A stretch of DNA of 64,000 bases, from contig JAUSMA010000068.1 in the NCBI GenBank assembly GCA_030645475.1, forward strand, positions 62,001 through 126,000. The letters run 5' to 3'. The position numbers were made by a program, and so were the translations under genes. Origin of the DNA: Nitrospirota bacterium. GTDB taxonomy: Bacteria > Nitrospirota > Nitrospiria > Nitrospirales > Nitrospiraceae. The notes under the pieces are model-generated. The model was not told where the DNA came from. It ran no database searches and was given only the letters and a program-made list of their open reading frames with translations. The first letter of the stretch is position 1. Every line of letters begins with the position of its first letter. Shown here one piece after another: positions 1-64,000 of this stretch.

Positions 1-1
1 C

Positions 2-892
2 CTCATGAATCTCGATGGGCCACGAACGGCCAACGCACCGATAGAACGGACCTTCCCCGACCGCTGGATTTTGAGTCGTCTCAATCAAACGATTCAGCTT
101 GTGACATCAGAGTTAGAGGCCTATCGGTTCGATCGCGCGGCCAATGCCCTGTACCAATTCATCTGGCACGAGTACTGCGACTGGTACCTCGAACTGATCA
201 AACCGACATTGCAAAACCCCGCGAGCCCGGACGCGCCAGGGACCAGGCAAACGCTCGTCGACACATTTGAAACCACGATGAGGCTTCTGCACCCGTTCAT
301 GCCTTTTCTGACGGAAGAGATCTGGCAGACGCTTCCACACCAGGGTGAGAGCATCGTGGTTCAGCAGTACCCCACCGCTGAAGCGACCTGGACTGCGCCG
401 GAAATGGATCGCCGGTTTACGTTGCTCGAACAGACCATCGGTCTGGTCCGCTCGTCCCGCATGCTCTTGAACTATCCACCGGGACAACAAATTACGTTCT
501 ACGTCGCGCACGATGAACCGACGCGGCAGGGACATCTGGATCAACTCCGGAGCTACCTCGCCCATCTCGGTCGCGGCACGGTCGATCTGACACCGGCTAC
601 GACCTGGCCGACCAACAATCTGCTCCGGCTCATCACCGAAGGCTTATCCGTCGGCATCGTGGTGGCAGGCGATGTGGATCTCAACAAAGCACTGGACCGT
701 CTGCTCAAGCAACAATCAGAGCAGACGAAGGAGATGGATCGGCTGGAAGGAAAGCTGCGCAATCAGGAATTTACTGCCAAGGCTCCACCGGAGGTGATTA
801 CCGATCACCAGGATCGCCTGGCAAGCCTGCGCCGGGATCAAGCCATGCTCGCCAACAGCGAACAGCAATTGCGCGCCATGTTGGGAGCATAA
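2..892 (+). CDS. valS: Valine--tRNA ligase, C-terminal part
   Basis: Charges tRNA-Val with valine in the cytoplasm. Only the last ~296 residues lie in the window; the frame is open to the left edge, so the ATG at 5 is internal. The first two thirds match the class I anticodon-binding helical domain (WILSRL, then a FDRAANALYQFIWHEYCDWYLE block and PFMPFLTEEIWQ). The last ~65 residues form the charged coiled-coil tRNA-binding arm typical of ValRS (VDLNKALDRL, then LRNQEFTAKAPPEVI). The stop is 3 bp before the nadC start codon, so the two genes are probably co-transcribed. Confidence 0.95.
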   Translation, partial: LMNLDGPRTANAPIERTFPDRWILSRLNQTIQLVTSELEAYRFDRAANALYQFIWHEYCDWYLELIKPTLQNPASPDAPGTRQTLVDTFETTMRLLHPFMPFLTEEIWQTLPHQGESIVVQQYPTAEATWTAPEMDRRFTLLEQTIGLVRSSRMLLNYPPGQQITFYVAHDEPTRQGHLDQLRSYLAHLGRGTVDLTPATTWPTNNLLRLITEGLSVGIVVAGDVDLNKALDRLLKQQSEQTKEMDRLEGKLRNQEFTAKAPPEVITDHQDRLASLRRDQAMLANSEQQLRAMLGA

Positions 893-895
893 CCC

Positions 896-1798
896 ATGGT
901 CAGGCCTCCGGTTGCCGACATACGGCGCGCCGTTCGACTAGCGCTCCAAGAAGACCTCCCGCACGGCGACGTCACGACCGCCGTCCTCTTTCCCTCTGAG
1001 GTTCCGGCGCGCGCACGCATCGTCGCTCAGCAATCGCTGGTGGTCGCAGGCCTCGCCGCGGCCATTCATGTGTTTCGCGCCATCGACCCGACGCTCGTCC
1101 TCTCCATCCACCGCCAGGATGGGGACCGAGCACAGGATGGAGACTGCCTCCTCCAGATCGAAGGCGATGGGCGATCCATCCTCACGGCGGAACGAGTCGC
1201 CTTGAACTTTCTCCAACACCTCTCAGGCATCGCCACCTTGACGAGCCAATTTTGCGATGCCGTTCTCGGATACCCCGTGACGATCCTCGATACAAGAAAA
1301 ACCACCCCTGGGTTACGCGCCCTACAGAAATGGGCGGTCCTCCTCGGCGGAGGCACGAACCATCGCCCGTCCCTGAGCGACGGCATCCTCATCAAGGACA
1401 ATCATCTGGCGCTCCTCAGCCGAACGACCATGCCTATCAAAACTGCCTGCCGCAAGGCCAACGCCAAGGCCCCCAGCGGCATGACGGTGATTGTGGAAGT
1501 GGAATCATTAGAGGAGGTGAAACAGGCCCTCGCAGAGCCAGTCGATATCATCCTGTTGGATAACATGACCCCGACCATGGTGCGTCGCGCCGTCAAGTTG
1601 ATCAAGAGTCATGCACTGGTGGAAGTCTCCGGTGGAATCACCTTGAGCAATGTGCGGGCGATGGCAGCGGCAGGCCCGGACCGCATTTCCATCGGAGCCC
1701 TCACCCATTCAGCTCCCGCCGCAACACTCAGCCTGGAGCTCGAACTTCGCAGAGCTAGCAAGCTAAGCAAAATCCATGATAACAAGCGAGCTCGCTGA
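896..1798 (+). CDS. nadC: Nicotinate-nucleotide pyrophosphorylase (carboxylating)
   Basis: Quinolinate phosphoribosyltransferase: makes nicotinate mononucleotide, CO2 and PPi from quinolinate and PRPP in de novo NAD synthesis. At 300 residues it is close to the usual ~280-300. Visible family blocks are EDLPHGDVTT near the N-terminus, AERVALNFLQHLSGIAT, the substrate-binding DTRKTTPGLRALQKWAV followed by GGGTNHR, then LIKDNH, and VEVESLEEV and LLDNM in the barrel half. The start follows valS by 3 bp. Downstream is a dispersed palindromic repeat and then birA. Confidence 0.95.
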   Translation: MVRPPVADIRRAVRLALQEDLPHGDVTTAVLFPSEVPARARIVAQQSLVVAGLAAAIHVFRAIDPTLVLSIHRQDGDRAQDGDCLLQIEGDGRSILTAERVALNFLQHLSGIATLTSQFCDAVLGYPVTILDTRKTTPGLRALQKWAVLLGGGTNHRPSLSDGILIKDNHLALLSRTTMPIKTACRKANAKAPSGMTVIVEVESLEEVKQALAEPVDIILLDNMTPTMVRRAVKLIKSHALVEVSGGITLSNVRAMAAAGPDRISIGALTHSAPAATLSLELELRRASKLSKIHDNKRAR

Positions 1799-1832
1799 AG
1801 GTCTGAACCTGTGCAGCACAAGAAGTTCTCAC

Positions 1833-1955
1833 TGGATGCTCAAAACGTTCGTCCAACAAGGCCGCAGGCGAGTCGAAACCGGCGGCGTACCCTCAAGGGT
1901 ACGTTGAGGATTTCGATGAGCCGAGAACGACGTTGGCTGGCGTTTTCAGCATCCT
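1833..1955. repeat. Dispersed ~123-bp inverted-repeat element, copy 1
   Basis: Begins GGATGCTCAAAACGTTCGTCCA and ends with its near reverse complement finishing in CAGCATCC. The centre has a smaller palindrome, GTACCCTCAAGGGTAC. It shares ends and centre with copies at 2808, 8469, 25795, 33247 and 47185. It fills the nadC-birA gap and stops about 12 bp before the birA start codon, so birA's ribosome site directly abuts the element. Confidence 0.85.
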
Positions 1956-1967
1956 CTTAGGTGACCA

Positions 1968-2807
1968 GTGCAACCCTCGCCGCCCCTCACTCGCAATACG
2001 ATCCACAGCACCCTGTCGACCACCTGGCTGGGGCGTCGCATCGAACTGTTCGACGCCATACCTTCAACAAATCGAGAAGCGGTTCGCCTCGCACAGGCAA
2101 ACGTGGAACATGGTACGGTCGTCGTCGCCGACAGTCAGTCCGCTGGCCGCGGGAGGCTCGCCCGAACCTGGTTTTCTCCGGCTGGATCGAATCTCTATTG
2201 CTCTGCCATCCTCAAAGCCGCCCGCCCACCGGAACGCCTCACAGAATGGCTCTCCTGGCTCCCGCTCATCTCCGCGCTGGCCGCCGCCGAAGCGATTGAA
2301 GCCGTCTCGTCCCTCCACGTCTCCGTGAAATGGCCGAACGATCTCCTCATCTCGGAACGGAAAGTCGGCGGAATTCTCTGTGAGAGCGGCGCAGGGACAG
2401 GCTCAGCGCCATTCCAGGTCATTGGGATCGGGCTCAACGTCAATGTCGAACAGCAGGATTGGCCGGAAGAACTTCGCGAAACGGCCACGTCGATCTGGCA
2501 CGAGCAACAACGAGTCGTCGACCGCAATCGGCTCCTTGCCCAACTCCTCCTCGAACTTGAACATTGCATTGAGGAATTGGCGCTCCACGGAACCAGTCGG
2601 CTTTTGTTGGCCTATCACCAGCGCTGCTCGACCATCGGACAGCGAGTCAAGGCCATCTTGGCCAATGGAGACCTCTGCGTGGGAGTCGCCGAAGGGATCG
2701 GCCAGGACGGAGCCTTGATGCTACGGCCGGACGAGACCCAACCAGGCTCAAAGGAGCCGGCAATCCTGCATCTGCGCGTCGCTGACATTATCCACGTAAG
2801 AACCTAA
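1968..2807 (+). CDS. birA: Biotin--[acetyl-CoA-carboxylase] ligase
   Basis: Transfers biotin to carboxylase carrier lysines through biotinyl-AMP. 279 residues, read from a GTG start with AGGTGA a few bases upstream. The catalytic domain begins almost at once: STNREAVRLA, the SAGRGRLARTW biotin/ATP loop, VKWPNDLL, KVGGIL, and GIGLNVN. The C-terminal SH3-like subdomain follows (ILANGDLCVGVAEGIGQDGAL). There is no N-terminal helix-turn-helix, so this is the monofunctional form rather than a biotin-operon repressor. It precedes coaX, a frequent neighbour of birA in bacteria. Confidence 0.93.
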   Translation: MQPSPPLTRNTIHSTLSTTWLGRRIELFDAIPSTNREAVRLAQANVEHGTVVVADSQSAGRGRLARTWFSPAGSNLYCSAILKAARPPERLTEWLSWLPLISALAAAEAIEAVSSLHVSVKWPNDLLISERKVGGILCESGAGTGSAPFQVIGIGLNVNVEQQDWPEELRETATSIWHEQQRVVDRNRLLAQLLLELEHCIEELALHGTSRLLLAYHQRCSTIGQRVKAILANGDLCVGVAEGIGQDGALMLRPDETQPGSKEPAILHLRVADIIHVRT

Positions 2808-2930
2808 CAGGCTGCTGAAAAAGTCCGCAGCTTCGTTCTCGCAACGTTCAGACCCTCCACGTACCCCAGAGGGTACGCGCCGCCCCTTCACTCGCTGCGG
2901 CCTTGTTGGACGAACTTTTTGAGCAGCCTG
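2808..2930. repeat. Dispersed inverted-repeat element, copy 2
   Basis: Terminal repeats are a variant of the family: CAGGCTGCTGAAAAAGTCCG at the left and the inverse ending TTTTTGAGCAGCCTG at the right. The central palindrome GTACCCCAGAGGGTAC is kept. Its internal order is inverted relative to copies 1 and 3. It starts directly after the birA stop and could form a large hairpin that ends or stabilises the upstream transcript. Confidence 0.85.
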
Positions 2931-3042
2931 AAAATCGTCTCTCGATATCCAAACATACAAACTTTTGAATTTCAGGCAAACCGGCATTGTTTTTTTCGCA
3001 ACCTGCTAGCCAAATCCATTACCCCAAACGTACAATAGGCCC

Positions 3043-3834
3043 ATGCTCCTCGTCGTCGATATCGGCAACACCAACATTGTCTGGGGGGTCTATGAAGACC
3101 GCACCCTGGCAGCGCATTGGCGAATCGCCACGGACGTCAAAAAAACGTCCGACGAATACGGCATTCTCTTTGCCAGTCTCCTCGCGGCAGCAGGAATTCC
3201 TACGCAACGTCTCACCGGCGCCATCGTCTCCAGCGTCGTCCCGGCGTTGACCGGAACTGTCGAACAGATGCTGGAAGAATACTTTTATCAGCGCGCCCTG
3301 GTGGTCTCCTCGAATACGGACACGGGCCTCACCCTCCGTTACGATAATCCAAAAGAAATAGGCAGCGACCGGCTGGTCAACGCCGCCGCCGCCTATCATA
3401 AATATCGCCGAGACCTCATCATCGTCGACTTTGGAACCGCCACCACCTTTTGCGCCATCACGGCAGAAGGCCAATACCTCGGAGGCGTCATCGCCCCCGG
3501 CCTCGGAATCTCGGCGGAAGCGCTCTTCGCACGCGCCGCCAAACTGGCCAAAGTAGAATTGATCAGGCCCAAGACCGTGATCGGTACCGACACCGCCAGC
3601 AGCATTCAAGCAGGGCTCTTGTTCGGCTATGCCGGACTGGTCGATACGGTCGTCCGGCGAATGGAACAGGAACTCGGACGGTCGGCCTATGTCATCGGCA
3701 CCGGAGGGCTTAGCTCCATTCTGGCTTCGGAAACGACTTCAATCCAAAAAATCGAACCACTCCTCACGCTAGAAGGCCTTGAACTTCTTTATCGACGAGC
3801 TCAGGGTGCTCCATTGCCTTCCCTGCCGGTCTAA
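3043..3834 (+). CDS. coaX: Type III pantothenate kinase
   Basis: Phosphorylates pantothenate, the first step of coenzyme A synthesis. 263 residues, normal for CoaX. Motifs of the ASKHA fold are clear: VVDIGNTNIVWG (phosphate 1), GSDRLVNAAAAY, VDFGTATTFCAI (phosphate 2), GGVIAPGLGISAEAL, and GTGGLSSI (adenosine region). Type III enzymes are not feedback-inhibited by CoA and typically need a monovalent cation; this is family knowledge. It stands alone between a repeat element and the grpE-dnaK-dnaJ group. Confidence 0.95.
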   Translation: MLLVVDIGNTNIVWGVYEDRTLAAHWRIATDVKKTSDEYGILFASLLAAAGIPTQRLTGAIVSSVVPALTGTVEQMLEEYFYQRALVVSSNTDTGLTLRYDNPKEIGSDRLVNAAAAYHKYRRDLIIVDFGTATTFCAITAEGQYLGGVIAPGLGISAEALFARAAKLAKVELIRPKTVIGTDTASSIQAGLLFGYAGLVDTVVRRMEQELGRSAYVIGTGGLSSILASETTSIQKIEPLLTLEGLELLYRRAQGAPLPSLPV

Positions 3835-3925
3835 CCGCCATCCCATGCACAAGTAATTAATTTTTCTGGGCCCCGTTGACTTTATGGGGCCTGTGGCTAT
3901 CTCCAGACGGACAGAGGAGTCTTTC

Positions 3926-4492
3926 ATGGCTGAAGAACAGCAGAACGTGAATACAATCGACGACTTGGATCCTTTCTCTGAGGGCACCGCCTCCACCGCA
4001 GAGAAACCCATCTCAGTCGCAGAGCTCCAGCAGGCGCTCACGGCAAAGGCGGAAGAGGCGAAGGGATTGAATGACAAGTATCTTCGGCTCGCAGCCGAGT
4101 TCGACAACTATAAGCGGCTGACCCAGCGGGACCAGCGGGACCAGATCCGGTTCGGCCATGAGTCCTTGCTCAAGGAACTCTTACCGGTTGTCGATAATCT
4201 CGAACGGGCCATCAAGGCCTCACGAGAGGGGGGCAGCAGTGATGTTCTCATCCAAGGCGTGGAGCTTACCCTCAAGCAGTTGACAGGAGCCCTGACGAGA
4301 TTTCATGTCACACCCATTGAGACGATCGGCAAGCCGTTCGATCCCGCCACTCATCAATCCGTGACCTCCGTCCCGTCCGAGAAAGTTCCGGAGCAGCATG
4401 TGGTCGATGAGTTTCAGCGGGGTTACCTCCTCCACGACCGTATTTTACGGGCGGCCATGGTGAGCATCTCGACGGGACGAGCCGACAGCTGA
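3926..4492 (+). CDS. grpE: Nucleotide exchange factor GrpE
   Basis: Releases ADP from DnaK during the chaperone cycle. The ATG at 3926 is preferred over the longer frame from 3884 because AGAGGAGT lies just upstream; this gives 188 residues. An acidic N-terminus leads into the long helix (LNDKYLRLAAEFDNYKRLTQRD), then VVDNLERAI and the beta-wing end (PATHQSVTSVPSEKVPEQHVVDEFQRGYLLHDRILRAAMV). Stands 75 bp ahead of dnaK. No CIRCE element or hrcA gene was found upstream. Confidence 0.95.
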   Translation: MAEEQQNVNTIDDLDPFSEGTASTAEKPISVAELQQALTAKAEEAKGLNDKYLRLAAEFDNYKRLTQRDQRDQIRFGHESLLKELLPVVDNLERAIKASREGGSSDVLIQGVELTLKQLTGALTRFHVTPIETIGKPFDPATHQSVTSVPSEKVPEQHVVDEFQRGYLLHDRILRAAMVSISTGRADS

Positions 4493-4567
4493 ACGGAAAC
4501 AGACGAGACCATCAATTCATCGTAACCACATCATCAAAGCCAGACTTAGTTAGGGAGGAGTAGGCAC

Positions 4568-6493
4568 ATGGGCAAAGTGATCGGCATCGACCTTGGAACC
4601 ACAAACTCCTGCGTATCCATCATGAGCGGTGGCGAACCGGTTGTGATTGCCAACGCAGAAGGCGCCCGCACGACACCGTCCGTCGTCGCCATCACCGAGA
4701 AGGGCGAACGTCTCGTCGGACAGATTGCGAAGCGGCAGGCGATTACCAATCCGGAGAACACGATTTTCTCCGTGAAACGCCTCATGGGCCGCAAGTTCAA
4801 CAGCAAGCAGGTGGCTGACGCCGCCAAGCGCCTGCCCTATAAAGTGATCGAGGGGGACAACGGCGACGCCTACGTCGAATTGCGCGGCAAGCGCTACAGC
4901 CCGCCGGAAGTCTCCGCCATGATTTTGCAAAAGATGCGGCAGACCGCAGAAGACTATCTCGGTGAAAAGGTCACCGAAGCGGTCATCACCGTCCCGGCCT
5001 ATTTCGACGACAGCCAACGTCAGGCCACTAAAGATGCGGGCCAGGTCGCAGGCTTGACCGTCCTCCGCATCATTAACGAACCGACCGCCGCAGCCCTGGC
5101 CTACGGTCTGGACAAGAAGAAAGACGAGCGGGTTGCCGTCTACGATTTGGGCGGCGGGACATTCGACGTCTCCATCCTTGAAATCGGCGACGGTGTCTTC
5201 GAGGTCAAATCCACCAACGGCGATACCTACCTCGGTGGCGACGACTTCGATCAGCGAGTCATGGACTGGCTGGTCGATGAGTTCAAAAAGGATCAAGGCA
5301 TCGATCTCCGGAAGGACCGTATGGCCCTTCAACGCCTGAAAGAGGCGGCGGAACGCGCCAAGATCGAACTCTCCTCGTCACAGGACACCGAGATCAATCT
5401 GCCGTTCATCACGGCCGACGCGACCGGCCCCAAGCACCTGGTCATGAAGCTGACCCGTGCAAAGCTTGAGCAATTGGTCGACGATCTGATTAAGCGGTCC
5501 ATCGAGCCCTGTAAAAAGGCGCTCTCCGACGCCGGTGTTTCGGCACGCGACATCAACGAAGTCGTCCTCGTCGGCGGCATGACCCGCATGCCGAAGGTCA
5601 TTCAGGCCGTCAAAGAATTCTTCGGAAAAGAGCCACACCGGGGTGTGAACCCTGACGAAGTGGTCGCCATCGGCGCCGGCATTCAAGGCGGCGTACTCAA
5701 AGGCGAAGTCAAGGACGTGTTGCTCCTCGACGTCACGCCGCTCTCGCTGGGCATCGAAACCCTCGGCGGTGTCTTCACGAAGTTGATCGAGCGGAACACG
5801 ACCGTTCCGACGAAAAAGAGCCAGGTCTTCTCGACGGCGGCCGACAATCAAACGGCGGTGACCATTCGAGTCTTCCAAGGCGAACGCGAGATGGCGAACG
5901 ACAACAAACTCCTGGGACAATTCGACTTGGTCGGCCTGCCTCCTGCGCCCCGCGGGATGCCGCAAGTTGAAGTGACGTTCGACATCGATGCGAACGGCAT
6001 CGTCCATGTCTCGGCCAAAGATTTGGCGACACAGAAGGAACAGTCCATCAAGATTACGGCCTCCAGCGGCTTGAGCAAGGAAGAAGTCGAGAAACTGGTG
6101 AAGGATGCCCAGGCCCATACGGATGAGGATAAGAAGCGGCGGAAGACCGCGGAAGCTAAAAACCAGGCCGACACTCTGATCTACCAGACGGAAAAGAACC
6201 TGAGCGAACATGGCGATAAAATCGCCGCTGAGGACAAGACCAAAGTCGAGGAAGCCGTGACCGCGCTGAAAAAGGCGATGGAAGGAACGGACCCCGAGGC
6301 GATCGAGTCTGCCACCCAGGCCTTGACGACGGCATCCCACAAGTTGGCTGAGGAAATGTACAAAGCCGCCTCGGCATCGGCGGCAGCCGGAAGCGGCGCC
6401 AGCTCCGAAGGCGGAGCCGGAGCCGGCGAAACCAAGACGGATGAAAAGGTCGTCGACGCAGAATTCGAAGAAGTAGACAAAGAAAAGAAGTAA
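4568..6493 (+). CDS. dnaK: Chaperone protein DnaK (Hsp70)
   Basis: ATP-driven chaperone that binds exposed hydrophobic segments. 641 residues, standard length. The ATPase half starts [16 protein letters not shown] and includes [43 protein letters not shown] and the [12 protein letters not shown] signature. The linker [16 protein letters not shown] leads into the substrate-binding domain and helical lid, and the tail is Gly/Ala-rich ending in an acidic [15 protein letters not shown] strong AGGGAGGAG ribosome site precedes the start. Sits between grpE and dnaJ. Confidence 0.98.
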
Positions 6494-6511
6494 GTTAGAC
6501 TATCGTCGGTG

Positions 6512-6544
6512 AGACCGAGCTTCGTCGAACACGAGGCTCGGTCT
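6512..6544 (+). terminator. Strong intergenic hairpin between dnaK and dnaJ
   Basis: AGACCGAGC at 6512-6520 pairs with GCTCGGTCT at 6536-6544, and the stem continues inward by five pairs (one G-T) to a five-base loop. No T-run follows, so it may act as an mRNA processing or stability element, or a partial attenuator lowering dnaJ relative to dnaK, rather than a full intrinsic terminator. Confidence 0.6.
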
Positions 6545-6575
6545 TGCTGTACGTTCACCCAGAGAGATCGCGACC

Positions 6576-7685
6576 GTGTCCAAGCGTGACTACTACGAAA
6601 CCTTAGGCGTCGAACGAACCGCCTCCGAAGACGAACTCAAGAAGGCCTACCGCAAGATGGCCCGTCAGCATCACCCCGATCTCCAGACGGGAGACGCTCA
6701 GAAGAAAACCTCAGAAGAGAAGTTCAAAGAAGTCAACGAGGCCTATGAGACGCTGAGCGACCAAGAGAAACGCAAACGTTATGACATGTTCGGCCATGCC
6801 GGGGCACAACAGGGCGGCGGGCCTGAAGGATTTGGCGGAAGCGGATTCGGCGACGCCTTCAACGATATCTTCGAAGATTTCTTCGGGGGCCAGCGAGGCG
6901 GCAATCGAGCGGAGCGCGGCAACGACCTCCAGTACAATCTGGAACTGACCTTCGAAGAAGCCGTCTACGGAAAAGAGGCCAAACTTAAAATCCCTCGTTG
7001 GGAAGTCTGCTCCGACTGTAAGGGAAGCGGCGCCAAAAGTGCAGCCTCGGTCAAGACCTGCCCGAGCTGTAAAGGGGCCGGCCAGATGCGGTTCCAGCAA
7101 GGCTTCTTCAGCATCAGCCGTCCCTGCGGTCAATGCGAGGGAGCGGGACGGATCATCACAGAGCCCTGTCCCGCCTGCCAAGGCCGTCAACGCACCTATC
7201 GAGAACGCACCATCGCCGTCCATATCCCTGCCGGCATCGAGTCAGGCATGCGCCTACGCCTCTCGAATGAAGGGGAACATGGAGTCAACGCAGGGCCTCC
7301 CGGCGACCTCTATGTGGCAATCACCGTTAAGCCACACCCGGTCTTTCAACGCCAAGGGCACGACATCCTCTGCGACGTCCATATTCATGTCGTCACCGCC
7401 ATGCTCGGAGGAAAGATCGAAGTCCCCACGCTCAAAGGCAATACCATCATCAAGATTCCTGCCGGCACACAACAAGATAAGATTCTGCGCCTCAAGGGCT
7501 TGGGCATTCCCAGCCTCAAGAGCCAGAATACCGGCGACCAGCTCTTTGTCATCAAGATCCAAATCCCCACCAAGCTGACCGCTCGTCAGAAAGAATTACT
7601 CACGGAGTTTGCCAAAGAGAGCGGCATGACGATGGAAGAAGACGGCGACGGATTCTTCGACAAGATGAAAACCTTCTTCGAATAG
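6576..7685 (+). CDS. dnaJ: Chaperone protein DnaJ
   Basis: Hsp40 co-chaperone that delivers substrates to DnaK and triggers its ATPase. Read from GTG at 6576 with AGAGAGA upstream; 369 residues. The J domain covers about 1-70 with HPD at 33-35. A Gly/Phe region follows (GGGPEGFGGSGFG), then four zinc-finger repeats: CSDCKGSG, CPSCKGAG, CGQCEGAG and CPACQGRQ. The last repeat lacks its final glycine. The C-terminal substrate domains end in FFDKMKTFFE. Linked to dnaK through the hairpin and to rsmE 30 bp downstream. Confidence 0.96.
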   Translation: MSKRDYYETLGVERTASEDELKKAYRKMARQHHPDLQTGDAQKKTSEEKFKEVNEAYETLSDQEKRKRYDMFGHAGAQQGGGPEGFGGSGFGDAFNDIFEDFFGGQRGGNRAERGNDLQYNLELTFEEAVYGKEAKLKIPRWEVCSDCKGSGAKSAASVKTCPSCKGAGQMRFQQGFFSISRPCGQCEGAGRIITEPCPACQGRQRTYRERTIAVHIPAGIESGMRLRLSNEGEHGVNAGPPGDLYVAITVKPHPVFQRQGHDILCDVHIHVVTAMLGGKIEVPTLKGNTIIKIPAGTQQDKILRLKGLGIPSLKSQNTGDQLFVIKIQIPTKLTARQKELLTEFAKESGMTMEEDGDGFFDKMKTFFE

Positions 7686-7715
7686 CGCCGGCGGTTATCG
7701 CCCGGCACCTGCACT

Positions 7716-8456
7716 ATGTCCACGTTCTTCGTCGCTCCTGACGCCGTCACTCCCCCCACGATCCGCATGACCGGTGATCTGCTCCATCATCTGCGCGATA
7801 GTCTTCGCTTGCATCCTGGCACCCTGCTCACCCTGAACGACGGATGCGGAACCCGCTATCGCGTAGAAGTGACCCAGGTCTCCTCGCAGGCCATCGACAG
7901 CCGCATCATCGACCAACACACCGAATCGGGTCGCAAGATCTCGCCGATCGTGCTCGGGCAGGCCTTGATCAAAGGCGACAAGATGGACTGGGTGATTCAG
8001 AAGGCAACCGAGCTCGGAGTCGATACGATCGTACCCATCCAAAGCGCACACAGTGTCATCAAGCTCAACCCGGAACGTCTTGAGCATCAACGATCCAGAT
8101 GGGAACGCATTGCGCGAGACGCGGCACAACAGTCGGAGCGGTGGACGATTCCCACCGTCGCAGACCCTCTAGACCTCGCACAGATCTGCCGCCACTACGC
8201 CTCGGCATCTGTGAAAGGCCTACTCGCGGAACGCTCCAGCGGCCCTTCGCTCGCCACCATCCCGTTGCCACAGGACCATCAGCACCCGATTGTTTTGTTG
8301 ATTGGACCGGAGGGAGGATGGGCGCCAGAGGAGCAACGTCTTGCACAAGAGCAGGGCTTCATCCCGCTCACCCTTGGGCCACGAATCTTGCGGGCCGAGA
8401 CCGCAGCGATCGCCGCGCTCAGCATTCTCCAGTCACGACTCGATGAGTTGGGTTAA
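7716..8456 (+). CDS. rsmE: 16S rRNA (uracil-1498-N3)-methyltransferase
   Basis: SPOUT-class enzyme that methylates U1498 of 16S rRNA with SAM. 246 residues, usual size. Motifs include GQALIKGDKMDWVIQKATELGVDTIVPI, AAQQSERWTIP, and the knotted SAM site LLIGPEGGWAPEE followed by LGPRILRAETAAIAAL. Follows dnaJ closely, a common arrangement. Its 3' side meets a dispersed repeat lying between it and a convergent gene. Confidence 0.93.
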   Translation: MSTFFVAPDAVTPPTIRMTGDLLHHLRDSLRLHPGTLLTLNDGCGTRYRVEVTQVSSQAIDSRIIDQHTESGRKISPIVLGQALIKGDKMDWVIQKATELGVDTIVPIQSAHSVIKLNPERLEHQRSRWERIARDAAQQSERWTIPTVADPLDLAQICRHYASASVKGLLAERSSGPSLATIPLPQDHQHPIVLLIGPEGGWAPEEQRLAQEQGFIPLTLGPRILRAETAAIAALSILQSRLDELG

Positions 8457-8468
8457 GCCGGCCAGATA

Positions 8469-8593
8469 CAGGATGCTCAAAAAGGCCGTCAGCAAGGCCG
8501 CAGCCGATGATAGCACCGGAGGCGTAGCCTCTAGGCTACGTTGAGGATGCTGTCGAGGCGAGAACGAAGCTGGCGGACTTTTTCAGCATCCTG
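8469..8593. repeat. Dispersed inverted-repeat element, copy 3
   Basis: Canonical copy. Left end CAGGATGCTCAAAAAGGCCG, right end the inverse finishing TTTTTCAGCATCCTG, centre GTAGCCTCTAGGCTAC. It fills the gap between convergent rsmE and the Ycf48-like gene, where a long hairpin could serve as a two-way terminator. Confidence 0.88.
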
Positions 8594-8600
8594 CCAGCCA

Positions 8601-9605
8601 TCAGCGGTTGGTGCTCAACCGAACAATCGTGCCTTTCTCTCCACCGGCCCAGCCCTGCGTGCCATCTGAGAACGAGAGACCGAACAGCGAGGCCTTGGCG
8701 ATCGCACCCTGCTCAATCCAGGTAAATCCGCTATCGATGGTCCGGTAAACCATACCCCGTTCTCCCACAATCCATCCGTTCTGAGGGTCCGTAAAGCGGA
8801 CACGTAAGAGATCGGTCAGCTTCGTACAGGTCAGGGTGCAGGGTAACGTGCGATCGATCCATAGATTGCCGCCATTGGTCGTTTGGAAGATGGCGCCGGC
8901 ATTCCCGACGACCCAGCCGGTCGAAGCGTCAGAATAATACACATCGAATAGAGTGACCGCCCCCTGCATGTCTTGTGCAGTCCAGGTGGCTCCCCCATTA
9001 TCCGTCATCAACACAGTCCCCACCGCTCCAACCGCCGTCCCATGCTGCGAGGTAAGAAATTGAACCGCGTAGAGGGCGGCGTTCGTCTTGCTCGCTTGAT
9101 CGCCCCAATGGGCTCCGCCGTCTGTCGTATGAAGAATGGTGCCGTTGCCACCGACCACCCACCCCTCGTTGGGCGACACGAACGAGAGGCCGTAGAACGA
9201 TACTTGCGTATCCACGAATTGCGCATGCCAAGTATGGCCCCCGTCTTGGCTTTGGCGAATCGTGCCATTGGCTCCGACGGCCCAGCCTAACTTCTCGTTC
9301 ATAAAGAAGACACCAGAAAGGGTTGCCGTGGTCCCGCTCACGATCTTCTTCCACCGCTTCCCACCGTCAGACGTCTTCAGGATGGTGCCTCCAGCCCCGA
9401 CAGCCCACCCCAATTGAGGCGTACGAAAATACAGCGCCATCAGCGTAGTTTCAGTATGACTTTCTTGAGGAGTGATTGTCAGAGGAGAGTCAGCAGCCCA
9501 GGAGGAAGAGGCACATAACCATGCCCCAAACGTGATGGCGATCGCCATGTGAGCAACAGGGGAAAGAACGAACCGCTGCCATGATCCTGACCACCCGTAT
9601 CTCAC
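8601..9605 (-). CDS. Exported Ycf48/BNR-like seven-bladed propeller protein
   Basis: 334 residues with an N-terminal signal peptide (hydrophobic MAIAITFGAWLCASSSWA). The mature part has about seven repeats of the form GWAVGxxGTIxxTxDGGxxW, the hallmark of Ycf48 / photosynthesis-system-II-assembly-like and BNR/sialidase-type propellers. In phototrophs Ycf48 helps assemble photosystem II; here the ligand is unknown and a binding or scaffold role outside the cytoplasm is inferred. The GTG start overlaps the stop of the upstream IPT gene by 4 bp (GTGA), so translation is probably coupled and the two proteins likely act together. Confidence 0.8.
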   Translation of the reverse strand: MRYGWSGSWQRFVLSPVAHMAIAITFGAWLCASSSWAADSPLTITPQESHTETTLMALYFRTPQLGWAVGAGGTILKTSDGGKRWKKIVSGTTATLSGVFFMNEKLGWAVGANGTIRQSQDGGHTWHAQFVDTQVSFYGLSFVSPNEGWVVGGNGTILHTTDGGAHWGDQASKTNAALYAVQFLTSQHGTAVGAVGTVLMTDNGGATWTAQDMQGAVTLFDVYYSDASTGWVVGNAGAIFQTTNGGNLWIDRTLPCTLTCTKLTDLLRVRFTDPQNGWIVGERGMVYRTIDSGFTWIEQGAIAKASLFGLSFSDGTQGWAGGEKGTIVRLSTNR

Positions 9606-11284
9606 TGGTTGGTGTTCGCGTCAGGGCGGTTGTTATTGAAGTACCCGGGGTCTGGCATGCCCTTGGCTTCAATCGTGAACGTGCCAGCCTCCAACGTCAG
9701 CCACTTTTTCTGGGTACAACAGATACCATCCGGCTGCACATCCCAGGAACCGCGCCGCACGATCAGCGGACCGGTCGCCAACTCATTGAAGAACTCATTG
9801 CGCTTCCCGAGGCCGTACAGATTTCGATGCGGCACTCGCACGACAATCTCCGTATCCGTCCAGGACATGACCTGCGCAGCCACATTGCTGAACAACACTT
9901 CCGTCCGCGAGACGTTCTCACCTAATTCGATATCTTCTCGTCGCTTGTAGGCCCCCTGGTTGAGACCCAAGTAGGCATGCTCAGCCGTTTTGAGGAATGA
10001 ACCGAATCCGGATCCTTTAATCGTAATCAGCTCATCGAGTCCGCCAGTTTGAGGGCTGAAGGAGTCGATCTTCGGCGTCACGAGCGTAAAGACCCCTGCC
10101 TCCGTCTTCAAGACTTCCTTCGTCGCACAACATGAACCATCCTGGTTCGGCTTCGTCGCGCCTCGATAAATCACGACCGGCCCGCTCTTCGCGCTGAAGG
10201 GCACCCATACGTCGATACGATCGTCTTGCCAGCGATAGATAACGGCGCGAACTCCCCCGATGTCGACCCGATTCTCTCCCGTATTAAAATCGGTAAAGGC
10301 ATACGGAGTCGATCCACTTTCTGAGTAAAATCCAAAATGTTCTCCGCTGATTCTGAGCAGCGTACCGATCGGAGCAGCGGGAGGCGTCACCGCGATGACT
10401 TTCGGCATGTGAACCGTAAAGGTCCCGACGGTTCGATCACGCCCCTGCAGGGTCAGAACAACTGGTCCGGTCTCGGCATCCATCGGAAGATGCACGACGA
10501 TGGCGGTGTCGGACCATTGGGCGATCGTGGCCAGGTGTCCGCCGAACGTGACCTTATCGCCGGCGGCCTTCGTGGCGCCGAAGCTCTGGCCAAAAAACAC
10601 AACCTTCGTCCCGACCGGCCCGCTCACAGGATCGACACGAATACTCGGAATCAGTTTCAGCGGAACGGCATTGCTCACTTTGTATTGGACCGGAGCGCAA
10701 CAGGACCCGTCAGGCAAGGGGTCGGATGAAGCCAATCGAACCACGACATCGCCCGACGCCGCGTTCGTGGGAACATCGACTTCGATCAGCTCGTCTTTCC
10801 ACCGGCGCGGCCTGACGATGACACCGCCGATCATCACATCATTCACTCCGAACATGGTATTGGGGTCGCGGGGACCGGCCGTGGTACCGAAGTGCGCGCC
10901 GGTGATCTGCACGGTATGGCCTGGTTCGATCTCTGCCGGCGTCACTGCGGAAATCGTCGGCTGCATCACTGTCAAGATTCCGGCAGACAACTTCTTCTTC
11001 CCGGTCATGACTTCAACGGGACCGGATTGCGCCTGAAAAGGCACCTTCACTTCGATCAGATCGGATTCCCATCGCTGAATCAACGCAGGGATCCCTCCAA
11101 CAGTTACGCGATTCACTTGCACAGATCGAAATGCACCGAATCCCGTCCCGCCGATCGACAGGGTGGCGCCAGGAACCGCCGTTGACGGATGGAGTTCGAC
11201 CGCAGCAGGAGCCGCCGCAAACGAGGCAACGCTGAGACTCGCCCACAAAGTCATCGTACTCACGCCCGTCACGAACGCATTCAT
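9602..11284 (-). CDS. Exported IPT/TIG-repeat protein with Cys-Cys motifs
   Basis: 560 residues from the ATG at 11284, chosen because it opens a clean signal peptide (MNAFVTGVSTMTLWASLSVASFAAAPA). The rest is about five immunoglobulin-like IPT/TIG domains, each starting like PxIxxVxPxxxxxGxxVxIxGxxFG. Three domains carry a DGSCC or DGICC motif followed within about ten residues by a hydrophobic strand, which is unusual for IPT folds and suggests disulfides or metal binding. Probably periplasmic or surface-exposed. It overlaps the Ycf48-like gene by 4 bp. Function unknown. Confidence 0.75.
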   Translation of the reverse strand: MNAFVTGVSTMTLWASLSVASFAAAPAAVELHPSTAVPGATLSIGGTGFGAFRSVQVNRVTVGGIPALIQRWESDLIEVKVPFQAQSGPVEVMTGKKKLSAGILTVMQPTISAVTPAEIEPGHTVQITGAHFGTTAGPRDPNTMFGVNDVMIGGVIVRPRRWKDELIEVDVPTNAASGDVVVRLASSDPLPDGSCCAPVQYKVSNAVPLKLIPSIRVDPVSGPVGTKVVFFGQSFGATKAAGDKVTFGGHLATIAQWSDTAIVVHLPMDAETGPVVLTLQGRDRTVGTFTVHMPKVIAVTPPAAPIGTLLRISGEHFGFYSESGSTPYAFTDFNTGENRVDIGGVRAVIYRWQDDRIDVWVPFSAKSGPVVIYRGATKPNQDGSCCATKEVLKTEAGVFTLVTPKIDSFSPQTGGLDELITIKGSGFGSFLKTAEHAYLGLNQGAYKRREDIELGENVSRTEVLFSNVAAQVMSWTDTEIVVRVPHRNLYGLGKRNEFFNELATGPLIVRRGSWDVQPDGICCTQKKWLTLEAGTFTIEAKGMPDPGYFNNNRPDANTNQ

Positions 11285-11484
11285 GGATAGACTCCTGTCA
11301 GGCAAGAAAAAGGTACGGTCATCCTGCATGTGGCACGAAAACGCCTCGCGCCAGGCTCAGAAGAGGTACACCGTGGTGACCACGAAAAACGAAGAACTGA
11401 ATGAACTATAGCAAGCGGTTTTTTGGAGAGTCAAGCCGACAAACCCGTACCAGTTGGGCATTCCTGACTAGTGCTGACGCACCA

Positions 11485-11943
11485 TCAGGAGACGGAGAAA
11501 ATCACTTCGATTTCGACCGCCGCACCGCGAGGCAACTCAGCCGCTCCCACAGCTACGCGCGCATGACGACCAGCCTCTCCAAAGATGGCGACCAGGAGGT
11601 CCGAGGCCCCATTGAGAACTTGGGGTTGCTGGACGAATCCTTCCGCCGACGCCACATGTCCAACGACCTTCACGATACGCGTAATACGGTCCAACGTCCC
11701 GAGTTCCTGCTTGGCAATCGCCAGCGCGTTCAGGAGCGCGAGCCTGGACGCTTCCATCCCCTGTTCGACCGTCAAATCTCGACCGAGTTTACCGGAAAAC
11801 GCCAACTGCCCGTCTCGCATGGGAAGGACGCCGGATAAGAACAACAGATCTCCGGCCCGGACTGCCGGGACATAGGTTGCCAACGGTTGCGGCGGTAGCG
11901 GCAACTCCAGATGCAATTCCTTCAGTTTGCGTTCGTATGACAT
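11485..11943 (-). CDS. RidA/YjgF-family protein
   Basis: 152 residues. The Rid fold shows in LPPQPLATYVPAVRAGDLLFLSGVLPMRDGQ, the middle helix EQGMEASRLALLNALAIAKQELG, and the end RVAVGAAELPRGAAVEIEVIFSVS. RidA proper hydrolyses reactive enamine/imine intermediates of PLP enzymes and uses an Arg near the C-terminus; here the equivalent stretch is ARVAVGAAELPRGA, with the longer N-terminus of the YjgF_like subgroup. Cytoplasmic. 44 bp downstream of deoB on the same strand; a shared transcript is possible but the functional link is not evident. Confidence 0.88.
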   Translation of the reverse strand: MSYERKLKELHLELPLPPQPLATYVPAVRAGDLLFLSGVLPMRDGQLAFSGKLGRDLTVEQGMEASRLALLNALAIAKQELGTLDRITRIVKVVGHVASAEGFVQQPQVLNGASDLLVAIFGEAGRHARVAVGAAELPRGAAVEIEVIFSVS

Positions 11944-11987
11944 CGTCTGTACCCAGCTTGCGTCCTTTATGTGTGACGACTCACGCC

Positions 11988-13145
11988 CTATCCAGCGCGG
12001 AGCGCATCGAGAAAACTCTCACCCACAGGAAGTTGATCCCCTTGCAAGGCTTCCAGAATGGTATGTCCCAAATCGGCAGCAGACGATCTGATACCAAGGT
12101 TGACACCCTGTGCCAACTTCGGCCCAGTCGCTAAAAGAGGAACATATTCCCGCGTCGGGACCTGATCCGCCTTTGAGATATCCCGCCCATGATCGCCCGT
12201 CAGCACGAGCAGGTCGCCTGGACGAAGTTGCTCCAATAACTCAGAAAGCCGTCGATCAAAGTCATGGAGGGCCGCGGCCGACTGCGCCGCATCCGATTCC
12301 AGCACATCAAGACCGGCAACAATCAATCCACGGGGAACGGTTTTCAACATCCCTGTTACTTCGTCAAGTAACGCCGTCCAATGCCCAACGGGAACGGAAC
12401 GAGTCAGCCCACGGCCACTAAACAGATCGCCGACCTTGCCGACCCCAACCAGAATCTGGCTGGCACGGTTGAGCACATCGAACATGGTCGTCCCTGGTGG
12501 CTCAATCACGAACTCACGGGGTTGTGGGCTGAACTGCACCGCACCGGCATCGCCCACGAGGGGATGGGCTGACACACGCCACACGCCCCAGGGATCCTTG
12601 AGTACTTTTCTCGCATCCCGGCAGCGCTGAAAAAACTCATCCCGCCTCATCGCATTCTCATGCGCCGCCACATGGCAGGTCCGCCGGCCATCTGTCCAGA
12701 CGATCAATGCGCCAGACGACAGATGTTCGGCTTCACATTCGCGCAGCATGGCTGCTCCAGACGAACGGCGATTGCCGATGCTCTTACGGCCAAAGGCCTG
12801 TTCGATCACCGACACCATGTCAGGGGGAAATCCGTCGGGATAGAGCGGCCCGGCATCATCTGTCACATGACCGGCCATTTCCCAATAGCCAACCATGGAG
12901 TCTACGCCCTTGGAGAGAAACCCCAGCCGACCGAACGATCCTTCAGGCTGCCCCATCACCCGCACACCTTTGATCTCCGTGATGTGGCCAAGCCCGAGCG
13001 CTTCGAGCGTGGGAACGTTGAGTCCCCCCACGGCATCGGCCAGGTGAGCCAAGGTATTGGACCCGGCATCGCCATACTCCGCCGCATCGGGCAAAGCCCC
13101 GACGCCCAATCCATCAATAACCAATACAATGACGCGAGTAATCAT
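11988..13145 (-). CDS. deoB: Phosphopentomutase
   Basis: Interconverts (deoxy)ribose-1-phosphate and -5-phosphate in nucleoside salvage. 385 residues, normal. Alkaline-phosphatase-superfamily metal residues are visible: VIDGLGVGALPDAAEYGDAGSNTL at the N-terminus, and VLTGDHGRD near the C-terminus. GYWEMAGH and the IGNRRSSGAAML region match the DeoB cap domain. With deoC about 400 bp upstream on the same strand it completes breakdown of deoxynucleosides to acetaldehyde and glyceraldehyde-3-phosphate. Confidence 0.93.
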   Translation of the reverse strand: MITRVIVLVIDGLGVGALPDAAEYGDAGSNTLAHLADAVGGLNVPTLEALGLGHITEIKGVRVMGQPEGSFGRLGFLSKGVDSMVGYWEMAGHVTDDAGPLYPDGFPPDMVSVIEQAFGRKSIGNRRSSGAAMLRECEAEHLSSGALIVWTDGRRTCHVAAHENAMRRDEFFQRCRDARKVLKDPWGVWRVSAHPLVGDAGAVQFSPQPREFVIEPPGTTMFDVLNRASQILVGVGKVGDLFSGRGLTRSVPVGHWTALLDEVTGMLKTVPRGLIVAGLDVLESDAAQSAAALHDFDRRLSELLEQLRPGDLLVLTGDHGRDISKADQVPTREYVPLLATGPKLAQGVNLGIRSSAADLGHTILEALQGDQLPVGESFLDALRAG

Positions 13146-13167
13146 GGGCGCACTATAGCATAGGTGT

Positions 13168-13521
13168 TCAGGGACAGTAGGGCGAGAGAGGCGGCATCTT
13201 CATACCGCACTCTGCTTCGCCACCTTGAAGAAGAAAGTGATTTAACCATTCTTTCGAGTCATTAAGAATGACCAGAAACTCAACTCCAAATTCCCGCCTG
13301 GTTGCCCAACAGATCCTTCCGAGCTCCACACGTATCGCCGCCGAGAAACCAGGCTCCATGATCTGAAGGCTCACAGTCTCTCCTTCTGAGGCCATCTCGT
13401 CACTTTCAATCGCGCAGCCCCCACGCGACAAACTGAACGTCCTTCCTTGATACGCTGCGTCTTCCAACGCATAGGCGACAGGGCACCGGACCGGAAACCG
13501 GGTGTCCTTACGCGCCATCAT
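13168..13521 (-). CDS. PilZ-domain protein (c-di-GMP receptor candidate)
   Basis: 117 residues forming a single PilZ domain: RFPVR at the start fits the RxxxR motif, and FSLSRGGCAI fits the (D/N)xSxxG motif, both of which contact cyclic di-GMP. The remaining strands end in FGVEFL. It sits 6 bp after deoC and 22 bp before deoB on the same strand, so it is likely co-transcribed with two nucleoside-salvage enzymes. A regulatory role for c-di-GMP on them is speculation. Confidence 0.85.
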   Translation of the reverse strand: MMARKDTRFPVRCPVAYALEDAAYQGRTFSLSRGGCAIESDEMASEGETVSLQIMEPGFSAAIRVELGRICWATRREFGVEFLVILNDSKEWLNHFLLQGGEAECGMKMPPLSPYCP

Positions 13522-13527
13522 AATGGC

Positions 13528-14211
13528 TCACCCCTTCCCTCTTGAAACAGACCACTCCGCCACAATCGCAAGGCTCGCGCTGGTCCCGATCCGATCTGCG
13601 CCAGCCTCCAGCATCGCCAAGGTGGTCTTCCAATCTCGAATTCCGCCGGACGCTTTGACCTTGGCGCGACCAGCCACCGTATCTTTCATCAGCCTGACAT
13701 CCTCCACCGTAGCGCCGGCAGAAGCGAACCCCGTCGAAGTCTTCACGTAGTCCATCCCTGCTTCAACAGCCAAACGGCAGGCTGTGATTTTTTCTTCTCG
13801 CGTCAGGCAGCAGGTTTCCAGAATGACTTTATGCTCAACCCCCTTGGTCGCTTTCACGACCTCAGCCATATCTCCCCTGACAAGATCGTAGTCACCGGAC
13901 TTGAGCCGGCTCACGTTGATGACCATATCCAGCACCGTGGCTCCCCGTGCGACGCCTTCAATGGCCTCCGCAACCTTCGTTGCCGTCGTGTGGCCACCCA
14001 GCGGAAACCCGACAGGAATCCCGACGCGAATCGTCGTACCGGCCACTGCCTCGACCGCCTCATCGAGGTAACAGGGCGGCACAAAGATCACGATGAAACC
14101 GAACTCCCTCGCCTCCTGGCAGAGCCGCAGCACGTCTGCCTTCGTTGCGTCCGGACGCAACACGGTATGGTCGATCAACGCCGGCAGGTTCCAATTCTGT
14201 GTTGTCATCAT
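13528..14211 (-). CDS. deoC: Deoxyribose-phosphate aldolase
   Basis: Class I aldolase splitting 2-deoxyribose-5-phosphate to acetaldehyde and glyceraldehyde-3-phosphate. 227 residues, usual for bacteria. Motifs: LIDHTVLRPDATKADV, VGIPVGFPLGGHTTATKVAEA, KVILETCCLT, the Schiff-base lysine in DYVKTSTGF, and VKASGGIRDW. First gene of a deoC-PilZ-deoB-RidA run. Confidence 0.95.
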   Translation of the reverse strand: MMTTQNWNLPALIDHTVLRPDATKADVLRLCQEAREFGFIVIFVPPCYLDEAVEAVAGTTIRVGIPVGFPLGGHTTATKVAEAIEGVARGATVLDMVINVSRLKSGDYDLVRGDMAEVVKATKGVEHKVILETCCLTREEKITACRLAVEAGMDYVKTSTGFASAGATVEDVRLMKDTVAGRAKVKASGGIRDWKTTLAMLEAGADRIGTSASLAIVAEWSVSRGKG

Positions 14212-14277
14212 GCCACTCTTATAACAAGTCTTCGGTCAGAGATGAAGAGGGAAAGACTGGGAAAGCAGGACGAGTGA

Positions 14278-15312
14278 TTACATGTGCGGGAGAGAAGCCC
14301 GTCTAAACGGCCTCTTTTGATACTTCTCTACGGCCTGATTATGCTCGATAAGCGTCGCAGAGAACTGGTGGGTTCCATCGTTCCGCGACACAAAATACAA
14401 GGAATGGGAGTCGGACGGATAGAGTGTCGCACGAATCGCCTGAATACCTGGGTTGGCGATCGGCCCAGGCGGTAGGCCCCGGACCCGATAGGTGTTGTAG
14501 GGACTGGGATGAGACAAGTCTTTCTTGTGCAAGTTTCCGTCGAATGCCGGCAAGCCATAAATGACGGTCGGATCGCTCTGTAACGGGATATGCTTCTTGA
14601 GACGGTTGTGAAACACCGCCGAGATCTCCGACCGCTCGCCGCCAGACCCGGTCTCCTTTTCAATGACGGACGCAAGCGTCAACACTTCATGCATCGTCAT
14701 CTTGAGCTCCTGCATCCGCGCAAGAAGATCCGGTCCGACCACCTGCCGTAGCTGCTCAACCATCGCCACTAAGACCTCACGCGTCTTCACGGTGCGAGGA
14801 AACTTATAGGTATTGGGGTAAAGATACCCTTCCAAAGTCTCGGCCTTAATGCCAAGCGATGCAATGAATGCCCGATCTTTCGTAAGCCGGATAAACTCTG
14901 CGCGATCCGTCACGCCCTGCTGCGAGAGCAGGTCGGCGATTTGGATGAGAGTCAGCCCTTCGGGAATCGTAAACGGGTGAAGCACCACCTGACCGCTGAG
15001 CAGTTTCGAAAGGATCTCGGACGGCGTCATGGCGGGGCTCAGCTCGTACTCGCCCGCATGCACTTTCCGGTCGACAGACTGCGATTTTCCCAGGAGCACA
15101 AAGGCGGAATGGCTCCTGATCAAGCGTTCTCGCTCGAGCAGCGACGCCACAAATTGGAACGTCGAGCCATCCGGAATGACGATGATTTTTGAAGGAGGGC
15201 GCTCCTGCGCAGGAATGATCGGGCCTTCAGCCCAACGAATCGTCTGATAGGCCGCGACGCCAAGTCCGACCATTACGACCAGCAGAAGTCCGAGCACGAT
15301 CCGTAGATTCAT
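14278..15312 (-). CDS. mltG: Endolytic transglycosylase MltG (YceG-like)
   Basis: Inner-membrane enzyme that cuts nascent peptidoglycan strands and sets their length. 344 residues. An N-terminal anchor (LRIVLGLLLVVMVGLGVAAY) leads to a LysM-like region, then the YceG catalytic core with ASVIEKETG (catalytic Glu), FHNRLKKHIPLQSDPTVIYG, and SPYNTYRVRGLPPGPIANPG. The start codon must lie upstream of the anchor, so the gene overlaps the end of ruvX by 86 bp in another frame. Confidence 0.93.
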   Translation of the reverse strand: MNLRIVLGLLLVVMVGLGVAAYQTIRWAEGPIIPAQERPPSKIIVIPDGSTFQFVASLLERERLIRSHSAFVLLGKSQSVDRKVHAGEYELSPAMTPSEILSKLLSGQVVLHPFTIPEGLTLIQIADLLSQQGVTDRAEFIRLTKDRAFIASLGIKAETLEGYLYPNTYKFPRTVKTREVLVAMVEQLRQVVGPDLLARMQELKMTMHEVLTLASVIEKETGSGGERSEISAVFHNRLKKHIPLQSDPTVIYGLPAFDGNLHKKDLSHPSPYNTYRVRGLPPGPIANPGIQAIRATLYPSDSHSLYFVSRNDGTHQFSATLIEHNQAVEKYQKRPFRRASLPHM

Positions 15313-15802
15313 GAGGTGGTTCTACCGTTTCTTGCTCCGAAGCCCCATCCGCCCATGCGTCCGGCTCCCTCTTCGGTTCCGGTTCAAGACTCGCCAGGTA
15401 ACTTTGGAGCAGAATCGATGCGGCGATGCGATCCACCACACCCTTCCGCTTCTTCCTGCTGACATCGGCCGCAATCAAGAGGTCTTCCGCCGACTTCGTC
15501 GTCAAGCGTTCGTCCCACAAAATAACGGGAACGGATACGCCCGCTTCTAACCGGGCCTGAAACTCTCGCATCGCTTGGATCGCCGGACCCTCGCGGCCAT
15601 CCAACTGAAGGGGAAAGCCCAACAACACTTGCCTGACTTCATACGTCCCGACGAGGGAGGCGATATGCGCAATGTCCCGATCCAATGTACGCCGTGTGAG
15701 CGTCTCCAGTGGTTGAGCGGTCCAGCCCATCTCATCACTAAGGGCCACGCCGATCCGCACCGTTCCGTAATCGAGCGCGAGCACTCGTTTACCATCCTCC
15801 AT
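15227..15802 (-). CDS. ruvX: Putative Holliday junction resolvase YqgF/RuvX
   Basis: RNase H-fold protein implicated in 16S rRNA 5'-end processing and possibly junction resolution. The ATG at 15802, 4 bp after the alaS stop, gives 191 residues. The core is clear: VLALDYGTVRIGVALSDEMGWTAQPLETL, VLLGFPLQLDGREGP, WDERLTTKSAEDLLI, KKRKGVVDRIAASILLQSYL. About 45 extra polar residues at the C-terminus have no YqgF counterpart and are encoded over the mltG start. The order alaS-ruvX-mltG is widespread. Confidence 0.9.
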   Translation of the reverse strand: MEDGKRVLALDYGTVRIGVALSDEMGWTAQPLETLTRRTLDRDIAHIASLVGTYEVRQVLLGFPLQLDGREGPAIQAMREFQARLEAGVSVPVILWDERLTTKSAEDLLIAADVSRKKRKGVVDRIAASILLQSYLASLEPEPKREPDAWADGASEQETVEPPHESTDRARTSAGRNGRTWRRGLSDDSLG

Positions 15803-15806
15803 CAGT

Positions 15807-18437
15807 CTACCGCTCCAACATCCGTTCGACCAGCCCAAAGACATTTTCCAACGCCGCATCCAGCTTGGCCGGATCTTTCCCGCCGGCCTGCGCCATCTCA
15901 GGCCTGCCGCCGCCGGTCCCACCGACTTCCGCCGCCATCGCCTTGATGAGGTCGCCCGCTTTTAATCGAGCGATCAGATCCTTCGTGACCACAACCAGTA
16001 ATGACACCTTGCCATCGTTCGCGGCGCCGAGAGCCACGACACCACTCTTCAACTTGTCCCGCAACTGATCAGCCAACGCCCGCATCCCGTTCACATCCAG
16101 GCCATCCGTTCGCTGCACATGCACCTGGATACCAGCGATCGTTTTCGCCGCAGACTCGACGGCCGAGCCACTGGCCATTTTCAATTTCAGCTCTTCCAGT
16201 TCGCGTTCTTTATCTTTCAACTGCGTGATGACCTTACGGGTTTTGGCGACCAACTCGGACTGGCCGACCTTGAGCAAGTCCGCAAGTTCCCGAATATCCG
16301 TTTCCAGTCGCTTCATATGCGCGAGCGCCCCGCTCCCGGTTTGGGCTTCAATGCGGCGCACACCAGCCGCGACACCAGTCTCTGACTCAATTCTGAACAG
16401 ACCGATGTCTCCCGTCTGCCGGCAATGCGTGCCGCCGCAGAGTTCTTTGCTGAACGACTCAACCGTCACCACCCTTACTTGTTCCCCATATTTATCGCCG
16501 AAGAAGGCCAACGCGCCCTTGGCGACCGCATCCTGAATGCTCATCACCTCGGTGGCGACTCGTTCGTTCTTTCGCACCTCGTTGTTCACGACCAGTTCGA
16601 TCTCATCGATATCGCGAGTCGTCAGCGGCCTGAAATGGGCAAAGTCGAATCGCAAGCGATTCGGTCCGACGAGCGACCCATACTGTTTCACGTGAGGGCC
16701 GAGCAAGTCGCGCAATGCGGCATGGAGCAAATGGGTGGCAGTATGGTTTCGCTGAGCGGCCTGCCGCGTCGTCGCATCAACGGTCATATGAAGCGATTCG
16801 CCTTCGCGAATCCGCCCCTTCGTCACGATGCCTGTATGCAGAATCACAGTCGGTACCGGCCTCGTCGTTTCCTGAATCTCCACCTGCCCATCAGGGCCCA
16901 TCAGCATGCCCCGGTCACCGACCTGTCCACCGCCTTCCGCATAAAACGGCGTCATATCCAACACAAGTTCAACCGCATCGCCCTCCGCCGCTTCTTTGAC
17001 CAACCGGTCGCCCTTCAAAATCGCAAGGACGACGCTGTCGCTTTCCAGCCGGTCATAGCCGATAAACTTGGTTGCCCCCAGACGACCAGCCAGCTCCGCA
17101 ACTGCAGGACGAGTGGTTTCTTGTTCAAAGCCCCCGGTTTTGCGCGCGCGAGTCCTCTGCTCCTCGATGGCCTGGTCGAACCCCGCCTCATCGAGCGTCA
17201 TCTCCTGCTCGCGGCAAGCCTCCCCCATCAAGTCCATCGGAAACCCATAGGTATCGTAGAGCTTGAATACGTCGGAGCCCGTAAGAATCTTGCTCCCGGC
17301 CGAACGCGCTTTCGCAATCAACTCATTCAGAATCGGCAAGCCTTGATCCAGCGTCGCGATAAACCGCTCTTCTTCGCCTCTGGTCGCCTCAGCAATCGTC
17401 GCGGCAGCACCACGGATTTCTGAATAGACCGGACCCATCTGGCTCACGACCGCCGCGGTCAATTCGTGAAGGAAAGGCTCGACGATCCCCAGCAGCCGTC
17501 CATGGCGCGCAGCCCGGCGCAGAATCCGGCGCAACACATAGCCGCGTCCTTCATTCGAGGGCAAGACCCCATCGGCCATCAAGAACGTCATCGCGCGAAG
17601 ATGGTCCGCCACCACACGCATCGATCGATCCGTTGTATCCTGCGCCCCATACTGAACCCCGGCTCTGGATGCCACGGCGTCGAGCAAGGGGGTGAACACA
17701 TCGCTGTCATAGTTGCTGTACTTGCCCTGAGCGACAGCCGCCAGCCGTTCGAGCCCCATCCCGGTATCGATGCTCGGCTTGGGAAGAGGATGGAGCGTAC
17801 CAGCCGCATCCCGGTTGTACTGCATGAAGACGAGATTCCAAATCTCGATGACGCGGTCGCCTTCCCCATTAGGACGATCGTCGCCCGGCACCGACGGCCC
17901 CTGGTCGAAATGGAGTTCCGAACAGGGTCCACAGGGGCCAGTATCTCCCATCTGCCAGAAGTTATCCTTCTCTCCGCACCGCACGATGCGGGAGGGCGAC
18001 ACACCGATCTTCTTCCAGAGCAGATCGGCTTCGTCGTCGTCGCGGAAGACGGTGACCCACATCCGGTCCTTCTCGAGACCGACCGTCTTGGTCAGAAACT
18101 CCCATCCGAACAAGATGGCCTCTTCCTTGAAGTAATCGCCGAAGGAAAAATTCCCCAACATTTCAAAGAACGTATGGTGGCGGCGCGTGTAGCCGACATT
18201 CTCCAAATCGTTATGCTTGCCCCCCGCACGAAGGCACTTCTGGACAGTGACGGCTCGCTTGTAGGCACGCGTTTCCTCACCGAGGAAGACCCGTTTAAAC
18301 TGATTCATCCCGGCATTGGTAAAGAGCAACGTGGGATCGGCCTGAGGAATCAAGGCAGAACTCGGCACGGCCTGATGACCATGCTGTTCGAAATATCGGA
18401 TGAAGGCCTGTCGCAATTCGTGAGTGCTGTTCTTCAT
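15807..18437 (-). CDS. alaS: Alanine--tRNA ligase
   Basis: Class II synthetase with editing. 876 residues, standard. Class II motifs include FTNAGMNQFKRVFLG, NDLENVGYTRRHHTFFEMLGNFSFGDYF, and GMGLERLA. The editing domain has HTATHLLHAAL and CGGTHCRQTGDIG (zinc ligands). A coiled coil and the C-terminal DHHA1 domain end with VGGTGGGRPEMAQAGG. It lies between recX (6 bp upstream) and ruvX (4 bp downstream). Confidence 0.97.
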   Translation of the reverse strand: MKNSTHELRQAFIRYFEQHGHQAVPSSALIPQADPTLLFTNAGMNQFKRVFLGEETRAYKRAVTVQKCLRAGGKHNDLENVGYTRRHHTFFEMLGNFSFGDYFKEEAILFGWEFLTKTVGLEKDRMWVTVFRDDDEADLLWKKIGVSPSRIVRCGEKDNFWQMGDTGPCGPCSELHFDQGPSVPGDDRPNGEGDRVIEIWNLVFMQYNRDAAGTLHPLPKPSIDTGMGLERLAAVAQGKYSNYDSDVFTPLLDAVASRAGVQYGAQDTTDRSMRVVADHLRAMTFLMADGVLPSNEGRGYVLRRILRRAARHGRLLGIVEPFLHELTAAVVSQMGPVYSEIRGAAATIAEATRGEEERFIATLDQGLPILNELIAKARSAGSKILTGSDVFKLYDTYGFPMDLMGEACREQEMTLDEAGFDQAIEEQRTRARKTGGFEQETTRPAVAELAGRLGATKFIGYDRLESDSVVLAILKGDRLVKEAAEGDAVELVLDMTPFYAEGGGQVGDRGMLMGPDGQVEIQETTRPVPTVILHTGIVTKGRIREGESLHMTVDATTRQAAQRNHTATHLLHAALRDLLGPHVKQYGSLVGPNRLRFDFAHFRPLTTRDIDEIELVVNNEVRKNERVATEVMSIQDAVAKGALAFFGDKYGEQVRVVTVESFSKELCGGTHCRQTGDIGLFRIESETGVAAGVRRIEAQTGSGALAHMKRLETDIRELADLLKVGQSELVAKTRKVITQLKDKERELEELKLKMASGSAVESAAKTIAGIQVHVQRTDGLDVNGMRALADQLRDKLKSGVVALGAANDGKVSLLVVVTKDLIARLKAGDLIKAMAAEVGGTGGGRPEMAQAGGKDPAKLDAALENVFGLVERMLER

Positions 18438-18443
18438 GCTACC

Positions 18444-18932
18444 CTATGTATCCTCTCGCATCAGAGGCCCCATCACTGTCTCAATCGTCTCTTCGTCAAA
18501 GCCACGCTGGCTCAACAGTCTCGCGACTCGACCCAGCGTCTGAGTCGAGCTGGTCCGGCCAGCCGTCGTGACCACCTGCATGGCCAGATCCTGTTCACTC
18601 ACCTTACGGTAAGTGGCCCTTACGGTCGCCAGCACGATTTGTTCGGGACAACCGGTAGCCAGCAGCTCTTCTTGCAGACGTGCACGGCCCATCGGCATGC
18701 GGGCCAGTCGCCGATCGACCCACCGCACGGCGAACGCGGCATCGTCGAGATAGCGTAACGATGTCAGCCGTCGAACCGCGGCTCGTATCTGTGAAGGAGT
18801 TGCCCCCTTCGCCGCGAGTAATCGTTCGATCTGGGCCGTCGTACGATCGCTACGGGCCAATGCCCGCACCGCAAGTTGCAACCACTGATCGGGAGACGAT
18901 GCTGCCGTGCTGATGCCTTGCCGCCTCACCAC
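18444..18932 (-). CDS. recX: Regulatory protein RecX
   Basis: Binds RecA filaments and modulates recombination. 162 residues made of three-helix repeats: ALARSDRTTAQIERLLAAKGA, LTSLRYLDDAAFAVRWVDRRL, and GRVARLLSQRGFDEETIETVM. Starts 18 bp after recA's stop, the usual recA-recX order, and continues into alaS. Confidence 0.88.
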   Translation of the reverse strand: MVRRQGISTAASSPDQWLQLAVRALARSDRTTAQIERLLAAKGATPSQIRAAVRRLTSLRYLDDAAFAVRWVDRRLARMPMGRARLQEELLATGCPEQIVLATVRATYRKVSEQDLAMQVVTTAGRTSSTQTLGRVARLLSQRGFDEETIETVMGPLMREDT

Positions 18933-18950
18933 CCTCCGACTGGCAGCCTG

Positions 18951-20042
<1,092 letters not shown>

Positions 20043-20169
20043 AGGTACTCCTCTGGTAATAGAGAGATCGGGGGCATTATACCCAAGTTGAGAGACGGAA
20101 ACCTAGCAGAGAAACTCCGGACAAATAGGCCGTAAAGACGGGAAGCCTCCACCTATTTACTCGATTTCA

Positions 20170-21294
20170 TTGACGGACGATGAAGATGACGCTACAAGTG
20201 ACCCTATGCCTTCGACTCTTGTTCCCGATACCACCGACCATAAACCGACGGTCTTGATCGTCGACGATGAGGCCGCCCCCCGCGCAGCCCTCACACAGAT
20301 ACTCAAACAAGACTTCCACATTCTCACTGCGGACAATGCACGGGCAGCCCTGGCAGTGCTGAACGATCACGGCGTCGACCTCGTCACGCTGGACTTGAAA
20401 TTACCCGATCGTTCAGGGTCGGACCTCTTGACGGACATCAAACGCGAGCATGCCGAGATCGAAGTCATCATGGTGACGGCCTACGGCAGTCTACAATCGG
20501 CCATGGACTGCATCCGCCATGGCGCGGCGGGCTTCCTCCTAAAACCGTTCAATGCCTCTGAGTTATTGGCAATTTCATTACAGACCGCCCAAAAGAAACA
20601 AAGGCTGGATCAACTGCGCCCGGTCCTCACTAACTCGACCACCCTCTGGGGCCCGGAGCCTGCCTGTACCAAAGCCTGGCAGGCCCTCGTCGAGGACTAC
20701 ACCGCCATGAACCGCACAGGATCACTGTCCTCGTCGCATAGCGATGAGACCTCGCCCTTGGTCCCCCTGATCTCCGACCTCTTGGAAGCCAAGGACCGCC
20801 ACCTGCTCAACCATGGAAGCCGCGTGAGCTTTTATTCGACGCTGGTGGCCAATCGACTGAGCCTTCCCATTGCCGAACAACAGTCGCTCGCACTCGGTGC
20901 GCTCGTACATGATCTCGATTTGATCAGCGCCCCCGTCAGTCACGTGCTGAGCATCGAATCAGACCCGCAAGTCCATCGGCCCGACCTGGGCGCCAGAATG
21001 GGCCGCGCGATGGGACTGTCACCGGATGCCGTACAGATTATCGCCCTCCATCACGAACGATGGGACGGAACGGGATACCCATTCGGCCTGCGCGAAGAAG
21101 GCACGCCCCTGCTCGCTCGCATTGTCGGCATCGCCCAGGCCTTCGACGACCTCACTGCCGAAAAGCCAGGACGAGCCTCGCTTCCTGTCCATGAAGCCTT
21201 AGAACAGATCGAACAGCAAGCCGGCACAGCCTTCGATCCGACGCTCACCGAACTCTTCTGCCGGACGATGCGTGAACAGCCCCCGCAACATTGA
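20170..21294 (+). CDS. Response regulator with variant HD-GYP domain
   Basis: 374 residues from a TTG at 20170; an ATG at 20206 is a credible alternative. Receiver at about 28-145 with acceptor Asp in VTLDLKLPDRSG, TAYG, and FLLKPF (Lys). Then an HD-GYP-type phosphodiesterase domain: HGSRVSFY (first His), VHDLDLISAP at the HD site, and HHERWDGTGYPFG. The catalytic HD pair and the GYP loop are kept, but the canonical HDxGK is HDLDL, so Gly-Lys is missing. It could hydrolyse c-di-GMP poorly or act as a binding module. Plus-strand gene wedged into the cinA-thpR-recA group. Confidence 0.85.
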   Translation: MTDDEDDATSDPMPSTLVPDTTDHKPTVLIVDDEAAPRAALTQILKQDFHILTADNARAALAVLNDHGVDLVTLDLKLPDRSGSDLLTDIKREHAEIEVIMVTAYGSLQSAMDCIRHGAAGFLLKPFNASELLAISLQTAQKKQRLDQLRPVLTNSTTLWGPEPACTKAWQALVEDYTAMNRTGSLSSSHSDETSPLVPLISDLLEAKDRHLLNHGSRVSFYSTLVANRLSLPIAEQQSLALGALVHDLDLISAPVSHVLSIESDPQVHRPDLGARMGRAMGLSPDAVQIIALHHERWDGTGYPFGLREEGTPLLARIVGIAQAFDDLTAEKPGRASLPVHEALEQIEQQAGTAFDPTLTELFCRTMREQPPQH

Positions 21295-21417
21295 ACGAGA
21301 CGCCCTCAGCAATGTGCCCGCCTCACATCCTGACGTCCTCCTAGCTATCTCAAGTTCACCGCCTCCGTTACCGACCGAATGCTGCCGGAATTGATCTATC
21401 CTGGATGACTTACTGCT

Positions 21418-22113
21418 ATGCTGTCCCCCAAGTCCCAGCATACCTGTCAGCCTCGGCCAACTACCTATGGCGTTGAATGGACGATGAAGATCTACGAACA
21501 CAGCGACCCAGATTCCATGAGCCCTCGGTCACACCCTTGGGTCGATAGTGAATCCAATCCGGCACATCGGTATTATAATTTTAGACGCAGCCCGGAACTC
21601 ATCCGGTCCTCGATTGAAGATATGCAGGAATGGAGCGCGTACCCTGCAACCGAGACCTTCTATCGACTCCTTGAATGGCTCAATGGCCCCGAGTCGGTCT
21701 TTGAGTCCAATGACTGTGCCTTTAGCGGCGCGGCATTGAATGCCCAGACCTCCAAGCGTCTGCAATGTTCCGGTCGCCTGATGATGCTCTACCGGAACCT
21801 TGCATTAAATACCTCTCCAAAGCAGATACATTGGTTGACCACCGCCGCTGCGCACGCCTTGGATCAAACCGATCCCGCATTCGAAGGAGGCGCCATCGGC
21901 GCCACGATTATGTCGGTCAGATTTACGACCCTGCCGGGGCCGCCGGAACGGCAGCGGGGTCAGCAACTGATGTTATCGTTCTGGGCTTGGGGAGAACAGG
22001 AGACTGAGGTGATGACGAACCTTAATCGCACCTTTCGCAATGTGACAGTGGCCCTTCGAGGTCTATCCGATGAAATCCGCCACTCTCCGCCAGTCACCAC
22101 AGCGGACGATTAA
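21418..22113 (+). CDS. Conserved-looking protein of unknown function
   Basis: Not recognised. 231 residues from 21418; the ATG at 21484 (209 residues, MKIYEH) is equally possible because neither has a clear ribosome site. No signal peptide, membrane span or repeat. The sequence is globular, with WSAYPATETFYRLLEWLNGPESVFESNDCAF and a C-terminal strand-helix block (LMLSFWAWGEQETEVMTNLNRTFRNVTVALRGLSDEI). It follows the receiver-HD-GYP gene by about 120 bp on the same strand and overlaps convergent thpR by 4 bp. Confidence 0.65.
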   Translation: MLSPKSQHTCQPRPTTYGVEWTMKIYEHSDPDSMSPRSHPWVDSESNPAHRYYNFRRSPELIRSSIEDMQEWSAYPATETFYRLLEWLNGPESVFESNDCAFSGAALNAQTSKRLQCSGRLMMLYRNLALNTSPKQIHWLTTAAAHALDQTDPAFEGGAIGATIMSVRFTTLPGPPERQRGQQLMLSFWAWGEQETEVMTNLNRTFRNVTVALRGLSDEIRHSPPVTTADD

Positions 22114-22718
22114 CCCCGCAACCGCACGTCCCACAGCTTCGTGTAGACCGAACCAGTCGACTTCAATTCACTCTGCATCAGCACAACCGACGCTATCGCC
22201 AGGGAACCCAATGAAAACTGGCGATCCAGCACTCCGCTTTTGGCAAGCGCAACTCCGACGTGCCGTTCCCCCATCTTGATTCGTGCCAAGGTCAAATGAG
22301 GACTGAAGGGTCTCGGCTCGCGAAGAAAACCGAAGCCTTCACAGGACTGTTCAATTGCGCCACGAATCTCAACGACTCGCTTCGCCTCCTCACCCCTCTC
22401 CCAATGCTCTGACGGTCCGACCCACAACAGCCTCGGACTCTGCGGATTGGGAAACACACCGAGTCGCTCAAGCGGCACAGTCACAGCCGCCTGCCGTTCG
22501 ATCGATGTTTCAATCGCGCCGCGCAACGGATCAATGACCTGCTCATCCATATCACCGAGAAACTTGAGCGTCAGATGGATCGAAGCCGGCCGCGCCCAGG
22601 AGATGCGCGTGCCACGCTTGATCTCCGGTTCAATTCTACGCTTCAATTCCTGCTGGATGGTGGCAAGCTCAGCACGCAGCTCTTGAGATAGTTCTACGGC
22701 AAGGAAGGCCCGGATCAC
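22110..22718 (-). CDS. thpR: RNA 2',3'-cyclic phosphodiesterase
   Basis: Member of the 2H phosphoesterase superfamily (2'-5' RNA ligase family); opens 2',3'-cyclic phosphates to 2'-phosphates. 202 residues. Both HxTx signatures are visible: HLTLKFLGD in the first half and HLTLARIKMG in the second. The N-terminus IRAFLAVELSQELR is typical. Its start overlaps the cinA stop by 4 bp, so the pair is translated together. Confidence 0.9.
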   Translation of the reverse strand: MIRAFLAVELSQELRAELATIQQELKRRIEPEIKRGTRISWARPASIHLTLKFLGDMDEQVIDPLRGAIETSIERQAAVTVPLERLGVFPNPQSPRLLWVGPSEHWERGEEAKRVVEIRGAIEQSCEGFGFLREPRPFSPHLTLARIKMGERHVGVALAKSGVLDRQFSLGSLAIASVVLMQSELKSTGSVYTKLWDVRLRG

Positions 22719-24016
22719 TTCGACCCCTGATCGAGCAACCAGCGGCGAAGGAGATTCAATGCGGCTTGCGAGGATCGTTGCTTGATGACCGTCCGATCAC
22801 CGTGAAATCGAAACTCTTGTGTAATCGGCCGGCCGGTTCCATCATTCAGCCCGATATAGACCAAACCAACCGGCTTGGTCTCGGTCCCGCCGCCCGGCCC
22901 GGCGATACCGGTCACGCTCAGTCCCACCGACACATTGGCGCGCTCGCGAATGCCCTTCGCCATGGAGGCGGCGACTTCCTGGCTGACCGCGCCATGTTTC
23001 ACGATCAGATCCGCTGGCACGCCCAACATCTCCGTCTTTGCTCGATTGCTGTAACAGACCGCTCCACGATCCAGATAGGCAGATGAACCGGCCACTTGTG
23101 TCAGACGATGACCGATCAATCCACCGGTGCAAGACTCCGCAATCGCCACCATGAGCCCTTGTCTGGCGAGTTCCCGCCCGACGACCTCTTCCATCGTGTC
23201 GCGCCCTTCGGCGAAGAGCCAGTTACTGAGTCGTGCCCGAACATCGTTCGCCAGCTGCTGGAGCAGATCCTGATGCTTCTTCGGGGCAGATTGGTTCCCC
23301 TTCGTCGTCAGCGAAACCAACACTCCCATCGGCGATGCAAGCAACCCCAGATCAACGGGCGTTCCTTTCGGAATAAGCCCTTTGAGTGTGGCATCGACGT
23401 CCGCCTCTGCTAGGCCGAACGTATGAAATACCTGACGAATGATCGGGGTACGTGGAGGCAGGCCTGATGATGCACCGGCTGCGCGCAGCAACGGCACAAC
23501 TTCCTGCAGCATCATCTCCTCCATCTCACGCGGCACGCCAGGCAAGGAGATGATAGATGCCTTCTTCCAGATCAGAGAAAATCCCGCCGCAGAGCCAACC
23601 GGATTCTTCAGCACGGTCGCACCGGACGGAATCAGAGCCTGGCGCAACTGTGCGCTGTTCGGTACACGACCCCATTGTGCGAGTCGAGCCGTCAGACCTT
23701 CCAACGCCTCCTTGCGACGACCAAGCCGCCGTCCTGTCGCCTGGGCCACCGCCTCTCTTGTGCAATCATCCACGGTAGGGCCAAGCCCGCCGGTCATAAT
23801 GATGACCTGTGCTCGCTTCACGGCCGTGTGAATGGCCGAAACAATATCCTGCCGCTCATCGCCGACGACCGATTTGAAGCGAACGGCAATACCCAATTGG
23901 CCAAGCTGATCCGCAAGGAATAGAGAATTGGAATCGGATCGGCCCCCGATCAACAGCTCAGTGCCGATCGCGATTGTTTCTGCATCAAGCGAAGGAATTA
24001 CATGTAACTTAGCCAT
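22715..24016 (-). CDS. cinA: CinA-family protein / nicotinamide-nucleotide amidase
   Basis: 433 residues, two-domain CinA. The N-terminal MoCF-like domain has IGTELLIGGRSDSNSLFLADQLGQLGI and IIMTGGLGPTVDDCTREAVAQ, and the COG1058 pyrophosphatase activity is known for this part. The C-terminal PncC amidase domain has AIAESCTGGLIGHRLTQVAGSSAYL, VSQEVAASMAKG and GIAGPGGGTETKPVGLVYI. It salvages nicotinamide mononucleotide and is often found with recA, as here if the two plus-strand genes are ignored. Confidence 0.93.
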   Translation of the reverse strand: MAKLHVIPSLDAETIAIGTELLIGGRSDSNSLFLADQLGQLGIAVRFKSVVGDERQDIVSAIHTAVKRAQVIIMTGGLGPTVDDCTREAVAQATGRRLGRRKEALEGLTARLAQWGRVPNSAQLRQALIPSGATVLKNPVGSAAGFSLIWKKASIISLPGVPREMEEMMLQEVVPLLRAAGASSGLPPRTPIIRQVFHTFGLAEADVDATLKGLIPKGTPVDLGLLASPMGVLVSLTTKGNQSAPKKHQDLLQQLANDVRARLSNWLFAEGRDTMEEVVGRELARQGLMVAIAESCTGGLIGHRLTQVAGSSAYLDRGAVCYSNRAKTEMLGVPADLIVKHGAVSQEVAASMAKGIRERANVSVGLSVTGIAGPGGGTETKPVGLVYIGLNDGTGRPITQEFRFHGDRTVIKQRSSQAALNLLRRWLLDQGSK

Positions 24017-24195
24017 AGGAGAAGAGATATTCAGGGTAGACCGAATATTTAAACGGGCCGTAGCAAACTATCACTCTACATAAGGAGTGGCTGGGATGAT
24101 CCCTACTGAGCGCGTCCAACGAGGGCCTTCTGAAGCCGCGCGTTGCGCGAGCACAGGGATCGTTCCAGCTACCCCGTCCCTTTTCCAGCATCCCG

Positions 24196-24786
24196 TTACT
24201 GGATCTCGGAAAAATCCAGACTAAAACTCGACTCTCCCCCGTTCGCCGGAAAAACCGTGATGGTCGTTTTGGCATTCGGATCGAAGTCAGCATAGTTGAA
24301 TGACGCGATGACTTTCGCTTTGAATCGCGGGCTTTCCGGCCAGGCAGCACTGCGATTGGCAAACCCATCGAAGCGGATGGTCAGAGGCTTGATGGTTTTT
24401 CCTCCCTGATCGAACACCATATAACTGTCCACCGCGAAGTTGGGGGCGTTCCCGAAAATGACGATACTGACCAGCATGGTCTGGCCCTCCAGCACCTGCA
24501 TCACATCGGTCTCGCTCGACTGAATCCCCCGTAGAGCCATATGTGTCGCCATGACCGACAGACCACCGAGTTTCGTAATCAAAAACCCGCTTGGATGGAG
24601 TTCATCGATCGCGCCGAATCGAACATAGAATGTATCGGGAGGGCTTCCCTTCTGCGCCGCCTCTTTTCCCTGATCGAGTGCCGCCTGAATCTGCTCCGCA
24701 GTGGGATGCACCTCAATGGCATGGGCAGTCACAGGCGAGACACAACTCAATACGACAAGGCCCCCACATAGGAGCAAAGTCCTCAT
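24196..24786 (-). CDS. Exported protein of unknown function
   Basis: Not recognised. The ATG at 24786 is preferred over 24816 because it begins a compact signal peptide (MRTLLLCGGLVVLSCVSPVTAHA) with a plausible AHA cleavage site; 196 residues. The mature part is mostly beta in character, with pairs such as LVSIVIFGNAPNFAVDSYMVF and FKAKVIASFNYADFDPNAKTTITVFPANGGE. It lies 179 bp upstream of cinA on the same strand. No hairpin with a T-run was seen between them. Confidence 0.65.
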   Translation of the reverse strand: MRTLLLCGGLVVLSCVSPVTAHAIEVHPTAEQIQAALDQGKEAAQKGSPPDTFYVRFGAIDELHPSGFLITKLGGLSVMATHMALRGIQSSETDVMQVLEGQTMLVSIVIFGNAPNFAVDSYMVFDQGGKTIKPLTIRFDGFANRSAAWPESPRFKAKVIASFNYADFDPNAKTTITVFPANGGESSFSLDFSEIQ

Positions 24787-24955
24787 CCCATAGACCGATA
24801 CAATCCACATGGGCATGCCAGTACCAGATCACTTTTCGCCTGTCAACGAATGGCCCAAACGAGCTGCCGTCGGTTGACAACCGCAAAGATGAAGTGATAA
24901 ACAACCGAGCCGCTACTTAGCGTGCCTTTTCAAGAAGTTATACGGAGGAGTTTCA

Positions 24956-25687
24956 ATGTCGACCCCTGAACAAACCCCGGCGCCCACCGCACCCCCAGCA
25001 CCCAAACGCCAGTATGTCAACTTCGCCTTCTACAAAATCGACCCGGCCTGGCGACGCCTTCCCGAGAGTGAGCGGACGAAAGGCAAAGAGGAATTCCAGC
25101 GCGCAGTCGAAGAATACGCCGGCAGAGTACTCGTGGTGGCCTACTCCTCGATCGGCATCAGGGGCGATTGCGACATCATGTTGTGGCGGATCAGCTATGA
25201 GCTGGAACTTTTCCAGGATATGACCACGAAGATCTTGGCCTCTGGTTTGGGACAGTACCTCACCACTCCCTATTCCTATCTCGCGATCACCAAACGTTCG
25301 GTCTATGTGGATCACCACACCCACGAGAACCAAGAGAGCAAGCGCCTCACCGTCGTGCCAGGTAAAGCCAAGTACATTTTCGTCTACCCGTTCCTCAAGA
25401 CGCGCGAATGGTTCCTGCTGACGAAGGCTGCGCGACAGGGCATGATGGACGAGCACATCGAAGTCGGCCATCGCTTCCCCTCAGTGAAGCTGAACACGAC
25501 CTACTCGTTCGGATTGGACGACCAGGAATGGGTGGTGGCGTTTGAAAGCGATAAGCCAGAAGACTTCCTGGACCTCGTGATGGCACTCCGCGAAACCGAA
25601 GGCTCACGCTACACGTTGCGCGATACACCGATCTTCACCTGTATTCGCAAGACTCTCAAGGAAACGCTCGACACACTCGGCGGCTAA
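24956..25687 (+). CDS. Cld/HemQ-family heme protein (coproheme decarboxylase-like)
   Basis: 243 residues with a Pro-rich N-terminus (~18 residues), then a complete Cld-family dimeric-barrel protein (RQYVNFAFYKIDPAWRR to the end). By eye, the proximal heme ligand is His167 in MMDEH. Tyr144 and Lys148 in YPFLK line up with the catalytic Tyr and Lys of coproheme decarboxylase (HemQ/ChdC). The site that holds the distal Arg in true chlorite dismutases appears to be Leu (VKLNTTYSFGLDD). So a heme-biosynthetic or other heme role fits better than chlorite detoxification, though Nitrospira is known for chlorite dismutase. ACGGAGGAG precedes the ATG, and a strong terminator follows. Confidence 0.85.
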   Translation: MSTPEQTPAPTAPPAPKRQYVNFAFYKIDPAWRRLPESERTKGKEEFQRAVEEYAGRVLVVAYSSIGIRGDCDIMLWRISYELELFQDMTTKILASGLGQYLTTPYSYLAITKRSVYVDHHTHENQESKRLTVVPGKAKYIFVYPFLKTREWFLLTKAARQGMMDEHIEVGHRFPSVKLNTTYSFGLDDQEWVVAFESDKPEDFLDLVMALRETEGSRYTLRDTPIFTCIRKTLKETLDTLGG

Positions 25688-25710
25688 GACCGCATAACAG
25701 AGAAGCTTTG

Positions 25711-25750
25711 AACACGGCCTTCGGTCTCACGATCGAAGGCCGTGTTTTTT
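25711..25750 (+). terminator. Rho-independent terminator after the Cld/HemQ-family gene
   Basis: AACACGGCCTTCG at 25711-25723 pairs perfectly with CGAAGGCCGTGTT at 25734-25746 around a 10-base loop, followed by a six-T run ending at 25750. It ends the gene as a single-cistron transcript. Confidence 0.9.
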
Positions 25751-25794
25751 GAGAGAGCTTCCCTACGCTTAGACAAGAGGGGGAGGCATCCCGA

Positions 25795-25986
25795 CAGAAT
25801 GCTCAAACAGTTCGTCCAGCAAGGCCGCAGCCGACGAACGCACCGGAGGCGTACCCACTGGGGCGCACGGTGCGACGAATAAGGAGCACCACGTTTGTGC
25901 GCGCCGCCGAGTGGTGAGGCGGCCGGGTCCCCGTTGAGGATTTCGATGAGGCGAGAATGAAGCTGGCAGGCTGTTTCAGCATTCTG
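25795..25986. repeat. Dispersed inverted-repeat element, copy 4 (expanded centre)
   Basis: Ends are CAGAATGCTCAAACAGTTCG and the inverse finishing CTGTTTCAGCATTCTG. The middle is about 68 bp longer than in other copies, starting right after GTACCCACTGGGGCG, so the central palindrome is interrupted. This looks like an older or rearranged copy. With the terminator at 25711 it accounts for most of the 393-bp gap between genes; nothing else was seen there. Confidence 0.8.
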
Positions 25987-26080
25987 CTGCGGACTCACCA
26001 CTTTGACAGCCGATTCACCCGTATGATACCTCTATCGAATGAGAGGCGGACATTAGAGGAATAGCGCCTCGACACGAGCC

Positions 26081-26293
26081 ATGGCTGACAATAACGCACT
26101 GTACGCAATCCGATTTCCCGACGGATCGTTGAGCTTATACATCGACGAAGACTACGCGATTGAACGCGGGGTGGACCCGGCTACCCTCACGCGCGTAGAA
26201 ATCCCACGGGACATGTTCGTCAGCGGGACCATTCAAGAGATTCGCGAATACGTCGCCCTCTATCTGGAATCGCGCCATTCCGGAACCGCATAG
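26081..26293 (+). CDS. Small protein of unknown function
   Basis: Not recognised. 70 residues, soluble, acidic: YAIRFPDGSLSLYIDEDYAIERGVDP then PRDMFVSGTIQEIREYVALYLESR. A strand-strand-helix pattern is likely. No strong ribosome site is seen. It ends 8 bp before the next gene on the same strand, so the two are probably one operon. Confidence 0.6.
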   Translation: MADNNALYAIRFPDGSLSLYIDEDYAIERGVDPATLTRVEIPRDMFVSGTIQEIREYVALYLESRHSGTA

Positions 26294-26301
26294 GGGCTCC
26301 A

Positions 26302-27498
26302 ATGACCACCACCGCTTCACCAGCTTCCCTTCTGACCGCTGACATCATCCGATCCGTCATCGATGCCATGCCGATGCAAGGCCGGATCATGCTCCGCCTG
26401 ATCATGCTCCAGCACTTCGACGTGACGGACGAAGAAATTCTCTACATCGTGGCAGACCGGCCGGACCCTCGCTGCGTCGCCGGGACCAAACCCACGAATA
26501 CCAACATGACGAAAGAAGCCATTAAGGCCGTGACGGATCGGCGCGACCAATACCGCCGACAGGTGCGACTCAAGCGAGAGCGAACCTGGCTGCAATGCGA
26601 ATCTCTCGGGAGACTCGCGCGCCTCCGTGAAGACCTCGCTGCCCGCGCCTGCACCATCCTGACCGAGCGATTCTCCGTCTCCGCCGAAACGCTCGACGCC
26701 TTGCAGGCCTCCGCCAGAACCGTGCTGCCGAGGCCCGCAATCCGCCAGCTGGAGCAACGGTGGGACGCCGATGAGATCACGGCTGAAGAATATCAACAGC
26801 AGCGGCTGAGCATCGAATACCAAACCCAACTCCGCATGGCTGAGAAATACCACAAGCGACTCAACCTGGCGGAACGCGAGCGGCAGACCGCCATCTATGC
26901 GCCGCTGCAGGACCACGAAATCGGCCACGTATGGGGCATCCCGGCCGGCAGTCTTGCAGCCCGCAAAGTGAAGTACCTCACGCAATATCTGCAGGCGCTC
27001 CAGATGGCGTTACGGGCCAGTGCGCCTGACGCAGCCGCAACGACGTCGCCTTTGGACTTATGGAAAGAAACCTTCACCGTGCTGGCCGAACAGCCGATTG
27101 AACGTTCGCTCTCGACCTACGACGGATTGGAAAAGACCGAGTCCGCGCTTATCGACAAATTGACCTTGATGGTCTGGGGCAGCCTGGCGGAAGAAAGCGA
27201 AGTCAAATTCTGGACCTCGCTCGTCTTCGGAGCCAGCTCCAACGCTATGCATTCGGAAATCACCAGAAACCTGTTCGGGCTGCAGCGGCTCATCGCTATC
27301 CTCAACGACATGGACACCTCGCGTGAGGCGCTGGACGAAGAATTACTCAAGCGGACCGCACCAAGGCAGAAGCTCGAAGCGGGCGCACTGGAAGGTTCTT
27401 CCGAACCTGCCGTGAAAGAATTGAGCGAAATGCAGGCTCAGATCCTCAATAGTATGCGCGGCGAGGATGCAACCGGCAGAGCCTCCGATAAGTGGTAA
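26302..27498 (+). CDS. Large protein of unknown function
   Basis: Not recognised. 398 residues, no signal peptide or membrane span, mainly helical with charged heptad-like stretches (DRRDQYRRQVRLKRERTWLQCESLGRLARLREDLAARA; QRLSIEYQTQLRMAEKYHKRLNLAERERQTAI). AGGGGCT sits 5-10 bp before the ATG. It follows the 70-residue gene by 8 bp and is followed by an independently promoted OB-fold gene. A cytoplasmic scaffold or coiled-coil role is only a guess from composition. Confidence 0.65.
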   Translation: MTTTASPASLLTADIIRSVIDAMPMQGRIMLRLIMLQHFDVTDEEILYIVADRPDPRCVAGTKPTNTNMTKEAIKAVTDRRDQYRRQVRLKRERTWLQCESLGRLARLREDLAARACTILTERFSVSAETLDALQASARTVLPRPAIRQLEQRWDADEITAEEYQQQRLSIEYQTQLRMAEKYHKRLNLAERERQTAIYAPLQDHEIGHVWGIPAGSLAARKVKYLTQYLQALQMALRASAPDAAATTSPLDLWKETFTVLAEQPIERSLSTYDGLEKTESALIDKLTLMVWGSLAEESEVKFWTSLVFGASSNAMHSEITRNLFGLQRLIAILNDMDTSREALDEELLKRTAPRQKLEAGALEGSSEPAVKELSEMQAQILNSMRGEDATGRASDKW

Positions 27499-27501
27499 CG
27501 A

Positions 27502-27529
27502 TTGCGCTTTGTTCCCGGTGAGGTATAAT
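27502..27529 (+). promoter_or_regulatory. Sigma-70-type promoter before the OB-fold gene
   Basis: TTGCGC at 27502-27507 and a perfect TATAAT at 27524-27529, spaced 16 bp. The predicted start near 27536 is only about five bases before the ATG at 27541, so the mRNA would be almost leaderless. Confidence 0.5.
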
Positions 27530-27540
27530 ACAGCCACATC

Positions 27541-27978
27541 ATGGTCACACTGTTGAGCCATCACACAGCGCGTCGAAGCAGCAGAGCCTCATGTGCCCTG
27601 GTTCTGCTAGCCGCTTTACTCTCACTCATCTCGCTCCCATTGCTGGTCCAGGCCTCCAATCTTCTAGAAATCGCTGAGCTGCTCACCCATCCAGAACAGT
27701 ATGACCGCCAGGAAGTCGTAGTCACCGGACAGGTCACCAACGTCCAGCTCGCGACGAATCGGCAAGGCCAGCCGGCCTACGGATTTCTCTTGAAAGATCA
27801 GGCCGGCACGCTGAAGGTCATCAGCCTCGGACAGATCGAAGTTCGGGAAGGCGACCAAGTGATTGTTGAAGGAGTTTTCTCACGCCTTCGCCAGGCAGGC
27901 CGCACGATCATTTACAATGAAATCAAAGCGCTCTCGATCAAGCCCATGAATCGGCTCAACCCCGATCTGGTCGGCTAA
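27541..27978 (+). CDS. Exported OB-fold protein
   Basis: 145 residues. A signal peptide or N-terminal anchor (SCALVLLAALLSLISLPLLVQA) is followed by an OB-fold of the tRNA-anticodon/nucleic-acid-binding type: LLTHPEQYDRQEVVVTGQVTNVQ, GYGFLLKDQAGTLKVISLG-like strands, and EGDQVIVEGVFSRLRQAGRTIIYNEIKA. Small exported OB-folds of this kind are common but their ligands are mostly unknown. Convergent with the SDR gene 37 bp away. Confidence 0.7.
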   Translation: MVTLLSHHTARRSSRASCALVLLAALLSLISLPLLVQASNLLEIAELLTHPEQYDRQEVVVTGQVTNVQLATNRQGQPAYGFLLKDQAGTLKVISLGQIEVREGDQVIVEGVFSRLRQAGRTIIYNEIKALSIKPMNRLNPDLVG

Positions 27979-28015
27979 CAGCGCCTCCCCGTCTCGTTCC
28001 ACATCACCTCGTCTC

Positions 28016-28900
28016 CTACCCTCTTCGGGCTGAACCTTTGCGCGGATAGTTTAGTGCCAGGGTCAGCAAGGTATCTTGCATGCGATCCGGCAACCACTTC
28101 ACCATCCAAGCTCGTAACTTGGCATCGTTCCCCACGAGATAACGGGTTTTCGGGCAAGCGGCCGTCAGCGCATGATGCACCGCTCGAACCACCGCATCCG
28201 GTGAGATCGCCCGCTCAGCAGACTGGGCAACCGCTTCACGAACTCGACTCACCGCCTCACCATAGAGAGCCTTAGCCTCATCGCCCGCCAAGGCTTCAAG
28301 CTCCTGTGCTGCCTTGCCTGATTTCTCCCATATGGGTGTGGCAATGGCTCCCGGTTCGATAATCGACACCTGGATTCCCCAGGGTTGCAGCTCCATTCGT
28401 AACGCGTCCGTCAGCGCCTCGAGCGCATACTTCGAGGCCGAATAGGGACCCAACAAAGGAATGGTGCCGCAACCGGCAATCGACCCCATGTTCACGATTC
28501 GGCCATGGCCCAGTCGGAGCAACGGGAGGAACGCCTGTGTCACGGCGATCTGCCCGATCACGTTAACCTCAAGCTGCGTCCGGAGTTGCGAGAGAGGAAT
28601 CACTTCGAGCGGACTCCCGACAACGATCCCGGCATTATTGACGAGTCCACCAAGACCAGCCTCGCCGACAATCCGCTGCACCACTTCAAGAGATCGTGCG
28701 ATCGACGGCTCGTCTGTGACATCGAGTAGGATCGGGACAAGTGACGGGCCAACCTTCGCAACCAACGCCTCCCCTGCCCGAGGATCGCGCACTCCGGCAA
28801 ATACCGTCATCCCACGACTAGCGCAATCGAGAGCACAAGCCGCACCGATGCCGGTCGAAGCACCGGTCACAACAACAGTCATCTGGTTGATTTGGTTCAT
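28016..28900 (-). CDS. SDR-family oxidoreductase
   Basis: Short-chain dehydrogenase, 294 residues from the ATG at 28900. That start has GGAG eight bases upstream; the frame runs on to 29167 without family sequence. The Rossmann nucleotide site is TGASTGIGAACA, then NNAGIV, the catalytic Ser in VNMGSIAGCG, and Tyr-Lys in YSASKYALEAL. PWGIQVSIIEPGAIATPIW is typical of classical SDRs acting on hydroxy-lipids or sterol-like substrates; substrate here unknown. The start codon lies inside a 9-bp tandem repeat, so the N-terminus reads as repeated Asn-Gln codons. Confidence 0.88.
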   Translation of the reverse strand: MNQINQMTVVVTGASTGIGAACALDCASRGMTVFAGVRDPRAGEALVAKVGPSLVPILLDVTDEPSIARSLEVVQRIVGEAGLGGLVNNAGIVVGSPLEVIPLSQLRTQLEVNVIGQIAVTQAFLPLLRLGHGRIVNMGSIAGCGTIPLLGPYSASKYALEALTDALRMELQPWGIQVSIIEPGAIATPIWEKSGKAAQELEALAGDEAKALYGEAVSRVREAVAQSAERAISPDAVVRAVHHALTAACPKTRYLVGNDAKLRAWMVKWLPDRMQDTLLTLALNYPRKGSARRG

Positions 28901-28933
28901 CTGGTTTCTCCGGTTGATCTGGTTTGTCTGGTT
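28880..28933. repeat. Six tandem 9-bp repeats over the SDR start
   Basis: Read on the minus strand the units are variants of AACCAGATG, period exactly 9 bp, six copies. Two units supply ATG codons used or usable as starts. From 28934 to 29243 I see no gene; the stretch is the upstream region of the divergent ppx gene and is AT-rich near its end. Confidence 0.8.
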
Positions 28934-29243
28934 ATTTGGCTGAACAAAGCTAACTGATGAACCAGTCAAACAAGACAGGCGAGAGTACCATGACGGCCCG
29001 AGAGAGGGCAGCGCACCAGGATGTAACCAAGAATTAACCCTCACAACCTTGACAGGCCACTGCCAGTTCATTATGGTTTCTGACGCCCTTGCAGACCCTG
29101 CCCTACTCATTGCATTGGCGAAGAGATTTCCGTCTAGCCGGTGTAATGAATACAGACCAGTGCGCATGGAATATCAAAACATCAACATCGTGAACACATT
29201 CATGTTTGCTCCGTAAATACTTGTTTTACTGATATTATTTATC

Positions 29244-30797
29244 ATGGCAAAGATTGCCGTCATCGACATCGGAACGAACTCCATCCATATGGTGCTGGCA
29301 GAGATCCAGCCGGACGCCAGCTACAAAATCCTCGATCGCTTCAAAGACATGACGAGACTCGGAGATGGCGCCTTCTCGACCCATCGCCTGTCAGACGTGG
29401 CCGTCACCCGTGGACTCGACGTCATTCGCCATCTCGTCACCCTCGCCAAAAATAAAGGCTACGATCGCATGATTGCCGTGGCCACCAGCGCCGTGCGTGA
29501 GGCCAAAAACGGGGGAGACTTTATCGATCTCGTCGCCGAACAGACAGGGCTGACCGTTCGCGTCATCAGCGGCACAGAAGAAGCCAGACTAATCTTCCTG
29601 GGCGTCAAAAATAACGTCCCCATGACCGAGCAGCCAACGCTGTCGGTGGATATCGGCGGAGGATCGGTCGAGCTCATGGTCGGCAATCGGGACCAGCTCC
29701 TGCATGCCAAGAGCCTCAAACTCGGTGCCATTCGGCTGGCGGATGAATTCCTCAAGCGCACACCACCCTCCGAGGGGATGCTCCGTTCCCTCGAAGACAC
29801 TGTGACAACCCAGTTGAAGGCTGCGCTCGACTCGTTCAAGACGAAGCGATTCGACTCGTTGATCGCCACCTCCGGCATGGCCGGCAATTTGGCGGAAGTT
29901 ATTCATCTGCGCCGAACGAATCGCCCGCTTCCCCAAATCAATCTCGCCACGGTGTCACTCAAAGACGTCAAAGAAATCGAGCAGGCACTCCGTCAATCGA
30001 CCATCAAAGCCAGACTGGCAATCCCCGGGCTCGACCCCAAACGCGTCGACACCCTCCTGCCTGCCACGATCGTCCTGCGCCGTCTCATGGAGCTCTCAGG
30101 GCGAGATGAACTCATCCTCTGCGACAAGGCGATCCGAGAAGGCATCATTTACGATTTTATCCAGCGCCATCGCGAGCGACTCAAAGCCGAAGCCGAAATC
30201 CCCGACTTGCGGCGGCGTAACGTCATCGCCTTGGCCCGCCGCTGCCAGGCTCCTGAAACCCATAGCCTGCATGTCGCCAGCTTAGCCCTACGCCTCTTCG
30301 ATCAGACGACCCGCCTCCATCGCTTGGGACCCACTGAGCGAAACTGGCTGGAATATGCCGCGATTCTGCACGACGTCGGCTACCTCATCAATGAGCGCCA
30401 GCACCATAAACATGCCTACTACCTGATCACCAACAGCGACCTCGGAGGATTGTCCGGCGAGGAAATCCAGGTGGTGGCTAATGTGGCACGCTACCACCGG
30501 CGAGCCATCCCACTCTTGAAGCACGAGGGCTTCGGCAACCTCTCCCCCAAACACAAACGCATCGTGCGAATCCTGTCCGCGCTGCTTCGAATCGCCGATG
30601 GCTTGGACCGAACGCATTTCTCGGTCGTCCGTACCCTGGATGTCAAATACACCACCGCCACCCTGACGATTCACCTCCATGTCACAGGCGATGCGGAACT
30701 AGAAACCTGGGCCGCAGCAGGGCGAGCGGATCTATTTGAACGTGTATTCCGCCGCCGCCTGAAGTTTTCCGTCATGGCACAGGACGATGCAGAATGA
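29244..30797 (+). CDS. ppx: Ppx/GppA exopolyphosphatase with C-terminal HD domain
   Basis: Hydrolyses terminal phosphate of polyphosphate and/or converts pppGpp to ppGpp. 517 residues. The ASKHA part has AVIDIGTNSIHMVLAEI, ATSAVREAKNG, ISGTEEARLIFLGV, LSVDIGGGSVELMVG. The C-terminal third is an HD-type domain with HSLHVASLALRLFDQT, AAILHDVGYLINERQHHKHAYYLI. No clear ribosome site is visible before the ATG. The stop overlaps the first tmk-like gene by 4 bp (ATGA), tying polyphosphate/alarmone metabolism to nucleotide phosphorylation. Confidence 0.92.
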   Translation: MAKIAVIDIGTNSIHMVLAEIQPDASYKILDRFKDMTRLGDGAFSTHRLSDVAVTRGLDVIRHLVTLAKNKGYDRMIAVATSAVREAKNGGDFIDLVAEQTGLTVRVISGTEEARLIFLGVKNNVPMTEQPTLSVDIGGGSVELMVGNRDQLLHAKSLKLGAIRLADEFLKRTPPSEGMLRSLEDTVTTQLKAALDSFKTKRFDSLIATSGMAGNLAEVIHLRRTNRPLPQINLATVSLKDVKEIEQALRQSTIKARLAIPGLDPKRVDTLLPATIVLRRLMELSGRDELILCDKAIREGIIYDFIQRHRERLKAEAEIPDLRRRNVIALARRCQAPETHSLHVASLALRLFDQTTRLHRLGPTERNWLEYAAILHDVGYLINERQHHKHAYYLITNSDLGGLSGEEIQVVANVARYHRRAIPLLKHEGFGNLSPKHKRIVRILSALLRIADGLDRTHFSVVRTLDVKYTTATLTIHLHVTGDAELETWAAAGRADLFERVFRRRLKFSVMAQDDAE

Positions 30798-31543
30798 GCA
30801 ACCAACCACCTCCACTGATGACGCCCCATCCCTACCCGGGCAAACTTATCATCGTCGAGGGCATCGACGGTTCCGGCAAGAGCACACAACTCCTCCTGCT
30901 GCATAAGTGGCTGGAGTCGAAAGGCCACAAAGTCTTCTTCACGGAGTGGAACTCCTCGGAACTCGTCAAGGACACGACCAAGCGGGGCAAAAAGAACAAA
31001 AGCCTGACGCCGACCACGTTCAGCTTGCTGCACGCAACCGACTTTGCCAGCCGTCTATACCACGACATCTTGCCCCCGCTCAAAGCCGGCATGATCGTCC
31101 TGGCCGACCGTTATATGTATACCGCCTTCGCGCGTGACGTAGTCCGCGGCGTGTCACCCGAATGGATTCGTAAGCTCTACAGTTTCGCGATTACCCCGGA
31201 CATGGCCTTCTATTTCAAAGTGCCGATCGAAGTCGCTATCACGCGGCTCCTCGGCGGCACGCGCGGACAATTCAAATACTACGAAGCCGGCATGGACATG
31301 AACCTGAGCCCGGACGTCACCGAAAGCTTCCGTCTCTTCCAATCGAGCATCCTGTCGCAGTACGAGAAGATCGTCGATGAATGTCAGCTCATCACGTTGG
31401 ATGCGACGAAAGACATCGAAGCCCAGCAGAACGACATGCGCCGCCTCGTCGGAGAGGCGCTCACAGACTACAAACCAAGACGGGGCACCCATGGTCGACG
31501 CACAGTATTTTGGCGACGGTTTGACGTACCTAAATCCGAGTGA
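30794..31543 (+). CDS. tmk: Thymidylate kinase-like protein 1
   Basis: P-loop NMP kinase; dTMP kinase makes dTDP for DNA synthesis. 249 residues. Walker A is GIDGSGKST at 23-31 with Lys29. The DRY motif is in VLADRYMYTAFARD, and FKVPIEVAITRLLGGTRGQFKYYEAGMDM covers the lid/base region, which differs from classical Tmk. Starts in the ppx stop codon and overlaps the next, paralogous gene by 53 bp. It may serve a special role if a standard tmk exists elsewhere in the genome. Confidence 0.82.
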   Translation: MSNQPPPLMTPHPYPGKLIIVEGIDGSGKSTQLLLLHKWLESKGHKVFFTEWNSSELVKDTTKRGKKNKSLTPTTFSLLHATDFASRLYHDILPPLKAGMIVLADRYMYTAFARDVVRGVSPEWIRKLYSFAITPDMAFYFKVPIEVAITRLLGGTRGQFKYYEAGMDMNLSPDVTESFRLFQSSILSQYEKIVDECQLITLDATKDIEAQQNDMRRLVGEALTDYKPRRGTHGRRTVFWRRFDVPKSE

Positions 31544-32225
31544 CCTCAAAGGGAAACTCATCGCCATCGAAGGTACCGACGGCGTCGGCCGCTCCACGCA
31601 CATCGAGATGCTGCAGGAATGGCTGGAGGTGCAGGGCTATGGCGTGATCACGACCGGCTGGACCCGTTCCAACCTCATGTCCAAAACGATCGAAATGGCC
31701 AAAGAAGGCAATATTCTCGACCGATGGTCGTTCAGTCTGCTCTACGCCACCGACTTCGCGGACCGCTTAGAACACGAAATCATTCCCGCGCTTCGCTCGG
31801 GCTTCATCGTCCTGGCCGACCGGTATATCTACACCGCCCTCGCGCGAGACTTTGTACGCAGCGGGAACCGCCAATGGGCCAGAGACGTCTTTGGGTTTGC
31901 CTTAGTTCCCGATCTCGTCTGTTATATGCGGATCGACGTCGAAACACTCGTGCTGCGCGTCATCGAAACCAAAGGCATGAACTTCTGGGAATCGGGAATG
32001 GACCTCCGGCTGGGCAACGATCTCTACGATAGCTTCAAGAAGTATCAGTCTCTCCTGATCAAGGAGTTCGACAAGATGGCGGAAGAGTTTCACTTCGAAG
32101 TGATCGATGCCAGACAATCGCCGGATGAGATTCAGGAGGAACTGCGCAACAAGATTCAGCCGCTGCTGACGACAAGACTACGAAGTCCTAAACTACCATC
32201 CGACCACCTGATCCATCCGGCCTAA
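31491..32225 (+). CDS. Thymidylate kinase-like protein 2 (altered P-loop)
   Basis: 244 residues from the ATG at 31491, which has GGGG just upstream; the longer frame to 31377 is unlikely as it overlaps the conserved end of gene 1. Clearly paralogous to the preceding gene along its length (FSLLYATDFADRLEHEIIPALRSGFIVLADRYIYTALARDFVR). Its Walker A reads GTDGVGRST, so the phosphate-binding Lys is Arg34. It may be a catalytically weak subunit pairing with protein 1. Convergent with sixA. Confidence 0.8.
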   Translation: MVDAQYFGDGLTYLNPSDLKGKLIAIEGTDGVGRSTHIEMLQEWLEVQGYGVITTGWTRSNLMSKTIEMAKEGNILDRWSFSLLYATDFADRLEHEIIPALRSGFIVLADRYIYTALARDFVRSGNRQWARDVFGFALVPDLVCYMRIDVETLVLRVIETKGMNFWESGMDLRLGNDLYDSFKKYQSLLIKEFDKMAEEFHFEVIDARQSPDEIQEELRNKIQPLLTTRLRSPKLPSDHLIHPA

Positions 32226-32273
32226 GAAGAACGTTGTTTGGTTGAACAAAACCAACCATATAATCCATCCCCG

Positions 32274-32789
32274 TCAGCCTTTGGTCTTGAGCCCTCCCAT
32301 CGCCCTCAATTGACCGGGCGTCAGCCACCAACGAAGTGCTCCTCGTCCCGGCTTCACAGGGGCGAACAGCTCGATCAGACAGGCCCCGGCTTTCTTCAAA
32401 GGAAACGATTCGGAAGTTCGCCCGGAGAGAAGGACACCGGCCGTCAGGCCCAACTGCGGTTCATGCCCCACGCAGATGACGCAGGACTCCGATGAGCAAC
32501 TTCTCAGCAGGTGGAGCAGGTCTGTCGGCGACGCCTCAGGCAAGAGTTCATCGCGTAATTCCATGCGCGAGGGCCTCGCTAAGAGGTCGTGCAGCAACTG
32601 CGCCGTGTCGACCGCACGTCTCGCAGGACTCGCGTAGATCACCGTCGGACGTACCGCCAGTCGGCGCAACCCAGCAGCGACTTGACGAACTCGTCGCACA
32701 CCCTCCTCCGTCAGGGGGCGATCGACATCCTTCCCGTTCCATTCCTCTCGCTCAACCGCGATCCCATGTCGAACGAACAGACAATCCAT
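32274..32789 (-). CDS. sixA: Phosphohistidine phosphatase SixA-like
   Basis: Histidine-phosphatase superfamily; SixA removes phosphate from Hpt histidines. 171 residues, near the usual ~160. Catalytic RHG is in LFVRHGIAVER, then DRPLTEEGVRRVRQVAAGLRRL, YASPARRAVDTAQLL, and the second His in CVICVGHEPQLGLTAG. Convergent with the tmk pair. A Hpt-rich signalling island lies about 22 kb away, so a role there is possible but unproven. Confidence 0.88.
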   Translation of the reverse strand: MDCLFVRHGIAVEREEWNGKDVDRPLTEEGVRRVRQVAAGLRRLAVRPTVIYASPARRAVDTAQLLHDLLARPSRMELRDELLPEASPTDLLHLLRSCSSESCVICVGHEPQLGLTAGVLLSGRTSESFPLKKAGACLIELFAPVKPGRGALRWWLTPGQLRAMGGLKTKG

Positions 32790-32953
32790 CGAGACTCCAC
32801 TCCTACGTCAATAGTCAATCAAATGATGCCCGGAGAATAACTGAACAACACAGGCCGGACAAGCGAGATCAGCGGAATCATGGCTTGCTCGTCGCGCCTG
32901 TCGCACTAGTCGTGCCCCTCGGCTGTCTGCTGCACCTAATCCGATTCCACTTC

Positions 32954-32967
32954 AATCAAAAGAGATT
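32954..32967 (+). promoter_or_regulatory. Predicted activator site AATC-N6-GATT upstream of the 33087 promoter
   Basis: AATCAAAAGAGATT, flanked by TC and CA, in the same context as the sites at 34381 and 46325. Its centre is about 128 bp upstream of the -24 element. A half site (GATTC at 32943) is centred 21 bp upstream if the same spacing is applied. Fits an enhancer for a sigma-54 activator. Confidence 0.5.
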
Positions 32968-33086
32968 CACTCCTTCACGAAGAGTCTCATCAACAGTGCG
33001 ACCTCACCATTCCGATCGCATACTTTTCACATCAAGAAAACAGCTGGTTAGGACAAACAGTTCGATGATCCTATGCGCAATCAATC

Positions 33087-33101
33087 TGGCATATCACTTG
33101 C
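33087..33101 (+). promoter_or_regulatory. Sigma-54 (-24/-12) promoter, site 1
   Basis: TGGCAT-ATCAC-TTGC: one mismatch from TGGCAC-N5-TTGC, with GG and GC separated by exactly 10 bases. Predicted start near 33113, 47 bases before the ATG at 33160. Apart from this promoter, its activator site and the leader, nothing else was seen between 32790 and 33159. Confidence 0.6.
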
Positions 33102-33159
33102 TCAAGAGGACCAACAAGAAAGAATGCACGTAGGACATCCGAACAAGGAGGGAATCGAG

Positions 33160-33246
33160 ATGGACTTTGCCGCAACATTAATCGTCTCCAACACCCTCAT
33201 GGCTGCCGTGATCTATCTGGTTGTGACCTGGATCTGGGAGGATTAG
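33160..33246 (+). CDS. 28-residue single-span membrane peptide
   Basis: A short frame (29 codons with stop) preceded by a strong AAGGAGGGA at 33145-33153, seven bases before the ATG. The peptide starts MDFAATLIV and has one hydrophobic span of about 22 residues ending in TWIWED. It is directly downstream of a sigma-54-like promoter. Size and design resemble regulatory or stress membrane micropeptides, but it matches none I know. The stop abuts a dispersed repeat. Confidence 0.6.
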   Translation: MDFAATLIVSNTLMAAVIYLVVTWIWED

Positions 33247-33370
33247 CAGGATGCTGAAAATGCCATCCAGCGGCATTCTCGCATCGCTCAGGCCCTCAAC
33301 GTACCACAAGGGTACGCCTTCGGCCCTTCACTCGCTGCGGCCTTGCTGGACGGACATTTTGAGCATCCTG
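33247..33370. repeat. Dispersed inverted-repeat element, copy 5
   Basis: CAGGATGCTGAAAATGCCAT at the left and the inverse ending ATTTTGAGCATCCTG at the right, with a central GTACCACAAGGGTAC. The orientation of the inner part matches copy 2. Begins on the base after the micropeptide stop codon. The gap 33371-33780 otherwise holds only a terminator (33610) and a 9-bp repeat array (33709). Confidence 0.85.
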
Positions 33371-33609
33371 CGAGAAATAGCTTCTCAAGTTCCAGTCACA
33401 GGAAAAACGAAGCAAGACGTAATCTCGCAGGGTACTGAGCATAGACATGAAACAAGAACTTCTAGCAGCCATAACGCAACCCCGAACAATGGCGAGACGT
33501 GGATCCGGCCCACCCTTCATCTGGCTGCCAACCGACAACAGCCCGATGCCCCCTCAGGTGTTGAGTCCTCTCACCCAGAGCACAGCGGCCGGCTACAGGT
33601 CTCCCCAAT

Positions 33610-33650
33610 GGGCCGCGTTTTCAACAACCACGAAAACGCGGCCCTTCTTT
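33610..33650 (+). terminator. Rho-independent terminator
   Basis: GGGCCGCGTTTTC at 33610-33622 pairs perfectly with GAAAACGCGGCCC at 33632-33644, nine-base loop, followed by TTCTTT. It would end a transcript of about 540 bases from the sigma-54-like promoter at 33087, most of which is untranslated. Confidence 0.85.
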
Positions 33651-33708
33651 GCGTATGTCTGGTTCACCTGGATTCACGAGTGTATTCGGTTGGCCCGATT
33701 AAACAAAA

Positions 33709-33753
33709 ACACGAGACAACGAGATAAACCAGATAGACCAGATCAACCGTTGG
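33709..33753. repeat. Five degenerate 9-bp tandem repeats upstream of a receiver gene
   Basis: Units are variants of AACCAGATA with 9-bp period, the same unit as the array at 28880. It ends 27 bp before the start of the receiver gene at 33781. A shorter trace (GAACCAGATCAACCC) is at 46287. Confidence 0.65.
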
Positions 33754-33780
33754 CCGCGGATCGAACAGGGAGGCAGAGCG

Positions 33781-34281
33781 ATGCACGGAGTAATTTTGGT
33801 GGTCGATGATAATGACGACCTTCGAGAAACCACGCTCCTCACGTTGAGCCGACAGGGCTATGAAGTCTGGCTCGCCCCTGATGGCACCAGCGCGAAGAAA
33901 CTGTTAGATCAGCCGGTACTGGCAAGCGCCGTGTGCACCGTGATCTGCGACCTGGCTATGGCAAACGGAAGCGGAATGGACCTCATCCATTATCTCCGGA
34001 AAGATCATCCGGCGATCCCCATCATCGTCTACAGCGGGACCGACGACACAGCCTTCCTCCAAGGGATTCTTCAAGACGGTGTGAGCGACTGGATGCGCAA
34101 GCCCGTGTCACGGGACACGATGCTGCAAAAAGTCCGAACCGCCGTCCATCTCTTCACACTCAGGAAACAGCAGGACTCGGGCAACGAGCCTTCACCGACG
34201 CCGGCCACGCCACCAAGAACGGTCTCCTCCTCCGATATCGAGACCCTTCAGGAGTATCACGACAGGAATACCGAGCGATAA
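33781..34281 (+). CDS. Single-domain response regulator
   Basis: 166 residues. The receiver covers about 1-125: ILVVDDNDDLRETTLL, acceptor Asp in VICDLAMANGSGMDL, Ser in VYSGTDD, Lys in DWMRKPVS. The C-terminal 40 residues are polar and Pro/Ser/Thr-rich without an output domain, so it likely works by protein contact or as a phosphate carrier. GGGAGGCAGAGCG lies just before the ATG. No kinase is adjacent. Confidence 0.87.
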   Translation: MHGVILVVDDNDDLRETTLLTLSRQGYEVWLAPDGTSAKKLLDQPVLASAVCTVICDLAMANGSGMDLIHYLRKDHPAIPIIVYSGTDDTAFLQGILQDGVSDWMRKPVSRDTMLQKVRTAVHLFTLRKQQDSGNEPSPTPATPPRTVSSSDIETLQEYHDRNTER

Positions 34282-34358
34282 ACCAGACTTCTCACCGCAC
34301 CAGGTGAACGATCCTCGCGCCGCAGTACACCCATGACTCTTCAATAGAGTCGCGCTCT

Positions 34359-34394
34359 GAATCCAATTGGATTCTCCCTCAATCCAATTAGATT
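34359..34394 (+). promoter_or_regulatory. Tandem predicted activator sites for the 34522 promoter
   Basis: Two copies of AATC-N6-GATT: AATCCAATTGGATT at 34360-34373, inside a perfect 16-base palindrome, and AATCCAATTAGATT at 34381-34394. Their centres are 21 bp apart, two helical turns. The downstream flank CAGCCAGAATCC is shared with the site at 46325. The proximal centre lies about 135 bp before the -24 element. Confidence 0.6.
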
Positions 34395-34521
34395 CAGCCA
34401 GAATCCGTCAGGGGCATCTATGGGGCATTCCATACCGGCGTCTATTCATTTGAAATCAGGAAAAACCTGCCATTTCGAATACATTCACGAAAGGCTTCTT
34501 ACAGGAGGCTCTAACTGCTGC

Positions 34522-34536
34522 TGGCACATCCATTGC
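34522..34536 (+). promoter_or_regulatory. Sigma-54 (-24/-12) promoter, site 2
   Basis: TGGCAC-ATCCA-TTGC, a perfect match to the core consensus with the required 10 bases between GG and GC. Predicted start near 34548. Confidence 0.65.
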
Positions 34537-34547
34537 GATACTCCTTG

Positions 34548-34621
34548 TCAGAAAGGCGCGAAACGAGAATCGAACAGGAGTGTCGCTTCAGTGACCGCCG
34601 AAACTGGCACTCCTTCTTTTT
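34548..34621 (+). ncRNA. Candidate sigma-54-dependent small RNA (~74 nt)
   Basis: Bounded by the predicted start 12 bases after the -12 element and by an intrinsic terminator: AGGAGTGTC at 34576-34584 pairs with GGCACTCCT at 34606-34614 (one G-T), with an inner CAGT/ACTG pairing, then TTCTTTTT. No start codon with a ribosome site lies inside. The rest of 34622-34901 shows no convincing gene. Existence and function are inferred. Confidence 0.45.
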
Positions 34622-34901
34622 GTTGATTTCCTCCTGAGGAAAGGCTCAGTCAATCAATGAAAGAGCATAGAAGCAACGGACGATTCTTCTCCCTCAAACC
34701 AAGATTGTTGCGATGCGCTGGGCCGAACCAAGCAATCATTCCACGAGACATCAACTCCACTCGCTCAGATAGACAGAGGACAACAGTCGTGGGAGCCACA
34801 CCCACTCAAGCCACGGGAGAGCCGATATCTCGCGGGAACTGGGAGCACTAATAGAAGAGCTTCACGAGCAAGAGCGGGCGGATGGCTCTCGATAAATGGG
34901 A

Positions 34902-35318
34902 TCAGCGAGCAACACCGAGAAGAACGGCGGGAACATCGCAGGACGGAAAAAGGAATGGCAACAGATCAGGATTCACGAGGGCGGGGTCGAGGCCGCGCAG
35001 CGTGGAAACGGAGCCACCATTCGTGTGAAGGGAGACAGATCCGTCCGCGTTCGTCGAGAGTGTAATCGACGAAGCCGATAATTCGCTTCCTGCGGGGAGC
35101 AATAAGAAGGCATCTGAACTTTTAGCGCCTGAATGACCAAGAGCCGGTTGAAAGATTTCCCCATGAAAGAACAGAGGAGCGTGAGAACTGGAAGCGATCG
35201 AAGCAGACGCAAGTGGGAGAGCTGTTCCGAGAGGGGCATCGTGAAGGCCAACGCTCAGACAACTACTAAGCGACGCAATAAAGATGAGCACGCACAGAAT
35301 ACGAAAACCAACAGCCAC
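34902..35318 (-). CDS. Putative lipoprotein of unknown function
   Basis: 138 residues read from GTG at 35318 with a strong GAGGGGAGGGG about six bases upstream, which supports the start. Residues 1-20 form a lipoprotein signal (RILCVLIFIASLSSC) with lipobox LSSC and Cys20. The mature protein is rich in Ser, Ala and Leu (SSHAPLFFHGEIFQPALGHSG; LPAGSELSASSITLSTNADGSVSLHTNGG). No family recognised. It is divergent from the metalloprotease gene, in AT-richer, gene-poor DNA. Confidence 0.55.
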   Translation of the reverse strand: MAVGFRILCVLIFIASLSSCLSVGLHDAPLGTALPLASASIASSSHAPLFFHGEIFQPALGHSGAKSSDAFLLLPAGSELSASSITLSTNADGSVSLHTNGGSVSTLRGLDPALVNPDLLPFLFPSCDVPAVLLGVAR

Positions 35319-35739
35319 CGGCCCCTCCCCTCAGACAGATAGATATCTATCGGAAGGGTTTCGGATTGGCTTAAGTAGGAAGAAGCGTCCTATTCGAAGA
35401 ATGAGCGCTACTGCAGGTTGTAGTGGACATAATCATGAGCCACATCATCCATGTATGTGCAACTAAAGAGGTATTGAGAAATTCTTGTTGGAAGCCTAGC
35501 TAGAGGGCACCAACCAGCAATCGGTGCATAAGTCCACGGTTGGATCGGTCGAATGCACGACAAGGAGATGCCACGGATGGCGCCTCAGACTCGCCTGAAC
35601 AATCGGTTCCTTTCATTTTCCCACGATTGCATCACGCTGGGCGCACCCATCCGCGTAAAGAGCGGAAAGGTTCCTGGCACCTTTTCCTCGATCGGAGCAT
35701 AGTGCGGATAACTTGGGAGCCGCCGCAAAGGGGATGAGG
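35319..35739. other. Gene-poor spacer between the lipoprotein and metalloprotease genes
   Basis: 421 bp with no convincing gene. AT-rich in its first third. A short palindrome (AAAGGT at 35666-35671 and ACCTTT at 35079+600, i.e. 35679-35684) surrounds GGTTCCTGGCACC, a sequence type often seen near REP-like elements. It must contain the divergent promoters, but no clear -35/-10 pair stood out. Confidence 0.4.
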
Positions 35740-37383
35740 ATGGACCTGCGCAATCGTGAAACGGCCAGAGTTGTACTAGCAGCAGTCTACCTGAGCACAT
35801 TTAGTACAGCCGTGCCGCACACTTATCCTTCGACAGAGACAGCATGGGCCCAGCCGACTACGGAAATCGAACCACCGACACCATTACCGCCGCTCCAGCC
35901 GCCCGCACTGGCCAATCCGCTGCAGGCAGGAGAACTTAACAGACTGCGGACAATCGCCCTCGAAGCTATTCAGAAATCCCCGATCCAATCCAAAACGGTT
36001 GTAGGGATTCACCACGTCCGACTCAATCCATTTGTTGTGCAACAGGTACTCAAGAGTAATCCTGCCAATTCGGCGCCGAAAGTTTTCGTTGAATTGCCGA
36101 ATAAGCAATCGGCCGTCATTGTCACGGATAGTCTTCAACCAGCACAGGACAGCGTGATGTGGAAAGGGCATGTCGAGGGTGTTCCAGGCAGCCGAGTCCG
36201 TTTCATGGTAAACCCAACGACCAACGCGATTTACGGATCAGTCGAGAAGGGTCGGTTCATCTATGAAATCAGGCCATCTCCCAGCGACACAAGTGTTATA
36301 GAAATCCTCGCCATAGATCCGAGCGGTTTCCCCCCGGAGCACGGAGCGCTCATACGGCAAGCGGCAGGCATGTCATCAGTGTTGAGGATGTTGGATGACC
36401 GAGTGAGTGGACCGTTAAAATTGACCGCCGGAGGCGACCCTCCAATGATCGATGTGATGATCTTGTATACAACGGCTGCAAGAGACCAGGATCCCAACGG
36501 CATCGCAGCTATGGCCTGCCAGGCTGTTGAAGATCTCAAAGAAGCATTTGCTAACAGCGGCATCCAGGCCACGGCCAGGCTGGTTCATCATGGCACAGCC
36601 GATAAATTTACGGAGGCAACGAGTCGGAGAATCAATGACAACCTCGATGCTTTACGGGATGCAGGCAACACCGCGAGCAACGACATTTTCGAGCTTCGCA
36701 AAGACCACAAGGCGGATGTTGTCAGTCTGTGGGTGAGCGACGCCCTCGGAACCGATTGTGGCATGTCGCCATACCTCGATAATAATCTGACCCCCAATGC
36801 CAATTTAGCCTTTTCCGTTGTTGTCCGTAAGTGCGCGCTCAGTAATCGCTCCTTCGTCCACGAGGTTGGCCATGTTCTCCAGGCGAATCATGACCGCTAC
36901 GTGGAGCAAGCTCGGAACAAGCCGGATTATAACTACGGATACGTGAAAGCCGACGAGGGATGGATGACCGTCATGTCATATCACCGGCCCGATTGTCCTC
37001 TTGAGGACATCCTCGACAAAAATGGCGACCCGGTCATCGAGAATGGGGTCAAGCAGCAGCGTCATGCTTGCAATCGCCGTCTCCATTGGTCGAACCCGTC
37101 TGTGGACGATCCAGTATGGGGAGACCCCATGGGTCGGACGCAAGGCTTTCCCATTCCTGCCAATGCGTGCACGGATAATGAACAGACACAATGGGATAAG
37201 TTTCAACAACAAAATCCTGTGATTAACTGCGACGGACCAGCTGACAACGCAAGAATTCTGAACAGCACGGTGACAACCGTAGCGAACTTCCGAACTGGCG
37301 GCATCCTTGGCAACGTGTCATGTGTAGCCAATAACACGCCTGATCCGCCACCGGCAGCCCCGACCAATCTTACAATTCAATGA
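35740..37383 (+). CDS. Exported metzincin (reprolysin-like) zinc metalloprotease
   Basis: 547 residues from the ATG at 35740, chosen because AAAGGGG lies six bases upstream. A signal peptide of about 35 residues is followed by a propeptide-like beta region (VFVELPNKQSAVIVTDSLQ; GSRVRFMVNP) and a catalytic domain: IDVMILYTTAARDQD, then HEVGHVLQANHD with zinc ligands His374, His378, His384 and Glu375, and Met412 in VMSY as the Met-turn. The usual metzincin Gly after the second His is Gln. The C-terminus is a Pro/Asn tail (NNTPDPPPAAP) that may once have led into another domain. 100 bp upstream of a secreted-protein gene and the TpsA operon. Confidence 0.85.
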   Translation: MDLRNRETARVVLAAVYLSTFSTAVPHTYPSTETAWAQPTTEIEPPTPLPPLQPPALANPLQAGELNRLRTIALEAIQKSPIQSKTVVGIHHVRLNPFVVQQVLKSNPANSAPKVFVELPNKQSAVIVTDSLQPAQDSVMWKGHVEGVPGSRVRFMVNPTTNAIYGSVEKGRFIYEIRPSPSDTSVIEILAIDPSGFPPEHGALIRQAAGMSSVLRMLDDRVSGPLKLTAGGDPPMIDVMILYTTAARDQDPNGIAAMACQAVEDLKEAFANSGIQATARLVHHGTADKFTEATSRRINDNLDALRDAGNTASNDIFELRKDHKADVVSLWVSDALGTDCGMSPYLDNNLTPNANLAFSVVVRKCALSNRSFVHEVGHVLQANHDRYVEQARNKPDYNYGYVKADEGWMTVMSYHRPDCPLEDILDKNGDPVIENGVKQQRHACNRRLHWSNPSVDDPVWGDPMGRTQGFPIPANACTDNEQTQWDKFQQQNPVINCDGPADNARILNSTVTTVANFRTGGILGNVSCVANNTPDPPPAAPTNLTIQ

Positions 37384-37484
37384 CACGATGTGGAATCAAG
37401 AACGACCATTCAAGGTTAACGACAAGCGTGCATCGCAACAGCAGATTGCACCAATGCGTTTCGCACCTTAACTGAGGAGGGATT

Positions 37485-38315
37485 ATGAAATTACAGTTTA
37501 TGGTCCGGCTTGCGGTCATGACCGCTCTCACTCTTGCTGTCGCATCCGCGGCTCACGCGGACTACACCATCACTGTCACCATCGGCGACACCACGCTGGA
37601 CGCCGTGACTAACGGCGCGGTCACCATTCCAGCTCGCACCTACACTCACGCTGCCACAGGGGGTTCTGTCACCATTGCAAATTCTGGCGGCACGGCACAG
37701 GTCGAATTCCCGAGTTCCAAGAGCGACGGCGCCGAAGACTCCCTCAGGCTTGTTAACACAAGAATCACGGCGAGCAACGCCTACGTCAACAATTTCCCAA
37801 TCATCTTCCAAGGCCAAATGGAACCCAATCCGACTACCCCCCCAACGATGTACTACAAGATAAAGGCGGTAGGCCTTTTCCAACAGGCAAGCGGAAGCTC
37901 CATCCTGTCAGGCATGTATCTCAAGAATCCGACGAGTGAGGGGTTTACGTTTCTGAATCAACAGCAACATACGCCGGGTGCCTTGGCATTTACCATCAAC
38001 CCTCCCGGGACTGGCTGGCCACCCTCGGGCCATGTCGATCTTGGCGGAACGCGCATCCTGCGTGTCGACACGGCGATCAAGCTGGCAAACGGGAAATTCC
38101 TCGATTTCAACACATCGGGAAACACCCGTTTTATCGAAATGTACTCCTCTGGAATACCAGATAAGGGAAAGTCTTGTGACCCTGCAGATTTAACATGCCA
38201 GGAAGAAGATGTTCCGGGCCTCTATCTCCCGAGCCTCCTACAGTGGAACGAGGGGCATGGAAGACAAAATTGGTTCTGCAGAGCCTTCGGGTTTTTCTGC
38301 CGAAACTGGCCTTAG
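37485..38315 (+). CDS. Exported protein of unknown function
   Basis: 276 residues, strong GAGGAGG before the ATG. Clear signal peptide (MKLQFMVRLAVMTALTLAVASAAHA). The mature part is Thr/Gly/Asn-rich and beta-like (YTITVTIGDTTLDAVTNGAVTIPARTYTHAATGG), with a C-terminal Cys cluster: CDPADLTC, then FCRAFGFFC. No family recognised. It sits 84 bp before the TpsA gene in the same direction and may be part of that surface system. Confidence 0.75.
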   Translation: MKLQFMVRLAVMTALTLAVASAAHADYTITVTIGDTTLDAVTNGAVTIPARTYTHAATGGSVTIANSGGTAQVEFPSSKSDGAEDSLRLVNTRITASNAYVNNFPIIFQGQMEPNPTTPPTMYYKIKAVGLFQQASGSSILSGMYLKNPTSEGFTFLNQQQHTPGALAFTINPPGTGWPPSGHVDLGGTRILRVDTAIKLANGKFLDFNTSGNTRFIEMYSSGIPDKGKSCDPADLTCQEEDVPGLYLPSLLQWNEGHGRQNWFCRAFGFFCRNWP

Positions 38316-38398
38316 AGAGTTGCCTCTTTGCACGCTCTAGGTCCTGATGGAATTCGAGCGCGGCGCTTTGATTTTTTGATGACTAAGGGGGAATTATC

Positions 38399-41251
38399 AT
38401 GAGACACACCCAGTCTCCAATTCGAATAACACGAGGGACCGCCTTTTCTGTCTTTGTGTTTCTTTGTTTTGGACTCTGGGCTCCATCGTCTCAGTCTGTA
38501 CACGCTGGCACGGCAGTCTCCCCGACTGGCGGGACAGGCAGTCCCGCCAGTCTTGGAACGATCGTCACCTCCGGAACCTCTGCCACTCCAACAAACCTGT
38601 GCACCGCAAACTGCGTTATCACGGGCGGGACCAAATCGGGGAACAACCTGTTTCACAGCCTAGGAGAATTGAACCTCGCGTCGTTCGACAACGCCCGGTT
38701 TCAGACAGGACTCGCAAACCCGATTCCTGACGCAACTGTGTCGAACATACTCGCCCGAATCACCGATCCACAGCCATCCAGTATTTTTGGAACCGTCGAC
38801 AGCGCTAGCTTCTATCCCTCGGCAAATCTTTATCTCTTGAACCCTAACGGCATCGTGTTCGGTCCAAATGCTTCACTCAACGTTGCCGGTTCAGTCACCT
38901 TCACAACGGCAAACTACCTACGCCTCGCAGAAGCCGACGGCTCAAACGCCGGCATTTTCCACGCAAGCCCGGCGATACCAAGCGTGTTCACAAGCGCACC
39001 TGTTTCCGCATTTGGTTTCCTTGGATCGAACCCGGCCGCCATCCGCGTTGAAGGAAGCACCTTGTCGGTTCAAGCTGGGCAATCAATTTCCCTTGTGGGT
39101 GGGAATCAAGGATTCACCTATGTCAACCCAGATACGGAAACGACCGTCTCGGTGCCCGCTGGTGTTACAGTTGGTGGGGGAGGCCTTTTCGCTTCGAGCG
39201 GACAAGTCAATATGGTAAGCGTCGCTTCTGCTGGCGAAGTGTTGGCTGCCGAGTTCCTGCCCGCTAACGGGCTGGCCATGGGGAACATCAGCCTCTCTCA
39301 AGGAGCCACGCTCGATGTTTCCGGCGATCCAGGAGGCACCGTCAGAATTCGAGGTGGTCAGTTTGAAATGGACCAGGCCTATATCTTTGCCGGATCGTCA
39401 GGCGACATCGACGGTGCCACAACAACTGTCAGCGTCCACGCGACTGAAGACATGCTGGTCAAAAATCAAAGCACCGTTGACGTGACAGGATTTGGAGCAG
39501 GCCGGACAGGCAACATTGAGATCGAGGCAAGAAGCCTGATGCTCACGGATGGTTCCATCATTGCAAATCAAGGCTTCGGCAATGCACCGGCCGGAAATAT
39601 CAGTCTGACAATTGAACAATCGCTCACTATGGAGGGAATTGACCCCTTTGGGAATGGCAGCTTGCTGCAAACCATTAACGCTGGGAGTGGGACAGGGGGA
39701 ACCATTGCTCTTACCCCCCTGAACACGCAAACCTCCCCTACTGTCACGATTGCTGATGGTGGAAAGGTCCTGACTCAGGCTGGAGGTCAATCGGCCGCAG
39801 GCGATATCACGATGAACGTCACGAACCTCATAATTGCCACTGGCGGTTCTATTCAAACCCTAGGTGGTGATACTGCTTCGTCGGGGAACATTCATCTTAT
39901 CGCCACAGGCGAAGTGTCACTTATGGGGCAAGGAGACTTCGCAACGCGAGTCCTCAACCAGAACAGCGGACCCGGCGGAACTGGGTGGATCAAAATCGAG
40001 CCGGGAATCCTGTCGCTCACAAACAAAGCACAGATTCTCAGCGAAACGACATCGATTCCTGGCAATCTTCCGCCTACCGATCCAAAAGTCTTGATTGCGG
40101 CTACCGACTCAGTGACGATCGCGGGGGGAAGCAGAGTTGATCTGAGCAACAACGCAAGCAGTGTCGGCTCCCTTGATATCAGCGCAACAAACACCATTGC
40201 CGTTTCGGATCTCGGATTGATCAACACAAGCACGATCGGCCAGGGAAACGCTGGCGCCATCAACCTCACGGCGCGTAACGTATCCATGACAAGCGGCGGC
40301 CAGATCAATAGCCTCACGCAGGGCACCGCAGCCACTGGCACGGGAGGCGACATTTCCATCGTCGCAACAGAAAGTATTTCGCTTTCCGGCAGGGGAACGA
40401 ACTCACTCGGAACCGTCACACCCACTGCTGTTCAGAGCGGCAGCCTCTTTAACTCGCGCGGGAAGGGCGGTGACATTAACATCACCGCCGGGCAGGATAT
40501 ACGGCTCACCAATACTGCCTCTGTCTCGGCGAGCAGTACGGGAACCGGAAACGCGGGCAACATTACGGCTTTGGCCGGCGACGATTTCATGATGCAGAAT
40601 AGTTCGATCACGACGCAGGCGACGCAGGCCTCCGGCGGCAACATCAAAATCGGCGCTGCGGATCAGATCGTGATTCGAAACAGTCTCATCAGCGCATCGG
40701 TCATGGGCGGGAGCGGCAGCGGTGGGAACATCAGCATCGATCCGAATGTGGTTGTGCTACAGAATAGCCAGATTCTGGCCCAGGCCATCCAGGGCAACGG
40801 CGGGAACATCACGATCTTCACTCCCCTCTTTTTAGCCGACTCCAGCAGCCTAGTGAGTGCCTCGTCACAATTCGGCTTGAATGGAACGGTCACGATTCAG
40901 AGCCCGACGTCTAATTTGAGCGGCGGCTTGGGAACCTTAACGTCAAAGCCCCGTCAGGCACAAAGTCTTTTGACTCAACGCTGTGCGGCCTTGGCTAACG
41001 GTCAGGCCAGCAGCTTCGTCGTCGCCGGACGTGAGCAGTTGCCCGCCGACCCAGGAGGCTGGCTGGCGAGCCCGCTCGCATTCGCTTCGTTAGACGAGAG
41101 CCTTGTCGCAGGCCATGCCGTTGGCTCTATCCCAACAATCACGGCGATACCTACCCATGACGACGGCACGGTCTCGCTCCGCCGGTTCACGCCGGCAGGG
41201 TTTTTAATGGCCAACTACGCCGATAGTGAGGCTACTGGGTGCCATTCGTAA
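38399..41251 (+). CDS. Two-partner secretion exoprotein (TpsA, filamentous-hemagglutinin-like)
   Basis: 950 residues, AAGGGGGA ribosome site. Signal peptide to about residue 38, then the TPS secretion domain: CTANCVITGGTKSGNNLFHSLGEL and LYLLNPNGIVFGPNASLNVAGSVTF. The rest is a right-handed beta-helix of Gly/Asn/Ser/Thr repeats (GNIxLTA, GGNIxI). Near the C-terminus is TQRCAALANGQASSFVVAGREQLPADPGGWL, a motif I associate with cyanobacterial-type hemagglutinin-like proteins. Presumably exported by the TpsB encoded next, whose gene overlaps by 13 bp. Passenger activity unknown; no toxin domain seen. Confidence 0.9.
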   Translation: MRHTQSPIRITRGTAFSVFVFLCFGLWAPSSQSVHAGTAVSPTGGTGSPASLGTIVTSGTSATPTNLCTANCVITGGTKSGNNLFHSLGELNLASFDNARFQTGLANPIPDATVSNILARITDPQPSSIFGTVDSASFYPSANLYLLNPNGIVFGPNASLNVAGSVTFTTANYLRLAEADGSNAGIFHASPAIPSVFTSAPVSAFGFLGSNPAAIRVEGSTLSVQAGQSISLVGGNQGFTYVNPDTETTVSVPAGVTVGGGGLFASSGQVNMVSVASAGEVLAAEFLPANGLAMGNISLSQGATLDVSGDPGGTVRIRGGQFEMDQAYIFAGSSGDIDGATTTVSVHATEDMLVKNQSTVDVTGFGAGRTGNIEIEARSLMLTDGSIIANQGFGNAPAGNISLTIEQSLTMEGIDPFGNGSLLQTINAGSGTGGTIALTPLNTQTSPTVTIADGGKVLTQAGGQSAAGDITMNVTNLIIATGGSIQTLGGDTASSGNIHLIATGEVSLMGQGDFATRVLNQNSGPGGTGWIKIEPGILSLTNKAQILSETTSIPGNLPPTDPKVLIAATDSVTIAGGSRVDLSNNASSVGSLDISATNTIAVSDLGLINTSTIGQGNAGAINLTARNVSMTSGGQINSLTQGTAATGTGGDISIVATESISLSGRGTNSLGTVTPTAVQSGSLFNSRGKGGDINITAGQDIRLTNTASVSASSTGTGNAGNITALAGDDFMMQNSSITTQATQASGGNIKIGAADQIVIRNSLISASVMGGSGSGGNISIDPNVVVLQNSQILAQAIQGNGGNITIFTPLFLADSSSLVSASSQFGLNGTVTIQSPTSNLSGGLGTLTSKPRQAQSLLTQRCAALANGQASSFVVAGREQLPADPGGWLASPLAFASLDESLVAGHAVGSIPTITAIPTHDDGTVSLRRFTPAGFLMANYADSEATGCHS

Positions 41252-43035
41252 ATCCATGCGCTCCTCGATCTATTGCCGACCAGGCAATCCATCGAGCGGC
41301 ACGATGGCTCATATTCTTTGGGGGCGCCATGCTGACCGCGTTGGCAGGAACCTCATCGTATGCGCAACAGGCCCTCCCTCCGATCTTCGATCCAACCGGG
41401 CGATCGGGTGAGCCGCCTGCGCCGCTGAAGAAAGAATTCAAGGCTCCCCCCGCAGCTCCCCTCCCCACCCTTCCGATCGTGCCCATCCCTCCAGCGGGAG
41501 ATGGGAAAAGTCCGCTGGGCCAGATCAGGGTCTTTGCCAGCTATATCCATGTGATCGGCAATACGGTCTTCACCGATGAGGAACTGGCAGAAGTCACCAC
41601 TCCCTACAAGAACCGGGTCCTGACGACTGAAGATCTTGAACGCCTCCGTCTCGCACTGACCCTCCTCTATGTGAATCGAGGCTACATCACCTCCGGCGCA
41701 ATCATTCCCGATCAGGATGTCACGTTCGGCGTGATTACCGTCCAGATCATCGAAGGTACCTTGTCCCGGATCGACATCGAAGGCCACGATTGGTTCCGCG
41801 CCGGTTATCTACGCGACCGCGTCGAGCGAGGCACACAGACGCCGCTGCGGCTTGAGCCATTACAAGAAAGGTTGCAGTTGCTGCAACAGGATCCGCGCAT
41901 CGAACAGATCAATGCCGAACTCCGTCCCGGCGACAAGCGTGGTGACAGCCTCTTGCACGTGAGAGTAAAGGAAGCCAGTCCCTGGAAGGCCTGGCTGGAC
42001 TTCAATAACTACCAAACCCCCGTGGTTGGAGCCGAACGAGGCCTGGCTACCATCGCGCACCAGAATGTGACCGGCAATGGCGACGCCTTCAGCTTCACCT
42101 ACGGCAAGTCGCGTGGTGTCAACCCCATCATCGACACCTCCTACTCACTCCCCTTGAATCGCTACGATACGACCTTCATCGCCTCCTACCGGCGCAACGA
42201 TTTCCTCGTCGTAGACAATGCCTTTCGCTTTCTCGACTTGAATGCGGAAGCGGAAATCATCGGCTTCACGCTCCGGCAGCCGATCTATCGAACCGTCTCC
42301 GATGAGTTCGCCATCGCGATCACCGGCGAACGGCTGTACAACAAAATCACCTCGATCTTCGACGATATCCCCGGACAGCCGCTTGAGTTCATACCCGGTT
42401 CGACGAATACAGGGGTGAACACGGTGAGTGCGCTCCGTTTCACGCAAGAATATACGCACCGCACGCCTTCTTCCGTTATCGCCGCTCGATCCCGCTTTAG
42501 CCTAGGCATCGACGTTCTCGGCGCCACGATCAATAGCGGACCTGTTCCGGATGGACAATTCTTTTCATGGTTAGGACAGGTTCAAGCCGTGAAGCGGATG
42601 GACGAATGGGGAGGACTCCAAATCCTTGGCCGCATGGACATGCAGTTGGCGAACGACCGGCTCTTTCCCTTGGAACAGGTTCCAGTGGGCGGACGATTCA
42701 GTGTGCGCGGATACCGCGAAAACACACTCATACGCGACAACGCTTTCCTCGCGTCGGTCGAGACGCGTTATCCCCTCATGCGTTATGCCAGCGGAGAAGA
42801 TTTATTGCAGTTCGCGCAATTCGTGGATATGGGCCGGTCCTGGAATGCCAAAGGCACGACGCCCGATCCTCAAACATTGGCGAGTGTCGGACTGGGTGTG
42901 CGATGGAACATTCTGCCGCGCGATCGTGCGCGCTTCGAACTCTACTGGGGTGTGCCGCTGAATCATGTTCCTCACCCGCCGGGGAACTTGCAAGACCATG
43001 GAATTCATCTGCAGTTGGTCATTCAGGTGTTGTAA
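41239..43035 (+). CDS. TpsB outer-membrane transporter (ShlB/FhaC/HecB family)
   Basis: 598 residues from 41239; an ATG at 41329 is a shorter option that still includes the signal peptide (MLTALAGTSSYAQQ). A Pro-rich linker leads to two POTRA domains (IHVIGNTVFTDEELAEVTTPYKNRVLTTEDLERLRLALTLLYVNRGYI; VTVQIIEGTLSRIDIEGHD) and a 16-strand-type barrel. GGRFSVRGYREN is the conserved VRGY motif of the L6 loop, and the final strand ends HLQLVIQVL. It secretes TpsA across the outer membrane. Confidence 0.92.
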   Translation: MPFVNPCAPRSIADQAIHRAARWLIFFGGAMLTALAGTSSYAQQALPPIFDPTGRSGEPPAPLKKEFKAPPAAPLPTLPIVPIPPAGDGKSPLGQIRVFASYIHVIGNTVFTDEELAEVTTPYKNRVLTTEDLERLRLALTLLYVNRGYITSGAIIPDQDVTFGVITVQIIEGTLSRIDIEGHDWFRAGYLRDRVERGTQTPLRLEPLQERLQLLQQDPRIEQINAELRPGDKRGDSLLHVRVKEASPWKAWLDFNNYQTPVVGAERGLATIAHQNVTGNGDAFSFTYGKSRGVNPIIDTSYSLPLNRYDTTFIASYRRNDFLVVDNAFRFLDLNAEAEIIGFTLRQPIYRTVSDEFAIAITGERLYNKITSIFDDIPGQPLEFIPGSTNTGVNTVSALRFTQEYTHRTPSSVIAARSRFSLGIDVLGATINSGPVPDGQFFSWLGQVQAVKRMDEWGGLQILGRMDMQLANDRLFPLEQVPVGGRFSVRGYRENTLIRDNAFLASVETRYPLMRYASGEDLLQFAQFVDMGRSWNAKGTTPDPQTLASVGLGVRWNILPRDRARFELYWGVPLNHVPHPPGNLQDHGIHLQLVIQVL

Positions 43036-43049
43036 CGAGATAGGTGGAT

Positions 43050-43124
43050 AGGCTGAAGGCGTTCAGGGGTTAAGCATGCGTGACCATACAAAACTTCCAG
43101 CATTCAGCCTTCAGCCTAAACCCC
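43050..43124 (+). promoter_or_regulatory. Possible RNA pseudoknot over the CHAT gene start
   Basis: AGGCTGAAGGC at 43050-43060 is the exact inverse of GCCTTCAGCCT at 43107-43117, spanning the start codon. GGGGTT at 43066-43071, the ribosome site, is the inverse of AACCCC at 43119-43124. The two pairings interlock as an H-type pseudoknot. The 11-base sequence also resembles an inverted repeat at 53909, so it may be a dispersed repeat. Confidence 0.35.
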
Positions 43125-45409
43125 TTGTATGCCTGTTACTCAGCGCACTACTTCTGATTCCCTCCATGACGGCGTCTGGTTCAGGGGCCGGCTCATCTGC
43201 CGACGGCGCGATGACAGAAGGCACGCAGGCCTTTCAACGTGGCGCCTACGAAGAGGCGTTAGGACTGTGGAAAGATGCCGCACGGCAGTATGAGGGACAG
43301 GGCCGATCGCACGATCAGAGTCGCGCGCTCGTCTCTGCAGCACGAGCGGCTGAGTCGCTGGGCCAAACCAGACAGGCCCTCCAACTCCTTGAACTGGCCT
43401 TGGCTCTTGCGCAGCAGGCAGCGGACAGTCAGTGGGGGGCCACAGTCATGGCACAACTGGGACATACCTATCTGACGGCACGCCAGCTCGATGCCGCCTC
43501 GACTCATTTGACGAAAGCCCGTGAACTCATCAAGGAGAAATCATCGCCGGCGCTTGAGGCTGCTCTCCTCAACGACCTCGGGATTCTCGCTGCGCTCCAG
43601 AACCGTCCAGAAGAAGCCCTCACTCACTTTACGAACACCGTCCAGTTAGCCCAACAAGCAGGGCTGTCCCTTGTCGCACTGCATGCACGGCTGAATGCAG
43701 CACGAACAAGTTTGCAACTCCATCAGCCGACGAACAGCCGCATCTGGATCGACCAAGCCCTTGAACAAACCGATGCCTTGCCGGCATCTCGTGAGAAGGC
43801 TATTGCCCTAATGAACATCGGGCTGCTGTATCGCAATCTGCTCCCCTCCCTCCCGGACTTCCGTAGCCCGCTGACCCTCAGAGCGGCAGGAGCCTTACAA
43901 GAAGCGGCTGGCCTGGCTGAACAGATGGGCGATGCGCGCACCCTGTCGTTCGCCCTCGGACATCTCGGCCATCTCTATGAGTTGGAGGAGCGGCTGGACG
44001 AAGCCCTGGCCTTCACGAGACGCGCGATCTTTTCCGCGCAATCGGTCGATGCACCGGAGTCGTTGTACCGTTGGCAATGGCAACTCGGGCGACAGTTAGC
44101 TGCCACAGGGACGCTCGACGAGGCCATCGCCTCCTATCGACAAGCCACAAGCACGTTACAACCGATTCGTCAGGCCGTCGCCGTGGCTGCGGCAGACGCC
44201 ACCTGGTCGGATGAGAATCCGATACGCCCATTGTTTTTTGAGCTGGCAGATCTGCTGCTCCAGCGGGCCTCGCTGACAGAAGCGCAGCCGGCTGCCACGC
44301 AATACCTGTTAGCGGCCCGCGACGCCATCGAAGCCTACAAGGCCGCCGAACTGCGAGACTACTTCAAAGACGAATGTGTCGATGCGCTACAGGCCAGACT
44401 CACGAAATTCGATACCCTGGCGGCGAACACGGCTGTCATCTATCCCATTCTGTTCCCGACCAGACTGGAACTGCTGGTGAGCCTGCCCACAGGCCTCACC
44501 AGATTTGCCGTGCCGGTCGGTGCGGACATGCTCACGAAAGAGGTCCGCCTCTTTCGCCGCACCGTCGAAAAACGCACTACGCGGGAATATCTTGCGCATG
44601 CCCAACAGCTCTATGACTGGATGATTCGCCCGATCGAAACAGCACTGGCCCGTGAGCATATCACCACCCTGGTCTTTGTCCCGGATAGTTCACTCAGGAC
44701 GATTCCCATGGCGGCCCTGCACGACGGTGCCACATTTCTCATCAATAAATATGCCGTCGCCGTCACGCCAGGGCTCAACTTGACCGATCCACGTCCGATA
44801 GACCGGGAGCGGGTGAGGATGTTATCCAGCGGACTCACAGCAGCCGTGCAAGGATTTCCTGCCCTGCCATATGTCGCGGGTGAAATGAGCACGATTCAAG
44901 ACCTCTACCGCGGGGACCAGTTGTTGAATCGAGACTTCCTCACCACCAGACTGGAACATGAATTGCGGGATGGGCAGTATGGGATTCTTCATATCGCCAC
45001 CCATGGACAGTTCGCCACCGATGTGAATCAGTCCTTCTTACTGACGTTCGACGGAAAACTGACCTTGAACCAACTGGATCGGCTCATCGGATTATTCCGG
45101 TTTCGTCGAGAGCCGCTCGAATTGTTGACCCTCAGTGCCTGTCAAACAGGGGTAGGAGACGATCGAGCTGCCTTGGGTCTCGCTGGTGTCGCCATCAAGG
45201 CCGGCGCCCGCAGCGCGTTGGCGACGCTCTGGTTCATCAACGATGAGGCTTCGTCTGAGCTGGTCACTGAATTTTACAAGCAATTGCGCAACCCTAAGCT
45301 GTCAAAGGCACAAGCATTGCAACTCGCACAGCAGAGGCTCTTAGCAGATCGGGTCTATGAGCACCCGGCCTACTGGTCGGCGTTCCTCTTGCTGAATAAC
45401 TGGCTGTGA
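43076..45409 (+). CDS. Exported TPR-CHAT caspase-like protein
   Basis: 777 residues. An N-terminal signal segment (LVCLLLSALLLIPSMTASGSGA) is followed by about ten TPR-like helix pairs (GTQAFQRGAYEEALGLWKDAARQYEGQG onward). The C-terminal ~280 residues are a CHAT peptidase domain with catalytic His643 in LHIATHGQF and Cys689 in LSACQTGVGDD, plus GLAGVAIKAGARSALATLWFINDEAS. CHAT proteins are caspase relatives, some of which are activated proteases in defence. An exported one in a two-partner secretion operon could process TpsA or act at the surface. 40 bp after TpsB, and overlapped by the DUF928 gene. Confidence 0.9.
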   Translation: MRDHTKLPAFSLQPKPLVCLLLSALLLIPSMTASGSGAGSSADGAMTEGTQAFQRGAYEEALGLWKDAARQYEGQGRSHDQSRALVSAARAAESLGQTRQALQLLELALALAQQAADSQWGATVMAQLGHTYLTARQLDAASTHLTKARELIKEKSSPALEAALLNDLGILAALQNRPEEALTHFTNTVQLAQQAGLSLVALHARLNAARTSLQLHQPTNSRIWIDQALEQTDALPASREKAIALMNIGLLYRNLLPSLPDFRSPLTLRAAGALQEAAGLAEQMGDARTLSFALGHLGHLYELEERLDEALAFTRRAIFSAQSVDAPESLYRWQWQLGRQLAATGTLDEAIASYRQATSTLQPIRQAVAVAAADATWSDENPIRPLFFELADLLLQRASLTEAQPAATQYLLAARDAIEAYKAAELRDYFKDECVDALQARLTKFDTLAANTAVIYPILFPTRLELLVSLPTGLTRFAVPVGADMLTKEVRLFRRTVEKRTTREYLAHAQQLYDWMIRPIETALAREHITTLVFVPDSSLRTIPMAALHDGATFLINKYAVAVTPGLNLTDPRPIDRERVRMLSSGLTAAVQGFPALPYVAGEMSTIQDLYRGDQLLNRDFLTTRLEHELRDGQYGILHIATHGQFATDVNQSFLLTFDGKLTLNQLDRLIGLFRFRREPLELLTLSACQTGVGDDRAALGLAGVAIKAGARSALATLWFINDEASSELVTEFYKQLRNPKLSKAQALQLAQQRLLADRVYEHPAYWSAFLLLNNWL

Positions 45410-46239
45410 TTGGCATCATGAGCATGCTAGAGTACATCGGTGGACGCCCCTCACCGCTTCAACGACAGAGGTTCGGCGTGAAGACATCGGTCATCGTCAA
45501 CAGCGCATTGCTCATCATCCTCAGCCTGCCTGGCTTCAATTCAGGCGTAAACGCCACGTCTATCGCCGACCGGCCCATCGTCGCCCAATCCGATCAACGG
45601 GAAGAGCCGACGATGCCGTTCTATACCCCTCGGAAAAAGACCACACCCCGCGCACGAGTCGGAGGAGGCTTACGGGGAACGGATGGGAAAGACCCTGAAA
45701 TCGTGGCCCTGGTTCCCGACCATGTCGGCCTCACGGTGAAACAGGCGCCCTCCTTAAACTGGTTCCTCTCCAAGCCGACCTCCTTGCCCATTCGGTTTAC
45801 ACTCATCGACACCCGATCGGTCAAACCGTTGCATGAAGGCCTGATTCCCACACCGAATCATGCGGGCATCCAATCGCTAAATCTCAAGGATCTCGGGTTG
45901 ACCCTCGAACCGGAAGTGCAATATCGCTGGTATATCTCCGCCATTCGCAATTCGGAATCCCCGTCGCAGGATATCGTCGCCGGCGGGATCATCGAGCGCT
46001 GTGAATTCAACGCTTGCCTGGTGGAAACGGCCGTCGACCTCACCTGCGACCGGCAAAGCATTCTGCGAAATGCCGTGCGAGGATTCTGGTACGATGCCAT
46101 GGCCTGCCTCTGTGAGTTAATCGACGCGAATCCATCCGACCAGATCCTCCGGAGACAACGTGCCGCGCTGCTCAAGCAGATCGGTCTCCATGGGGTGGCA
46201 GACTGGGATCTTCGTTCAGCTCAAACCCCCATCCGCTAG
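45406..46239 (+). CDS. Exported DUF928 protein
   Basis: 277 residues from GTG at 45406, overlapping the CHAT stop by 4 bp; an ATG at 45418 is possible. A hydrophobic segment (SVIVNSALLIILSLPGFNSGVNA) is the export signal. The body matches DUF928 as I know it: ARVGGGLRGTDGKDPEIVALVPDHVGLTVKQAPSLNWFLSKPTSLPIRFTL, LEPEVQYRWYISAIRN, and DAMACLCELIDANPSD. In cyanobacteria DUF928 genes often accompany CHAT and hemagglutinin genes. Role unknown. Confidence 0.8.
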   Translation: MIGIMSMLEYIGGRPSPLQRQRFGVKTSVIVNSALLIILSLPGFNSGVNATSIADRPIVAQSDQREEPTMPFYTPRKKTTPRARVGGGLRGTDGKDPEIVALVPDHVGLTVKQAPSLNWFLSKPTSLPIRFTLIDTRSVKPLHEGLIPTPNHAGIQSLNLKDLGLTLEPEVQYRWYISAIRNSESPSQDIVAGGIIERCEFNACLVETAVDLTCDRQSILRNAVRGFWYDAMACLCELIDANPSDQILRRQRAALLKQIGLHGVADWDLRSAQTPIR

Positions 46240-46324
46240 CCCTGCCCTCATCACCCCGTTATTTGCTTTCTCTCGTGTGTGTGGTTGAACCAGATCAACC
46301 CTTTCCCGTCTCTTCGATCCGGTC

Positions 46325-46360
46325 AATCCAATTGGATTCAGCACAGAATCCTTTTCGATT
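46325..46360 (+). promoter_or_regulatory. Tandem predicted activator sites for the 46455 promoter
   Basis: AATCCAATTGGATT at 46325-46338 and AATCCTTTTCGATT at 46347-46360, centres 22 bp apart. The first is identical to the 14-base core at 34360, and the flank CAGCACAGAATCC parallels that site. The proximal centre lies about 103 bp before the -24 element. Confidence 0.6.
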
Positions 46361-46454
46361 CAGGCAAACCATTCATTCCTTCTACGACAGCCGCGCAAGA
46401 TCTATTTCTCGGCTAAAACCATCAACAACGATAGAAGCGCTGTACCGTCCTAGC

Positions 46455-46469
46455 AGGCACACAGCTTGC
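46455..46469 (+). promoter_or_regulatory. Sigma-54 (-24/-12) promoter, site 3
   Basis: AGGCAC-ACAGC-TTGC: matches the consensus except the first T, with exact GG-N10-GC spacing. Predicted start near 46481, 40 bases before the ATG at 46521. Confidence 0.6.
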
Positions 46470-46520
46470 TGGATACTCATATAACTAATGGCAATTCCAG
46501 CAATGAAGGGAGGCGCGACG

Positions 46521-46709
46521 ATGACACAGGAGATCATTGTGTGGGCGCTCCTTGCCGGATTGGTCGGCCTCATCTGGGTCATCGCAGTCAGTATCCTTAG
46601 TACCGACCATCCCTCCCAGCACAACCAACAAGGTGGTGCTCAGCCGGAGCACCGTAATGGATACAAACCACATGAACAGACAGCCCAGCATTCCAACACC
46701 CCAGCCTGA
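46521..46709 (+). CDS. 62-residue single-span membrane protein
   Basis: The ATG at 46521 is chosen because AAGGGAGG lies about ten bases upstream; an upstream in-frame ATG at 46488 lacks one. One transmembrane span near the N-terminus (IIVWALLAGLVGLIWVIAV) is followed by a hydrophilic His/Gln/Asn-rich tail (HPSQHNQQGG; HEQTAQHSN) that could bind metal. It is the first gene after the sigma-54-like promoter and overlaps the next gene by 53 bp. No family recognised. Confidence 0.6.
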   Translation: MTQEIIVWALLAGLVGLIWVIAVSILSTDHPSQHNQQGGAQPEHRNGYKPHEQTAQHSNTPA

Positions 46710-47088
46710 CAACGGAACCTCTCATCCTCATTCTTCCTCTAGCCGCATAGAGCAGACACGACTATCCGTCGATCATCCCTCCCTCAATGGAAACCTCCGA
46801 GAGGTCCGGCCCTCTCCCCATTCGGAGAAACAGCGAGTCACCATCTCCATTCCCACCCCTCTCATTGAGCGCCTCAGAAATGCGGTGTATTGGACAGGAC
46901 ATGGTCCTCTAGTGGCCCTCGTGGCTCATGCAATCGAAGACATCGTGATCCAGATGGAGGAGGTGAACGGAGGAGCCTTTCCCCAACGTGTTGCCCCCCT
47001 GAAGGTAGGGCGACGACAAGGACAACGCTCCCCTCTCCGCCCCGCCACGGGCCACAGTCCCACATCAACATTCCCAGACAGACCGTAG
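46657..47088 (+). CDS. Ribbon-helix-helix-like DNA-binding protein candidate
   Basis: 143 residues from the ATG at 46657 (46672 is an alternative). The N-terminal half is polar and low-complexity. Residues ~65-120 look like a ribbon-helix-helix fold: KQRVTISIPTPLIERLRNAVYWTGHGPLVALVAHAIEDIVIQMEE, in which RVTISIP would be the DNA-contacting strand. The tail is basic (KVGRRQGQRSPLRP). Out of frame with and overlapping the 62-residue membrane gene, so both are probably made from the same sigma-54-dependent transcript. Confidence 0.6.
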   Translation: MDTNHMNRQPSIPTPQPDNGTSHPHSSSSRIEQTRLSVDHPSLNGNLREVRPSPHSEKQRVTISIPTPLIERLRNAVYWTGHGPLVALVAHAIEDIVIQMEEVNGGAFPQRVAPLKVGRRQGQRSPLRPATGHSPTSTFPDRP

Positions 47089-47184
47089 TGATGAATCGAA
47101 CCGGCTAGCAGGCTGCGGAAAAACTCGGTGTATGCGAAAAACACGGTTGAACTACTCCGAACGATATCGAGGTCTGAGTTACCA

Positions 47185-47306
47185 CAGGATGCTCAAAAAG
47201 GCCGTCCAGCAAGGCCGCAGCGAGCGAAGAGGCGAGGCGTACGCATCGGTACGTTGAGTCTCTTCGTGAAGCGAGAACGCCGCTGGCGGACTTTTTCAGC
47301 ATCCTG
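47185..47306. repeat. Dispersed inverted-repeat element, copy 6
   Basis: CAGGATGCTCAAAAAGGCCG at the left, the inverse ending TTTTTCAGCATCCTG at the right, centre GTACGCATCGGTAC. A fragment of a seventh end (GCAGGCTGCGGAAAAACTCG) lies at 47108-47127, and another solo end at 54482-54504. The gap 47089-47479 holds only this, the fragment, and the promoter at 47452. Confidence 0.88.
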
Positions 47307-47451
47307 CGAGAGGACGCCGATGAAGGCATGCGAGAGTTTCGAGAGTTCGAGCCTCGGCACAACCAGCGCATTCAAGCAGGATGCGCAATGGTTGACGTAT
47401 CGGGACCTGAACGATAGACACAGGGGACAGTTATCGCGATCGTATTCTGTT

Positions 47452-47457
47452 TATAAT
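47452..47457 (+). promoter_or_regulatory. -10 element (TATAAT) before the receiver-PAS operon
   Basis: Perfect TATAAT 23 bp upstream of the ATG at 47480; the -35 region (TTATCG at 47431, spacing 15) is poor. Likely the start of the four-gene signalling operon. Confidence 0.45.
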
Positions 47458-47479
47458 ACACAGAGCGCGCAACCGCGCG

Positions 47480-49072
47480 ATGACTCCGACCACTCGAACC
47501 GCTATGGTCGCTGAGGCCTCAATGGTCACTGCAGCGAGTCGCCACTCCGTGCTCGTCGTGGAAGATAACCCGGACCTCGTGATCGGGCTGCGAGATCTTT
47601 TGCTCCATGATGGCTACGCCGTCACCGTGGCCGGCACCGTCGCCGGCGCCATCGAACTCATTCGAACCCATCGCTTCAACGCCATCCTCCTGGACTTGGG
47701 CCTTCCGGACGGCGATGGGATCGATGTCTTGAAAGAAACTCAGCGCCTGGACCCGTCTCTCCCCGTCGTGATCGTCACGGCCCATATCTCGCCGGACCGC
47801 ACCGTGGGATCCCTGACAGAGGGAGCGTTTGCCTATCTGACCAAGCCCTATCATCGGGAAGAGCTCAGACAAACGCTGCGGCGCGCGATCGGAGTCAAGG
47901 AACTCAGCGTACAGGCCGAGCTGACAGCGCATCTTCTCCACGAAAGCGAAGCCCGCTTCCGCTCGCTGGTCGAGTCGGCCACCGACGCGATCCTGGTAGC
48001 CGATGGGCGCGGGGTAATCATTTCCTGGAATCGATCTGCGGCGGGGCTCTTCGGATATGCCAGCGAGGACGCAATCGGCACACCCCTGACCCTCCTCATG
48101 CCGGAACGGTACCGTTCCGCACATGAAAAGGGTCTCGCTCGCATGGAATCCACGGGAACGAGCCGCGTGATCGGATCCGTGGTGGAGTTACACGGACTGA
48201 GGAAGAATGGCACCGAATTCCCCATCGAACTCTCGTTGGCAACCTGGAACACGACTGCCGGAAACTTCTACAGTGGCATCATTCGGGATATTTCCTCGCG
48301 AAAGAAGACCGAGGACGCACTGCGCCGGAGCGATCAGATTCTGCGAGAAGTGGCCGACAACACCACAGCAGTCATCTACGTCAAATACGCCGACGGCCGG
48401 TATCTCCTGACGAATCGACGGTTTGAACAGATCTTCAACCTGACAACCGATCAGATCGTGGGCCATACCGATCACGAGATCTTCCCCTCACATATTGCAG
48501 ACAAGTTTCGCACCAACGATCTGGTCGTGCTGGAGCAGAAACGCACGGTCGAGTATGAAGAAGAGGCGCCACACTCGGATGGCGCGCATACCTATATCTC
48601 CATCAAATTCCCGCTGTGCGATCACACCGGCACAGCCTACGCGGTCTGCGGTATGTCGACCGACATTACCGAGCGCAAACAGATCGAAACCGCCCTCCGC
48701 ACCCATGAAGAGCAGCTCCGCCTGGCCCTGACCTCGACAGAAGTGGGCGGCTGGTCCTGGGACTGCCAAACCGGACGAATCTATTGGTCGCGGCAAGTCG
48801 ACGACATGCTTGGCGTCTCGGAGCGCTTACGGCCACATACCCAGCAGGAATGGCTTGCGCTGATGTACCAGGATGACCGGCAGACAGCCGCGCAGGTGAT
48901 GAGTCGCGCCATGGAACAGCCCGGCACAGAGGTGTTGTTTGAGCATCGGGTCATGCGAAAGGACGGCAGCCTCCGATGGTTCGTCTGGACCGGTCACATT
49001 ATTCGAGATCGTGACGGGAACGCCGTGCACATGTTAGGGATGGTCCGCACCACACAGGCGACGACAGTCTGA
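47480..49072 (+). CDS. Receiver-PAS-PAS-PAS signalling protein without kinase
   Basis: 530 residues; starts at 47507 or 47522 are possible since no ribosome site is clear. The receiver is at about 22-140 (VLVVEDNPDLVIGL, LLDLGLPDGDG, VTAHIS, YLTKPYH). Three PAS domains follow: ARFRSLVESATDAILVADGRG; DQILREVADNTTAVIYVKYADGRYLLTNRRFEQIF; and EEQLRLALTSTEVGGWSWDCQTGRIYWS. No histidine kinase, cyclase or effector domain follows, so it must signal by protein contact, perhaps to the kinase two genes on. Its stop overlaps the next ATG. Confidence 0.88.
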   Translation: MTPTTRTAMVAEASMVTAASRHSVLVVEDNPDLVIGLRDLLLHDGYAVTVAGTVAGAIELIRTHRFNAILLDLGLPDGDGIDVLKETQRLDPSLPVVIVTAHISPDRTVGSLTEGAFAYLTKPYHREELRQTLRRAIGVKELSVQAELTAHLLHESEARFRSLVESATDAILVADGRGVIISWNRSAAGLFGYASEDAIGTPLTLLMPERYRSAHEKGLARMESTGTSRVIGSVVELHGLRKNGTEFPIELSLATWNTTAGNFYSGIIRDISSRKKTEDALRRSDQILREVADNTTAVIYVKYADGRYLLTNRRFEQIFNLTTDQIVGHTDHEIFPSHIADKFRTNDLVVLEQKRTVEYEEEAPHSDGAHTYISIKFPLCDHTGTAYAVCGMSTDITERKQIETALRTHEEQLRLALTSTEVGGWSWDCQTGRIYWSRQVDDMLGVSERLRPHTQQEWLALMYQDDRQTAAQVMSRAMEQPGTEVLFEHRVMRKDGSLRWFVWTGHIIRDRDGNAVHMLGMVRTTQATTV

Positions 49073-50040
49073 TGAGCACCATTATTGACATCGAGAAGCC
49101 CGTCTGTTCAGCATACGCCGTCACGGCCTGGGCAGTGGCAAGACTCGTCTTGTGGCTGGGACTCTCTTCCCTCTTCGTCTCCGAATCCGCCGCGATGGAC
49201 ATCGCGATCCTCCAATCTTCGGACATCGCGGCCTACCACGAGGCGATTGCTGGCCTAAAGGCCACCGGCCCGATAGGCGCGATCTATACCGAATACGATA
49301 TGCAAGGCGACCTGGACCTCGGCAAGAAGCTCGCGCGTAAGTTACGCGCATCCAATACATCGCTGGTGGTCGCCGTGGGGCTCAAGGCCGCGCTGGCGGC
49401 AAAATTAGAAATTATCGAGATTCCGATCGTCTACATGATGATCCTGGACCCGCTCAAACATCAGCTCACAGCCGGCAACATGACCGGCACATTGCTGGAG
49501 GTCCCCGTCGACCGGCAGCTCAAGATCATGCGGATGTTTTTCCCGACCCTCCGCCGGCTCGGGACGCTCTACGACCCCGCCAAATCGTCCTCGCGGGTGA
49601 GGGAGGCTGTGCGGCAATCCACCAACGCCGACTTTCAACTGAAGGGGCTTCCCGTCGAGAGTGAGAAAGACGTGCCGCAGCAGTTGCGTGTCTTACTCTG
49701 GGATGTGGAAGCCCTCTGGCTCATGCCCGACTCCACGGTACTGACGAACGAGTCCGTGCAATTCATCCTGGAATCGTCATTGGCGCGCCAGATACCTGTG
49801 ATCGGCTTCTCACCGGAGTTTACTCGTCTGGGAGGGCTGCTGAGCATGTCCGTCAACTATGGTGAAGTCGGTCGAGAGACCGGCCTGCTCGCCAAACGTA
49901 TTCTCGATGGGGAACGGCTGCTGCCGCTCAACCCCGTCCCGATCGAGCGCATCAAGATCACGATGAATCTTAAAACCGCCAAGTTCCTGGGCCTGACGTT
50001 TACGAAAGAGCTAACGAGTCTCATCGATGAAACCTATTGA
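49072..50040 (+). CDS. ABC-type periplasmic substrate-binding protein
   Basis: 322 residues with an N-terminal export segment (ARLVLWLGLSSLFVSESAA). The fold matches the ABC substrate-binding family PF04392: MDIAILQSSDIAAYHEAIAGLKATG, GLKAALAAKLEIIEIPIVYMMILDP, RLGTLYDPAKSSSRVREAV, and GLLSMSVNYGEVGRETGLLAKRIL. No transporter genes are near. It starts in the stop codon of the receiver-PAS gene and overlaps the histidine-kinase frame, so it likely presents a ligand to that kinase rather than to a transporter. Confidence 0.85.
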   Translation: MSTIIDIEKPVCSAYAVTAWAVARLVLWLGLSSLFVSESAAMDIAILQSSDIAAYHEAIAGLKATGPIGAIYTEYDMQGDLDLGKKLARKLRASNTSLVVAVGLKAALAAKLEIIEIPIVYMMILDPLKHQLTAGNMTGTLLEVPVDRQLKIMRMFFPTLRRLGTLYDPAKSSSRVREAVRQSTNADFQLKGLPVESEKDVPQQLRVLLWDVEALWLMPDSTVLTNESVQFILESSLARQIPVIGFSPEFTRLGGLLSMSVNYGEVGRETGLLAKRILDGERLLPLNPVPIERIKITMNLKTAKFLGLTFTKELTSLIDETY

Positions 50041-50053
50041 TGGGGACAGGCAT

Positions 50054-52336
50054 ATGAATCGTCCAGACACGGCAGAGGGCCCCATGGGTCCCAGATCCTT
50101 CCCGGCGAACCGGTTCTTCAGCCTACGCTCAAAGTTTGTGCTGTTTTTCAGCCTCATTCTGATCGTCGCCTGTTCAACCTTGAGCTGGTACTTCGTGGAA
50201 AAGAGACGCGAGGCGATGATCGACAACCTTCAGCAATTGGGCGCGATCCTGCTCACGAGCGTGGTGCACAATGATCACTTTCGATTTGCGGGTCTTGTCG
50301 CAGAAGATCGCGCCACGCTCCAGCAATTCACGGAAGGCCTTCTGGCGGTTCAGGATGTGGTGTATGTCGTCATCACTCGGCCAGACGGTACGGTGCTCGC
50401 CCGGCAGACGAAAGGCACCCGCCCATCCTCTGGCAGCCTTGCACGGTCCATCGACCGTCCCCTGTACCCGGACCCCGACATCGCCACACAGTACGTGCAT
50501 TCTTCCAGCAACATTCCTCACATGACCCGCCTCTCCATCTCCAACTCATTGGGCAATCGATTCGCCTGGGAAGAACAGGTGTACGACTTTGCCATGCCGG
50601 TGCTGCGGAAAGGCCATGACGCCACCCCGATGCCGCCCTTTTCTATCCTGCTGGATGAAGGGAACACGAACGCCTCGACGACACTCCTGTCCGGTGTCGT
50701 CCAGATAGGATTGACCGACGCGCACGTGAAGCACGAGCTCGCGACGATGATCAGAAACATTTTTCTCCTCACCGCGCTCATCATCGCCGCGGGCATGTTG
50801 GGCGCCCACCTCCTCACCCTCCGAATCACGAAACCATTGAGGCGACTTGCCGACGTGGCGAGACAAGTCGCTGAGGGCCAGTCGCCCATGCCCCTCACAC
50901 CCTCCACGCGCGACGAAGTCGGACAGCTGACGAGCATGTTTAACCTCATGACCCGTTCGTTACAGGAACGAAGCCTCGCCATCACCGGAAACCTCGCTAC
51001 CATTAAACATCAAGTCGGCCAATTGACCACGTTGCATGAGGCAAGTGCGGCCATCACCAGAACATTGGACCTAGACGAGCTCCTCAACACGGTGCTCCAA
51101 CTCCTGATGGCCAACCTGGGTTTTACACGGATGCTCTTGGTATTGCGGGAGCCCGAGCGAGACTCCGCATCTGTGGCTCAAGTCGCAGGTGTCACGGCCG
51201 ACATTGTGGAAGCGGCCCGTCATCTTGAGGTGCCCATCCAGAACGATGGCAGTCTCCAGGCGGATCTGTTGATTCACGGCAAGCCCCTGCTTATCCTGAG
51301 CCTCGATGTCGTGTCGAATCGCATGCACCCATCGGTGCTGGCGTTAGCTCGCCGGACAGGAGTCACATCCTTCGTCGCGGTCCCGCTCCAGAGTCACAAC
51401 CAGATACTCGGATACCTCGCCGCCGACCGTGGATCGCAACCCTGCACGGACGAGGATCTCCATATGCTGCTGACGATTGCCAGCCATGTGGCCGCAGCCA
51501 TCGACAATGCCAGGGCCTATTCGCACCTCGAAGAACTGACACAGCACCTCGAACAACGCATCACGGACCGCACCATGGAATTATCGATCGCCAACGAACG
51601 GCTCCAAGAGCAGGATCGGCGGCGGTCGCTGTTTCTCTCCGTCGCGTCTCACGAATTGCGCACCCCCATGACCGTGATCCGAAGCTTTGCGGACAATATG
51701 CGCGACGGGATCGCAGGGCCTGTGAGCGACCAGCAAGTCACCTATCTCACACGTATCGAGCACAACCTGAATCGACTCACCCGAATCATCAATCAACTCC
51801 TCGATTGGTCGCGCCTTGAGTCACAGAAGGAAGTCCTCTGCCTCAAACCGGTCTGCGTTGAAGCCACGGCCCTCCTGGTGGCCGATAGTTTGCGCACCGT
51901 GGCGGCTGAAAAAACGATCGCCATCGAGATCGTGCATGAGGATGGGCTTCCTGCGGTCTTGGGCGACCCCGATAAACTGGAACAGGTTCTCTGGAACCTG
52001 ATCGGCAACGCGATCAAATTCACCCCGCCCGGCGGCCGCATTACCGTCGACTTCCAATCGATCCCCGAAGGCTTCGTCCAAACCTGCGTCGCTGACACCG
52101 GCTGCGGAATCGACCCGGCTCATCTCGAAAAACTCTTTCAGGAGTTCTCGAAAGTGCCGTCGGCGATCCCCGCCGCTCAGGGCGCGCAGCTCGGCCTCTT
52201 CATTACAAAAAGCCTGGTGGCGATGCATCGCGGAAGCATTTGGGTCGAAAGCACACCTGGAGCCGGCACGCGCTTGTATTTCACGATGCCGGTCGCGTCC
52301 TCGCAAGAAGAAACCCGTGCTGAGGGCGGCGTATGA
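50054..52336 (+). CDS. Membrane sensor histidine kinase (HAMP-GAF-HisKA-HATPase)
   Basis: 760 residues from the ATG at 50054, preceded by GGGGACAGG; the frame also opens at 50027. TM1 FVLFFSLILIVACSTLSWYFV, an extracytoplasmic sensor of about 200 residues, TM2 NIFLLTALIIAAGMLGAHLL, HAMP (RITKPLRRLADVARQVAEG), a GAF domain, a coiled coil, then the kinase: H-box SVASHELRTPMTVI, N-box NLIGNAIKFTPPGG, G1 DTGCGID, G2 GAQLGLFITKSLV. Probable partner of the NtrC-type regulator 71 bp downstream and of the binding protein upstream. Confidence 0.93.
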   Translation: MNRPDTAEGPMGPRSFPANRFFSLRSKFVLFFSLILIVACSTLSWYFVEKRREAMIDNLQQLGAILLTSVVHNDHFRFAGLVAEDRATLQQFTEGLLAVQDVVYVVITRPDGTVLARQTKGTRPSSGSLARSIDRPLYPDPDIATQYVHSSSNIPHMTRLSISNSLGNRFAWEEQVYDFAMPVLRKGHDATPMPPFSILLDEGNTNASTTLLSGVVQIGLTDAHVKHELATMIRNIFLLTALIIAAGMLGAHLLTLRITKPLRRLADVARQVAEGQSPMPLTPSTRDEVGQLTSMFNLMTRSLQERSLAITGNLATIKHQVGQLTTLHEASAAITRTLDLDELLNTVLQLLMANLGFTRMLLVLREPERDSASVAQVAGVTADIVEAARHLEVPIQNDGSLQADLLIHGKPLLILSLDVVSNRMHPSVLALARRTGVTSFVAVPLQSHNQILGYLAADRGSQPCTDEDLHMLLTIASHVAAAIDNARAYSHLEELTQHLEQRITDRTMELSIANERLQEQDRRRSLFLSVASHELRTPMTVIRSFADNMRDGIAGPVSDQQVTYLTRIEHNLNRLTRIINQLLDWSRLESQKEVLCLKPVCVEATALLVADSLRTVAAEKTIAIEIVHEDGLPAVLGDPDKLEQVLWNLIGNAIKFTPPGGRITVDFQSIPEGFVQTCVADTGCGIDPAHLEKLFQEFSKVPSAIPAAQGAQLGLFITKSLVAMHRGSIWVESTPGAGTRLYFTMPVASSQEETRAEGGV

Positions 52337-52407
52337 GAGAGAGGAGTATATTTTCTCGTGCCTAAGGTCTACACTTTCACTAGAAATCCACTATCGCGGC
52401 TGACACC

Positions 52408-53853
52408 ATGCGCGCCAAAATCCTAATCGTCGACGACGATCGCGATATTCTTCTCGGACTCGAGAATCGTATCACCTGGATGGGGCATGAGCCTGTCACA
52501 GCCGACAACGGCAAGGACGCGTTGCGTCTGATCGAGCAGGGAGAATTCGATCTTGTCCTCCTGGATCTGGAGCTGCCGTTCCTCTCCGGTCTGGAAATCC
52601 TAGAACGGGTGAGAGCCAGCTCGCACAGCGAGCAGCGGACCGAACGGGCCACCAGCACAGCCTACACCACACCGCTCATCGTCATCCTGACCGCCTTCGG
52701 CACCATCGAGCGTGCGGTGCATGCCATGCAACTCGGCGCATTCGACTTCTTGGCGAAACCGTTCAGCGCCGACCACCTCACTGTTGTCGTCCAAAAAGCT
52801 CTCGCCACCGTGGCGCTGCAGCGTCAAGTCGATGTGCTCCGTCAAGAAGTCGACGATCGCTATGAACATCTCGTAGGGGCCAATGCCAAGATGGCCGTCC
52901 AACTCACGATCGCCAAACAAGCATCCACGTCCGACGTGACCGTCCTCCTGCTCGGGGAAACCGGAACGGGAAAGGAAGTCGTCGCCCGCGCCGTTCATCG
53001 ATGGAGCCCGCGCCGTTCCAAACCCTTTGTGGCGGTCAATTGTGCGTCCCTGCCGGAACAGCTCCTCGAGAACGAACTGTTCGGCCATGAAAAAGGCTCG
53101 TTCACCGGAGCGATCAAACGGGAGCCAGGCAAGATCGAGGTGGCTGAGGGCGGAACGGTGTTTCTCGACGAAATTGGAGATATGCCGCTGCTCTTGCAAA
53201 GCCGCCTCCTGCGGGTCCTCCAGGATCAGACTTTCTATCGTGTGGGCGGAACCCAGCCGGTTCACACCAATGTGCGTTTCATCGCGGCCACGAACAAAGA
53301 TATTCGTCGCGCGATCCAACAAGGCACATTTCGTGAAGATCTCTACTATCGGCTGGCCGTGATCACCGTGACACTCACGCCCCTACGTGAACGAATGGAC
53401 GATGTCCCGGCACTCGCCCAGCACTTTCTCAATCGCGGGGTCAGAATGGGGATTCATCGCCCCTGTACCCTCAGTGCCCAGGCCTTACAGGCATTGCAAC
53501 AGTATCAGTGGCCTGGCAATATCCGCGAGTTGGAGAATGTGCTGACACGCGCCCTCATCTTGTGCCCCGAGGATATCCTTGAGCCCGCGTGCCTGCATCT
53601 ATCAGATGCGCCGTTCCCCTCGACGACCGACACCGAAACAGGCGCTCCGCTCCGTCTCTATCATGAAAGCGTAGAAGCCTATAGTCGGAAGATCATCGAA
53701 GAAGCGCTACGCAGGAATGGGTGGAACCAAACCAGAGCCGCCGAAGAGCTTGGCCTTCAACGGACCTACCTCACAAAACTGCTCCGGCAAAAAGACATCC
53801 CAGGCAGAGCCCCTACGGGACCAGCCCCCTCATCCGTCGACGATGCACAGTGA
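52408..53853 (+). CDS. NtrC-family sigma-54-dependent response regulator
   Basis: 481 residues. Receiver with Asp53 (LLDLELPFLSG) and Lys in FDFLAKPFS. The AAA+ domain has Walker A GETGTGKE from residue 183, the sigma-54 contact loop as GSFTGA from residue 230 (Ser for the common Ala), Walker B GGTVFLDEIGDMP, and RFIAATNKDI. A Fis-type helix-turn-helix ends the protein (NGWNQTRAAEELGLQRTYLTKLLRQ). A natural candidate activator for the sigma-54-like promoters at 33087, 34522 and 46455, though nothing in the sequence proves it. Confidence 0.95.
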   Translation: MRAKILIVDDDRDILLGLENRITWMGHEPVTADNGKDALRLIEQGEFDLVLLDLELPFLSGLEILERVRASSHSEQRTERATSTAYTTPLIVILTAFGTIERAVHAMQLGAFDFLAKPFSADHLTVVVQKALATVALQRQVDVLRQEVDDRYEHLVGANAKMAVQLTIAKQASTSDVTVLLLGETGTGKEVVARAVHRWSPRRSKPFVAVNCASLPEQLLENELFGHEKGSFTGAIKREPGKIEVAEGGTVFLDEIGDMPLLLQSRLLRVLQDQTFYRVGGTQPVHTNVRFIAATNKDIRRAIQQGTFREDLYYRLAVITVTLTPLRERMDDVPALAQHFLNRGVRMGIHRPCTLSAQALQALQQYQWPGNIRELENVLTRALILCPEDILEPACLHLSDAPFPSTTDTETGAPLRLYHESVEAYSRKIIEEALRRNGWNQTRAAEELGLQRTYLTKLLRQKDIPGRAPTGPAPSSVDDAQ

Positions 53854-53908
53854 CTGGATTCTCGATACCCGTGACGCGTATCTCGGGAAGCGTGAAGCGC
53901 GACCCAAA

Positions 53909-53940
53909 GGCTAAAGGTTCGAGCACGTCAACCTTCAGCC
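53909..53940. terminator. Hairpin between convergent genes
   Basis: GGCTAAAGGTT at 53909-53919 and AACCTTCAGCC at 53930-53940 pair with one mismatch around a ten-base loop, between the NtrC-type gene and the pentapeptide-repeat gene. No long T-run, so termination in either direction is only likely. Same sequence type as the inverted repeat at 43050. Confidence 0.45.
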
Positions 53941-53951
53941 ATGAGTCCGCC

Positions 53952-54320
53952 TTACTTATCCGAGCGGTAGCGCATGCGGGTGCCGTGGAGGAGGGAAAGT
54001 TCGATCTCACTGGCGGTTAGTTCGACGGGAAAGTAGGCGCCTGAAATCTTTGCGGCGTTGATGCTGGCGCCTTCAAGTCGGGCGTTTCGAAAATCGATGC
54101 TGCGCAGATCCGACTGACGAAAATAACAGTCGGTGAAGTCCAAGCCATCGGCATCTAGCCCACGCAGCTCAAGACCACGCAGATCGCACCCCCGCAGATC
54201 GACCTTCTCTCCCGAGGCTTTTTTGGCATTGAATTCGGTGATGCAGCCTTCGCGAAGCAAGAGATACATCGGATCGTTGGGAATGCGCAGTTTTGAACGG
54301 GCAGGGTTGTTCGCGTCCAT
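53952..54320 (-). CDS. Pentapeptide-repeat protein
   Basis: 122 residues. Central pentapeptide repeats follow A(D/N)Lxx: VDLRGCDLRGLELRGLDADGLDFTDCYFRQSDLRSIDFRNARLEGASINAAKISGAYF. They should form a short right-handed quadrilateral helix. Flanking parts are MDANNPARSKLRIPNDPMYLLLREGCITEFNAKKASG and ELTASEIELSLLHGTRMRY. Cytoplasmic, role unknown; too short to be a typical gyrase-protecting DNA mimic. Confidence 0.85.
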   Translation of the reverse strand: MDANNPARSKLRIPNDPMYLLLREGCITEFNAKKASGEKVDLRGCDLRGLELRGLDADGLDFTDCYFRQSDLRSIDFRNARLEGASINAAKISGAYFPVELTASEIELSLLHGTRMRYRSDK

Positions 54321-54498
54321 GAGTCTCCGATCGTGATCGCTCTATCTATCTATCGGAACTTTCCTGGCCGACTTGAGGAGCTGCCAGGCGAATGAATCGC
54401 TGAAGTCCGAACGATGAACGAGGAAATGACGATCCAGTCCTTATTCATCGTCCATCGCTCACCGTTCAACGCTTCCTACCTAGCGGACTGTTTCAGCA

Positions 54499-55395
54499 TC
54501 ATGCCAGACGAACCGTAAACGTGACCTCGTTGCCCTTATCGTTATAACGAAGGTCGGGGAAGAACGACTGCGTGAGGAAGATGCCACGCCCGCTGGCATC
54601 CCCTGTCGGGCAGGCATCAAGACGAAGGTTCCCGCGCGACTTCCAATTGAATCCCTTCCCCTCATCGGCAATCTGGTACGTCAAGATCTGTTGCCGCTTC
54701 TCGTAGATCGCGCGGATCGTGACCCGCCGGTCTCGAAAACGAGCGTCCTGCCGTCGTTGCTGAATCAGCGCGTCATATTGGTCTTTCGCCATAGCCTCAA
54801 TCTTGTCGCGATAGCGAAGTTCGAGGCAGCCATGTTCGACCGCATTCATCACCAGTTCTTGCAACGCGGCTCGAAGATGGAGCTGTCGTGCCTCCATCAG
54901 CCCCATCGCCGTCCCTTGAATGAGCCAGGTCACCGTGCTCTCGACGTAATTCGGGTCGGGGCCCATGACCAGCACATACTCCAACCGTTCGACGCCCGGC
55001 GCATCGTCCACGGAGGCAGGCAGCGAATGGATCGCCCGTTGCAGGACCTGTGCAAAGGCCTCCTCATGAATCGGTTGCTGCACATAATCCAGGGCGCCTG
55101 CGCGCAACCCCTCCATCGTCGAGTCATCGTGCCCTGCGTCGGTGAGGAGCACGACGGGACAGGTCGGACGGCGGTCACGAATCTGCTTCACCAACGTCAT
55201 CCCGTCCTGATCCGGCAGAAAGAGGTCCATAATCACGATATCGGGCTGCGTCATATCGAACGTCGTCAATCCGAGTGCCGGGGTCGTGGCAGCAATCACC
55301 GAATGTCCCTTCGCCCGCGCATGTTCCAGGATCACAGTCTGGGTATCGGGATTGTCTGCCACGACAAGTAACGTACGCGACGGTGTGGCGTTCAT
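54499..55395 (-). CDS. Receiver-fused serine-kinase/ATPase (RsbW-like)
   Basis: 298 residues from the ATG at 55395, which has GGAGGA upstream and overlaps the Hpt stop (ATGA). N-terminal receiver with acceptor Asp in IVIMDLFLPDQDG, but the conserved Lys is Gln (DYVQQPIH), so phosphorylation signalling may be altered. The C-terminal GHKL ATPase of anti-sigma type has ALQELVMNAVEHG, ADEGKGFNW, and SGRGIFLTQSFF. With the PP2C and STAS proteins upstream it forms a partner-switching set. Its end overlaps a solo repeat end. Confidence 0.88.
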   Translation of the reverse strand: MNATPSRTLLVVADNPDTQTVILEHARAKGHSVIAATTPALGLTTFDMTQPDIVIMDLFLPDQDGMTLVKQIRDRRPTCPVVLLTDAGHDDSTMEGLRAGALDYVQQPIHEEAFAQVLQRAIHSLPASVDDAPGVERLEYVLVMGPDPNYVESTVTWLIQGTAMGLMEARQLHLRAALQELVMNAVEHGCLELRYRDKIEAMAKDQYDALIQQRRQDARFRDRRVTIRAIYEKRQQILTYQIADEGKGFNWKSRGNLRLDACPTGDASGRGIFLTQSFFPDLRYNDKGNEVTFTVRLA

Positions 55396-55751
55396 GATGG
55401 AAATCCTCCGGCGATCAAATCCCGAAGCGCGGCATGCACCTCGGCCAAACATCTCTCGACATCCGCACAAACCGACTCGGCCTCGGTACAGTCGCCCTGG
55501 CGTCCAAGCATTTCCAGACGCTGCACACGCTCGAAGAGGCGCGGCGCACAAATAGGCAGGACAGATCCCTTCAGCTTATGCGCCGCCGCCGCCAGCCCGT
55601 GACAATCCTGCCGGACTAACGCCGCATGCGCCGCAGCCACCTCTTTAGGGCTCTCTTGCATAAAGAGGTTCGCCAACGTCAGGAACAACTCCTGATCGCC
55701 ATCGGCCAGGTCCAACGCCTCGGACAGCACGAACACCTCTAATGTATCCAT
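55392..55751 (-). CDS. Stand-alone Hpt phosphotransfer protein
   Basis: 119 residues, one Hpt domain: ELFLTLANLFMQESPKEVAAAHAAL, then the phospho-His motif AAAAHKLKGSV (His58). It can carry phosphate between receivers. Lies between receiver-PP2C (15 bp upstream) and receiver-ATPase (4-bp overlap). The hybrid kinase at 59925 has two receivers and no Hpt, so this protein could complete a phosphorelay in trans; inference from neighbourhood. Confidence 0.88.
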   Translation of the reverse strand: MDTLEVFVLSEALDLADGDQELFLTLANLFMQESPKEVAAAHAALVRQDCHGLAAAAHKLKGSVLPICAPRLFERVQRLEMLGRQGDCTEAESVCADVERCLAEVHAALRDLIAGGFPS

Positions 55752-55766
55752 GTATGGTTCTTCCGA

Positions 55767-57011
55767 TCACACACTTAGTTCCAGCCCCACCACCGCCGCG
55801 TCATCTAAAAAATCGCTCTGCGCTTGCCAGCGTCTGGCTTCCGTAAAGCAATGGGCAATCGTGGCGGCAAGCGGGACATGCTGTTGTGCCTCGACGGCTT
55901 GCTGGAACCTCCAGCGGCCCCAGGGCTCTCCGGTTGTAGACGGCGCTTCGTAAATGCCGTCGCTCAATAAAAACAATCGATCCGCGGGCTGCAAAGTAAT
56001 CTGGTCGCCGGTAAAGACGGCAGCCTGGTCGAATCCAAGGGGCGAAGAGGGCCGCGTCAGCCACCGAGAAGGCCGCTCTGCCGGGCTGAGCAGCACGCCA
56101 TGATGACCGGCCGAGGCATAGGATAGGCTGCGTGTCGGCAGGTGGATCTGCCCGACCCAAAGCGTGAAATACTCTCCTTCAGCACTCAAGGGAAACTGCC
56201 GGTTCGCTTCGTGCAACACTTTCGCAGGATCGTATGAACCGCTCTGCCGGAGGATGTTTGGCACCTGGAGGAACGTCATCAACGACGCCGACCGCAAGGC
56301 AGCCGCCACACCATGTCCGGACGCATCGAGAATATACAGGCCCAGGTGGTCCGCATCGATAGCGGCCACACCAAAGAGATCGCCGCCCAATGTCAGCGCC
56401 GGTTGATACTCCCAGGCCAACGAAAGGCCTGGAGCCGGGTTTCCTGGCGGGGGTAACAACGAATGGACGAACGCAGCGGCCGACTGCAGATCGGATTCCA
56501 TCTCCGTCTGCTTCGTTTGCAGCAGGAGCATGGACGACTCCAGCTGAGCGCCCGTCGTTTCCAGCTCACGCACTAATCGGCCGGTGCGCAAACCGGCCAA
56601 CACACGCGCCGTGATTTCCTGCTTACTGGCCGCCTTACTCAGAAAATCGTCGGCCCCCCGCGCCAACCCTTCGGCAATCTGCGCCGGTTGATCGTGGGAG
56701 GTCATCAGCAAAATATAGATGGATTTCATCGTCGGATCGCGCCGTACCGTTTCGCAGAACGTGGGGCCGTCCATCTCCGGCATCATCCAATCGACGATGA
56801 TCAGATCGGGACGTTCGCGCCCAGCCACGTCAAGCGCCTCTCGTCCGTTTCCTGCTTCCAACACCCGGTGCCCTAACCGCTTTAGCCGCGCCGCCATGCT
56901 CATCCGCGTCACCGGTTCATCCTCCACCAGCAAGATCGTCGCGACCATAAAACAGGCTGGTGCCGACGAACCGAAGGAATGAGCGATACGTTGAGTTGAG
57001 TTGTGATTCAT
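55767..57011 (-). CDS. Receiver-PP2C phosphatase (RsbU/SpoIIE-like)
   Basis: 414 residues from 57011 (AAGGTG upstream); an ATG at 56948 is the other option. Receiver with LLVEDEPVTRMSMAARL, acceptor Asp in LIIVDWMMPEMDG, Lys in FLSKAAS; a coiled linker of about 60 residues; then a PP2C/SpoIIE domain: LTLGGDLFGVAAIDADHLGLYILDASGHGVAAAL and RLFLLSDGIYEA, holding metal-binding Asp residues. It would dephosphorylate the STAS protein encoded just upstream and thereby switch the ATPase partner. Confidence 0.92.
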   Translation of the reverse strand: MNHNSTQRIAHSFGSSAPACFMVATILLVEDEPVTRMSMAARLKRLGHRVLEAGNGREALDVAGRERPDLIIVDWMMPEMDGPTFCETVRRDPTMKSIYILLMTSHDQPAQIAEGLARGADDFLSKAASKQEITARVLAGLRTGRLVRELETTGAQLESSMLLLQTKQTEMESDLQSAAAFVHSLLPPPGNPAPGLSLAWEYQPALTLGGDLFGVAAIDADHLGLYILDASGHGVAAALRSASLMTFLQVPNILRQSGSYDPAKVLHEANRQFPLSAEGEYFTLWVGQIHLPTRSLSYASAGHHGVLLSPAERPSRWLTRPSSPLGFDQAAVFTGDQITLQPADRLFLLSDGIYEAPSTTGEPWGRWRFQQAVEAQQHVPLAATIAHCFTEARRWQAQSDFLDDAAVVGLELSV

Positions 57012-57038
57012 GAGCCTGCACCTTCGTGATCGGAGTGG

Positions 57039-57377
57039 TTACGCCGCACGCGCCGTCAGCGCGTCCCCCTCGGTCTCATAGATCGGGATCATTTTCGGAA
57101 TATTCGCCAGGCTCATGATTTCCCGCACGTAACTCTGCGGCTTCAGGAGACTGAACTGGGCCTGTTGAAGCTTGAAGCTCTGGGACATAAGGACGAGTAA
57201 CCCGAGACCGGAACTGTCCACGAATCGAACCTGCTCCAGGTTCACAATGAGATGCTGGCAGTTCCGGCTTTTCACCTGTTCGACTGCGGTCTTGAACGCC
57301 GCCCGATTGCTATATGTCAGATCGCCTTTCACATCCAGCACGGTCGCGTCTTTCGAAGCACGTTGTGTAATTTCCAT
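57039..57377 (-). CDS. STAS-domain anti-anti-sigma factor
   Basis: 112 residues, RsbV/SpoIIAA type: TVLDVKGDLTYSNRAAFKTAVEQVK, HLIVNLEQVRFVDSSGLGLLVLM. The phosphorylatable Ser is in DSSGLG. First gene of the partner-switching run, 27 bp before the receiver-PP2C gene. No sigma factor gene is nearby, so the final target is unknown. Confidence 0.92.
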   Translation of the reverse strand: MEITQRASKDATVLDVKGDLTYSNRAAFKTAVEQVKSRNCQHLIVNLEQVRFVDSSGLGLLVLMSQSFKLQQAQFSLLKPQSYVREIMSLANIPKMIPIYETEGDALTARAA

Positions 57378-57457
57378 ATGCAGGTCCTTTCATGGCATGA
57401 CGCACGGATAATGTCATCGACGGCCAGACAAGCGCGGCACATCTGTCCGGCCCTTCT

Positions 57458-57625
57458 TCAAAGACAGCTTGCGTAAGCGAGCATTGCCGCAGGAATATCG
57501 TCCAGCAGAAAAATCATATCGACACCTCCCGTTCTCATCGCTTCTTTCGGCATCCCAACCGCGACACATCTTGCCTCATCTTGAGCGACGGTAGAGACTC
57601 CTCGACAGTGGAAAACGCCGACGAT
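57458..57625 (-). pseudogene. cheB: cheB C-terminal remnant
   Basis: About 50 codons read as RGVSTVAQDEARCVAVGMPKEAMRTGGVDMIFLLDDIPAAMLA, which is the C-terminal end of the CheB methylesterase domain (compare the family block GGxTxAQDExxxVxxGMPxxAxxxGAVDxxxPL). Receiver and catalytic core are missing. It lies in a different frame directly after the truncated cheR, so a deletion joined the two genes. The open frame reaches 57676 but residues before the family block are not CheB-like. Confidence 0.75.
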
Positions 57626-57942
57626 CAGATCCTGACGCGCCAAGTGGATTGAAGTGCCGGAAGAATCTGCTGACAAAGAAAGTCGAAATGCTTGGGCTCG
57701 CGGAAAAAGTCGGTTTTGTTCGTCGAGACAAGATTGAGCAGTAGTGTTAACTCCTCCCCGTCCGTCTCGCCTGCAACCAGATCGTAGTAGGCTTGAAACG
57801 AATCCAGTTCCAACGTCCTTAGCCGTTTGGACAGCCGGGACACGAGCAGAGTTTTTTTGCTGTCATTCAAACTGATGCCGCACTCCTGATAAATGAGCGC
57901 GCAAAACTGTTCGAACTCCTTGGGTGAAATCGAGTAGTCCAT
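57625..57942 (-). pseudogene. cheR: Truncated cheR (N-terminal domain only)
   Basis: 105 residues from the ATG at 57942: MDYSISPKEFEQFCALIYQECGISLNDSKKTLLVSRLSKRLRTL, then STNKTDFFREPKHFDFLCQQILPAL. This is the CheR N-terminal helical domain. The SAM-binding methyltransferase domain that should follow (~170 residues) is absent: the frame stops after RVRI, where intact CheR would enter its WSAxCSxGEEPYT motif. Not expected to methylate receptors. Confidence 0.8.
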
Positions 57943-58187
57943 AACCGGCGCCGCTCCGAATAGGGCGAACAGCGAGCACAGCGTTGCCACCGCTGTGACA
58001 ATGACCGCTCATGCATCAGAGGTGACCACAGACCCTGCACTATACAGGCTGTCGAGTCTCTATCGGTTGGTTGCTGTCGATTCTTGACTCACCAGCGGTG
58101 GGCAGAATCTGCCGAGTAGGGAAGAGGGAGGGGGGGGATGAGTCTGTTTAGACTATCTGGTTGGTGGGGGAAATTGGGCGTTTCTGG

Positions 58188-58208
58188 TTTCGAGTTTCGA
58201 GTTTCGAG
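58188..58208. repeat. Three tandem TTTCGAG heptamers in a larger imperfect palindrome
   Basis: TTTCGAG repeated three times. The region 58180-58263 folds back: GTTTCTGGTTTCG (58180) is close to the inverse of CGAACCAGAAAC (58229), with GGAGG/CCTCC inside. It fills the spacer between the DUF420-like gene and the cheR remnant. Confidence 0.6.
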
Positions 58209-58278
58209 TTTTTGGAGGGAGCAGCCTCCGAACCAGAAACCTAAAACCTGAAACTCAAAACTCCTATCCCCGTCCGCC

Positions 58279-58743
58279 TTAAGACCTCGGATACCAGACA
58301 AACAACATGAGATAGACCAGATAGGCCGTCACCATGGTGCCGGAAAAGGTCCAGACTAAGAGTTGCCCCAACCGGCGATGCATCGATAGCCTAGACGACA
58401 TCGCGCCCACGCTCCCGTAGCGAATCCGGTGGAGCCCCATGTAGAGATTGTAGCCGCCAAGGCTGATCGTCGTGACCGCCAGCGCCATATGAACAGAAAA
58501 CAGCGGCACATAGAGCGACCAGTAGTGCGAGTCCGGCCCTCCGAATCGCTCCCGCCCGAAGAGGACTTGCTTCAACACGTAGGCCACAAGCCAGATCCCG
58601 ACGATCGTGCAGGCCACGATCATGCGGCGTGAATGATGCGATACCTCATGCTGCTTCGCGAATCGAACGCCGGCCATCGCAACCAGGTAGGCAGCAGTGA
58701 TGCTGGTTAGCACGCCATACCAGAGCCAATTTTTCATGTCCAT
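58279..58743 (-). CDS. DUF420-like membrane protein
   Basis: 154 residues from the ATG at 58743, with GGGGGGCG upstream. Four membrane spans: NWLWYGVLTSITAAYLVAMAGV, RMIVACTIVGIWLVAYVLKQVLFG, LYVPLFSVHMALAVTTISLGGYNLY, and LGQLLVWTFSGTMVTAYLVYLMLFV. Conserved His residues (HHSRRM, FSVHMAL, SMHRRLG) match the DUF420/heme-like pattern often found near cytochrome oxidase assembly genes. No such genes are here. Probably inner membrane, possibly heme-binding. Confidence 0.75.
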   Translation of the reverse strand: MDMKNWLWYGVLTSITAAYLVAMAGVRFAKQHEVSHHSRRMIVACTIVGIWLVAYVLKQVLFGRERFGGPDSHYWSLYVPLFSVHMALAVTTISLGGYNLYMGLHRIRYGSVGAMSSRLSMHRRLGQLLVWTFSGTMVTAYLVYLMLFVWYPRS

Positions 58744-59117
58744 AACGCCCCCCAATGAAGCGGGAGAGATTCGTGCCGGTGAGTGCGCTATCGGTTTAGC
58801 GGGCCCCTTGCGTAACAACCCACGTCGGCCAGTTGACGCGATAGCGAGGAGAGAGTAGCCGGAACATTCTTATTCTGCATAGGCACAAGGAACTTGTTCA
58901 GAGGTGAGGGCTTACGGAAATTCCCAGTGGCATCCTGACCCGAACCGACATGTCTGATGAAATCCCCCTCAAGAATCAACGCGATGAGTGGCACTGCCAT
59001 TCGGCTCCTATTCGTACCCCGTGCAGGAAGGACCAGCGAGACACGGAAACCGTCGCAGGGTCACGTCGGCCTGATGAGGGTGAGAACGGGCGTCATACCA
59101 AAGGGAAGAAGGCCGCC
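58744..59117. other. Spacer without recognisable genes
   Basis: 374 bp between the DUF420-like and receiver genes. No convincing frame, hairpin with T-run, or repeat-family member seen. Probably holds the promoter of the downstream minus-strand gene. Confidence 0.5.
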
Positions 59118-59843
59118 TCAGTCCTTCGCCACGGCATTGGCTTGAGACTGTATGTATGCCTGGAGTGTCGTTTCTAATTCTTGAAGAGCTCGCCACAATA
59201 CAAAGCATTGCGGCCGAGTCGGCAGAGGTGGCCCCATGCACTTCGAATACAACAGTAAGAATTTATCGGCACCAAGCATGGACGCGCTTTCCGCAAGTTC
59301 CTTCAGCAACCGCCCCAGATTCTCGGAAATGGGCTCGTCCGAGTCTCCTTGTTCCAACACCACAATCGGTAGGGCTGCAGACAATTGGGCCGCAAACGCA
59401 TTGGCCAGTTCGTGATATTCCGCCAACTCAATGTCCAATCTCTCCATCGTTTTCTGCGCACTAAGAAGCACGAGCGGCTGAGATCTCATGAGGTGCTCAA
59501 CCCGCTTGGTCAACTCTTGCCTGTCGATGGGTTTGACCAGGAAGCCATCGCACTGTAGGCCCTGCACCCGTGTGATGGTCTCAAGATCGGCATGCGCCGA
59601 TGTGACAAGAATGGGAACATGGTTAGGGCTCAGCAAGTCCCTGACCTTCACAATAAACTCCAGCCCATCCATTTCCGGCATCATGTAATCCGTGATGATC
59701 AGCTGAATGTCTGGTGTTTCAGGCACAGTCGCCAGTGCTTCTTTTCCATTCCTGGCCACCACCGTCTGATACCCCTGTGCGTGCAGCATGAGCACTAACA
59801 GCCTCGCGTTGACCGGATTATCTTCAACGATCAGAATAGACAT
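59118..59843 (-). CDS. Receiver protein with degenerate Hpt-like domain
   Basis: 241 residues from the ATG at 59843, with AAGGAACGAG upstream. Receiver at 1-125: ILIVEDNPVNARLL, Asp52 in TDYMMPEMDG, Lys104 in FLVKPID. The C-terminal helical half contains LAESASMLGADKFLLLYSKC, which resembles the Hpt block LKGSAxxLGAxxL; the phospho-His position would be Lys181, so it could not carry phosphate. By-eye alignment only. It lies 82 bp after the hybrid kinase, its likely partner. Confidence 0.8.
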   Translation of the reverse strand: MSILIVEDNPVNARLLVLMLHAQGYQTVVARNGKEALATVPETPDIQLIITDYMMPEMDGLEFIVKVRDLLSPNHVPILVTSAHADLETITRVQGLQCDGFLVKPIDRQELTKRVEHLMRSQPLVLLSAQKTMERLDIELAEYHELANAFAAQLSAALPIVVLEQGDSDEPISENLGRLLKELAESASMLGADKFLLLYSKCMGPPLPTRPQCFVLWRALQELETTLQAYIQSQANAVAKD

Positions 59844-59924
59844 CGTGCTCGTTCCTTGCCGTCTCATGTACTAGTGTGGTGACAACAGAGGCACCGCTTC
59901 CACACCGCAGGGCCTCTCGGGCGA

Positions 59925-62900
59925 TCAAGTGGCCGTCTCGCCAGAGGCGATCTGCAGCGGACGGTCATCTGTTGAGTCGGAGCTCGAGGCCGGCGCGCTG
60001 ACCCAGCGCGCGAGAATCTCTGCCAACAGTTTGGATCGCACAGGCTTGCTCAGGTAGTCATCCATGCCGGCTGCAAGGCACAGGTCTCGATCTTCCTGCA
60101 TGGCGTTTGCCGTCATGGCGATGATGGGGATATGGCGAGAGGCCAGGGGCGAAGGGCGAATAGTCCCGGAATCAGTCGCCGCGTGTCCCGTGCCTATTGC
60201 CTCTAACCTGCGGATTTCACGCGTTGCGTGGAATCCGTCCATTTCCGGCATCTGGCAGTCCATCAAGACCGCGCTATAGGGGATGCGCGCCAGTGCGTCG
60301 AGGACCTCCAGGCCGTTGGCCACGAGATCCACGCGATAGCCCAACTTTTCCAGCATGCGTACGGCGACTTTCTGGTTGACGATGTTATCCTCGGCAAGCA
60401 GAATCCGAGCGGTGGCCCGCGCTTTCGCCTCGGCCAAACTGTGGCGAGTGACAAGCTCGGAAGGGGGCGTTCGGTCACTGGACTGTCCCGCGCCAGAGGT
60501 GGCCTGCGCTGGCAGTTTCACAACGACCGTGAGGCAATTATACAGTTGCGACTCATGCACCGGCTTGGTGAGGTAGGCAACATATCCGGCTGTGTGCGCC
60601 GCCTTGGCATCGCCGCGCTGGCCCTGGGACGTCAAGAGAACGAGCCTGGTTGACGCCAGCGCAGGATCGGCTTTGATCGCCCTGGCTAGCTCCAGGCCAT
60701 CCATCACCGGCATCTGCATGTCAATGATTGCGAGGTCGCACGCGTCGTCATCCGCTGCCGCGGTACGCAAGCGTTCCAGGGCCTGGGAGCCAGCCTCCGC
60801 CAGCAGGCACCGGACTCCCCATTTCGTGGCGTACAATTCCAGGATGCGGCGGTTGATGGGATGGTCATCCACGATGCACAGGCGCAGCCCTCGCAAATCC
60901 TGGGAGGCCAGGTCCAGCACCGACAATGTGCCTGGCTGCGGTGTGCCGAACTGAAGCGTGAACCAGAAGGTACTGCCTTTGCCCAGCCGGCTGTCCACAC
61001 CGATCTGGCCACCCATGAGTTCCGTGAGCTGTTTGCAGATGGCGAGCCCCAATCCTGTGCCGCCGTACTTGCGCGTGGTCGAGCTATCGGCTTGACTGAA
61101 CGACTGAAACAGGCGCCCTTGCGCGTCAGGAGACAGGCCGATGCCGGTGTCCTGCACCTCGAACCGTACGGTGACACCGGTATCGGTTTGGTGCAGCAGC
61201 TTGACGGACAGCACCACATCACCCTGCTCCGTAAACTTGATGGCGTTCCCCACGAGGTTGAGCAGGATCTGGCGGAGTCGTCCGGGATCGCCACGGAGTA
61301 CGGCAGGCACATCCGCATGAACCAGACAGGCCAGCTCCACCCCCTTGCCAACCGCGCGCGCGGCCACCAGATCCAGCGTCTCGTCGACCGCGGTGCGAAG
61401 GTCGAAGTCGAGGATTTCCAGGCTCATCTTACCGGTTTCAATCTTGGAAAAGTCGAGGATGTCGTTGATGACGGTGAGCAGATGATCGCCGCTGCTGCGG
61501 ACGGTCTCGGCGAGCTCCCGCTGCTCCGGCGTGAGGTCTGTGTCGAGCAGAAGGCTGGTCATGCCGATCACCCCATTCATAGGGGTGCGGATTTCGTGAC
61601 TCATGGTGGCCAAGAACTCGCTCTTGGTGCGGGCGCTCGTCTCCGCCAGCTCTTTCGCCGCCAGCAGTTCTTGTTGCGCCTGCCTGTGCTCGGTGATGTC
61701 GCGAACGATGGCCACGAAGCGCGGTTCCCCACCCGCCTGCTGCACGAGCTGCAGAGCGATTTCCACCGGAATGTCGTGCCCATCCTTGTGCCGGTGAAGG
61801 GTCTCGAAGATCAGCGAAGGCTGCGTGCCGTCGAACAGCGGCCGCACCAATGTCTGAAAACGCTCTAGCGTGAACTCTGGCTTGATGTCCACGGGCGTCA
61901 TCTGGAACAGCTCGGCTGGGCTGTAGCCCACCTGCTCGCATGCCCCGCGGTTGCAGTAGATGAAGCGCAGCGTATCGGAACGGAACATAAACACGCAGTC
62001 GAGCGTCTGGTCGAGCGTGGACTTGAAGTGAGCGAGCGCCGCTTCACGCTCCCGCCGTTCCGCCTCCGCCTGCTTACGTTCGGTAATATCGGAAAAGGTC
62101 ACCACCGCACCTTTCAACACATCGGCCTCAAAGACGGGACGCGAGGCAATCTCGGCTGGGAAGGCCGTCCCATCTTGCCGCCAGAGCACGTCCTCATCGG
62201 TCTGGAACCCCTGACTGGCCTGGCATGCTCGGTAGATAGGGCACTCGGCATAGGTATACGACGAGCCATCTTCATGGGAGTGATGAATGAGTTCATGCAG
62301 GTCCCTGCCCAACAACTCGTCAGGCTGATACCCGAGCAATGCTGCGCCGGCCCGGTTGATAAAGGTGCAGCGGCCTTGACAATCGATGCCACAGAGCCCT
62401 TCGACTGTCGAATCCAGCAAGAGACGAATCTCACGACCCAGGCGCTCCCGTTCGGCCTCCTCCTTTTTCCGCTGAGAGATATCGCTAAGGACTGCCATCG
62501 CAAACGAGCCTTCCTCCGTTTCCAGATAGCTCAAGCCGGCTTGGATCTGAAACTCGGTCCCATCCTGTCGACGACCGACAATCGTGCGGTTGAGTCCCAT
62601 CGGCCTCGCCACGGGCGACTCGTGGTAGCGGGCGCGGTGCGTGCGGTGCACGTCCCGGACAGCTTCAGGCATCAGCATCTCGACAGAGTGACCGATCAAC
62701 TGGCCTGGTGCATAGCCGAATAGCAGATCGACCTGCCGGTTGGTTAACACGATGGTGCCTTCGACATTGGCCAGCACGATAGCAGCCGGCGCATTCTCCA
62801 GCAGCATGTGAAACTTGCGTTCAGCAACCTGTGCCCGGTTGCGCTCCTCATCCGCCGCCCCCCACGAGTGCGTGAGGCGGGTAATACTCCAGAGCAGGAT

Positions 62901-63833
62901 TCCGATCAGCGGCAGTCCGATGCCGGCACCTGCCGCCCCGATTTTCCAGATGATGTCCCTGATTGGAACCAGGATGTCGCTCCGGTCCACGCGCACCAAC
63001 ACGCCCCACCGCAGACCCTTGAGATCTTCTGTCCCCTTGGTCTGCGCATACCCGGTCACGACATCGACCTGCCGGCGGGCATGCTGTTCTTCAATGAATC
63101 CGGCTGGGGCCGCATCAAGCAACTGCGCCGAGAGGACCCTCTGCTGCTTGAGGTTGACCCGTCCCTCTTCTCTCAGAAACGAATCGACGAACACCGCTCC
63201 TTCATGATCCAGAAACAGATACTCGATGCGCGCCCCTGTTCCCCATTGGGCCTGCAACGCGTTCACGACCCGCGCGAAGACATCCTCCAGGACCGGCAAC
63301 CCCACTTGGCTGATCACCGTACCGATAAACGCGCCGCGCGCATCATAGAGTGGGCTCACAAACATCACCGCGAAGACCCCCTCGTCGTCCGGTGCCGCCT
63401 CCTGAACCACGGCGCGTGATCCAGCCCGCACCGCCCGGAAGCCCGGCTCCCCACTCATATCGCGGCCCTTACTAGTTCGGTCGGTCGAAACCAGAACCCG
63501 GCCTTGTATATCCGTGACTCCCACCCAGCGATAGACGGGATAGGTTTCCATTAAGGCCTGGAGCCGTCGCTCCATTGCCGGATAGTCGTGCCCCTGAAAC
63601 ACCAATGACCGCGACAACATCTGAACGTCGCCGTGGCGCTCAGCCATCTGCATGTCCAGCTTGTCCGCGATATCGACAGCGGCCAACGCGAGGCTCTGAC
63701 CCGCGGAGGCCACCATGCTCGTTTCGACATACTGGAGGACGAGGCCCCCCAGCAGCAGAGCGACCAACGTGATAGCGACGATCAGCGCCGGCAGCCAACG
63801 AGCGTAGGAACGGATTTTCGGTGGTCTATCCAT
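59925..63833 (-). CDS. Hybrid sensor histidine kinase (dCACHE-PAS3-HisKA-HATPase-REC2)
   Basis: 1302 residues. TM1 13-36, extracytoplasmic CACHE-type sensor ~40-290, TM2 ~294-318, PAS1 338-454, PAS2 467-586, PAS3 602-716, HisKA with His746 ([12 protein letters not shown]), HATPase 848-962 ([21 protein letters not shown]), receiver 1 983-1105 (Asp1038, Lys1090), receiver 2 1142-1275 (Asp1192, Lys1263). BarA-like but without a C-terminal Hpt. The nearby Hpt protein at 55392 is a candidate for the missing relay step. Confidence 0.95.
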
Positions 63834-64000
63834 ACGGTGGCCTCGTTACGACGCCTGATCGAGTGAGTGATCGTCAGGGGAGAGGCTGCGCCATAGCACC
63901 TGCATAATTGGCAGGCAGCCTTGCTCCCACCTCTTCCCCTTGAGATCGATTACGCCGTTGCTGATGAGTTGGCTGCCTAGAACGCTTCAGCTGATACGGA

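Follow-up and report, generated by a model that had tools for sequence, protein, structure and literature searches.

Introduction

One of the described systems closest to the one reported here is Prs (PrsK/PrsR/PrsT), a sigma-54 regulon of PEP-CTERM genes that has been reported in Proteobacteria (Haft 2006, PMC1569441). In this regulon, an upstream activator motif and a -24/-12 promoter precede many genes for exported proteins, the intergenic regions are large, and the regulator was identified through its matching phylogenetic profile (PMC1569441). The genus Nitrospira comprises major nitrifiers, comammox species included, which are hard to manipulate, and very little is known about how transcription is controlled in them.

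The DNA analysed here is a stretch of 64,000 nucleotides (the window) on contig C68 of a 3.75-Mb genome (G000), which was compared with relatives that are Nitrospira MAGs. The window contains paired activator sites upstream of sigma-54 promoters, which very probably constitute a local sigma-54/bEBP surface regulon of Nitrospira. The sites, their conservation and geometry, rpoN, and the co-occurrence and linkage of a bEBP were all computed directly. A literature search, which covered mostly papers available without subscription, returned no description of this regulon.

Operators and promoters in the window

There are three sigma-54 promoters (at 33087, 34522 and 46455) in the locus, and all three have tandem GAATC-N6-GATTC operators, with spacings of 21, 21 and 22 bp, respectively. 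The promoters are of the GG-N10-GC (-24/-12) type and lie in intergenic DNA; they are sorted into classes A to D by the sequence downstream of them. Promoter B (TGGCACATCCATTGC; 34522–34536, + strand) has the full consensus TGGCAC-N5-TTGC. Its operator 1 (GAATCCAATTGGATTC) is at 34359–34374, and its operator 2 (CAATCCAATTAGATTC) is at 34380–34395, 21 bp after operator 1; no strand is assigned to these or to the other operators. Promoter A (TGGCATATCACTTGC; 33087–33101, + strand) has a pair at 32932–32968 (GCACCTAATCCGATTC and CAATCAAAAGAGATTC), the two copies starting 21 bp apart at 32932 and 32953 and the copy at 32932 being degenerate. Promoter D (AGGCACACAGCTTGC; 46455–46469, + strand) has a pair at 46324–46361, starting 22 bp apart at 46324 and 46346. 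The AATC-N6-GATT cores are at 34360, 34381, 46325 and 32954.

Every site listed in an earlier note on this DNA was found again, including the palindrome pair at promoter B, the starts of which (34360 and 34381) are indeed 21 bp apart. The tandem operators at promoters A and D had been overlooked there: the copy at promoter A (32954/33087), which had been called weaker, is also a tandem pair, of which the first copy is degenerate.

Conservation of the module in Nitrospira

The arrangement palindrome-N105-135-TGGCAY-N5-TTGC is present in 18 of 32 genomes of the same genus, with zero matches for the reversed-pattern control, and a search for the tandem operator with two mismatches allowed adds five further genomes among the 32, again with no control matches. 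The fetched Nitrospira loci contain 53 distinct modules, in which the spacing of the operators is 21 bp (43 modules) or 22 bp (10 modules), and in 52 of the 53 the second operator starts 109–144 bp before the -24 box (TGG). For promoter B, the distance in the window and in G009 is about 10 bp, i.e., one helical turn, above the usual 131–135. Thus, the upstream activator sites are at a conserved distance and phase across species, and the search of related genomes for the palindrome with the promoter, proposed in the earlier note, bears out the regulon claim, as the module recurs in about 20 of them with fixed geometry.

When 84,980 species were scanned for the strict module (one genome each), the only matches outside Nitrospira MAGs were two short contigs, which carry the Nitrospira locus and are probably misbinned: one (L121), from a MAG labelled Pyrinomonadaceae SH2, matches the Nitrospira locus proteins at up to 71–76%, and the other (L126), from a MAG labelled Acidobacteria gp11 AA57, matches them at up to 100%. 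The module as a marker of comammox was rejected: amoA is absent from G000 and its distribution does not follow that of the module.

G004, G013 and G014 have further tandem operators away from the locus (L190, L204, L186, L206, L211, L213, L214). Those in G014 and at two of the G013 loci have a TGGCCTA-type -24/-12 promoter downstream; thus, the regulon may be wider in these genomes. At several class-B promoters (L048, L049, L056, L077, L083, L085, L093), the likely start site is inside an inverted repeat (GCCTCgtcaGGAGGC-like), which corresponds to CCTT...AAGG at promoter B in the window. This inverted repeat is possibly a repressor site or an element of the initial transcript.

The locus adjoins a conserved block (a ppx/gppA-like gene, two thymidylate-kinase-like genes and a histidine phosphatase gene) in most of the fetched genomes. 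The two adjacent thymidylate-kinase-like genes are 73% identical over 149 bp (31017–31165 versus 31729–31877) and seem to represent a tandem duplication that is kept across the genus. Two kinds of repeat are also seen. One, about 125 bp long, is dispersed and present in both orientations (1834–1961, 2803–2930, 8469–8597, 33243–33371 and 47185–47310); in relatives it is sometimes directly 3′ of class-B promoters. Runs of a short TGGTTGATCTGGTTCAT-like repeat occur between genes and behind sigma-54 promoters (L049, L050, where they are promoter-proximal, and 28882–28943 in the window); when over-called as coding, they read NQINQMNQ.

The candidate activator

The earlier note had named rpoN as a point to check, and the genome does contain it: in G000, a 507-codon frame is at C17:19029, and rpoN was found in 31 of the 32 genomes. 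The probable cognate activator is encoded at 52408–53853 (+ strand) and is, by domain search, a bEBP of the NtrC type, consisting of a response regulator, a sigma-54 AAA+ domain and a Fis HTH. It is the single bEBP among the window genes scanned, and a search of its own genome for the sigma-54 AAA+ domain revealed no other bEBP in the window. Adjoining it is the gene for its probable partner, a histidine kinase (HAMP-GAF-HisKA-HATPase by domain search; 50027–52336, + strand).

G000 has 21 strong bEBPs, and the co-occurrence profile covers the 52408–53853 protein only. Its orthologues (at least 79% identity) are present in 20 of the 23 operator-positive genomes and in one of the nine operator-negative genomes (Fisher p = 1.3e-4, which is indicative only, as the genomes are related and non-independent). 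In 11 genomes (G000, G005, G006, G009, G012, G015, G019, G023, G024, G041 and G043), the bEBP is within about 26 kb of the module. The HTH recognition helix, LQRTYLTKLL, is invariant in the orthologues that were read through that region. By co-occurrence and linkage, then, a bEBP with a sigma-54 AAA+ domain and an HTH tracks the sites, and it is likely that this protein binds the operators. An orthologue is also present in G047, where the operator was not found. A bEBP gene behind a class-B promoter in G044 was considered as a case of autoregulation and rejected, as its product shares only 42% identity and does not qualify as the orthologue.

Predicted products of the promoters

Downstream of promoter A there is a gene for a 28-aa membrane protein (MDFAATLIVSNTLMAAVIYLVVTWIWED; 33160–33246, + strand), which is kept in relatives as a membrane protein of 28–30 aa ending in VV[TA]WIW[EG]D. 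Downstream of promoter D, a 62-aa single-TM protein (MTQEIIVWALLAGLVGLIWVIAV...; 46521–46709, + strand) is kept. Class C, which is absent from the window, has a secreted protein that starts with MYKN and is about 85 aa long. The families of 28–30 and about 62 aa have no match in Pfam, and against NCBIfam the 62-aa protein alone gave a match, below the cut-off (E = 0.049, 12 bits versus 626).

The first protein encoded on the transcript from promoter B is probably a conserved one of 64 aa (MKEHRSNGRFFSLKPRLLRCA...; 34657–34851, + strand), with homologues in G009, G012 and G008. The open reading frame (ORF) is seen in four genomes, in which indels preserve the frame; omega is 0.36–0.48 in divergent pairs and 0.94 in a close pair with only 16 changes, and in the core shared with G008 the differences are at third codon positions only. 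Beyond it is a conserved lipoprotein-like gene (34902–35318, - strand) without a Pfam match, which was seen in four genomes, in varying position but each time antisense to sigma-54 transcription.

Then follows a secretion cluster on the + strand: a metzincin protease (Reprolysin_5; 35740–37383), which is its first large gene; a TpsA-like exoprotein with a TPS secretion domain and an FHA N-terminus (38399–41251); a TpsB transporter with POTRA_2 and ShlB domains (41239–43035); a TPR-CHAT protein (43076–45409); and a DUF928 protein (45406–46239). A TpsA with a TPS domain thus adjoins a TpsB with POTRA_2/ShlB, as in two-partner secretion. The protease position is occupied by a metzincin in the window and by subtilases in G009, G024, G019 and G005. 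In several genomes, a class-B promoter is upstream of the protease, TPS, CHAT and DUF928 cluster. In the window and in G009, the antisense lipoprotein-like gene separates promoter B from the protease gene, which makes read-through from promoter B into the operon uncertain in these two; in G018, G019 and G005, there is no such gene between them.

Alternative explanations

If the palindromes and GG-N10-GC matches had arisen by chance or from repeats, without regulatory meaning, then single palindromes would be expected to look as they do: AATC-N6-GATT occurs at 56 sites in the 3.75-Mb genome, close to the frequency that shuffles predict, and a genome-wide regulon of single palindromes was rejected for this reason. 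Dispersed repeats, moreover, are common in the window. However, the random scatter that the earlier note had considered applies to the single palindromes and not to the tandem pairs with a sigma-54 site: the window has three such pairs, each with a sigma-54 site downstream, and 60 dinucleotide-preserving shuffles of the window gave a mean of 0.1 tandem pairs and zero complete modules. Together with the empty reversed-pattern controls, the geometry kept in about 20 genomes, the differing sequences downstream of the modules and the presence of rpoN, this upholds the argument that the co-occurrences are not fortuitous, and makes chance virtually out of the question. A different alternative concerns the activator: the operators might be bound by another bEBP, the 52408–53853 protein regulating something else. 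A paralogue of about 52% identity shares the LQRTYL recognition helix and could recognise these operators as well; it occurs in G042, G014 and G045, three operator-bearing genomes in which no 52408 orthologue was detected (the assemblies are 79–95% complete), and may explain the operators there. However, the paralogue is also found in G001, G002, G003 and G011, which lack operators, whereas the 52408 orthologue tracks the operator and shows linkage to the locus, so that another activator is unlikely.

Promoter B had been read in the earlier note as driving a terminator-bounded RNA of about 74 nt, and it could in principle make a stand-alone regulatory small RNA ending at the 34576–34621 hairpin (+ strand), like the sigma-54-driven Qrr RNAs. 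There is indeed a GC stem followed by TTCTTTTTG at 34576–34621, about 75–100 bp after promoter B, and 34548–34621 contains no ORF. However, the supposed intrinsic terminator folds no better than shuffles (z = -0.59), has no match in Rfam and is not listed by a terminator scan, which allows loops of 3–8, the loop here being larger. The conservation that had been proposed as a check fails: in G009, the closest relative (87% identical over the region), the left arm is AGGAATTTC versus AGGAGTGTC in the window, which reduces the stem, the T-run is TTCCATGTATTG (CCATGTATTG) versus TTCTTTTTGTTG, and the counterpart of the segment folds differently, while in G012 nothing of the hairpin or the T-run remains. 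Thus, a conserved terminator-bounded noncoding transcript of the Qrr-like kind is not found at this site. The claim that no translatable frame is present holds for 34548–34621 and not beyond, as the conserved ORF starts 36 bp after the hairpin, at 34657; furthermore, class-B promoters elsewhere precede coding genes or repeats rather than a hairpin element. On fold, Rfam, non-conservation and the downstream ORF, the small RNA was rejected as the main reading and is very unlikely, the regulon to which it had been attached being strongly supported. A conserved ORF behind an unconserved hairpin makes an mRNA with a leader the more likely transcript. Most likely, then, the output of promoter B is an mRNA for a small protein rather than a small regulatory RNA, and the 74-nt RNA would be at most a locally terminated leader.

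Proposed mechanism and significance

The kinase encoded at 50027–52336 probably phosphorylates the two-component bEBP encoded at 52408–53853, which would then bind the GAATC-N6-GATTC operators in pairs, the two sites of a pair being two helical turns apart and thus on the same face of the DNA. From its position 109–144 bp upstream of the -24 box, the bEBP could contact the sigma-54 polymerase by looping of the DNA, and the activated polymerase would open the three promoters A, B and D, all of which are predicted from their sequence to fire. Promoters A and D would give rise to the tiny single-pass membrane proteins, and promoter B to an mRNA in which a leader of about 110 nt precedes the frame of the 64-aa basic protein; in relatives, the promoter B transcript would also cover the downstream protease/two-partner-secretion/CHAT operon. 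The output of the regulon may thus be a surface or envelope programme. More specifically, it is possible, if rather doubtful, that this is a previously undescribed envelope programme peculiar to Nitrospira, in which tiny membrane proteins (single-pass, 28–30 and about 62 aa) and the protease/adhesin/CHAT cluster are co-activated by one dedicated bEBP, with the hairpin of the promoter B leader as a strain-specific attenuator.

The regulon offers a defined operator, a defined promoter geometry, a likely activator and a short list of targets, and is therefore directly testable. The literature search returned a single study in which Nitrospira sigma factors were expressed; it expressed rpoN in E. 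coli (PMC8553950), which makes a heterologous reporter test practical. The regulon further suggests a surface or secretion programme and draws attention to families of tiny membrane proteins that are outside all family models.

Comparison with known systems

With the LuxO–sigma-54–Qrr circuits of Vibrio, the Nitrospira locus shares a bEBP, sigma-54 and possibly a short transcript, but promoter B has a conserved ORF downstream instead of a conserved small RNA. Membership of the 52408–53853 bEBP in LuxO was rejected (339.5 versus a cut-off of 800). With two-partner secretion systems (TpsA/TpsB, of the FhaB/FhaC type), it shares an exoprotein with a TPS domain that adjoins a POTRA_2/ShlB transporter and is accompanied by a secreted protease; in Nitrospira, however, these genes form part of a CHAT/DUF928 cluster behind a sigma-54 enhancer module, and the cargo varies between genomes.

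The likeness to Prs comprises the same bEBP architecture, a conserved enhancer motif, a sigma-54 promoter, exported products and a regulator matched by its profile. In contrast to Prs, the Nitrospira system has a tandem 16-bp palindrome as its operator, and its targets comprise tiny TM proteins together with a two-partner-secretion/protease operon. Against the PrsR model (TIGR02915), the 52408–53853 bEBP scores 397.6 bits, under the cut-off of 502.6, and the small products and cluster proteins scanned have no PEP-CTERM signals; membership in the Prs/PEP-CTERM regulon was rejected on these two grounds. The best reading is thus of a Nitrospira regulon that stands outside the Prs/PEP-CTERM regulon and resembles it in function.
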